Shown: in pieces, positions 1 to 27,873 of the stretch
How the letters are laid out: each line of letters starts with the position of its first letter
Position numbering within the stretch: the first letter of the stretch is position 1
From: a virus
DNA length: 27,873 bases
IMG/VR virus record: IMGVR_UViG_3300050821_006155
Span: 1-27,873 of that record
Strand: one strand, 5' to 3'
The notes under the pieces: model-generated
What the model was told of the DNA's origin: nothing
The model's input: only the letters and a program-made list of their open reading frames with translations
Database searches by the model: none
Made by a program: the position numbers and the translations under genes

Positions 1-66
1 GACGTCGCACTCGACATAAACCCTTGCGCCGCCGACCACATCCTTGCCGTTCCTGTCCTGTGCCAT
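1..66 (-). CDS. Small head-tail region protein, N-terminal fragment
   Basis: Twenty-two codons are visible before the left edge cuts the gene (MAQDRNGKDVVGGARVYVEC...). The ATG at 66-64 follows a strong AGGAGG with about 10 nt spacing, so this is a real start just downstream of the head-tail connector gene. The pattern DRNGK-x-V-x-G-x-x-VYV resembles the first strand of small phage proteins with a KOW/SH3-like barrel, which often lie beside connector genes. That family link is a memory-based guess from a short stretch. The function is unknown and the 3' end lies outside the window. Confidence 0.6.
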   Translation of the reverse strand, partial: MAQDRNGKDVVGGARVYVECDV

Positions 67-91
67 ACGCTTGCTTCCTCCTGAAAAAGTT

Positions 92-769
92 TTAGACCAT
101 CGCGCGGCGCTCATACGAACAAATCGTTCGCTCGCAATCTTTGTCCATTTCCCAATCGCCGAAGCTGATAGTACCAGCGCCATGCGCCATGCTTTGAGAT
201 TTTTGGCCGAGCCATCCTGTGCGCTTGTAATTGAGCGCCACTACCTTCCGGGCGCACATCTCCAGATCGAAGGGCACTCCGGCATATCCGGCTGAGTAGA
301 CCACATTGACATTCTGGATTCCGCGAATGAAATATCGGCCAAGCATCCAGCCGCCGAATGTCGTGGTCGTGAAGCTTGGGGCATTCCCTCCGCCGTTGCC
401 GTTCCGGAGCGCGATGGCCTTCTTGTCGCCCGTGATGACATACCCCGTCTGGTTCCATGCCGCCGACAGTGGGATCACAACCCCATTGATGGTGAGCGTC
501 GTCACAGATTGGATCGGAGAGTTGCGTAGAAACATCTTGTCGCTGCCATTGCCGTCGTAATTTTCAGTGTAAGAAACCGGAGTCACAAAAGGCGAAGCGC
601 TCGGGATGCTGCCATCTTGCGGCCCGCGCCCGGTGCGCGTTAGCACCCATGAACTGAAGGCCGTGATGCAGTCCTGAATTTCCTGATCGTCACCAGCAGC
701 GGCGACGGTCGCCCACTTCTTCACTGCTGTCAAGGTCGTCAAATCAATCGGATTGGTTGGAGGAGGCAT
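92..769 (-). CDS. Head-tail connector protein (gp6-like adaptor)
   Basis: This 225-residue protein sits two genes after the major capsid gene, the usual place for the HK97 gp6-like adaptor that forms a ring under the portal and joins head to tail. The layout fits: an N-terminal helical part (residues 8-45, beginning IDLTTLTAVKKW), a central beta part where 'LRNSPIQSVTTLTINGV' matches the family's 'PI.SV..v.vdG' strand, then NVVYSAGYAGVPFDLEMCARKVVALNYKRT, corresponding to the 'V.Y.AGy..vP.dl..Av..lv...y' signature. The ATG at 769 overlaps the upstream gene by 26 nt and has GAGG 9 nt before it. The assignment rests on pattern and position, without a profile search. Confidence 0.8.
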   Translation of the reverse strand: MPPPTNPIDLTTLTAVKKWATVAAAGDDQEIQDCITAFSSWVLTRTGRGPQDGSIPSASPFVTPVSYTENYDGNGSDKMFLRNSPIQSVTTLTINGVVIPLSAAWNQTGYVITGDKKAIALRNGNGGGNAPSFTTTTFGGWMLGRYFIRGIQNVNVVYSAGYAGVPFDLEMCARKVVALNYKRTGWLGQKSQSMAHGAGTISFGDWEMDKDCERTICSYERRAMV

Positions 770-1049
770 CCTTCACGACCTCAATTCTTTCTGTGCGGCA
801 AACTCTTTCGGGCTGGGAGAGTGCGAGGGACAGCGCCATGCTCTTTGCGGTAGCGAAGTTCACGATCTTGAAGCCGACCGTCTTCCTCATGCTTCCAGCC
901 GTAGCTTCTATTCCGTAGTCAGTTGAAGCGCGCCGCCGAATTGAATCGTCAATGACCCACGCCGTCCAGCCGTTCGGCAGCGTTGCCCACCAGAACCAGC
1001 AGCCATCCGGGATACAAACGCGGTTCCACTCGACCTTCATTGGCTCCAT
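744..1049 (-). CDS. Hypothetical protein between decoration-like and connector genes
   Basis: The product is about 101 residues and I do not recognise it. It is rich in tryptophan near the N-terminus (CWFWWATLPNGWTAWVIDDS), followed by basic and amphipathic sequence. It may be a small structural or head-completion protein given its place between capsid-associated genes. The start is uncertain: the ATG at 1049 lacks a clear Shine-Dalgarno sequence, and the in-frame ATG at 1040 has GGAG only 3 nt upstream. Its 3' end overlaps the connector gene by 26 nt, suggesting translational coupling. A strong hairpin (1061-1086) lies just upstream of the start. Confidence 0.6.
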   Translation of the reverse strand: MEPMKVEWNRVCIPDGCWFWWATLPNGWTAWVIDDSIRRRASTDYGIEATAGSMRKTVGFKIVNFATAKSMALSLALSQPERVCRTERIEVVKDASSNQSD

Positions 1050-1060
1050 TCAAAGACATG

Positions 1061-1086
1061 GGCGAGCGCGGCTTCCCGCGCTCGCC
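1061..1086 (-). other. Intercistronic GC-rich hairpin
   Basis: A perfect 11-bp inverted repeat, GGCGAGCGCGG paired with CCGCGCTCGCC, encloses a 4-nt loop. It lies between the stop of the 1094-1537 gene and the start of the 744-1049 gene. There is no uridine run after it on the minus strand, so a classical intrinsic terminator is not supported. An mRNA-stabilising or processing hairpin that tunes expression downstream of the capsid genes is equally possible. Confidence 0.7.
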
Positions 1087-1093
1087 GCCCGGA

Positions 1094-1537
1094 TTAGCTG
1101 AGCGTGAAGCCCGTGTTGGTCTGAGCGTACCAGACGCCGTTATAAGCACGGAGCGTGATCTGGTTCGCAAGCGCAGCGCCGTCCGTTGCGATGTGCTTGT
1201 TGCCGTTGATGCCGTTCGCCGCCGTGGTGATCGTGTTGGCCTGAGTGTTGATGTCGATACAGGTCAGCGCGACTCCATCCTGGCCTCCGGCGCTCGGTGG
1301 CCCAGCAATCGGCTGCGCCAGCGTTGCAAGCACAGCACCCGCCGCCGAAAAGATCGCGACGCCGCCTTGTGGCTTGATGACAGCCGCGCCCGTGGTGGCA
1401 AAGACTTGAACGGGCGGGACGTCAACCCCGCTAATCTTTGCCGGAGACGATCCCGAAGCCTGTCCAGCAAAAATCACGGCTTCGAGATTGCCGATTCTGG
1501 TGTAGAGATCAACTTCCGAATTTACGCCTACCGCCAT
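1094..1537 (-). CDS. Putative capsid decoration or head-fibre-like protein
   Basis: The 147-residue product is rich in Ala, Gly, Thr and Val with low charge, as in beta-structured virion proteins. It lies directly after the major capsid gene, where decoration or head-stabilising proteins are often encoded. The N-terminus (VNSEVDLYTRIGNLEAVIFAG) could be a short helix. The C-terminus 'ALANQITLRAYNGVWYAQ' resembles surface-exposed beta repeats of head fibres. The ATG at 1537 is preceded by GAGGAGGG at suitable spacing. Decoration is inferred from position and composition only. Confidence 0.6.
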   Translation of the reverse strand: MAVGVNSEVDLYTRIGNLEAVIFAGQASGSSPAKISGVDVPPVQVFATTGAAVIKPQGGVAIFSAAGAVLATLAQPIAGPPSAGGQDGVALTCIDINTQANTITTAANGINGNKHIATDGAALANQITLRAYNGVWYAQTNTGFTLS

Positions 1538-1568
1538 GGGAATCCCTCCTCACGAAATTTTGAGAACC

Positions 1569-1597
1569 CGCTGGCTCCCTCGGAGAAGAAGCCAGCG
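1569..1597 (-). other. Intercistronic hairpin after capsid gene
   Basis: CGCTGGCT and AGCCAGCG form a perfect 8-bp stem, extendable to about 13 bp with G-U pairs. The hairpin lies 15 nt downstream of the capsid stop codon on the minus strand. No clear U-tract follows, so it may stabilise the abundant capsid transcript or partially terminate it. Confidence 0.65.
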
Positions 1598-1611
1598 CTG
1601 GAGCCTTTGTC

Positions 1612-3162
1612 TTAGCCGTTGCCCACGCCCGTCAGAATTCCGATTCCGAACGGGATGTAGTGCTGCAACGTGAGGAAGCAATAGGTGCCAACCTCATGCT
1701 GCAACGTGCGGTAGGGCCACTTGATGCTGAAGTGATCCTCCAGCGTGATAATGCGGCGCACAGCCGGGATGGCATCGCCCGCCGCTGGGTACGGATTGTT
1801 GATGAGGTCGAAGTAGATGACGCCGTTCGGCAGCCATGGGTGCGTAAGGACATCCATGACCTTCGCCTGGCCGGGTCCGTACTTCGAGCGGTAGGCAATC
1901 GGGAAGGTGCCGCCCGTAAGAGCGCCCTTCTCGTCGCGCTCAAAGAGCAAGCGCGTCACGGCGTTGGATACGCCCGTGCCCGTGATCTTCTTGGCCACCG
2001 CGTCGATCAGCGTTCCGCCGAGATAGATGCGATCAGGCGTCAACTTGTACTGGCTCCAGAGGAAGTCGAGAAGCGTCTCGAACTCCGCGATGGTGCCATC
2101 GCCGTTCGCGGTCAGGTTGGCTCCGCCCAAGTCCTTCACGTAGGAGTTAGCCGGAGAAGCGCTGGCGTAGTTGAAGCCCCACGTCATGAGGCCATCGAAG
2201 TCAAGCGCATTGGCCGAGTTGTCGGTCAACAGGCTTCCTCCGCCAACCGCCACGGCGTTCGCCGCCTGATTGCTGGCGGAAGGCAGCGCCAAGATCGTGA
2301 CGCTTGGAACCGACGTCACCTGAGAGAAGAACGCGTTCGACGTCTTCGGCGCGCTCGCATCCGTCGAGTCGACGAACCATGCGTAGCCCACGGCTCCCGT
2401 CATTGCGGTAACGGTTCCGGAGACGGCCAGCGTCGCGCCAGCCGTCGTCACAACATTGGAGGCCGCCGAGACGATGGCGGTTCCGCCGTTGATCGTGTCC
2501 GTCGAGCCATTGGAGTTCTGGCGCACCCAAGGAAGCTGGACGCCAGTCGACCCGGCGAGAAAGACGCCCCATGGAGTCAGCGCCACGCAGAAGAGCGAGA
2601 CGTTGGTTCCGCCCGTGATGGTGCCTCCCGTTACCAGCGCGGCCACAGGAGTGTTTGTGGTGCCAAGCTGGTAGCCGTTTCCAGCCGAGCCGGAGTTGCC
2701 GTAGAGAATCTGGCGTTCTTCGTCGTTCAGAAGCGCGTTGAGCAGGGCCACCTGAGTCATATTCAGGTTATCCTCGAAGCCCAGCCCGGTCTTCTGAGCT
2801 TGGAAGGTCACTTGGCCGTCCTTGCCGATGAACTTGTAGGCCGCGAAGTAATCCTTCTCGCGCAGCGCCATGAACGCGTTGCGGTTGCCTTCCGAGATCG
2901 CCGGGTAGCCAGGCTGGCCGTTGACAGCAACGTCAATGCCCGTGATGGCTTTCCAGTTCACTCCCGTGCCGCCCACCTGATTGCCGAAGAGGGCTGCGTT
3001 GACGCGGCTAATGGAGGCAAGCAACGGATAGAAGACCGGATAAATGGCCTTCGCTTGCTCTTCCAGATAGTAGAAATTTAACCCCGTGCCCGTGGTGATG
3101 CCTTGCGTCGTCGCATCCTTGCGGAGTGTCTTCACGAGGTCCATCATTTGCTGAGCGTTCAT
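1612..3162 (-). CDS. Major capsid protein, HK97-fold-like
   Basis: This 516-residue protein is the probable shell subunit. It follows the protease/scaffold gene, has no membrane segment, and contains features typical of large HK97-like capsid proteins: an N-terminal arm, 'NLNMTQVALLNALLNDEERQILYGNS' (residues 132-157, the spine-helix and 'E...i.yG' region), and a C-terminal 'FDLINNPYPAAGDAIPAVRRII...EVGTYCFLTLQHYIPFGIGILTGV' P-domain-like segment. Residues about 168-310 are a Thr/Ser/Gly/Val-rich stretch containing GYAWFVDST that looks like an inserted Ig- or fibronectin-like beta domain, which would explain the length. The ATG at 3162 has AAGGAG 7 nt upstream. Confidence 0.85.
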   Translation of the reverse strand: MNAQQMMDLVKTLRKDATTQGITTGTGLNFYYLEEQAKAIYPVFYPLLASISRVNAALFGNQVGGTGVNWKAITGIDVAVNGQPGYPAISEGNRNAFMALREKDYFAAYKFIGKDGQVTFQAQKTGLGFEDNLNMTQVALLNALLNDEERQILYGNSGSAGNGYQLGTTNTPVAALVTGGTITGGTNVSLFCVALTPWGVFLAGSTGVQLPWVRQNSNGSTDTINGGTAIVSAASNVVTTAGATLAVSGTVTAMTGAVGYAWFVDSTDASAPKTSNAFFSQVTSVPSVTILALPSASNQAANAVAVGGGSLLTDNSANALDFDGLMTWGFNYASASPANSYVKDLGGANLTANGDGTIAEFETLLDFLWSQYKLTPDRIYLGGTLIDAVAKKITGTGVSNAVTRLLFERDEKGALTGGTFPIAYRSKYGPGQAKVMDVLTHPWLPNGVIYFDLINNPYPAAGDAIPAVRRIITLEDHFSIKWPYRTLQHEVGTYCFLTLQHYIPFGIGILTGVGNG

Positions 3163-3183
3163 AATTTGGCTCCTTGTGAGGGC

Positions 3184-3205
3184 GAGCCGCCGATTAGGAC
3201 GGCTC
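3184..3205 (-). other. Hairpin between protease/scaffold and capsid genes
   Basis: GAGCCG and CGGCTC, extended by a G-U and a C-G pair, form an approximately 8-bp stem with a six-base loop. It sits between the TAG of the protease/scaffold gene and the capsid ribosome binding site. No U-tract is present. It could help set the high capsid-to-scaffold ratio at the RNA level. Confidence 0.5.
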
Positions 3206-3245
3206 CCCGATTTCTTTCCTCTCGCGCGTGCTCAGGATGCGAGTT

Positions 3246-3959
3246 CTAGCGGGTGATTCTCTGCGCCAACGTATTCGGCACTCCATTCGGACTTGCTTTA
3301 ATCGTGCGGGCCAGCTTCAAGAGCGCCGACTGGTCTCCGCCCAATGCTGCTGCCGCAAGTGCTTTGTCGGCCACAACAGGAGTCGCTGGTGGCCCTCCGC
3401 CAAGGTTCGCGGTATCGTTATCCTTCTTGACGGGCACCGTCTGGTGCACCTTGACTGCCGGAACAGCATCGCGGTCGCCGACGCCAGGCTGGGCCTCTGG
3501 CGCTGCGCCATCGGCGATAGAGAAGACCGTCTTCAGGATGCCCGTTGTGTTCTCATCCATCTGGGCCGTAAGTTCGGTCTTCATCTTCTCGACCTTCTCG
3601 TCAAGAAGCTTGCCGATTTCTTCCAGCGTCGCGGCTTTGGCAGCCGAATGCGCTCCGGTTCCAGAATTGTCAACCGTGATCCCGGAATCTGTTGGGCCTC
3701 CGCCAGAAGCGGTGTCGCTTCCCGTGATGCCAGCGATGGCTTTCGAGAGACCCTCGTGGTGCGCCTTCTCGACGGCCACCATCGAATCGTGGTGGGCCTT
3801 GTGAAGAGCGGAGTGCTCGGGCGCGACCTTGTTCATCAGGTCGTGGTGGGCCTTGTGCATTGCGACGCGTGTGTCATGATGCGACTTCGCCATCGCCTTG
3901 CACGCTTCCATCGCGCTCTTGAAAAGTTCAGCGGCTTTCTTCAGTTCATTTGCATCCAT
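3246..3959 (-). CDS. Nested scaffold protein from internal start
   Basis: An in-frame ATG at 3959 is preceded by AAGGAGG (3968-3974) with 8 nt spacing, one of the best Shine-Dalgarno sequences in the window, although it lies deep inside the protease gene. Initiation here would give a 237-residue protein beginning MDANELKKAAELFKSAMEAC. It would contain only the His-rich repeats, the Gly-rich linker, the predicted coiled coil and the C-terminal tail. Nested scaffolds inside protease genes are established in other phages, for example lambda C/Nu3. Production here is inferred from the ribosome binding site and domain boundary, and is not shown by sequence alone. Confidence 0.6.
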   Translation of the reverse strand: MDANELKKAAELFKSAMEACKAMAKSHHDTRVAMHKAHHDLMNKVAPEHSALHKAHHDSMVAVEKAHHEGLSKAIAGITGSDTASGGGPTDSGITVDNSGTGAHSAAKAATLEEIGKLLDEKVEKMKTELTAQMDENTTGILKTVFSIADGAAPEAQPGVGDRDAVPAVKVHQTVPVKKDNDTANLGGGPPATPVVADKALAAAALGGDQSALLKLARTIKASPNGVPNTLAQRITR

Positions 3960-5852
3960 TGCCTTTTCCTCCTTGCCGCTGAGCGCGGCGACAATTTCAC
4001 TCGTCTCCTCCTCAACCAGCGCGACATAGCACTGAACGAGGTCTTCGATCACTTGCTTCAAGTCCAAGGGCACCGTGCTCGAATCGCCTTCGATCTCGCG
4101 CTCCCACGCCAGGCAGTCGTAGACAAACGACAGGGTGGAAAGCACGTCGGTAAGGTCGTGGACATCCCAGAGGCTCTTCTGAAGCTTCTCGACCTTCGCG
4201 GCGTCGTTGCCCGCTTGGCCCGAGAGAATGACCTGAGACCTCCACATGCTCTGCGCCTGTTCCGGATTCGCCAGAGAGAAAGCGTAGAGTTTGAAAATCT
4301 TGGTGGCCTCTTCCGAGACCTCGACGCCGAACTTCTTCGCCGCCGCGACGATTTTCCCCTTGACTTTCTTCTTCTCGCCATCGGGAATGCCTTGCGTCTG
4401 GCCGAAGCGCGCGAGCGCGTTTTGGGCGTGAGCCTTGTCGTGAATCGGAAGCTTCCACGTCGAAGTGTCTTCAGGGTCGCCGACATAGGCGAAGTCGGAA
4501 GCGTGAAGGTCTTTGCCGCCCTTGCGCTTCGTCTTAGCTTCCTTCTGAACTTCGAGGATTCGAGGAGGAGCCGCAACGACTCCGGCTTTGATGAGCGCTT
4601 GGACCGTGGCTTCCGCCACTTCCTCGGCGACGCTCTTCGCGACCGGAGCCACATGGTAGTGGCTCTCGCCAATCACCAGCGTCGATTCTTCCGGGCCGCA
4701 CTTCTGGTAGGCGACGCCATTGATGACGGGCGCGTCGAGATTCGTGATATCCATGTTCACCGCGCTCTTCTTCGCCAGAGGCGGCGCAATGACGGCCTTC
4801 ACAAGCTCGATGCTTCCGTTGGCCTTGGTGAGCGGGAAGCTTGTTCCCTTCATGGATTCGATCAGCGCCTCGGGCCAGCATGGAGAATCAACCGCAGAAA
4901 CTTCGCCGGGATTCGCGGTGTAGCGCACGCATCCCTTGAAAACCGGATCGGGCTTCTTCTCTCCGACGTAATCGCCGCCCTGGCTGAAGCCGATGTAGAT
5001 ACCTTTCTTGTACTTCATAATCGCGGTGGGATCGTAAACCTGAAATCCCATCCGGATCGTCTTCGCCGGGTCGTCGAAGTCCAGCTTAACGCCCTTGCCG
5101 ATTGCGTCGAGAGTGTGCATCGAGCGATGCGGCATTAACGATGGCTCCATGCCGGGAATGCTGGTCGCCTTCAATTGCCACTCCGCCTTGGCCTTATAGA
5201 AAGGCTTCGTCGTCGCGTAGTCACAAACTTCTTTTTCGAGGTCCGGCGTCTCGCCCGTGATCTTGCCGTAGACATAGAGTGAGCCGTCCGGCTGCTCTTC
5301 CATCTTTTCCAGCGGAATGAATTTGTGGAAACTCTTTTGCATGGCGGACCCTCCAACCTTTCCGAGTGGAACGTGGAACTGTGCCTCCCCCGCCGTGCTC
5401 AGCGTCACCGCCGAGACCTTGAACATCTTCTCGAACGGTTGGCCGTCGTACTTTGAGGCCGCATCCGCTTTCACATAAGCGAGCGTCAGATGCGGCGAGT
5501 AACTGAAATCATCTTCCTTCGCGCCCATCGCTTTGTGAATATCGTCATGAAGCGGCTTCAGGTCGGTATTCACTTTCAGCACGACCGGAGCCGCGCCGTC
5601 ACTCTGTTCGCTCGGCGGAAAGACCGAGACGTTTCCAACCTCAACATCGAACGGCTGGTAGTTCGCGACCGCATTCTCCAAAGTCAGCGGCTCTTCCTTC
5701 ACGCCGTACTTGAGCGTGATGTGCGGCTGATCCTCGCGCCCCTTGCCAGCCAAATCTTCGTCGGAGATGAGCGCCTTTCCAAAAGCGATAATGTCGGCGG
5801 CCACTTCGGTCGGAACATTGATTTGCGTGCTCGCAAATTTCGCTTTGTCCAT
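3246..5852 (-). CDS. Composite 2H phosphoesterase / prohead protease / scaffold protein
   Basis: The 868-residue product is modular. Residues 1-165 contain two H-x-T-L motifs, HITL (44-47) and HLTL (121-124), the signature of 2H phosphoesterases (LigT/2'-5' RNA ligase superfamily). Residues 172-345 resemble XkdF-type prohead proteases, with 'LMPHRSMH' (candidate catalytic His, 242-246), a beta core, and 'NPGEVSAVDSPCWPEA' matching the family's 'EiSlVD.Pa.p.A'. Residues 447-512 contain DFAYVGDP...WKLPIHDKAHAQNALARF, a DUF6582-like module. Residues 657-706 are His-rich 11-residue repeats, followed by a Gly-rich linker and a coiled coil (about 735-790), as in scaffolds. The ATG at 5852 is chosen over an upstream TTG; it has no strong Shine-Dalgarno, only GCGGAA from the palindrome just upstream. 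Two better ribosome binding sites lie inside the gene (see separate entries). Confidence 0.85.
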   Translation of the reverse strand: MDKAKFASTQINVPTEVAADIIAFGKALISDEDLAGKGREDQPHITLKYGVKEEPLTLENAVANYQPFDVEVGNVSVFPPSEQSDGAAPVVLKVNTDLKPLHDDIHKAMGAKEDDFSYSPHLTLAYVKADAASKYDGQPFEKMFKVSAVTLSTAGEAQFHVPLGKVGGSAMQKSFHKFIPLEKMEEQPDGSLYVYGKITGETPDLEKEVCDYATTKPFYKAKAEWQLKATSIPGMEPSLMPHRSMHTLDAIGKGVKLDFDDPAKTIRMGFQVYDPTAIMKYKKGIYIGFSQGGDYVGEKKPDPVFKGCVRYTANPGEVSAVDSPCWPEALIESMKGTSFPLTKANGSIELVKAVIAPPLAKKSAVNMDITNLDAPVINGVAYQKCGPEESTLVIGESHYHVAPVAKSVAEEVAEATVQALIKAGVVAAPPRILEVQKEAKTKRKGGKDLHASDFAYVGDPEDTSTWKLPIHDKAHAQNALARFGQTQGIPDGEKKKVKGKIVAAAKKFGVEVSEEATKIFKLYAFSLANPEQAQSMWRSQVILSGQAGNDAAKVEKLQKSLWDVHDLTDVLSTLSFVYDCLAWEREIEGDSSTVPLDLKQVIEDLVQCYVALVEEETSEIVAALSGKEEKAMDANELKKAAELFKSAMEACKAMAKSHHDTRVAMHKAHHDLMNKVAPEHSALHKAHHDSMVAVEKAHHEGLSKAIAGITGSDTASGGGPTDSGITVDNSGTGAHSAAKAATLEEIGKLLDEKVEKMKTELTAQMDENTTGILKTVFSIADGAAPEAQPGVGDRDAVPAVKVHQTVPVKKDNDTANLGGGPPATPVVADKALAAAALGGDQSALLKLARTIKASPNGVPNTLAQRITR
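5340..5354 (-). promoter_or_regulatory. Internal ribosome binding site before protease domain
   Basis: GGAGG at 5350-5354 is followed after 7 nt by an in-frame ATG at 5342-5340 (codon 171 of the 868-codon gene). The codon falls exactly at the boundary between the 2H-phosphoesterase domain and the protease domain, and would yield a 698-residue product starting MQKSFHKFIPLEKM. It may be a relic of two once-separate genes or an active secondary start. Confidence 0.55.
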
Positions 5853-5862
5853 AGCGCACAAA

Positions 5863-5877
5863 TTCCGCTAAGCGGAA
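5863..5877. repeat. Dispersed palindrome copy 1, TTCCGCTAAGCGGAA
   Basis: This is a perfect 7-bp inverted repeat around one central base. Its centre contains the TAG stop codon of the 5868-6461 gene, and it ends 10 nt before the ATG of the protease/scaffold gene. As RNA it could form a 6-bp stem with a 3-nt loop. As DNA it could bind a dimeric regulator. Confidence 0.9.
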
Positions 5878-6461
5878 AGTGTCTCCTCAGTGATTCGAAC
5901 CTTGCTGCCGCAGTCCGGGCAACGCAAACCGACGCCGTCCTTGTGCCACTGGCCTCCGCAATGCTCTGTGCTTTCTTTCTCAGCTTCCGGCTCCGGCGCG
6001 GGCGGCTCTGGCGTTTCCGTCACAAGCACCGGGCCGTTTTCTCCCGCTGGCCGCGCGTAGCGATCCATCAGCGCGGCGATTTCACTCTTCACTTCCGGGG
6101 GAAGCATCTGGAGAATCGGCGTTTCCAGAATCAGCGCCATCGCTGAACCGGGAGCGACGGGCTTGGGAGGCTCGAAGAATGGAACGCCATTCGGCGAGTA
6201 AGCTTGGAGCTTCAAGGTTTTCAGGGGAGCGATGACAGTCTGAAGCACCTTCCATCCGCTGTTCGGATCGCCTGGCTGACCGTAGCACTCAGCCGCGAGA
6301 TCGGCGGGGATGAAAACTTTACCGCCATGCTTCAGCCTCAGCACGCACGCGAAGATAGCGGCGAGTTGGTGCATCACGTCATTCTGTTCGGCGATGGAGG
6401 CGGCCAGTGCCATCTCTGTCGCCTGGCCGTTGCCATTTTTCATCGGGATCACGCGGCCCAT
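5868..6461 (-). CDS. Unknown protein with C-terminal zinc ribbon
   Basis: I do not recognise the first 140 residues, which are mostly helical and include a hydrophobic stretch (SAMALILETPILQMLPPEV). A Pro/Glu-rich linker (ETPEPPAPEPEAEKE) leads to a C-terminal zinc-ribbon-like unit HCGGQWHKDGVGLRCPDCG, with ligand candidates H/C...CxxC. The start is uncertain. The frame stays open to a TTG at 6554 that has no Shine-Dalgarno, so the ATG at 6461 with a weak AAGG is preferred (197 aa). The stop codon lies inside the repeated palindrome. The position between portal and protease genes suggests a role in head assembly, but no function can be assigned. Confidence 0.65.
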   Translation of the reverse strand: MGRVIPMKNGNGQATEMALAASIAEQNDVMHQLAAIFACVLRLKHGGKVFIPADLAAECYGQPGDPNSGWKVLQTVIAPLKTLKLQAYSPNGVPFFEPPKPVAPGSAMALILETPILQMLPPEVKSEIAALMDRYARPAGENGPVLVTETPEPPAPEPEAEKESTEHCGGQWHKDGVGLRCPDCGSKVRITEETLSA

Positions 6462-6575
6462 TTGCCGGAACCTTTTTTCGTTCTGGAAAGCCTCGCGCAC
6501 CGAAGGAGGACTTTCATCGTGCTCTCGGGCGAACCGAGAAAGTGCGCGTGCCAATCAAGGAGTTAAATCAATCGA

Positions 6576-6584
6576 ATAATACCA
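6576..6584 (-). promoter_or_regulatory. Possible extended -10 promoter
   Basis: On the minus strand TGG-TATTAT matches an extended -10 element (TGn followed by a 5-of-6 match to TATAAT). It lies in a short AT-rich gap after the 6613-7095 gene. No good -35 is visible. If active it would drive the protease and capsid block separately from the portal. Confidence 0.25.
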
Positions 6585-6612
6585 GCGAACAGCCGCAAGG
6601 GAATAACTTTTT

Positions 6613-7095
6613 TTAATCGGCAGCCTTCGCCGCCCCGGAAACACTGGAATTCATCCGCTCGGCCCCGGCTTTTGCCAGTTGAAGCCGGAGCGTAATCGGA
6701 AGCCGAGGCCAGAAGTCGTCGAGGAGTGCGAGGCGAACGGTGCTCGGGATCAATCCCCAAACGGCGTTGATGAAAGCCGGGTCCACAGAAATCTCGGCGG
6801 TGCTGGGTTGCGCCGGGCGCGGCTCCAATGGGTGATGATGAGTCACAACAGAGCGATCCTTCACACGCTTTGCGGCTACGGGCATCCCGAGAACCTTCTT
6901 GCAATCCCGACAGAATCCTCTCGTGTCGAGTTGATGGCGCACTCCGCCGCACTTAGCGCACACTCTCTTCCTGAGTTGGATCAGATCGCCTTCGATCCGG
7001 ATGTGCTCGAAGAGGCTGTTGGATGGCTCGCCGAAATCCTCGATGAACGGATACTTCGCCTTTAGCGCGTCGTTCGCTTGCCTATCAGCTAACAT
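6613..7095 (-). CDS. Zinc-finger-containing hypothetical protein
   Basis: The 160-residue product carries one clear treble-clef or ribbon-like motif, CAKCGG (residues 46-51) followed by FCRDCKK about 17 residues on: CxxC-x13-CxxC. The rest is a mixed helical sequence ending in basic and Ala-rich residues. It is encoded between the portal-MuF and protease genes, which is consistent with a virion-assembly accessory protein. The ATG at 7095 has GAGGAG 5 nt upstream. I do not recognise a named family. Confidence 0.7.
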   Translation of the reverse strand: MLADRQANDALKAKYPFIEDFGEPSNSLFEHIRIEGDLIQLRKRVCAKCGGVRHQLDTRGFCRDCKKVLGMPVAAKRVKDRSVVTHHHPLEPRPAQPSTAEISVDPAFINAVWGLIPSTVRLALLDDFWPRLPITLRLQLAKAGAERMNSSVSGAAKAAD

Positions 7096-7107
7096 GGTGC
7101 TCCTCTC

Positions 7108-9558
7108 TTACTCTTCTTCGCCTGATTCGCCTTCGCCAGTGATATCCGCCGCAACCACAACGCACTGGCAATTCGGGTGGGCCGGAGGACTCTCGTCGCC
7201 GCTCGGAAAGCCTTCGCCAAATTTCACAACCTCGCCATCGTTGCCTTCACACTCGTCGCACACATTCTCGTTGTCGGAGACGAGCCACTGAACGGATTCG
7301 ACCAGCCCGGTGGACTTCCAAACCTCCCAATTGCCTTTGACTTGAGCGTTCGCAACTTCGGTGCGCGCAATCATATCGGCGCGCGCCTCCGAGAAGGCCC
7401 CGGCGTCGCGGATTTGTTGCACCAGTTCCGTCATTGGCGTCTCTTTGCCAAAGGAGTCCTTGATGATGGTGCGAAGCTCATCACGCGTCGTATCGCTGAT
7501 TACCCACTGCGCGTTGGGGTTTGGAATCAGCGCACCTTCGACATCGAACTTCATGCCGACCATTTCCGCTGCGCGCTCGGCGGCCCATTGCTGGGCGATC
7601 TTATTGACGGCGCTGATGAGGCTGCTGTCGGTGAGATGAACGTCGATGATGCCCTTGTCGACGCCAGCGATGGCGGCTTGCTCCAGCGCCGCGCGCACTT
7701 CAACCGGAAGCGACGAGAACTCCGCTTCAATCGCCGCATAAATCTCGTCGGCGATCTCCGCCGAGTTGTCGGCCTTGCGAACCTTCTGAAGCAATCCCGT
7801 GGCGACATGCGCCGCGCGATCCTTCTGTCGCCGGAAGATTTTCTTCAGCGCCTCGTCGATCTTGCTCTTCGCCGCCATCGTCTCAGCATTGGAGTGCGCC
7901 GGGTTGATGGTGAGGCCGCCGATCTTCTTCGCGGCCTTCACAAGCGCGCCCCGGCTCTTGCTCACATAGACCGATCCGTCTGAGGTCTCCATTCGGAAGA
8001 GCTTCTTCGCATCCGGCTCCTTTGAGACTGCTGGCTTCTTCGGCGCGCCAGGTTTCGGAGGTTTGCCATTGCCATTCGCGGGCGCGGCTTGTGGATCGGG
8101 CCGGACGCCAGCCGAAATCATTTTCTGTGTTCGCTCGATTTGCGATTGCACCGCCAGCGGCATCCAACCGTTCGTCGGCGAAAAGACGCCAGGCTCATCA
8201 GCCTCGGGATATTTCGAGACATCGTAAGGGTCTTTGCCCATGGCGATGCGCGCTTCATTCAAGGTAATGACAGCCTTGTCGGAATAGCCCGTATCAACCT
8301 GCATCTGTTTCAGCGGGTCGGTTTCCCGGCGCGGCTGGTACGAGAACTCGATGTCATCGAAACCCATCTTGTCGGGGTCTTGAATGACGTGGTTGATGAC
8401 ATCTTCCACCGTGCGGAGCTTTGGCTCCAAGCCTTCTTCTTCCGCGCTCTCCGCGCTCTGCTGGGCGGTCGCGCGGTTCATCATCTTCATCAGCGCTTGA
8501 GGAGTGGTGCCCATGCCATAGGCGACAATCTGCATCTGCCACTCGTCGAAGATGTCCTTGAGAAGCTGTTGCTTCGGGAAAACAATGTTTGGCCTGAAGG
8601 GACGATCCGAATTGCCGTAGCCGGGCAAGAAAGTGAGCCGCCGCCGCATCGCGAGGTTGCCAGCGAAGACCGTGTCAAACCAGTCTTGCGCCTCCTTCAC
8701 CTTGTCAATCGGAACGTCGCTCGGCAAGAAGCATATCGCTTCGGGGATGTTGCCCTCTTTGTATTCGTTCATCACGAATTGCTGGCGGCTGATGCCGATG
8801 GCAATCGTTACGACCATCTGTTCGACCGGGCCATAGCCATAGCGCTTCCATGTGCGGGGGTTCCGCATGGTGTAGACGAGATCGTCGGTCGTGAGATCAA
8901 TCGCCGGGACGCCATAGAGAATCTGCTGGTAGGCGACATCCTTCTTCCCATCTTTGTCTGCGCCTTGCGGCGTGAAGCCTTGGTCGGTAACCACGCGCTC
9001 GATGGTGGCTCCGTCGATGGGCCGGAGGTTGGCAATCTTCCCCTTGAGGTCGCGCTCCAGATAGATCGCCCAAGCGTCGAGCACCAGCATGTCTTCGAGG
9101 CCCATGCGGAGCCAGTCGCGCCACGGATGAATGCCATCGGGGAACTTCAAGAACTGGCGGACAGCAGCGATGCGCGGGTCGTCCTTGGTCCGCGCTTCGA
9201 GATCGCTCTTCTTCTCGCCCGGCTCAGCGATTAAGCGCACGTCCCATGGGATCGAGCAGATTCGGTCTTTCACCGTCTCGATGATGATGCGGAGCAAGTC
9301 CCATGTGTCGGCAATCTCGCGGAGGAGCGCGAAGCCGTGACTGGTCGTATTCTCCGAGCCTGGCGTCCATGCGAGGTTCGCGCCGGGCTGGACCGAGTAT
9401 TGGCGGACGCGCGTTCCGGCTGGAGCTTGCGGGCGCACGGGCTTGAGAACGGAGAACCAGCGGTTCGGCTCGATGTCGCGGATGTCGCCAGTTCCGCCCG
9501 TGGGAAAGATTTGCGGAAGCGAGAGATACGTTGCGCCCTGCGGAAGCTTCGGTGGCAT
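7108..9558 (-). CDS. Portal protein fused to MuF-like head morphogenesis domain
   Basis: The 816-residue product has two parts. Residues about 30-480 resemble HK97/SPP1-type portals (DUF935/phage_portal class): 'IIIETVKDRICSIPWDV', 'LLVLDAWAIYLERDLKG'-like wing strands, 'RTWKRYGYGPVEQMV' and the clip region. A Pro/Lys/Asn-rich linker covers about 484-520. Residues about 560-816 resemble phage Mu protein F/SPP1 gp7, ending in the family's cysteine-histidine cluster VCDECEGNDGEV...SPPAHPNCQC. The portal forms the dodecameric DNA entry and exit ring, and MuF-type domains are minor head components ejected with DNA or needed for assembly. The start ATG at 9558 has GAGG 6 nt before it. Confidence 0.9.
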   Translation of the reverse strand: MPPKLPQGATYLSLPQIFPTGGTGDIRDIEPNRWFSVLKPVRPQAPAGTRVRQYSVQPGANLAWTPGSENTTSHGFALLREIADTWDLLRIIIETVKDRICSIPWDVRLIAEPGEKKSDLEARTKDDPRIAAVRQFLKFPDGIHPWRDWLRMGLEDMLVLDAWAIYLERDLKGKIANLRPIDGATIERVVTDQGFTPQGADKDGKKDVAYQQILYGVPAIDLTTDDLVYTMRNPRTWKRYGYGPVEQMVVTIAIGISRQQFVMNEYKEGNIPEAICFLPSDVPIDKVKEAQDWFDTVFAGNLAMRRRLTFLPGYGNSDRPFRPNIVFPKQQLLKDIFDEWQMQIVAYGMGTTPQALMKMMNRATAQQSAESAEEEGLEPKLRTVEDVINHVIQDPDKMGFDDIEFSYQPRRETDPLKQMQVDTGYSDKAVITLNEARIAMGKDPYDVSKYPEADEPGVFSPTNGWMPLAVQSQIERTQKMISAGVRPDPQAAPANGNGKPPKPGAPKKPAVSKEPDAKKLFRMETSDGSVYVSKSRGALVKAAKKIGGLTINPAHSNAETMAAKSKIDEALKKIFRRQKDRAAHVATGLLQKVRKADNSAEIADEIYAAIEAEFSSLPVEVRAALEQAAIAGVDKGIIDVHLTDSSLISAVNKIAQQWAAERAAEMVGMKFDVEGALIPNPNAQWVISDTTRDELRTIIKDSFGKETPMTELVQQIRDAGAFSEARADMIARTEVANAQVKGNWEVWKSTGLVESVQWLVSDNENVCDECEGNDGEVVKFGEGFPSGDESPPAHPNCQCVVVAADITGEGESGEEE

Positions 9559-9571
9559 CCTTGCCCTCGGC

Positions 9572-9808
9572 TCAGAGTTCAGTCTTCGTGATCGCCAACT
9601 CGGTTATACCACTCGGAAGCTTCTTCGTGAAGCCAGCTTTTCTAAAAGCGTCGACCGAAATGACGAGACCCTGCTTCGGCTTCCAGTAATGGTCACCGAC
9701 ATTCTGTGGCGTGATGAAAGTTCCGTTCGCTTGGTGAATCATCACGTCCAAGATATCCGAGAAGCTCACTTGGGGAGCCGGAGCCTCGGGTTTTGGTTCT
9801 TCGCTCAT
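9572..9808 (-). CDS. Small hypothetical protein upstream of portal
   Basis: The 78-residue product has an acidic, Pro-rich start (MSEEPKPEAPAPQ) and then a compact domain ending KAGFTKKLPSGITELAITKTEL. I do not recognise it. The ATG at 9808 follows a GAGGCGG sequence, and the gene sits between the phosphoesterase and portal genes with gaps of only 9-13 nt, so it is in the same operon. The phrase 'GDHYWKPKQGLVISVDAFRKAGF' suggests a folded globular unit rather than a spurious frame. Confidence 0.65.
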   Translation of the reverse strand: MSEEPKPEAPAPQVSFSDILDVMIHQANGTFITPQNVGDHYWKPKQGLVISVDAFRKAGFTKKLPSGITELAITKTEL

Positions 9809-9817
9809 GGCCGCCTC

Positions 9818-11062
9818 TCAGATTACGAACGCCAATTCGCGCGCTGTTCTGGCCTCCTCCAGCTTGGCTTGAGGAATTAGCAAGCTTACCCCGTTGCTGA
9901 AGATGAAGCCGTTGTTCCCGACCGACCATTTCTCGGAGGCGATGCGCGTCCCGGCCACATCTACATAATCCACGAACAAGTCAGGCCCTCGAAACGCGAG
10001 ATTGATATGGCCGTTATATCCGACCGTGATGTTCTCTGGCGAGGGATAGCGGCGCGTGTCATGGTAGAGCAAGGGAACGTCCGGGTGTTTGATCTTCGAG
10101 TTCAATTCAATGGGCATCCCGCCGTGGCCAATGCAACGCCCGTTAGCCGCAATGCCGTCGCCGATGGAGTGCTCGCTGTAGATCGCCATGCGGTGCTCGT
10201 GCCCCCACCACCAGAGTACGGGCCGCTTGATGAATTCCGCGAGTTGCTGGGCGGCCTTCGGATACGGCGACTCGAAGGAAGAATAATACTGGTGATGCGT
10301 GAGTAGGATAATCCCGCGCTGGTGATCGTCTTGAAGCTTGACGATATTGCGGAGCCAGCCGAGTTGCTCTTGAGTGAGGCCGCACTTCGGTGTGAAGATA
10401 TTCTCCAAGATCGGCGTCCCGATGGAGTCGTAAGCGGTGTCGAGGCCGAGCACAATCCAGTGGTCGTTTTTTAAACAGAAGAAGCTGGCCTCTTGCGGGC
10501 TTCCTCCGACTCCCGTCCTCGTTCCCATGCGCGGAAGGATCGTGTCGAAGTACGCGAAGCCGCGCGCGTACATCTCGTGATTGCCAGAGAGATCGAAGGT
10601 GCCAACGGAGCCGAGCGGCCAATCGCAAGGGGTGAAGTTGTGCTTTGGGTCTGGCACACCGAGGAAATTTTCTAAGACTTCCGATTCATCGCCGACGTAA
10701 TACACATCGCCAAGATGCGCCGTGAAGTGTGGGCCGTGCTCCCGCATTCTCTGTGCGACCTGAAACGCTTCGTCGGTTCCGGTTCCCCAATCCCCGGCGA
10801 TAGCCACCCTTACCTCAGCATCAGCGCCGTCGCCAACTAAAGGGAAGATGCCGTTTGACGTTGCGTAGATTTGGAAGGGATGCTTCTTGCCGATGCGGTT
10901 CTTCCAGTAGGCTTTTGCCCATGCGAGCATCTGGTTTGGCATGAACGCCCCTAGCGCGTAGTGGAACGGCTGCTGATTGTCTAGCGCCGCCTTGTGCATG
11001 TGGGAGATCAGCGCTGAACGCGCCAGCTTGCGAAGCGGGCCGAGGTCTTTTCCGGTTCTCAT
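9818..11062 (-). CDS. Calcineurin-like metallophosphoesterase
   Basis: All five metallophosphoesterase motifs are visible in this 414-residue protein: AGDWG (D91), LGDVYY (D119), SGNHEMY (N161-E163), LLTHHQ (H256/H257) and GHEHR (H288, H290). These bind a dinuclear metal centre that hydrolyses phosphoesters. The substrate (nucleic acid, nucleotide, phosphoprotein or lipid) cannot be read from sequence. No signal peptide is evident. The residues before the first motif and the C-terminal beta-rich tail make it longer than minimal family members. The ATG at 11062 is preferred because it has GGAGGAAGA directly upstream; the frame continues to a TTG at 11104 through the repeated palindrome, which is unlikely to be coding. 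Confidence 0.85.
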   Translation of the reverse strand: MRTGKDLGPLRKLARSALISHMHKAALDNQQPFHYALGAFMPNQMLAWAKAYWKNRIGKKHPFQIYATSNGIFPLVGDGADAEVRVAIAGDWGTGTDEAFQVAQRMREHGPHFTAHLGDVYYVGDESEVLENFLGVPDPKHNFTPCDWPLGSVGTFDLSGNHEMYARGFAYFDTILPRMGTRTGVGGSPQEASFFCLKNDHWIVLGLDTAYDSIGTPILENIFTPKCGLTQEQLGWLRNIVKLQDDHQRGIILLTHHQYYSSFESPYPKAAQQLAEFIKRPVLWWWGHEHRMAIYSEHSIGDGIAANGRCIGHGGMPIELNSKIKHPDVPLLYHDTRRYPSPENITVGYNGHINLAFRGPDLFVDYVDVAGTRIASEKWSVGNNGFIFSNGVSLLIPQAKLEEARTARELAFVI

Positions 11063-11080
11063 TCTCTTCCTCCGTACTTT

Positions 11081-11095
11081 TTCCGCTAAGCGGAA
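11081..11095. repeat. Dispersed palindrome copy 2, TTCCGCTAAGCGGAA
   Basis: This perfect copy lies 1 nt after the TGA of the 11097-11624 gene and about 20 nt before the phosphoesterase ATG, immediately upstream of its ribosome binding site. Confidence 0.9.
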
Positions 11096-11096
11096 A

Positions 11097-11624
11097 TCAT
11101 GCAACTCTGAACTGTGGCTTCCGGCGCTCCGCCGCTTGCCGTGAGGTCACGACGCGCTGCATCGGCGGCGTGTCCGGGCGAGCCTCTTCCATCTCCATAT
11201 AGCCGTCTATGCGCCAAGCCTCGGCCCGCACAATCGTGTATTCAGCCCAGCCCGCGTGGCACACGGCGCAAGTATGAACCTCGGCTCCCTTGCGGCCATC
11301 CGGCCACACGATGTTCGGATCGAATCGAATGGAACCGTTGCGAGCGCCACAGCCTGGGCACGGTGCGTTCGGATCAATCCGCGTGTGCCGCAACCTCCAG
11401 CCCAGCCACCATGCGCCGATGATAACGCCGAGGGCTTCGCGCAATTCGCGCACATAGATCACAGCGCGCCATATCTTCCGAGGCTCGGCGGCGATCTCTG
11501 CGGCGAGCGCCAAAAGAAGCGCCAGCGCTGGCTCCGGTGATTCAGGCTGCTCTTCGATGCTTACCGACCGAAGATATTGTGCGGCTGAGGCCAGCTTGCG
11601 AACCGCTCGCGTCTTCGCGCTCAT
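11097..11624 (-). CDS. Membrane-associated zinc-ribbon protein
   Basis: The 175-residue product has a hydrophobic stretch around residues 33-48 (ALALLLALAAEIAA) and a second at about 64-77 (ALGVIIGAWWLGW), either of which could anchor it in the membrane. A zinc ribbon follows: CPGCGARNG...VHTCAVCHAGW (CxxC-x26-CxxC approximately). The ATG at 11624 overlaps the TGA of the preceding gene (ATGA) and has GAGGAG upstream. The function is unknown. It lies between the terminase and phosphoesterase genes. Confidence 0.65.
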   Translation of the reverse strand: MSAKTRAVRKLASAAQYLRSVSIEEQPESPEPALALLLALAAEIAAEPRKIWRAVIYVRELREALGVIIGAWWLGWRLRHTRIDPNAPCPGCGARNGSIRFDPNIVWPDGRKGAEVHTCAVCHAGWAEYTIVRAEAWRIDGYMEMEEARPDTPPMQRVVTSRQAAERRKPQFRVA

Positions 11625-11815
11625 TGCTCCTCGATGCTCTTCACGCGGAAGAGTGGGTTCTGGGTTCGGAACTGCGTAAGCGCGTCGTCCTCATCCTTGC
11701 CGTATTCGACATATTCAGCCGTTGCATCTGACTGAGGGAAAGGGCACGCCACGATCTTGAAGGCTTTCATTTCCATCGACGGTTCCGAAGGAAGCCGGAT
11801 CGGGCCGGGCGTCAC
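11621..11815 (-). CDS. Small hypothetical protein
   Basis: The 64-residue product ends ...DALTQFRTQNPLFRVKSIEEQ, and the pattern 'EYVEYGKDEDDALTQFRTQNP' resembles small phage proteins that carry a 'eA...f...np' helix. The GTG at 11815 has AGGAGG 11 nt upstream; internal ATGs at codons 14 and 16 are alternatives without good ribosome sites. The 3' end overlaps the next gene by 4 nt. The 128-nt gap upstream (11816-11943) holds only short inverted repeats and a 27-codon frame without a ribosome site. Confidence 0.6.
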   Translation of the reverse strand: MTPGPIRLPSEPSMEMKAFKIVACPFPQSDATAEYVEYGKDEDDALTQFRTQNPLFRVKSIEEQ

Positions 11816-11943
11816 TAGTTCCCGGCCCTCCTCGGATTAGGCTGCCATTGCGTGGTCAGCATTTGTCGTTTTGCACGCGATCTAATCGCACAAGCCGAGC
11901 AATCTGACAATCGCCAGTGGCCAACAAATGACGAGCCATTCTA

Positions 11944-12258
11944 CTACGGTGCTGGCGCGGGTGCTTCATCTTTTTCTTCCGGAGGCGGAGCCGCCTTCTT
12001 CGGCGCATATCCGATGATGGATTGAATTTCCGGAGGAAGAGCTTGGGCGCTGTCGTCGCCGACGCCTTGGCCGTTTGAGAATCCAGCGACTAACTGATCG
12101 AAGCCATGCGAGAAACGATTGACGCGAGTCTGTGATGCTTGGCGCTTATCCACGGCCTCGGATACCGCTACCGAGTCGGCGTCCAGTTGCTTGCGCGCCG
12201 ATTGCACGAGATCGCGAGCGGCTTCGAGATGCTGAGAAGTAATCGTCGTAGTTTCCAT
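11944..12258 (-). CDS. Hypothetical coiled-coil protein with Pro/Glu tail
   Basis: Residues 1-50 form a likely amphipathic helix (EAARDLVQSARKQLDADSVAVSEAV). A central GFDQLVAGFSNGQGVGDDSAQALPPEIQSIIGY leads into a low-complexity PKKAAPPPEEKDEAPAPAP tail. The ATG at 12258 has GGGAGGG 5-6 nt upstream, so expression is well supported. It belongs to the run of small genes after the terminase genes. No family is recognised; a small structural or adaptor role is possible but unproven. Confidence 0.65.
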   Translation of the reverse strand: METTTITSQHLEAARDLVQSARKQLDADSVAVSEAVDKRQASQTRVNRFSHGFDQLVAGFSNGQGVGDDSAQALPPEIQSIIGYAPKKAAPPPEEKDEAPAPAP

Positions 12259-12273
12259 CTTGACCCTCCCGTT

Positions 12274-12513
12274 TTATTGAACCGATTCGTGCTTCAAGAG
12301 ACCATCCTCAAGCATCTCCTGCTCGTTCTGAATCTCGGCGCTCATTTCGCAAAGCTGGTGCGCGATGGATTCGGTTCCGCAACATTCGCAAACACACACG
12401 CAAGATGGCTGGCCGTAGAGCACCGGGCCGAAACAGAATACGCACGCTCCGTGCGACTCGCCCGGCTTGCGCGCCAGCGCCAAATGCTGTTGATGAATCG
12501 TTCGATGCACCAC
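12274..12513 (-). CDS. Cysteine-rich small protein (zinc-binding candidate)
   Basis: The 79-residue product has ten or so Cys/His residues: CVFCF near residue 24, then CVCVCECCGTE near residue 38 and HQLC further on, compatible with one or two zinc sites. A GTG start at 12513 is used, 6 nt after the stop of the upstream gene, with GGGAGG about 11 nt before it; the next codon is also GTG. The acidic helical C-terminus (MSAEIQNEQEMLEDGLLKHESVQ) may pack on the zinc core. No named family is recognised. Confidence 0.6.
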   Translation of the reverse strand: MVHRTIHQQHLALARKPGESHGACVFCFGPVLYGQPSCVCVCECCGTESIAHQLCEMSAEIQNEQEMLEDGLLKHESVQ

Positions 12514-12519
12514 TTTGTT

Positions 12520-12810
12520 TCAAGCCTCCCAATCCGGAAGCTCCACCGTTTGTCCGGCGAGCTTATGAAAACAATCGCTCAGAAATTGAATTTTACCTTC
12601 CTTCACAAAGGAGTGACAGCGATATCTTGGGTCGCTTCCATTCACCATCAGCGATGGCGAGAAGGTCGGCGCGTCCAACGATCCGTTCCACGTCCACATC
12701 GGGACATGGAAGGGGTGAGAGTAGCCACATCCTGGGCAATGGAATAGATACATTCGCTGAGGCTTCCCATCGCGCTGCGTCTCGCCGCAATCTTTGATCT
12801 TTGCGCCCAT
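12520..12810 (-). CDS. DUF6527-like protein
   Basis: The 96-residue product has the pattern I associate with DUF6527 phage proteins: FHCPGCGYSHPF, then MWTWNGSLDAPTFSPSLMV, then RCHSFVKEGKIQFLSDCFHKLAGQTVELP. The CPGC pair plus the later CH and DCxH residues suggest a metal-bound fold. The biochemical function of the family is not established. The start shares bases with the stop of the upstream gene (TAATG), so translation is coupled. Confidence 0.75.
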   Translation of the reverse strand: MGAKIKDCGETQRDGKPQRMYLFHCPGCGYSHPFHVPMWTWNGSLDAPTFSPSLMVNGSDPRYRCHSFVKEGKIQFLSDCFHKLAGQTVELPDWEA

Positions 12811-13241
12811 TATGGATATCTCCCCGTGATAGCCGCTCGCGTGTGCCTGAAGATGACGAAGGAGGTCAAGCCCAAGCCGAGTGGTCGCCAGAGGAGGCGA
12901 TCAGCGCCGTAGCTCATAGCCGAGATGATGACCGCTGGCACCAGCGCGTCGACATAGAGTTCACCGCCCTTCGGAGCCGAGGGACTGTGGCGCGTGCGGG
13001 CGATGCTTGCGGCGATGGCTCCATACTGGAGCACTTGCGGCCCCCAAAAAGAAATGCTCTTCACCGTCTGAGCGTTCGTGCGGAGAGGCTTGTCCGCGTT
13101 CCAATGACCAAACGCAAAGAACGACGGCGCTTTGTCGCGAGGCTGAGGCGTTGGTGCATCTGGCAATTCGTTGGTCGCCACTTGCCCAAAGCTGAGAGTG
13201 GCCACCAGAAACGTGAAGATTAACAGCGCTCGATGTTTCAT
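12810..13241 (-). CDS. Exported hypothetical protein, acidobacterial type
   Basis: The 143-residue product begins MKHRALLIFTFLVATLSFGQ, a good Sec signal peptide, followed by ELPDAPTP and 'KPLRTNAQTVKSISFW', then moderately hydrophobic segments (GPQVLQYGAIAASIA and LVPAVIISAMSYGADRLLW). The combination DAPTP ... LRTN.QT ... hydrophobic helices ... 'f.i.H..RA' is one I recall from proteins of unknown function in Acidobacteriota, which is part of the host inference. The ATG at 13241 overlaps the upstream TGA (ATGA). It is probably periplasmic or inner-membrane associated. Confidence 0.65.
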   Translation of the reverse strand: MKHRALLIFTFLVATLSFGQVATNELPDAPTPQPRDKAPSFFAFGHWNADKPLRTNAQTVKSISFWGPQVLQYGAIAASIARTRHSPSAPKGGELYVDALVPAVIISAMSYGADRLLWRPLGLGLTSFVIFRHTRAAITGRYP

Positions 13242-13426
13242 AGATTGACCTCTTTTGCCGGATGGCACGCGAGCGCATGGTCGCAATAGACGCAGCGTCC
13301 GTTGCCGCCTTCCTCGAATTCTTCGCACGGCCCGAGGTTGCCGGGATAAGTTCCACAGCCGAGGCACAGCGTCATCGGGAGCCGAGGCGTCATGGTCGTG
13401 TCGCAAACCGGGAGATCGCTTCTCAT
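13238..13426 (-). CDS. Small zinc-finger protein
   Basis: The 62-residue product contains CLGCGTYPGNLGPC and then RCVYCDHALACH: CxxC...C...CxxC...C/H. This is a compact structural zinc-site arrangement. It is coupled on both sides: its ATG overlaps the upstream TGA, and its own TGA overlaps the ATG of the next gene. The function is unknown. The size and coupling argue that it is a genuine gene despite its short length. Confidence 0.65.
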   Translation of the reverse strand: MRSDLPVCDTTMTPRLPMTLCLGCGTYPGNLGPCEEFEEGGNGRCVYCDHALACHPAKEVNL

Positions 13427-13671
13427 CTCAAATATTGTCCCGTCGCTACTCCGAGTTGTTCCTTGCCGGAGAGCGGCTCCGCTAACTTTTTCTTAATATC
13501 CTCAATTGTCTCGACAGTGAAATCTGCATCCTCCAAGAAGAAACAATGGAAGACGCCAGCTTGGTTGATTTGGAGGCCAAGCTTTTCCTGCCATCCAGTT
13601 TCGTCGCTTCCGTAGCGAGCGAACGTAAGCGCATGATGGCACTTTTCTGGAGGCGGGATTTCCGTGAGCAT
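13423..13671 (-). CDS. Small hypothetical protein after terminase
   Basis: The 82-residue acidic protein (MLTEIPPPEKCHHALTFARY...) has a folded-looking core GLQINQAGVFHCFFLEDADF and a C-terminal helix VETIEDIKKKLAEPL. Its ATG at 13671 lies one base after the terminase TGA (TGAGATG), so it is re-initiated after terL. I do not recognise the family. A small head or packaging accessory is a reasonable guess from position only. Confidence 0.65.
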   Translation of the reverse strand: MLTEIPPPEKCHHALTFARYGSDETGWQEKLGLQINQAGVFHCFFLEDADFTVETIEDIKKKLAEPLSGKEQLGVATGQYLR

Positions 13672-13672
13672 C

Positions 13673-15490
13673 TCAGTGCGCTCCGTTGTTTGCGTTCGAC
13701 CACCCGCAAACGCATTTTACAGTCTCGCCGTACCGCGCCAAACCTTTATTTCCACAATTCGGGCACGCGAGAATCTTTGGCCCGGCTTGAGCCTTCTGGC
13801 GATTCGATGGCTGAGGCTTGTGCATTTTCTCCGCGCCGAAGACCACGCCCGCCGAGGTCTTGTTGAAGCTGGCGATCTGCGCCGCGCCGCTGGCGACAGC
13901 GATCTCCTCCTCCGTCTCTGGCTTCTCGCCATCGGCCTTTTTGATAGCTTCGGCCTGTTGCTTCAGCCGCCCAAGCACTCCGCTCATCATGTGGCGCTTA
14001 GAATACCGCAAAGCATGACAAGCGGCTGAAATATCGTCGTCGTGCCCCACAGCCGGGTATTCCGAAGCCAGCTTGATAAAAGCCTCCGCCCATGGCGCGT
14101 CGGCTGGGATGTGCGCCTTCCCAGCTTCGACAAGCGGCTGGACCGCGTAAGCCAAGCCGAGGAGTCCGCCCGTGATCGACTGGAGAATCATCGGGAACTC
14201 GTGCCTCATCTCATCCTCGACCGCGCTGGCGTTCGCGGCGTCTTCAAGCACCACGGCGTCGATGTCCACGCCCTCCATGATCCAATAAGCGATGGTGCCC
14301 CGGATCGCGGCCTTCGTTGCCGAAAATCCTAGATGCTCCGTCTTCATCGAGAGCCAGTAGCCGTCGCCTTCGTCGGTGACGCCGACCGTGTGGAGAGAAA
14401 CAAAATCGTTCTTAGCTTTGTCCTTGAAGGCGCAGTCCACAGTGATGATGGTCGCTAAGAATTTCGGCCAGCTTGTCCTGTCCGCTAAGCGGAAATCTCT
14501 CTTCCACCACATCGGGTTAAAGATGATTCCTTCCTTCGGAGCCGGGCGCTGGTTGTATTGCTGGGCGTAGTTGCGAGAGCCGAGTCCAATGCGAAGCGAA
14601 GCGACAACTTCCGCTGGAAATCGGTTCGGCTGAAGAAGTTCTCCCTTCTTACGCTTAACGACGCGCTTCGAGATCGGAAAGACATATTCCTTTTCCTCCT
14701 CTTGCTCCTCCATGGGGATTGAGATTTGTGTCCACGACTCCGGCTCCAGTCGCATGACGTGCCCGGTCGGATCGTCTGTATTCGTCCGCTGCTCGATGAT
14801 GATGATTGCGCCCGTCATCTGGTCGGAGAGCCGCGAGCGCAGGGTGCCGTCGATGAAGTTGAGCGCCGAGGTGCGCTCTTGATCCGAGTCCGCCTGTTGC
14901 GGGTTCATCAAGTCGTCGAGAATGATGTCGTGCACGCCCTTGCCCGTCGCGGTCCCGCCTGGCGACGTGGCAATCATCTTGCCGCCTTGATTGTTGCTGA
15001 AGAGCGCTTTCTGGTTCTCGAAATCAGAGAAGACGACTTTATCCGGGAAGGTGCTTTGATACCACTCGGATTGAAGCACAGCGCGCCGCTCGATGGAGTG
15101 CGCTGTACTCAAGCCAGCCGGGCCGCCTGAATAGCTCGCGCACATAAAGCGCCGCGATGGGAGCCGCGCCCAAACCCAGCATGGATAGAAGACGGTGGCT
15201 ATGCGCGATTTCGAGGTCTGAGGCGGGACGTTGATGATGAGGCGACGGATGATTCGCTGAAAGACCAGCGTGAGATATTCGCAAATCAGGTCATGGTGCC
15301 AGTTCCATTTGAACTCCGTGGCTGGCTCCAGCACCGTCCATGCGCGCCGACAGAAGGACGCGAGGTCATTAGAGTTCTGTTGATCTACAAGAAGCTGGCG
15401 CTGTTCAAGAAGTCTAAGGAGAAGGGCCTTCTCCTCCGGCGTCGCTTTAGCGAGCAGCGAGTTGTCGAATGAGATTGGAAAGCTGCTCAT
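13673..15490 (-). CDS. terL: Terminase large subunit
   Basis: The 605-residue protein is the ATP-driven DNA-packaging motor and nuclease. The N-terminal ATPase has a Walker A region VPPQTSKS (residues 88-95; family form P-x-x-GKS, with G replaced by S) and Walker B DIILDD (188-193). The C-terminal RNase H-like nuclease shows the three acidic motifs: IITVDCAF (D352), AVVLED (E416/D417) and GHDDD (D484-D486). Residues 571-600 add a zinc ribbon, CPNCG...KCVCGW, which is not part of the usual fold. The ATG at 15490 overlaps the end of the upstream small-terminase candidate by 44 nt. One near-perfect copy of the dispersed palindrome lies in codons 331-337. Confidence 0.95.
   Translation of the reverse strand: MSSFPISFDNSLLAKATPEEKALLLRLLEQRQLLVDQQNSNDLASFCRRAWTVLEPATEFKWNWHHDLICEYLTLVFQRIIRRLIINVPPQTSKSRIATVFYPCWVWARLPSRRFMCASYSGGPAGLSTAHSIERRAVLQSEWYQSTFPDKVVFSDFENQKALFSNNQGGKMIATSPGGTATGKGVHDIILDDLMNPQQADSDQERTSALNFIDGTLRSRLSDQMTGAIIIIEQRTNTDDPTGHVMRLEPESWTQISIPMEEQEEEKEYVFPISKRVVKRKKGELLQPNRFPAEVVASLRIGLGSRNYAQQYNQRPAPKEGIIFNPMWWKRDFRLADRTSWPKFLATIITVDCAFKDKAKNDFVSLHTVGVTDEGDGYWLSMKTEHLGFSATKAAIRGTIAYWIMEGVDIDAVVLEDAANASAVEDEMRHEFPMILQSITGGLLGLAYAVQPLVEAGKAHIPADAPWAEAFIKLASEYPAVGHDDDISAACHALRYSKRHMMSGVLGRLKQQAEAIKKADGEKPETEEEIAVASGAAQIASFNKTSAGVVFGAEKMHKPQPSNRQKAQAGPKILACPNCGNKGLARYGETVKCVCGWSNANNGAH
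14481..14494. repeat. Dispersed palindrome copy inside terL
   Basis: TCCGCTAAGCGGAA matches the intergenic element at 14 of 15 positions (outermost T replaced by G). On the minus strand it encodes part of RDFRLADR between the ATPase and nuclease domains. Its presence inside a coding region argues for selection at DNA level, or for chance conservation of a tolerated insertion. Confidence 0.8.
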
Positions 15491-15851
15491 CGAGTTCCGT
15501 CAACGACATCTTCACGGGGATTCCTCCATCATCCGGCCCGGCGAAGTGCTGGGTGACCTTCCCTTCCACGCGATCCGCGACCGCGTTGAATGCGCTGGCG
15601 TCGCCCTTTGCAGCTTTGCGCGCAATACCCTCGGCGATGATGCGCTTCCACTGACGCTTCTCTTTGTCGTTTGGAAAGCTCTCTTCCATCAACTCCGAGA
15701 GCGCGTCGGTCATGACCTTCTTGGGCCGACCGCCAGGATTCGGACAAACGCCCGGCACAAAGTTGGGAGCTTTGTGCGCTCGGAGCGCCGCGATGGAATT
15801 CGGGTTCTGACCATTCCTGATTCGCCCGTCGATTTTCTTTGGCTTTCCCAC
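15447..15851 (-). CDS. DUF5681-like protein, probable small terminase
   Basis: The 134-residue product contains the motif CPNPGGRPKK (about residues 36-45), then TDALSELMEE, then 'IAEGIARKAAKGDASAFNAVADRVEGK'. This is the arrangement of DUF5681 proteins, which are frequently encoded directly before terL and may act as DNA-recognition small terminases. The GTG at 15851 is chosen because AGGGGA lies about 9 nt upstream; the TTG at 15860 would overlap that site. The C-terminal helix (MSLTELDEQLSNLIRQLAAR) overlaps the terL start by 44 nt. The small-terminase role is inferred from family and position. Confidence 0.75.
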   Translation of the reverse strand: MGKPKKIDGRIRNGQNPNSIAALRAHKAPNFVPGVCPNPGGRPKKVMTDALSELMEESFPNDKEKRQWKRIIAEGIARKAAKGDASAFNAVADRVEGKVTQHFAGPDDGGIPVKMSLTELDEQLSNLIRQLAAR

Positions 15852-15883
15852 TGACCGCAATCCCCTTTTATCACCGGATTATC

Positions 15884-16192
15884 TCACGCGCGCTTCCATC
15901 CGTCTTGTTTTCGCTGAGCCGCCAACTCCGGCTGGAAGACTGGAACTCCCGCGATGGTCACAAGCCCATAGGTCGGGTGCCTCTCTTTGACTTCGCCTTC
16001 CGGTCCCGATGGGCATCCATGATAAGCGCGATTCATGCAACAAGGGCTGTCTGGACTTCCTGTGTTGCGCGAGCCGCTGAGCGTTGCACCGCGATGCTGA
16101 TACAGTCCGGGTGCCCAGCATTGCCGCCCGATGCAGCGCTCATCCTTGAACGAGTAGCGCGCCTTGTCGCCTTTGCGCTTAAAGCTTGCCAT
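15884..16192 (-). CDS. Cys-rich hypothetical protein
   Basis: The 102-residue basic protein (MASFKRKGDKARYSFKDERC...) has a Cys-rich middle, CIGRQCW...SPCCMNRAYHGC, which might bind metal or form disulfides, and ends GLVTIAGVPVFQPELAAQRKQDGWKRA. Its ATG is embedded in the stop of the upstream gene (TGATG), so translation is coupled to that gene even though the upstream gene is partly foreign. No family is recognised. Confidence 0.6.
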   Translation of the reverse strand: MASFKRKGDKARYSFKDERCIGRQCWAPGLYQHRGATLSGSRNTGSPDSPCCMNRAYHGCPSGPEGEVKERHPTYGLVTIAGVPVFQPELAAQRKQDGWKRA

Positions 16193-17160
16193 CAGCGGCG
16201 CGATTCCACTTCGAGCACAACATTCATCGCATCCGTGAGAGTTGCCCCATTCTCAAAGCGGCAGTCCTTCACCTTGGACACCTTGGCCGTTGCGCTGGAA
16301 ACCATCTCACACGTCACAACCGTTCGGCCTTCATGCGCGCCGGGCTTCGCGCCTTCTATCAAGACCAAGTGGCCGGGCTTACTCTCTTGTTCGATCAAGG
16401 CAAAAGAGTAGGCAGGCCCGATCAAGCAGATGGCAAACAAGTCGCAGAATATCTCCTCAGTCCAATATTTTAGCGTGTCCAGTGAGAGAGTAATGTCCTG
16501 ATCATCTAGGACGCCGACTTCTTTCTCCAGCGCTTCGAGGACTCTCTCGATCTCTGTAGCCACGTCTGGCGAGTAGACCTCCTGGTAGGCTACATGGCCC
16601 ATTTCGTGGGCAAGGAGGCAGTTCAAAAGAAACCCATCGGACTGGGAATATGGCATTCCAATGAGTCCGAGTGACAAGGGGAATCTGGTTCCTTTGACGA
16701 TGTCGGCTAGCTCATCCGCTGCTTCCTTCACTGTTCCCGGGGGCAGCTGCAAATAATTGACCTGATCTGAATGAAAGACGGTAAACCTGAGATCCTTCAG
16801 ATCTTCGAGCTTATTGATTCGATCCTGGATAGCGAAGATCAGCGACGTCGGTACGTGAAGCGTATCCGCTGCTAGCGCAGCCTGGAGGTACTCATGAAGG
16901 TTCTCCCATCCGCTCCTGACGCTGTTCAGCTTTCTACGCTTCGATCGGGCTGTGTCCTTGTCCTTTTCAGCGGATGAAGGGAATTCTTTCAAAAACTCCT
17001 TGGTCTCTGCACCAAGTGTCTTCACGTACTTCAGGAACTCTTCAGAGCTTGGAGTGTAAACCGGGTACTCGTGAATCTCGGCGCAGCGCCGAATCACCGA
17101 GTCTATGAATCGGTACAGCGCGGCAGACTCCTGCCGCACCGTTTCGGAGAGGTTCGTCAC
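16192..17160 (-). CDS. Zinc metallopeptidase (HExxH), apparently C-terminally replaced
   Basis: The 322-residue product has the zinc-peptidase core HEMGH (185-189) and a downstream acidic ligand in YWTEEIFCDLFAICLIGPA (E235/E236), a gluzincin layout that also recalls the E..A..FA..LL.P helix of ImmA/IrrE peptidases. N-terminal residues 1-180 are mostly helical with a charged KDKDTARSKRRK stretch. From about residue 258 the sequence changes to SKPGHLVLIEGAKPGAHEGRTVVTCEMV..., which looks like the end of an unrelated exported phage protein. A junction near position 16390 is therefore suspected. The GTG start overlaps the stop of the 134-aa gene (GTGA), forming a two-gene operon behind the operator region. 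The substrate is unknown; the XRE repressor or the 134-aa partner are candidates by analogy with ImmR/ImmA. Confidence 0.7.
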   Translation of the reverse strand: MTNLSETVRQESAALYRFIDSVIRRCAEIHEYPVYTPSSEEFLKYVKTLGAETKEFLKEFPSSAEKDKDTARSKRRKLNSVRSGWENLHEYLQAALAADTLHVPTSLIFAIQDRINKLEDLKDLRFTVFHSDQVNYLQLPPGTVKEAADELADIVKGTRFPLSLGLIGMPYSQSDGFLLNCLLAHEMGHVAYQEVYSPDVATEIERVLEALEKEVGVLDDQDITLSLDTLKYWTEEIFCDLFAICLIGPAYSFALIEQESKPGHLVLIEGAKPGAHEGRTVVTCEMVSSATAKVSKVKDCRFENGATLTDAMNVVLEVESRR

Positions 17161-17561
17161 TTGTGGGCAAGTCTTGGTGCCGGATGATTGTAGTGATAGA
17201 GCGCTCTTCCTTCCAAGGCGTCGAAGAAACTGATGGCCTGTAAAGCGCTGGCGCGTCGCTCCGCTGGAGTCTTGGAACTCATCACAGTTTTCAGCTTCTG
17301 GATCAGGGCAGCTTTGTCCTGGGCTTGTACGACCTCGCCAATTGTCACAGCGTTCTCGTAGTGTCCGAATGATCCGCGGTCCTTCAATGACCTGACCTTC
17401 GTGCGCTCGCCCGATCCCGCTAGCGAGGCCAGAACCGCTTTGAGCCCCTTGTTAAGGTCAGGGGGATATTGCCCTTCCTCAACCAAGGCGATCAGAGAAT
17501 CCGTTAGTTTCCGAATTCTGAGCGCGAAGACTAGGTACCTCGATCGCGATTCAGATCCCAT
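17157..17561 (-). CDS. Hypothetical partner of the metallopeptidase
   Basis: The 134-residue protein (starting MGSESRSRYLVFALRIRKL) is helical and basic, with YPPDLNKGLKAVLASLAGSGERTKV and 'FFDALEGRALYHYNHPAP' as distinctive segments. No family is recognised. The ATG at 17561 has AAGGAGGG 6 nt upstream. It is the first gene of the leftward operon controlled by the AT-rich operator region, and its end overlaps the metallopeptidase start by 4 nt, so the two proteins probably function together as a toxin-antitoxin-like, defence or regulatory pair. Confidence 0.7.
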   Translation of the reverse strand: MGSESRSRYLVFALRIRKLTDSLIALVEEGQYPPDLNKGLKAVLASLAGSGERTKVRSLKDRGSFGHYENAVTIGEVVQAQDKAALIQKLKTVMSSKTPAERRASALQAISFFDALEGRALYHYNHPAPRLAHK

Positions 17562-17657
17562 TCAGCCCTCCTTCCGCCGGGAATTGTTGCCCAAGTAGCT
17601 CCCCTCCTGCAAAGGGGTGCCTTGGGGGGAAATCAAGTCGGCCATTTGGCGCGAGCC

Positions 17658-17687
17658 AGTATATACCCCGTTCGCAACATCCACGAA
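17658..17687 (-). promoter_or_regulatory. Leftward promoter of the metallopeptidase operon
   Basis: On the minus strand TATACT (17658-17663) is a 5-of-6 match to the -10 element, with a weak TTCGTG (17682-17687) at 18-bp spacing. It lies about 97 bp before the 134-aa gene. Operator-like repeat A (17676-17697) covers its -35 region, as expected for a repressed promoter. The 205-bp gap (17562-17766) is the most A+T-rich stretch of the window. Confidence 0.4.
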
Positions 17688-17697
17688 TGTTGATATT
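17676..17697. promoter_or_regulatory. Operator-like repeat A
   Basis: The core AACAT-(6 nt)-ATGTT is an inverted repeat. The whole 22-nt unit matches repeat B at 17 of 22 positions, and the two starts are 31 bp apart. The likely ligand is the XRE protein whose N-terminal codons remain at 17783-17851. Confidence 0.55.
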
Positions 17698-17706
17698 TAC
17701 TTTCGT

Positions 17707-17728
17707 AATATACACGATAGTTGACATT
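17707..17728. promoter_or_regulatory. Operator-like repeat B overlapping a TTGACA
   Basis: This is the second copy of the operator unit, sharing CACGA and GTTGA blocks with repeat A. It includes TTGACA (17721-17726), a perfect -35 for rightward transcription toward the XRE fragment. The -10 at 17745-17750 (GAAAAT) is weak. The arrangement is that of a divergent, self-regulated repressor region. Confidence 0.5.
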
Positions 17729-17766
17729 ATCACTGTAAGTCAATGAAAATGTAAAACTCGCTGAGG

Positions 17767-18039
17767 TCAAATAGCAACGATCGTGGATACAAACTGGAAA
17801 GAAAAGCTCGGGGAAGAAATTCGCAGAGCCAGGAAGCGCAAGGGCATGACCCGCGGGACCGGGCCTTCGATCTTCAGGCGCTTCATTAGATACATCAGCG
17901 TGCGGTAGCTGATGCCCATGTTTTTAGCCGCGATGAACGCAACTCCATTTGCGGCAGCGAGGTATTCACGGACGAGGCGCTCTTCGAACTTGACAATCTC
18001 GCCGTAATAAGAATGCTCAGTGCTGAAGGAGTGCTCCAC
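17767..18039 (-). CDS. Fis-type helix-turn-helix protein with altered C-terminus
   Basis: Residues about 18-57 (FEERLVREYLAAANGVAFIAAKNMGISYRTLMYLMKRL) match the Fis/NtrC C-terminal DNA-binding fold, with 'AAKNMGIS' as first helix and turn and 'YRTLMYLMKRL' as recognition helix. The GTG at 18039 is chosen because AGGAG lies 7 nt upstream; an ATG at 18054 lacks this. The last ~28 residues (after KIEGPVP) read antisense through the XRE N-terminal codons, so the native end of the gene is probably lost at a junction near 17851. It may regulate late transcription, inferred from the fold only. Confidence 0.65.
   Translation of the reverse strand: MEHSFSTEHSYYGEIVKFEERLVREYLAAANGVAFIAAKNMGISYRTLMYLMKRLKIEGPVPRVMPLRFLALRISSPSFSFQFVSTIVAI
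17783..17908 (+). pseudogene. Truncated XRE-family repressor, N-terminal remnant
   Basis: On the plus strand a GTG at 17783 begins VDTNWKEKLGEEIRRARKRKGMT, the typical first helix and approach to the HTH of XRE/cI-like repressors ('LG..IR..R...GMTQ'). After codon 23 the reading becomes RGTGPSIFRRF... and stops at 17908, which is simply the antisense of the Fis-type gene. The HTH itself is therefore missing. The break falls at about 17851. This is the only plus-strand gene remnant in the window and is preceded by the two operator repeats. No good Shine-Dalgarno is evident. Confidence 0.65.
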
Positions 18040-18457
18040 TCGAAATCTCCTCATCGTCCGCGTTGAAGGTTTTCACGATGCCTGGCGCGAGCGATCCATC
18101 GAGGCGAATCTGGACGGCGCTGAATTCCAGCGCGATCTTCTGCTCGATAGAAAGCTCGTCGCAATCGAAGAAGCACAAGCGCTTTCGGAGTTCGTCGTGC
18201 GTCTTCTCCGACATCTTCAGATAAGAAGGGATTGACTTGCGTGGATAGAGCCTTTCAATCTCGTCCATCACAGCCTTGATGCGCGCAAACGTCACAGGCT
18301 CCGATCTGAGATGCGGATCATAGATTACCGGGAAGTCAAGCGGCCCATAAGCCTCCAGCGAGAAGTCGGACAGAATCAACTCGCTCTTATCGACGCTATC
18401 GAGGCCAGCGATGATTCTCATCCGCTCGGCCAGCGCGGGAGGAAGAATTGTTGTCAC
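18017..18457 (-). CDS. Hypothetical protein
   Basis: The 146-residue acidic protein includes 'ILSDFSLEAYGPLDFPVIYDPHLRSEPVTFARIKAVMDEIERLYP' and 'SIEQKIALEFSAVQIRLDGSLAPGIVKTFNADDEE'. No motif or family is recognised. The GTG at 18457 overlaps the stop of the cold-shock gene (GTGA), and the 3' end overlaps the Fis-type gene start by about 20 nt, so it is part of a coupled operon. Coding is supported by these overlaps and by a natural amino-acid composition. Confidence 0.6.
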   Translation of the reverse strand: MTTILPPALAERMRIIAGLDSVDKSELILSDFSLEAYGPLDFPVIYDPHLRSEPVTFARIKAVMDEIERLYPRKSIPSYLKMSEKTHDELRKRLCFFDCDELSIEQKIALEFSAVQIRLDGSLAPGIVKTFNADDEEISSGALLQH

Positions 18458-18690
18458 CCGACCACCTTCACATTGATTGCCTGAAATCCCTTGTCTGTTT
18501 TCGTGACGTCGTACTCGACGCGCTGGTCGGCCAGAAGTTGACGGTAGCCTCCGGAGTCGATCCCGGAGTAGTGGACGAAGATATCCGATTCCTTCCCCTC
18601 GCGCTCGATGAAGCCGTAGCCTTTCGCGGCATTGAACCATCTGACCGTGCCGCGCTCGCGAACTTCGGGGGTAGTGCCCGTTGCGCTCAT
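18454..18690 (-). CDS. Cold-shock domain protein
   Basis: The 78-residue protein carries both RNP motifs: GTVRWFNAAKGYGFIE (K-G-Y-G-F-I, RNP1) and DIFVHYSGI (RNP2). This OB-fold binds single-stranded RNA or DNA and acts as a nucleic-acid chaperone. The C-terminal 'LLADQRVEYDVTKTDKGFQAINV' matches the canonical 'L..Gq.V.F.v...kG.qA.nV'. The ATG at 18690 has AGGAG 10 nt upstream; a TTG at 18720 is ignored. A phage-encoded CSP could assist translation or transcription antitermination. Confidence 0.95.
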   Translation of the reverse strand: MSATGTTPEVRERGTVRWFNAAKGYGFIEREGKESDIFVHYSGIDSGGYRQLLADQRVEYDVTKTDKGFQAINVKVVG

Positions 18691-18742
18691 TGTCTTTCCA
18701 CTCCTAACTGAGATGAGCAAATATTACAGCGAGATGGCAGAT

Positions 18743-18757
18743 TCCGCTAAGCGGAAA
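18743..18757. repeat. Dispersed palindrome copy 4, TTCCGCTAAGCGGAA
   Basis: This perfect copy lies 3 nt after the TAG of the PLP-enzyme gene and 53 nt before the cold-shock ATG, in the intercistronic gap. Confidence 0.9.
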
Positions 18758-18760
18758 ATT

Positions 18761-19471
18761 CTAGGCTCCAACATTCCAGAACAGCGCGCCATCCGCGCCG
18801 TGCTCCCTGATGAAGCTCCAAACCTTTGCGTCGTAATTGTCACAGCTTGGGAAGGGCGGCGCTTCCTTGCGCGAGGGCTGTTCAAATTTCTCTGATGCCT
18901 TCCAGAGCTTCGCCCGGCCCACATTGCACTCGCCGCCGACCTGAACAGCATGGAAGCTGGCTTTGGGCCAAGCATCTTGCAGCGCCCGCGAGAGCGTCCC
19001 GCTCCCGGCGCAAGACCATACCTCTTTGGGCTTGATGGGCATCGAGGCGACAAACTTCGAGAATGCGGCGATGGCCACCGGGTCTTCAACTCCGAATGGC
19101 ACCAGCGACGCGCCGACCTCCAGAGCATAGGCCCGCGCTCGCGCTTGCACCACGGTGAGATATCCGTGAGGCACCATGACGATCTTAGCTCCGGCTTCTT
19201 TGGCGCGGAGCGTGCGCGGATGAATCTCTTTCCGCTTGGCCGTGAAGATCGTCGCCTTGACGCCGACCATGGCACAGCAATGCGCGAGCGCGATCTGGGC
19301 GTAGCCGAAGGCTGGCGAAGCATAGACCCATTCAGGCGCGGCGCTCGATTGCACGAGCGGGAGAATGTAACGCATCTTCGAGCCGCCAGGCAGCAAGTCA
19401 TCGCGGACGACTTGGAAGCGATCCACTTTCTCGATGACTGGCTCCGGGAGAGATGGGAGGGCTGATTTCAT
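18761..19471 (-). CDS. PLP-dependent fold-type-II enzyme
   Basis: The 236-residue protein matches the ACC deaminase / D-cysteine desulfhydrase branch of the tryptophan-synthase-beta superfamily. 'VVRDDLLPGGSKMRY' provides the Schiff-base lysine (K32), 'ASPAFGYAQIALA' corresponds to the substrate-carboxylate loop, and CAGSGTLSRAL (about 154-164) is the phosphate-binding loop. It is shorter than cellular family members (about 330 residues), and the C-terminal region seems reduced. The reaction cannot be specified; lyase or deaminase chemistry on an amino acid is likely. The ATG overlaps the stop of the preceding gene (ATGA). Confidence 0.8.
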   Translation of the reverse strand: MKSALPSLPEPVIEKVDRFQVVRDDLLPGGSKMRYILPLVQSSAAPEWVYASPAFGYAQIALAHCCAMVGVKATIFTAKRKEIHPRTLRAKEAGAKIVMVPHGYLTVVQARARAYALEVGASLVPFGVEDPVAIAAFSKFVASMPIKPKEVWSCAGSGTLSRALQDAWPKASFHAVQVGGECNVGRAKLWKASEKFEQPSRKEAPPFPSCDNYDAKVWSFIREHGADGALFWNVGA

Positions 19472-19668
19472 TTCTTGCGCTCGAAGCCGTCCTCCGGGGT
19501 TACGCCCTCGCTATGAAGCTTATGGTCGAGAGCCGTGGCGAATGGAAGCACTTCGCTGGAAAGATATTCAATCGCTCGCGCGACCGCGTCCGCGTGGCCG
19601 TCGGAAAAAGTTTTCTCACCGTTCTTCTCTTTGAAGCTTCCGGCGATAGTGACACGAACCATCCCCAT
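19468..19668 (-). CDS. Small hypothetical protein
   Basis: The 66-residue product (MGMVRVTIAGSFKEKNGEKT...) has a beta-strand start and a helix DGHADAVARAIEYLSSEVLP. The ATG at 19668 has AGGAGGG about 5 nt upstream and the stop overlaps the PLP-enzyme start, so it is certainly translated in this operon. No family is recognised. It could be a partner of the PLP enzyme or the methyltransferase. Confidence 0.7.
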   Translation of the reverse strand: MGMVRVTIAGSFKEKNGEKTFSDGHADAVARAIEYLSSEVLPFATALDHKLHSEGVTPEDGFERKK

Positions 19669-19678
19669 GACAACCCTC

Positions 19679-21217
19679 CTATTGCAAAACTTCTCCGAAC
19701 TTCGACGCCGGATCGCTTCCAGTTATAGTCGGGAGCGCGCCCGCGATCTCATCCGGGAGCGCCGTCTCGATCTTACCGCACGCCTCGGTGGCCCTCCTCC
19801 AATCGCCCTTGATGAACACGAGGATGTTCTGGTGCGTCTTGCCCAGCTTGCGGCTCGCTGAGAAGGTACGCCCGGCGCGGAGAGATAGCGAACCGACCGC
19901 CGTCACTAGAATGGCTTCGTTGTAGAGGCCGAGGCCCGCATCGCGGAACGCTGAGATGGTGTCGCTCACGAAGTTATAGTATTGGCCCTTCTTCCCGCGC
20001 ACGTCGCCGACCACGAAGCAAGCGAAGCGGTCTTTCTTCAGGAGCGAACAGCTTCCAGCAATGATATCGCGATAGGCTTTGAGGAATTGAGGATACTCCA
20101 GCGTCGAGAGGTCTCTGGGATCGTCGCTGTAGACTTCGAGGTCGGCATAGGGCGGGCAGCTAAAGATGAAGTCGGCGCTCAGCCCCTTGCAACTCTTCGC
20201 GATGTCCCGGCTGTCGCCGACGATCCAGTGAAGCCCTTTTACTCCCGGACAGATCGCTGCGCCCTGTTCCATATTGGCGTGGATTTGCTCGGGCCGGAGA
20301 TCGAGGCCGCGATAGGAACGGCCCAGCTTGGCCGCCACAATGCCGCGCACGCTGCCTCCACAGAACGGGTCGAGGATGAAGGCACCCTCGGGCGTGAACC
20401 AGCGGTAGGCAAGCTCACAGAGCACAGGATCGAAGATGCTCGTCCCGGTCTGGCCAGCATCGCTATTCCCGCCGTCATAGGGATGAATCGAAGTCCTATG
20501 GGTAAGGCCGCCCTTGAGGCTGGCGGATTCGCCCTTCTTTGGCGAGAGGCTCTGGCCGCCCGGCGCGAGCGCCTTCAATCGCGCGCGCTTCTTTGGGTCT
20601 GGCTCCAGCAATGTTTCCGACAGCTTCAGGAGATTCTCGCCGCGCCCGACTTCGCTCTTGATGCCGAGGCTCAGCCACGCGCGCTTGCGATCCTGCCACC
20701 AGCCCTCGCGCGCATTGAGCACAGAGAATGGGGGCACGATGAACTTCTCCGCAAGGGAGACCGCAGCCGCCGTAGCGTCGCCTTCCTCACCTCCGGCCCT
20801 CAGAAGCTCCGCAAGCTCATCGTCCTCGAAGAAGGGCGCGAGGTCGATCTCCTTCTCAAGCTCGGCCAAGATATCGGCGTCCCACTCAAGATCGAGTTCG
20901 GCGACCCGGTTGTCTGCAATGGCGAGCGCCCGCGCTTTTGGGTCTTTGATGTCGAGGTCGGTGCGCTGGACAGCGATGAGCTTGGAGCCGTCCGATTGGA
21001 CGACGAGAACGTCCTTGTGGCCAGCGGCGCGCGCTTGCTGGAGGGTCTTGTTGCCAGCAATCACCGCGCCATGGCGATCCACGAGGATAGAACGGCCAGC
21101 GCCAAACTCTTGAAGGGACTTATCAAGAAGGGCACGACCTCGGGCCGTGCCCCTGTTGGCGTTCTTTTTATCCAGCGTCAACTTCGACGCTTGGACGGAT
21201 TTGATCTGAGGCTTCAT
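19679..21217 (-). CDS. ParB-like domain fused to DNA methyltransferase
   Basis: The 512-residue protein has an N-terminal ParB/sulfiredoxin-like domain (residues 1-130) with 'ILVDRHGAVIAGNKTLQQARAAG' and 'DPKARALAIADNRVAELD', typical of phage ParB-methylase fusions. The C-terminal methyltransferase has motif I ILDPFCGGSVRG (SAM binding, 281-292) and motif IV SCPPY (353-357), the catalytic loop of N6-adenine or N4-cytosine enzymes of the D/N/S-PP-Y class. It probably methylates host or phage DNA, to resist restriction or to mark packaging. The ATG shares the A of the upstream TGA (TGATG). Confidence 0.9.
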   Translation of the reverse strand: MKPQIKSVQASKLTLDKKNANRGTARGRALLDKSLQEFGAGRSILVDRHGAVIAGNKTLQQARAAGHKDVLVVQSDGSKLIAVQRTDLDIKDPKARALAIADNRVAELDLEWDADILAELEKEIDLAPFFEDDELAELLRAGGEEGDATAAAVSLAEKFIVPPFSVLNAREGWWQDRKRAWLSLGIKSEVGRGENLLKLSETLLEPDPKKRARLKALAPGGQSLSPKKGESASLKGGLTHRTSIHPYDGGNSDAGQTGTSIFDPVLCELAYRWFTPEGAFILDPFCGGSVRGIVAAKLGRSYRGLDLRPEQIHANMEQGAAICPGVKGLHWIVGDSRDIAKSCKGLSADFIFSCPPYADLEVYSDDPRDLSTLEYPQFLKAYRDIIAGSCSLLKKDRFACFVVGDVRGKKGQYYNFVSDTISAFRDAGLGLYNEAILVTAVGSLSLRAGRTFSASRKLGKTHQNILVFIKGDWRRATEACGKIETALPDEIAGALPTITGSDPASKFGEVLQ

Positions 21218-21987
21218 CAGAGCGCGGCCAAGTCAGCTTGGAGTTGCGCGAGATCGAAACCGTTGGGAGCCACGCCGCTCTTCTCAATCCAATCCTTCGA
21301 GAGAATGCAGTAAGCTTCCTCGCCATAATCGGCCAAGAAGTTGTGGCTCATCTTCAGCGTCGTTCCCCATGTGACACAAGTGTGCGACTCCGGCGAGGAG
21401 GCGACCAGTGGGATACAGTGTCCGCCCCATCCGCCAGGCTGGCCCGCTGGCGTGTAGATTCCCCCATCAGGAACAGTCCAAGCGTTCAAACCCTGAACCC
21501 ACGTCGGAAGCAATACGCCGAGAAAGACGTTTCCGAATAGTTGGATCGCCAGTCGCACTTCAGCGTCGTTCGTCCAATCCACCGCGAGGAATGCGCCGAT
21601 CTTGCGCTGAGCCGCGCCCAACCCAACAGAGCGCCACCACTTCAGGAAGGAGAGCATGTCGGTGCCGTTGTCAGTGTTCGGATCGCCCGGCACATATCCT
21701 CCCACCGCTGAATAAGCCGCGATGATGTCGGCGTCGGTCGGCTGATAGGGATGGCCAGCGTAGAAGTTCCACTGCTCTTCCATGTGGCCAGCAGCGGCTT
21801 CGACGCAATCGCCGACTTCATCGTTGCCGTACATCGGAAGTGACAGGGCAGCCGTAAGCTTCGTGATCCACGAAACTTCGGCGGGAGCGGGAGGAAGAGC
21901 AACGGCATACTTCTTTAGCTTCAGGGTGCGCGCATCATGCACAGCGGGCTTCTTGCCGAGCTTCACCAAATTACCGTTCACAAACAT
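21217..21987 (-). CDS. Papain-like cysteine peptidase family protein
   Basis: The 256-residue protein fits a widespread phage/bacterial family that starts 'HDARTLKL..Y' and has 'GNDEVGDCVEAAAGH' (C61 candidate nucleophile), 'GYVPGDPNTDNGTDMLSFLKWWR', 'GGWGGHCIPL' (H190) and 'VTWGTTLKMSHNFLADYGEEAYCILSKDWI...FDLAQLQADL'. The Cys/His order suits a papain/C39-like fold. Its role in phages is not established; cleavage of a virion or cell-wall peptide is possible. The ATG at 21987 follows an AGGAG. Confidence 0.8.
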   Translation of the reverse strand: MFVNGNLVKLGKKPAVHDARTLKLKKYAVALPPAPAEVSWITKLTAALSLPMYGNDEVGDCVEAAAGHMEEQWNFYAGHPYQPTDADIIAAYSAVGGYVPGDPNTDNGTDMLSFLKWWRSVGLGAAQRKIGAFLAVDWTNDAEVRLAIQLFGNVFLGVLLPTWVQGLNAWTVPDGGIYTPAGQPGGWGGHCIPLVASSPESHTCVTWGTTLKMSHNFLADYGEEAYCILSKDWIEKSGVAPNGFDLAQLQADLAAL

Positions 21988-22003
21988 TAGGATTCTCCTT
22001 TTT

Positions 22004-23095
22004 TTAGATCATCGGCTTTTCGCCAGAGGTTTCGCTGATCGCCGGATCGTCTTCCGACCGTTCCAGCATGTAGCGGCGCATCGCATCCCGGAGCGCTGGC
22101 TTGTTCCCGCTCAAAGCATAGATGCCCTGCCAGTTCTTCACAAGATCGACATCGGGATCGAAATTGTTGTCGATCAAAATCTTGTAGCGCGAGGTATAGA
22201 AGCGCCGAAGCTTTGAGCCGTGGAAGTGATGCACCGCGAAGTTGTCGATATATCCGATATTCTTCTGGAGCCTGGCCGCCCGCTGTTGCCACGCTACGAT
22301 TGCGCGCCTGTAGCCATCGGAATAGTTTGGCATCCCAACCTCTGGAGCCAGTTCCGAAACCAGTCCAAAAGTTTGAAACCAGTCGCCGTGGCCACAAACG
22401 CAAATATCGAGCAAGCCTCCGACCGTCTCGAAGCCTCCGCGCGTGAAGGCCCACGCTCCGCCTGTTGCTCCGACTTGCCGAAGAGGTTTCGCCGCCGAGG
22501 CCACCGACAACTCATATTGGTCGAGCGTTGGACCTCGTGTCTTCCAGCCGCCATTTCCATAGCCATCCGGGAGGCTGAAGCCGTTCTCATGCCATTTGTA
22601 AGCAAAGCTGGCATTGACACGGAGCGGGCGGAAGCCGCTCCCGATTGTGGTGCCGCTCAAGTCCGCGTAGCTGGAGAACAACTGAACCCATGGATAGAAC
22701 TGAAGCTGATGCACGGCCTCGATTGCCCAATCGTGCCGGGTCATCGTGAAGTCGGCGTCGATGATCGCCCCATATTTCCAGTCTGGCGGGAAGCGATGGA
22801 CGACGGTGTTGAGAATGTTCTCTTTCAAGAATAGAGGGGAGTCGGCTATCCGAAGCTGGACATCGAGCGGATTCTCGGATGAGGTTACTTCCCACGGCCT
22901 GTCGCCGTAAGCAAGCTCCCCCACATGAAGCACAACGTTGGCTTGGCGCTCCATGTGGTCGCGGAAGCGATTCATTAACTCGCGGCGCGTCCGCCATCGG
23001 AAAGGATTGGAGTAAGCAGCGGCGACGTGGAGCGTTTGATCTTCGCTCCACATCGACCACGGGCGATGGATATCAGGATGCCTGAACTCTTGCAT
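22004..23095 (-). CDS. GT-A fold glycosyltransferase
   Basis: The 363-residue protein has the metal-binding DxD motif in AIIDADFTMTRHDW (D113-D115), 'GATGGAWAFTRGGFETVGGLLD' (210-230, acceptor-side GG.WAf.r..F..vGG) and 'GHGDWFQTFGL' (candidate catalytic Asp 238), the order seen in GT2/GT27-like enzymes. It likely transfers a sugar from a nucleotide sugar to phage DNA, a virion protein or a host surface glycan. The target is unknown. The ATG at 23095 has GGAAGG about 12 nt upstream, a long spacing, and the purines belong to an imperfect copy of the repeated palindrome. Confidence 0.85.
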   Translation of the reverse strand: MQEFRHPDIHRPWSMWSEDQTLHVAAAYSNPFRWRTRRELMNRFRDHMERQANVVLHVGELAYGDRPWEVTSSENPLDVQLRIADSPLFLKENILNTVVHRFPPDWKYGAIIDADFTMTRHDWAIEAVHQLQFYPWVQLFSSYADLSGTTIGSGFRPLRVNASFAYKWHENGFSLPDGYGNGGWKTRGPTLDQYELSVASAAKPLRQVGATGGAWAFTRGGFETVGGLLDICVCGHGDWFQTFGLVSELAPEVGMPNYSDGYRRAIVAWQQRAARLQKNIGYIDNFAVHHFHGSKLRRFYTSRYKILIDNNFDPDVDLVKNWQGIYALSGNKPALRDAMRRYMLERSEDDPAISETSGEKPMI

Positions 23096-23109
23096 GACGT
23101 GCGCGTGCC

Positions 23110-23127
23110 TTCCCCGCCTTAGCGGAA
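23110..23127. repeat. Dispersed palindrome, imperfect copy 5
   Basis: On the minus strand TTCCGCTAAGGCGGGGAA is a diverged, 3-nt longer version of the element. It starts 4 nt after the stop of the 23132-23758 gene, the same placement as the perfect copies, and contains the purines that serve as ribosome site for the glycosyltransferase. Confidence 0.6.
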
Positions 23128-23131
23128 CAAA

Positions 23132-23758
23132 TTACATGACCGGACAGCTACGGTCGTGAGCAGCCGCCAAGGAACAAACGGAGGTGTTCCAGTTCGCGCG
23201 CACTTCATCCGGCGTGGGGATCGGTCCCGTAAACTTCTTCTGAGGCCGCGCCGCCATTCGCATCCCCCGATTCGTCTTCGATACAACCGGGAAGGCGCTC
23301 TGAGGAAGCTGAGAGGCGACAATGTCGAGCACGGCGACGATCCCGTCAATCGCGACCGTCACGAGCGTAAGAGTTGCCGGGTTGGCGAATTGAATTCCAG
23401 TAAGGACGCCAGGCAAATCCGCCGAAGCCGCATCGAGTGCCGACACCACCTTCTGGAATGTCGAGGTGCTCGGGTTCGCTTGATAGGCCGCAACCGCATC
23501 TGCTACGGGCTTCAGAAGTGCATTGACGCCGCTGGAGATTTGATTGGCAAGCGGGAGTTCAGCGGGATCGACGAGCGTGATGATATTGTCGGCTTGCTTC
23601 TCCAGCACCGGAAGGTCGGCGCTCAGTTTGGTAATGACGGCGCTCACCGAATTGTTGCACGAGGTCTGGCCCATCAGGAACATGCTCATCGTGCAGAGGA
23701 GAAGAATGGCAGTGAAAGTTTTGAACTTGTTGTCGATTGAAATTCCAAACTGGTGCAT
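23132..23758 (-). CDS. Exported hypothetical protein
   Basis: The 208-residue product begins with a signal sequence (FTAILLLCTMSMFLMGQTSC); the Cys could be a lipoprotein anchor, although the preceding residues QTS are not an ideal lipobox. The rest is hydrophobic and Ala/Val-rich (about 35-160), with the pattern 'ISSGVNALLKPVADAVAAY', followed by a Cys-containing tail. No family is recognised. The ATG at 23758 has GGAGG 8 nt upstream and a candidate promoter plus palindrome upstream, so it may begin a transcription unit. Confidence 0.65.
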   Translation of the reverse strand: MHQFGISIDNKFKTFTAILLLCTMSMFLMGQTSCNNSVSAVITKLSADLPVLEKQADNIITLVDPAELPLANQISSGVNALLKPVADAVAAYQANPSTSTFQKVVSALDAASADLPGVLTGIQFANPATLTLVTVAIDGIVAVLDIVASQLPQSAFPVVSKTNRGMRMAARPQKKFTGPIPTPDEVRANWNTSVCSLAAAHDRSCPVM

Positions 23759-23772
23759 TTTTCATTCCTCCG

Positions 23773-23787
23773 TTCCGCTTAGCGGAA
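23773..23787. repeat. Dispersed palindrome copy 6, TTCCGCTTAGCGGAA
   Basis: This is a perfect copy with T at the centre on the plus strand (reverse complement of copies 1, 2 and 4). It lies 2 nt before the GGAGG of the exported-protein gene and about 40 bp downstream of a candidate -10 element, where a bound repressor would block transcription or a hairpin would sit in the 5' leader. Confidence 0.9.
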
Positions 23788-23827
23788 AAGGTTCGAACGG
23801 TTATGTTTCCGGGGGCTGGGAGAATCC

Positions 23828-23856
23828 ATCATCCACGCGAATCTGGCGGATGTCAA
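23828..23856 (-). promoter_or_regulatory. Candidate sigma-70 promoter
   Basis: On the minus strand TTGACA (23851-23856) is a perfect -35, followed after 17 bp by GATGAT (23828-23833), a 4-of-6 -10. It lies in the 107-bp gap between the 23866-24045 and 23132-23758 genes and points toward the latter. Confidence 0.45.
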
Positions 23857-23865
23857 ACCAAAAAT

Positions 23866-24045
23866 TCAGCGCCCCAGCCCAAGCATGTTGGCCACTTCGT
23901 TTTGACCTCGGAGCGCCTCGATCTGGGCGTTCAGCACCACAAGCTGGACATACATCTCAGCCTGAAGCTTGAAGCTGTTACCCTCAATCTCATCGACAAA
24001 TTTTCTAGCTCGGGCCGCCTTCTCTTCAATCGCCGCATCCATCAT
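23866..24045 (-). CDS. Small helical protein
   Basis: This 59-residue protein begins MMDAAIEEKAARARKFVDE, continues with LQAEMYVQLVVLNAQIEALRGQNEVANMLGLGR, and is almost entirely alpha-helical, probably a short coiled coil. The ATG at 24045 overlaps the TGA of the upstream gene (ATGA), strong evidence that this short frame is real. No family is recognised. Confidence 0.65.
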   Translation of the reverse strand: MMDAAIEEKAARARKFVDEIEGNSFKLQAEMYVQLVVLNAQIEALRGQNEVANMLGLGR

Positions 24046-24266
24046 ACGCGCCTCTCTGAGTGAATCCGAGTAATGAGTTTACGCCGCTCCTTGGCCGAGA
24101 GCACCCTCATCTCGGCCCAGTCGTAGGGAAATTCCTTGCCGCAATCCAAGCACGCGACATAGGTTCCGGTAAGACTGGCGGCTATCGGTCGTCTCCGCCC
24201 ACGGATGGTCAGGGGGAAGGAATGACGCTCATGCCTACAGCCGAAGATAAAATCGAATATTGTCAC
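24042..24266 (-). CDS. Zinc-ribbon-like protein of acidobacterial type
   Basis: The 74-residue product has CRHERHSFPLTIRG followed by TYVACLDCGKEFPYDWAEMR. The combination C-x-H ... SFP.T ... YV.CL.CGKEF.YDW.eM is one I recall from small proteins common in Acidobacteriota; it suggests a single zinc site (C/H plus CLDC). The GTG at 24266 is chosen because it overlaps the upstream stop (GTGA) and has GGGGAAG 8 nt before it. The function is unknown. Confidence 0.75.
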   Translation of the reverse strand: MTIFDFIFGCRHERHSFPLTIRGRRRPIAASLTGTYVACLDCGKEFPYDWAEMRVLSAKERRKLITRIHSERRV

Positions 24267-24577
24267 ACGCAAATCTTCCCCGTTGGACATTGCATGGGCA
24301 AAGCTGGCTTGAAACAATAAGCGCCGATCAGGCCAGCGATAACGACGCACACATAACCGTCGCGACGCGATCCAGCGCACTCGCGGCCATTGATCAAAAA
24401 ATTGTTGTCCGGGCCGGGGATAATATGTGAGCCGCGCCCAGCTTGCGCCTCCTCTTTGAGAACTTGCAAACACTTCGGAAGCGGAGGAGGGGCGGGAGAC
24501 TCGGAAGCGCTCTGAGGCCACGCGAACAGTGCGAGCGCAAGCATCCAACACAGAAGAAGCACGCATTTTGGTTTCAT
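24263..24577 (-). CDS. Exported Cys-containing hypothetical protein
   Basis: The 104-residue product begins MKPKCVLLLCWMLALALFAWPQ, a Sec signal peptide, and its mature part has about five Cys residues (KCLQVLKEEAQ...RECAGSRRDGYVCVV...AYCFKP...QCPTGKIC) that may form disulfides in the periplasm. It includes a second hydrophobic stretch, VCVVIAGLIGAYC. The ATG overlaps the stop of the upstream membrane protein (ATGA). It may belong to a lysis or envelope-modifying set, but no known family is recognised. Confidence 0.65.
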   Translation of the reverse strand: MKPKCVLLLCWMLALALFAWPQSASESPAPPPLPKCLQVLKEEAQAGRGSHIIPGPDNNFLINGRECAGSRRDGYVCVVIAGLIGAYCFKPALPMQCPTGKICV

Positions 24578-25548
24578 AGCAAGATGTCCGCCACTTCCGA
24601 TTTGTCCGGCGTCTTTGAGGCGTTTGTCGGAGTCAACTGCTGGCCGTTGACAATGTAGAGCACGCCTCCGGGACAGCCTGAACGCACTTCCAATGCCGTC
24701 TTTTCATCGAAGGAGAACGTGCGCTGGAACCCGGTGATGACTTCGGCTTCCATCAACACTTTCGCGGCTGGTGTGATCTCGCGCACGCGAAGCCAGCAAG
24801 AAGCGACGGTAGTTAAAAGTTTCAACGTGTGAGGGTCCTTAACCACGTAAGCTCCGAGATTCCCTGGTCCGGGGACGACCTCGATGTTCCCATTGCGGAA
24901 AGGCATAAACTTGTCCGCCTTCCTATCCTCCGGGGGCATATTGGCGATCTGAACATTTAATGGACCGCCTTTTCTAGCGCCGCCAACGGCATGATCGTTC
25001 GATAGCGTTGGACATGGAACAACCTTCGCGCCTTCCATGCACTTAAATGTTCCACTCGCACCAATAGTACCGGACACGCCGGAATCTCTAATTTCGATTT
25101 TGGCCTGTTCGCGATTATCGTGCCCCGAGGCTGAGTTGTCGCCAGCAATCGACGGCGCATCTTCTGCGTGGCATCCATCCGCGCGCGCGCGCCAACGCGC
25201 ATTGCCGCTTGAGCAGTTCAGTTCGTCTCCATAAGAGAGTGCGGCTGGAATCTTGGCGGTCTGTGTCAGTCTCAATAGGAGCGACTTCTGGTCGCGCCAA
25301 GACGCAACCGACACCGCCGCTCCGATCACGATCAAGACGATGGCGACAACTTGAAGCCAAACAGTTACGCCGCGCTTGGCGATGATGTTGCGGATTATCG
25401 CTTCCTTCTGCTCTTGAAGTTCCGAATTTTGCGCGCGCACGGTTGCGAGAGATTCTTCACGGCTATCTGCGAATTGTTTCTGTTTGGCGGCGTCTTCCTT
25501 AGCTTGCTCAAGAGCTTCCTGAAGATGCTTCTTTGTTTGGCCTGTCAC
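24574..25548 (-). CDS. Membrane protein with N-terminal coiled coil
   Basis: The 324-residue product has a charged coiled coil (residues 1-58, KKHLQEALEQAKEDAAKQKQ...), one transmembrane helix (about 62-84, VWLQVVAIVLIVIGAAVSVAS) and a large, probably periplasmic, C-terminal domain with several Cys residues and GTIGASGTFKCMEG. No family is recognised. The GTG at 25548 has AGGAGG 4 nt upstream, and a 19-nt perfect palindrome lies just before that. The topology (cytoplasmic coil, periplasmic domain) would suit a spanin-like, signalling or superinfection role; this is speculative. Confidence 0.7.
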   Translation of the reverse strand: MTGQTKKHLQEALEQAKEDAAKQKQFADSREESLATVRAQNSELQEQKEAIIRNIIAKRGVTVWLQVVAIVLIVIGAAVSVASWRDQKSLLLRLTQTAKIPAALSYGDELNCSSGNARWRARADGCHAEDAPSIAGDNSASGHDNREQAKIEIRDSGVSGTIGASGTFKCMEGAKVVPCPTLSNDHAVGGARKGGPLNVQIANMPPEDRKADKFMPFRNGNIEVVPGPGNLGAYVVKDPHTLKLLTTVASCWLRVREITPAAKVLMEAEVITGFQRTFSFDEKTALEVRSGCPGGVLYIVNGQQLTPTNASKTPDKSEVADILL

Positions 25549-25558
25549 GGTTCCTCCT

Positions 25559-25577
25559 ATGGAAAATTATTTTCCAT
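25559..25577. repeat. 19-nt perfect palindrome, ATGGAAAATTATTTTCCAT
   Basis: Nine-base arms flank one central base. The minus-strand TAA at its centre is the stop of the protein-like frame described at 25567-25750. The palindrome ends just before the ribosome site of the membrane-protein gene. Its sequence differs from TTCCGCTNAGCGGAA, but the architecture and placement are the same. Confidence 0.75.
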
Positions 25578-25750
25578 GCGTGCATCCGGGCTGTTTCATA
25601 TTCTCCGGACGGGAAAGCCGATATTCTTCGAACCTGTTTATTACATTGGCCAGTTCCTCTAAGCGCTGAGGTAGAACTCCATATTGTCGGCACTTCTCGC
25701 GATAGAGCGAAAGCGGTGAGGCCCTTGAATTTGAAGAGTTCCACCTTCAT
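25567..25750 (-). pseudogene. Small gene with apparent frameshift
   Basis: An ATG at 25750, 3 nt after the upstream TGA, starts MKVELFKFKGLTAFALSRE. In the +1 frame the same stretch reads SLYREKCRQYGVLPQRLEEL and continues ANVINRFEEYRLSRPENMK...GK to a TAA at 25567. This second frame is far more protein-like (charged helix) but has no ATG, GTG or TTG. A one-base deletion near 25705-25712 would join both into a protein of about 60 residues. Programmed frameshifting or a sequencing error are alternatives. If unshifted, the ATG frame runs to 25508 and overlaps the membrane-protein start. Confidence 0.45.
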
Positions 25751-25753
25751 GCC

Positions 25754-26152
25754 TCACTTCTTCTCGTCTGGATGCGCTGCTGCGGGAGGAGCGGTATCGG
25801 TAAAAGCGAACGGCGAATCCAACGACGAAAGATTACATTTCACCGTTGAAGGCCACTTGTTCGCCATAATGATCTGAGTGCAAGCCGCCCCGATGTTATC
25901 GAGCGAACTCTGGAACGCCTTATTCGCTCCTTCCAGCGTGGCTTGGGCGAGCTTCGCCTTAAGCCTGGCAATCTCCAAATCTTTCTGCTGAGCATCGGAG
26001 GGCGCGAACGTCGGCGGGGGCGGCTCCTGTGCCTTCTCTTTCGGCGCTGGAGTTGTCGGCGCTGGCTTTGATTGTGTGGGCTTGGTTTTGTCGTCGGCCA
26101 AGAGCGGGCCAGCGAGAACGACGGCGAGTAAAAGGACTGCGATCTTTTTCAT
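25754..26152 (-). CDS. Exported Pro-rich coiled-coil protein
   Basis: The 132-residue product begins MKKIAVLLLAVVLAGPLLADD, a clear signal peptide cleaved near ADD. A Pro/Thr/Lys-rich linker follows (about 22-50), then a coiled coil QQKDLEIARLKAKLAQATLEG, and a C-terminal domain with two Cys (GAACTQIIMANKWPSTVKCNL). The ATG at 26152 has GGAGG 10 nt upstream; upstream extension of the frame is antisense-like and rejected. Periplasmic location is predicted, possibly spanning the cell wall. No family is recognised. Confidence 0.7.
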   Translation of the reverse strand: MKKIAVLLLAVVLAGPLLADDKTKPTQSKPAPTTPAPKEKAQEPPPPTFAPSDAQQKDLEIARLKAKLAQATLEGANKAFQSSLDNIGAACTQIIMANKWPSTVKCNLSSLDSPFAFTDTAPPAAAHPDEKK

Positions 26153-26179
26153 TAGATTGAAACCTCCGAGGCGCGAAAT

Positions 26180-26202
26180 GCGGAGCGGGTTTCCCGCTCC
26201 GC
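26180..26202 (-). other. GC-rich intercistronic hairpin
   Basis: GCGGAGCGGG-TTT-CCCGCTCCGC (plus strand) forms a perfect 10-bp stem with a 3-nt loop, 18 nt after the stop of the 26220-26885 gene. Only a weak ATTTC follows on the minus strand, so terminator activity is possible but not certain. Confidence 0.65.
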
Positions 26203-26219
26203 TTGGAACTCTCTCAAGC

Positions 26220-26885
26220 TTACTTCTTTTTCTTGGCTGGAGCTTTTTTCTTTGTCGCCTTTTTCTTTGCGCCGCCAGCGGCCACAGGCTCGCCCTCGTC
26301 CTTTTCCCCGGCTGCCTTCGACTTGTTATCGACCGTCGTTGGCTGGGCATCGGTCTTGCCCATCTCAAGGATACCTTGGCCTCCATTCTTGCCTTCCGGA
26401 TCGGCGGCCTTGATATTGAGCTTCATTTGAACCGATTCGATCTCGGCGCAAAGCGTGGCTCCGTAGTTTCTGTAAGCCCAATCCCAAACCTCACGGCTCG
26501 CCGGAATATCGAGATTGAAGCGAAGCTTGACGTCTCCGTCGTCGAGCACGGCCTTCTTGTCCGGGCGCTCCACTTGCATGTCGCGAATGACGCACCCGCC
26601 AACTTCGAGTGAAGGTGATTTGGTCTGCTGAGTGGCGTAAAAGGTGAAGACAGCCTCGTCGAACTCGGCGGTGAGGCCGATGGGGTTGAGGCCCATATCG
26701 TCTTTGGCGATGGCGTTGAATGCCTCGACAACATTCTGAGGGGAATCCGCGAGAACCTTCGCCGTCAACGGCGAAGACAAGGCCAGGCGGATTGTCCAGA
26801 TTTTGTTCTCCTTGGGTTTTGCTTTGATGCCAACGAGGCTTAGGTCGATCTTCTCGCCAGCAAAAAATTTATCGGTCTCCCGCAT
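26220..26885 (-). CDS. Hypothetical protein with lysine-rich histone-like tail
   Basis: The 221-residue product has a folded N-terminal part of mixed beta and alpha (residues 1-160, including 'KIWTIRLALSSPLTAKVLADSPQNVVEAFNAI' and 'DDGDVKLRFNLDIPASREVWDWAYRNYGATL') and a disordered C-terminus ending AKKKATKKKAPAKKKK. Such tails bind nucleic acid non-specifically. No family is recognised; a DNA-associated role is inferred from the tail. The ATG at 26885 has AGGAG 8 nt upstream and follows the repeated palindrome. Confidence 0.7.
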   Translation of the reverse strand: MRETDKFFAGEKIDLSLVGIKAKPKENKIWTIRLALSSPLTAKVLADSPQNVVEAFNAIAKDDMGLNPIGLTAEFDEAVFTFYATQQTKSPSLEVGGCVIRDMQVERPDKKAVLDDGDVKLRFNLDIPASREVWDWAYRNYGATLCAEIESVQMKLNIKAADPEGKNGGQGILEMGKTDAQPTTVDNKSKAAGEKDEGEPVAAGGAKKKATKKKAPAKKKK

Positions 26886-26905
26886 TGTTGGTTCTCCTGC
26901 CTTTC

Positions 26906-26920
26906 TTCCGCTGAGCGGAA
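26906..26920. repeat. Dispersed palindrome copy 7, TTCCGCTGAGCGGAA
   Basis: This is a perfect copy with G at the centre. It lies 4 nt after the TAG of the winged-helix gene and about 21 nt before the next ATG, again between stop codon and ribosome site. Confidence 0.9.
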
Positions 26921-26924
26921 CTTT

Positions 26925-27873
26925 CTATAAGAACAGCGCCTCGCTGTTGGCGCGCACAGTTTTATTTTTCCCGTACTCGATGAGATTGGCCGTCTTCAGC
27001 ACGCTCAGATAAGTCCCGAAGGAGCCGCGGCTTTCCATCCCGGAAAGCTCGAAGACGTGATCCTTGTCCATCCACGCGCCCTTCCCATCCAAGATGATGT
27101 CGAGAATTCTATTCTGGCCGGGGTTAAACTTCGGCCTCCAGATCGCGAGCACCTCGTCCTTGCTCTTCGGAGCCTCAGCGTTGCACGAAACCACCGCTTC
27201 TACGCCAGCGGTTGTCAAGCCAATCGTGCGCGCATTATCCACGTCAATGAGGCCAGCCTTCTTCAAGTTGGAAAGATAGGTTCCGAATGTTCCCTTGCTC
27301 TTGATTCCAACGAGCGACTTTAGTTGCGAGAAGCGGAGGCGCTCCGGATAGAAGCGCGAGAGGTTGGCGAGGATGCGGTCGGTTCCCTTGCTGCTTTTCA
27401 CTTCGGCTTCAGCCGGAGCGGCGACGCGGATGGAGCCGCGCATTCCCTTGGCATCGTCGCGAAGCGTAATCGCGACTGGAGTCTCCGGAGTGATCTCGAT
27501 TGTCTTCACAGCCGCCGCGATGGCCTTCTTCGCCGCAAACGAGAGTTGAAGCTCATCTTCGAACGCGGTGAATAGGCTCCAGAAAGTGTCGTCGTTCAGG
27601 CGTTTGTGAACCTCAACGAACTCAGTCGCCGCGCGCTCCATGCCTGTCGTCAATTGCGCGACAGCGCTCTTGAGCGTAGACGCAAATCCCTTCTCCAGTC
27701 GCGGCCTCAATCCTCTGAAGATGCGCTGGAGTTCGTCGCGCTGAGCCACTAAGAGAGCCTCGCGATCCACAGTTTCTTTCTTACCGGGCGCGGAGGCCGG
27801 GACCTTCGCTGTCAATTGCTTTTGGAGCCGGGCGATCTCAGCGCGGAGTTCTTTGGGAACATCCGCCCGCGCT
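26925..27873 (-). CDS. Tandem winged-helix protein, 5' end beyond window
   Basis: The frame is open to the right edge, so the TTG at 27815 is not the start; 315 residues are visible. An N-terminal helical part (KELRAEIARLQKQL...AQRDELQRIFRGLRPRLEKGF) leads to two homologous C-terminal units: RILANLSRF...GIKSKGTFGTYLSNLKKAGLI and RILDIILDG...GMESRGSFGTYLSVLKTANLI. The shared G-(I/M)-x-S-x-G-(T/S)-F-G-T-Y-L-S-x-L-K-x-A-x-L-I resembles winged-helix recognition and wing segments. It probably binds DNA as a tandem domain. The remainder of the protein is needed to name it; similar C-terminal units occur in DUF87/HerA-type ATPases. Confidence 0.7.
   Translation of the reverse strand, partial: ARADVPKELRAEIARLQKQLTAKVPASAPGKKETVDREALLVAQRDELQRIFRGLRPRLEKGFASTLKSAVAQLTTGMERAATEFVEVHKRLNDDTFWSLFTAFEDELQLSFAAKKAIAAAVKTIEITPETPVAITLRDDAKGMRGSIRVAAPAEAEVKSSKGTDRILANLSRFYPERLRFSQLKSLVGIKSKGTFGTYLSNLKKAGLIDVDNARTIGLTTAGVEAVVSCNAEAPKSKDEVLAIWRPKFNPGQNRILDIILDGKGAWMDKDHVFELSGMESRGSFGTYLSVLKTANLIEYGKNKTVRANSEALFL

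Follow-up and report, generated by a model that had tools for sequence, protein, structure and literature searches.

A probable fragment of a foreign operon on a phage contig and its link to a peptidase family recurring in Argonaute and dCTP-deaminase-like operons

The stretch analyzed here (the window) is the whole of the IMG/VR virus record IMGVR_UViG_3300050821_006155, which is 27,873 bases long and carries phage late genes on the minus strand (Table 1). As the initial annotation had proposed, a cassette is embedded among late phage genes, of which those for TerL, a TerS-like protein and a portal-like protein were identified; a 516-aa protein encoded farther to the left is probably the capsid protein. 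The cassette lies near the terminase genes, between a small phage gene and a gene for a Fis-type helix-turn-helix (HTH) protein, in the same orientation as the phage genes. The Fis-type HTH was recognized by a match to PF02954 (HTH_8, E 2.9e-4) over residues 22-59 of a 95-aa ORF at 17767-18054. Single-sequence searches of viral, genome, phage and plasmid collections with TerL returned distant TerL matches only. Two further minus-strand genes of the window were noted. At 3246-5861, adjoining the capsid genes, is encoded an 871-aa head-region protein with an N-terminal 2H phosphoesterase (PF13563, 4.4e-12), two HxTL motifs and a match to the Acb1 anti-CBASS model (7.3e-5); it is a candidate anti-defence enzyme that would accompany the head. 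A phage-borne 236-aa relative of pyridoxal-phosphate enzymes (PALP, 2e-8) is encoded at 18761-19471, adjoined by a cold-shock protein gene at 18454-18720.

Table 1. Features of the window and of the intact bacterial relative L016
Feature	Contig	Coordinates	Strand	Remark
516-aa protein	window	1612-3162	-	matches PHROG of unknown function
Portal-like protein	window	7108-9558	-	phage late gene
TerL	window	13673-15490	-	phage late gene
TerS-like	window	15447-15860	-	phage late gene; relatives at 37-39% identity
Small phage gene	window	15884-16192	-	left neighbour of cassette
Peptidase ORF with HEMGH, 322 aa	window	16192-17160	-	peptidase part and phage tail fused in frame
Phage gene C-terminal part, 65 codons and stop	window	16192-16389	-	in frame behind peptidase fragment
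Peptidase part, N-terminal 257 residues, HExGH zinc-peptidase-like	window	16390-17160	-	profile match, L016 homology
Partner, 134 aa, helical	window	17157-17561	-	homologous to gene in same place in L016
AT-rich divergent control region	window	17562-17782		47.5% GC
Operator-like unit O1 ATCCACGAATGTTGATATTT	window	17679-17698	+	pattern matches
Operator-like unit O2 ATACACGATAGTTGACATTA	window	17710-17729	+	pattern matches, promoter scan
Operator-like unit O3 ATCCACGATCGTTGCTATTT, inverted	window	17769-17788	-	overlaps XRE stub start codon
XRE-like stub, 23 codons, GTG start	window	17783-17851	+	followed by junction to phage sequence
Phage Fis-type HTH gene	window	17852-18054	-	3' end clipped by right junction
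XRE, 117 aa, intact	L016	853-1206	-	divergent from partner
Partner, 141 aa	L016	1310-1735		homologous to window partner
Peptidase, 462 aa	L016	1716-3104		overlaps partner gene; homologous to window peptidase
dCTP-deaminase-like gene (P0008), 235 aa	L016	3092-3799		overlaps peptidase end

The interval 16390-17851 (1,462 bases) is the most atypical stretch of the contig by 3-mer, 4-mer and dinucleotide composition, and none of 157 equal-size windows is as far off. Its 3-mer distance is 0.00411, compared with a mean of 0.00213 (sd 0.00044) for the 157 other windows, its 4-mer distance is 0.00155, compared with 0.00098 (sd 0.00010), and its GC content is 52.2%, compared with 57.9%. These data bear out the distinct layout and composition described for this interval, and both boundaries given for it are correct. 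The view that the cassette is foreign agrees with this outlying composition. Relatives of its partner and peptidase are present in a bacterial metagenome-assembled genome (MAG), Bryobacterales bacterium isolate palsa_187 (PNAJ01000158.1; L016). Single-sequence searches of viral, genome, phage and plasmid collections with the window peptidase or partner gave no confirmed relative; the family was found by screening GTDB genomes with a degenerate DNA pattern encoding W-x-E-E-x-F-C-D, which led to L016.

In L016 an intact XRE gene is divergent from a partner gene, which is followed by overlapping genes for a peptidase and a dCTP-deaminase-like (DCD) protein. Thus, the 134-aa protein and the peptidase, for which a search for co-occurring homologues behind an intact XRE gene had been suggested, do have such homologues together in the same layout. 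The two partners are 29% identical (E 4e-13, pairwise), and the two peptidases are 35% identical (E 1.5e-43) over residues 11-255 of the window protein. Both loci have operator-like repeats in the divergent region, although those of L016 form a different array, repeated TGTACA palindromes at 1205-1270, at the same position. L016 is complete with its DCD gene and lies on a bacterial MAG contig, whereas the window holds a cut copy on a phage contig. The DCD protein of L016 (P0008) is recognized by PF22769 (7e-24) and resembles solved dCTP deaminases (E 1.1e-15), its KSSxAR and LTLE motifs being aligned with theirs. The L016 operon adjoins genes for an ABC-transporter permease and a CutA-like protein and does not lie in an obvious defence island. 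A match in G004 (C9) from the search that gave the L016 peptidase match proved to be a false positive, and an AlphaFold2 model of the 462-aa peptidase (5 sequences) was too poor to use (pLDDT 42), so that its fold search is meaningless.

The window partner gene has an AGGAGG ribosome-binding site closely 5' of its ATG and overlaps the downstream HEMGH-containing ORF by 4 nt (17157-17160), as had been noted. The AlphaFold2 model of the partner is helical (pLDDT 78.8, pTM 0.70), and a fold search with it gave no significant match. The peptidase had been considered longer than ImmA. It is in fact C-terminally truncated: residues 1-257 of the ORF are peptidase, and the last 65, unrelated to the peptidase family, are the tail of a phage gene, the stop codon of which overlaps the start of the small phage gene at 16192. 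A profile built without the window copy aligns residues 63-257 with its positions 28-245 of 391, and the match ends at nt 16390; from this point the L016 peptidase continues with a different sequence. The peptidase part has the motifs HEMGH, W-T-E-E-I-F-C-D and GPAY, and thus appears to retain the putative metal ligands. It has lost a conserved C-terminal part, including about 146 profile positions and an HP....R segment holding a P and an R (P276 and R281 of L016) that are nearly invariant among 20 aligned members. In a phylogenetic tree, the window peptidase groups with the DCD-linked L016 (99/96) and with a DCD-linked Planctomycetota copy, L026 (91/92), and so belongs to the DCD-linked lineage.

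Upstream of the partner gene is the AT-rich divergent control region, in which a promoter scan found 3 sites compared with 0.4 in shuffled sequences. Two promoter-like sites overlap, one leftward (17755-17726) and one rightward (17721-17750). The initial annotation had placed two similar operator units at 17676 and 17707; both are real, but the number is three, an inverted unit having been missed. O2 overlaps the -10-like hexamer of the leftward promoter and the -35-like hexamer of the rightward one, and the three copies of the operator-like consensus (ATmCACGAwNGTTGmyATTw) together lie over both promoter directions and the start of the stub. Exactly three copies of the pattern CACGANNGTTG are present in the 27.9-kb window, all of them in the control region; chance alone would give 0.19, a figure that is too flattering because the pattern was derived from these three copies. 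To the right, the 23-codon stub reads VDTNWKEKLGEEIRRARKRKGMT and is afterwards out of register with XRE proteins, its frame running into the phage HTH gene. The cut after 23 codons stands as described, and the position is that of the XRE gene of L016, but the call as XRE is weak when made from the stub itself, which has no Pfam match and scores 4.4 bits against a small XRE profile. The stub is a probable start of an XRE repressor gene on account of its position and of the intact XRE gene at the same divergent place in L016.

The cassette is therefore cut at both ends. It stops inside the peptidase gene, upstream of the position expected for the DCD gene, and neither a DCD, Argonaute or Cas4-like gene nor an intact XRE gene was found in the whole 27.9-kb window, so that effector and repressor are both absent. 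This does not fit a complete module or the moron that had been suggested. We regard the cassette as probably a fragment of a foreign operon composed of genes for an XRE repressor, a small helical partner, an HExGH peptidase and a DCD protein. As both of its ends are cut and it is short of about 146 profile positions that its relatives retain, among them HP....R, the copy in the window is probably a non-functional remnant.

What kind of peptidase is this? In 20 aligned relatives, columns of H, E, H, E, D and G are invariant, comprising HE..H and a downstream E....D, and zinc binding and peptidase activity of the family are predicted from these motifs. Full-length relatives are mostly 380-510 aa long. 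Searches of Pfam with 20 diverse members gave no convincing peptidase-family match, and neither Pfam nor NCBIfam provided a match to a characterized housekeeping family, an identity that would have spoken against a defence-type module. Kinship with ImmR/ImmA, to which the initial annotation had compared the cassette, is not shown: Peptidase_M78 (PF06114) matched 0 of the 20 members even at E 0.5, while a real M78 protein encoded near a family locus (L060:3220-4101) was recognized at 3.1e-13, and some Argonaute operons that contain the peptidase have a sigma-70-type gene instead of XRE. The PADLOC capP model matched 3 of the 20 members weakly, the best at E 0.0082. By sequence the peptidase is thus not an ImmA, although it may work like ImmA or CapP. 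The partner and peptidase of the window (P0001, P0002) matched 0 families among the PADLOC models. The true M78/IrrE gene of L060 (genome G111) lies about 1 kb upstream of a gene in which peptidase and DCD are fused (5212-7341).

With a 12-sequence peptidase profile, the family was detected in 11 of 396 genomes of Acidobacteriota, 10 of 294 of Planctomycetota and 9 of 296 of Bacteroidota; these counts include the seed genomes G001, G002 and G003. In 7 of these 30 genomes, from three phyla, a DCD-like gene adjoins the peptidase gene (G001, G002, G332, G438, G507 and G723) or is fused to it (G111, as a 709-aa protein). The domain and motifs of P0008 match those of dCTP deaminase, which has the trimeric dCTP deaminase/dUTPase fold; the operon-borne copy is an extra one, because another DCD-family gene is present elsewhere in 7 of the 7 DCD-linked genomes. 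The defence deaminases that have been published (AvcD/dCD) have a different fold, that of cytidine deaminase. Literature searches for dCTP deaminases encoded next to metallopeptidases found nothing relevant. A defence function of the DCD-type operons is suggested by their genomic company.

In 8 of the 30 genomes, the peptidase gene accompanies that of a small protein in a class-II Argonaute operon. Operons for Argonaute, a Cas4-like protein, a small protein and the peptidase were also found, by PADLOC pAgo_II calls and profile matches, on plasmids of Bacteroidota and of one cyanobacterium, and on haloarchaeal plasmids the peptidase gene is convergent with an Argonaute/PprPIWI-like gene, with no annotated regulator adjoining the peptidase. 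The peptidase of L009 had grouped with Argonaute-type copies, and its upstream flank, examined afterwards as a prospective check, encodes XRE, Cas4-like, Argonaute and small proteins; a second peptidase in the same genome is again associated with an Argonaute operon. In L020 and L024, a sigma-70-type gene takes the place of XRE, the peptidase is kept, and there is no XRE nearby. The defence-type link that had been suggested is thus upheld by relatives beside class-II Argonaute and Cas4-like genes. These operons resemble, in layout and in having an HTH or sigma-70 regulator, those of the DNA-guided, RNA-targeting (D-R) class-II Argonautes (PliAgo/PnyAgo), for which such regulator pairing has been described (PMC9360449), and from their layout they would belong to the D-R groups. 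The main texts of three Argonaute surveys (PMC6299218, PMC2743648 and PMC9360449) mention no peptidase or protease, while their figures may show an unnamed gene; in the operons found here, a homologous HExGH peptidase lies behind the small protein. Unlike the DCD type, to which the window copy belongs, they have Argonaute and a Cas4-like nuclease as the effector. Their small proteins have no detectable kinship with the window partner, and the notion of a common partner accordingly rests on position and size.

Neither DCD nor Argonaute lies beside the peptidase in 15 of the 30 genomes, and these copies fall largely in a more distant branch. In Acidobacteriota and Planctomycetota, members of this branch (L054, L056, L061, L064, L065 and L069) lie in different gene clusters, which have no DCD or Argonaute and several of which encode very acidic proteins. 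A distant peptidase is also found on a Bradyrhizobium conjugative plasmid (L019, 1791-9863) in the order patatin, DUF2252, PLD, peptidase, CHAT, CHAT, and on a Runella plasmid (L023, 7240-9419) an Argonaute-peptidase operon is followed by multiubiquitin, ThiF and DUF6527 genes.

How did a piece of this operon come to lie in a phage contig? Both junctions might be metagenome assembly or library chimeras, with host-derived DNA in a phage contig, in which case no phage carries the cassette. The cutting of genes on either side of both junctions, the strongly different composition and the lack of a peptidase relative in the viral collections searched would all fit, as would the microhomology at the junctions, which does not exceed chance, 245 of 2000 random pairs being as good. 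However, this explanation needs two independent joins 1.46 kb apart in one contig, with no long shared stretch as a k-mer assembler would need, and the cassette genes are co-oriented with the phage genes. Moreover, the sequences on the two sides of the cassette look like parts of one phage: besides relatives of TerS at 37-39% identity, there is a distant match (24%, E 9e-8) to the gene at 26925-27815, located about 7.7 kb from TerS on the same strand of a related contig. A chimera is therefore rather unlikely in our estimation, and two joins within 1.5 kb, without a long shared stretch and between phage-like flanks, speak for a genuine insertion or replacement. The phage relatives examined for an empty site (L070-L079) did not reveal the ancestral arrangement, because they share near it only TerS and one distant match far to the right. 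A candidate empty site at a shared CCGGGC, which would give a plausible HTH gene end overlapping the next gene, was rejected since the similarity is no better than chance. If the insertion is real, the 322-aa fusion might even be a living, domesticated module, an active peptidase with a phage-derived tail borne by the phage as a moron. In its favour are the open in-frame fusion, the intact putative metal ligands and catalytic Glu, and the intact-looking promoter and ribosome-binding site upstream of the partner. However, the fusion lacks the segment with the nearly invariant P276 and R281 as well as about 146 profile positions, the repressor is gone, and an in-frame join had a 1-in-3 chance of arising anyway. 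We consider a living module highly improbable.

In the intact operon, to judge from its anatomy, an XRE protein on the three operators would silence the promoters of both directions. Together with the peptidase, the helical partner may form one translation-coupled protease unit that several defence operons share. The neighbour of this unit varies, being either an extra protein of the dCTP-deaminase/dUTPase fold or a class-II Argonaute with a Cas4-like nuclease; it may act on or sense nucleotides or invading nucleic acid. The protease unit would then be a shared response or processing component rather than a dedicated cutter of XRE. The operon does resemble ImmR/ImmA, PprI(IrrE)/DdrO and CapH/CapP in having an HTH repressor beside an HEXXH protein and an operator array, the intact repressor being present in L016 and absent in the window. 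The HExGH ... EExxCDxxA...GPA arrangement of the family resembles the HEXXH...E layout of ImmA/IrrE. One could thus imagine a switch like ImmR/ImmA or CapH/CapP, in which, on a cue of damage or infection, the peptidase aided by its partner would cleave XRE and open the operon. The presence of XRE, peptidase and operator array in both the window and L016 and the weak capP matches would be in keeping with it, and PprI and CapP cut their repressors upon ssDNA stimulation (PMC10904395). Unlike these systems, the operon has an extra partner gene and a peptidase, mostly of 380-510 aa, that lacks any M78 match, even though a true M78 neighbour is recognized at 3e-13, and that is retained in loci with a sigma factor in place of the HTH gene. 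A protease that cut only XRE should vanish with XRE, but this one remains alongside a sigma-70-type gene; its fusion to DCD in G111 ties it to the effector, and in the haloarchaeal loci no annotated regulator adjoins it. Because of the persistence without XRE and the lack of an M78 match by sequence, we favour a shared protease component of defence operons as the likelier role, and a dedicated derepression protease seems doubtful. More tentatively, the small helical protein and the HExGH peptidase may constitute an unnamed unit common to the Argonaute/Cas4-like and extra-DCD operons, in which the Argonaute or deaminase-fold protein would be the sensor and the peptidase the executor.

The fragment in the window thus leads to a peptidase family that has no Pfam model and recurs in class-II Argonaute operons and DCD operons in several phyla. 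Unless it is chimeric, the phage contig has acquired a piece of what is probably an anti-phage operon. Should protection depend on the peptidase, the Argonaute operons would gain two functional parts in addition to the Argonaute, the Cas4-like nuclease and the HTH or sigma regulator that the survey names in its main text, and a protein of the dCTP-deaminase/dUTPase fold would become a candidate component of defence.
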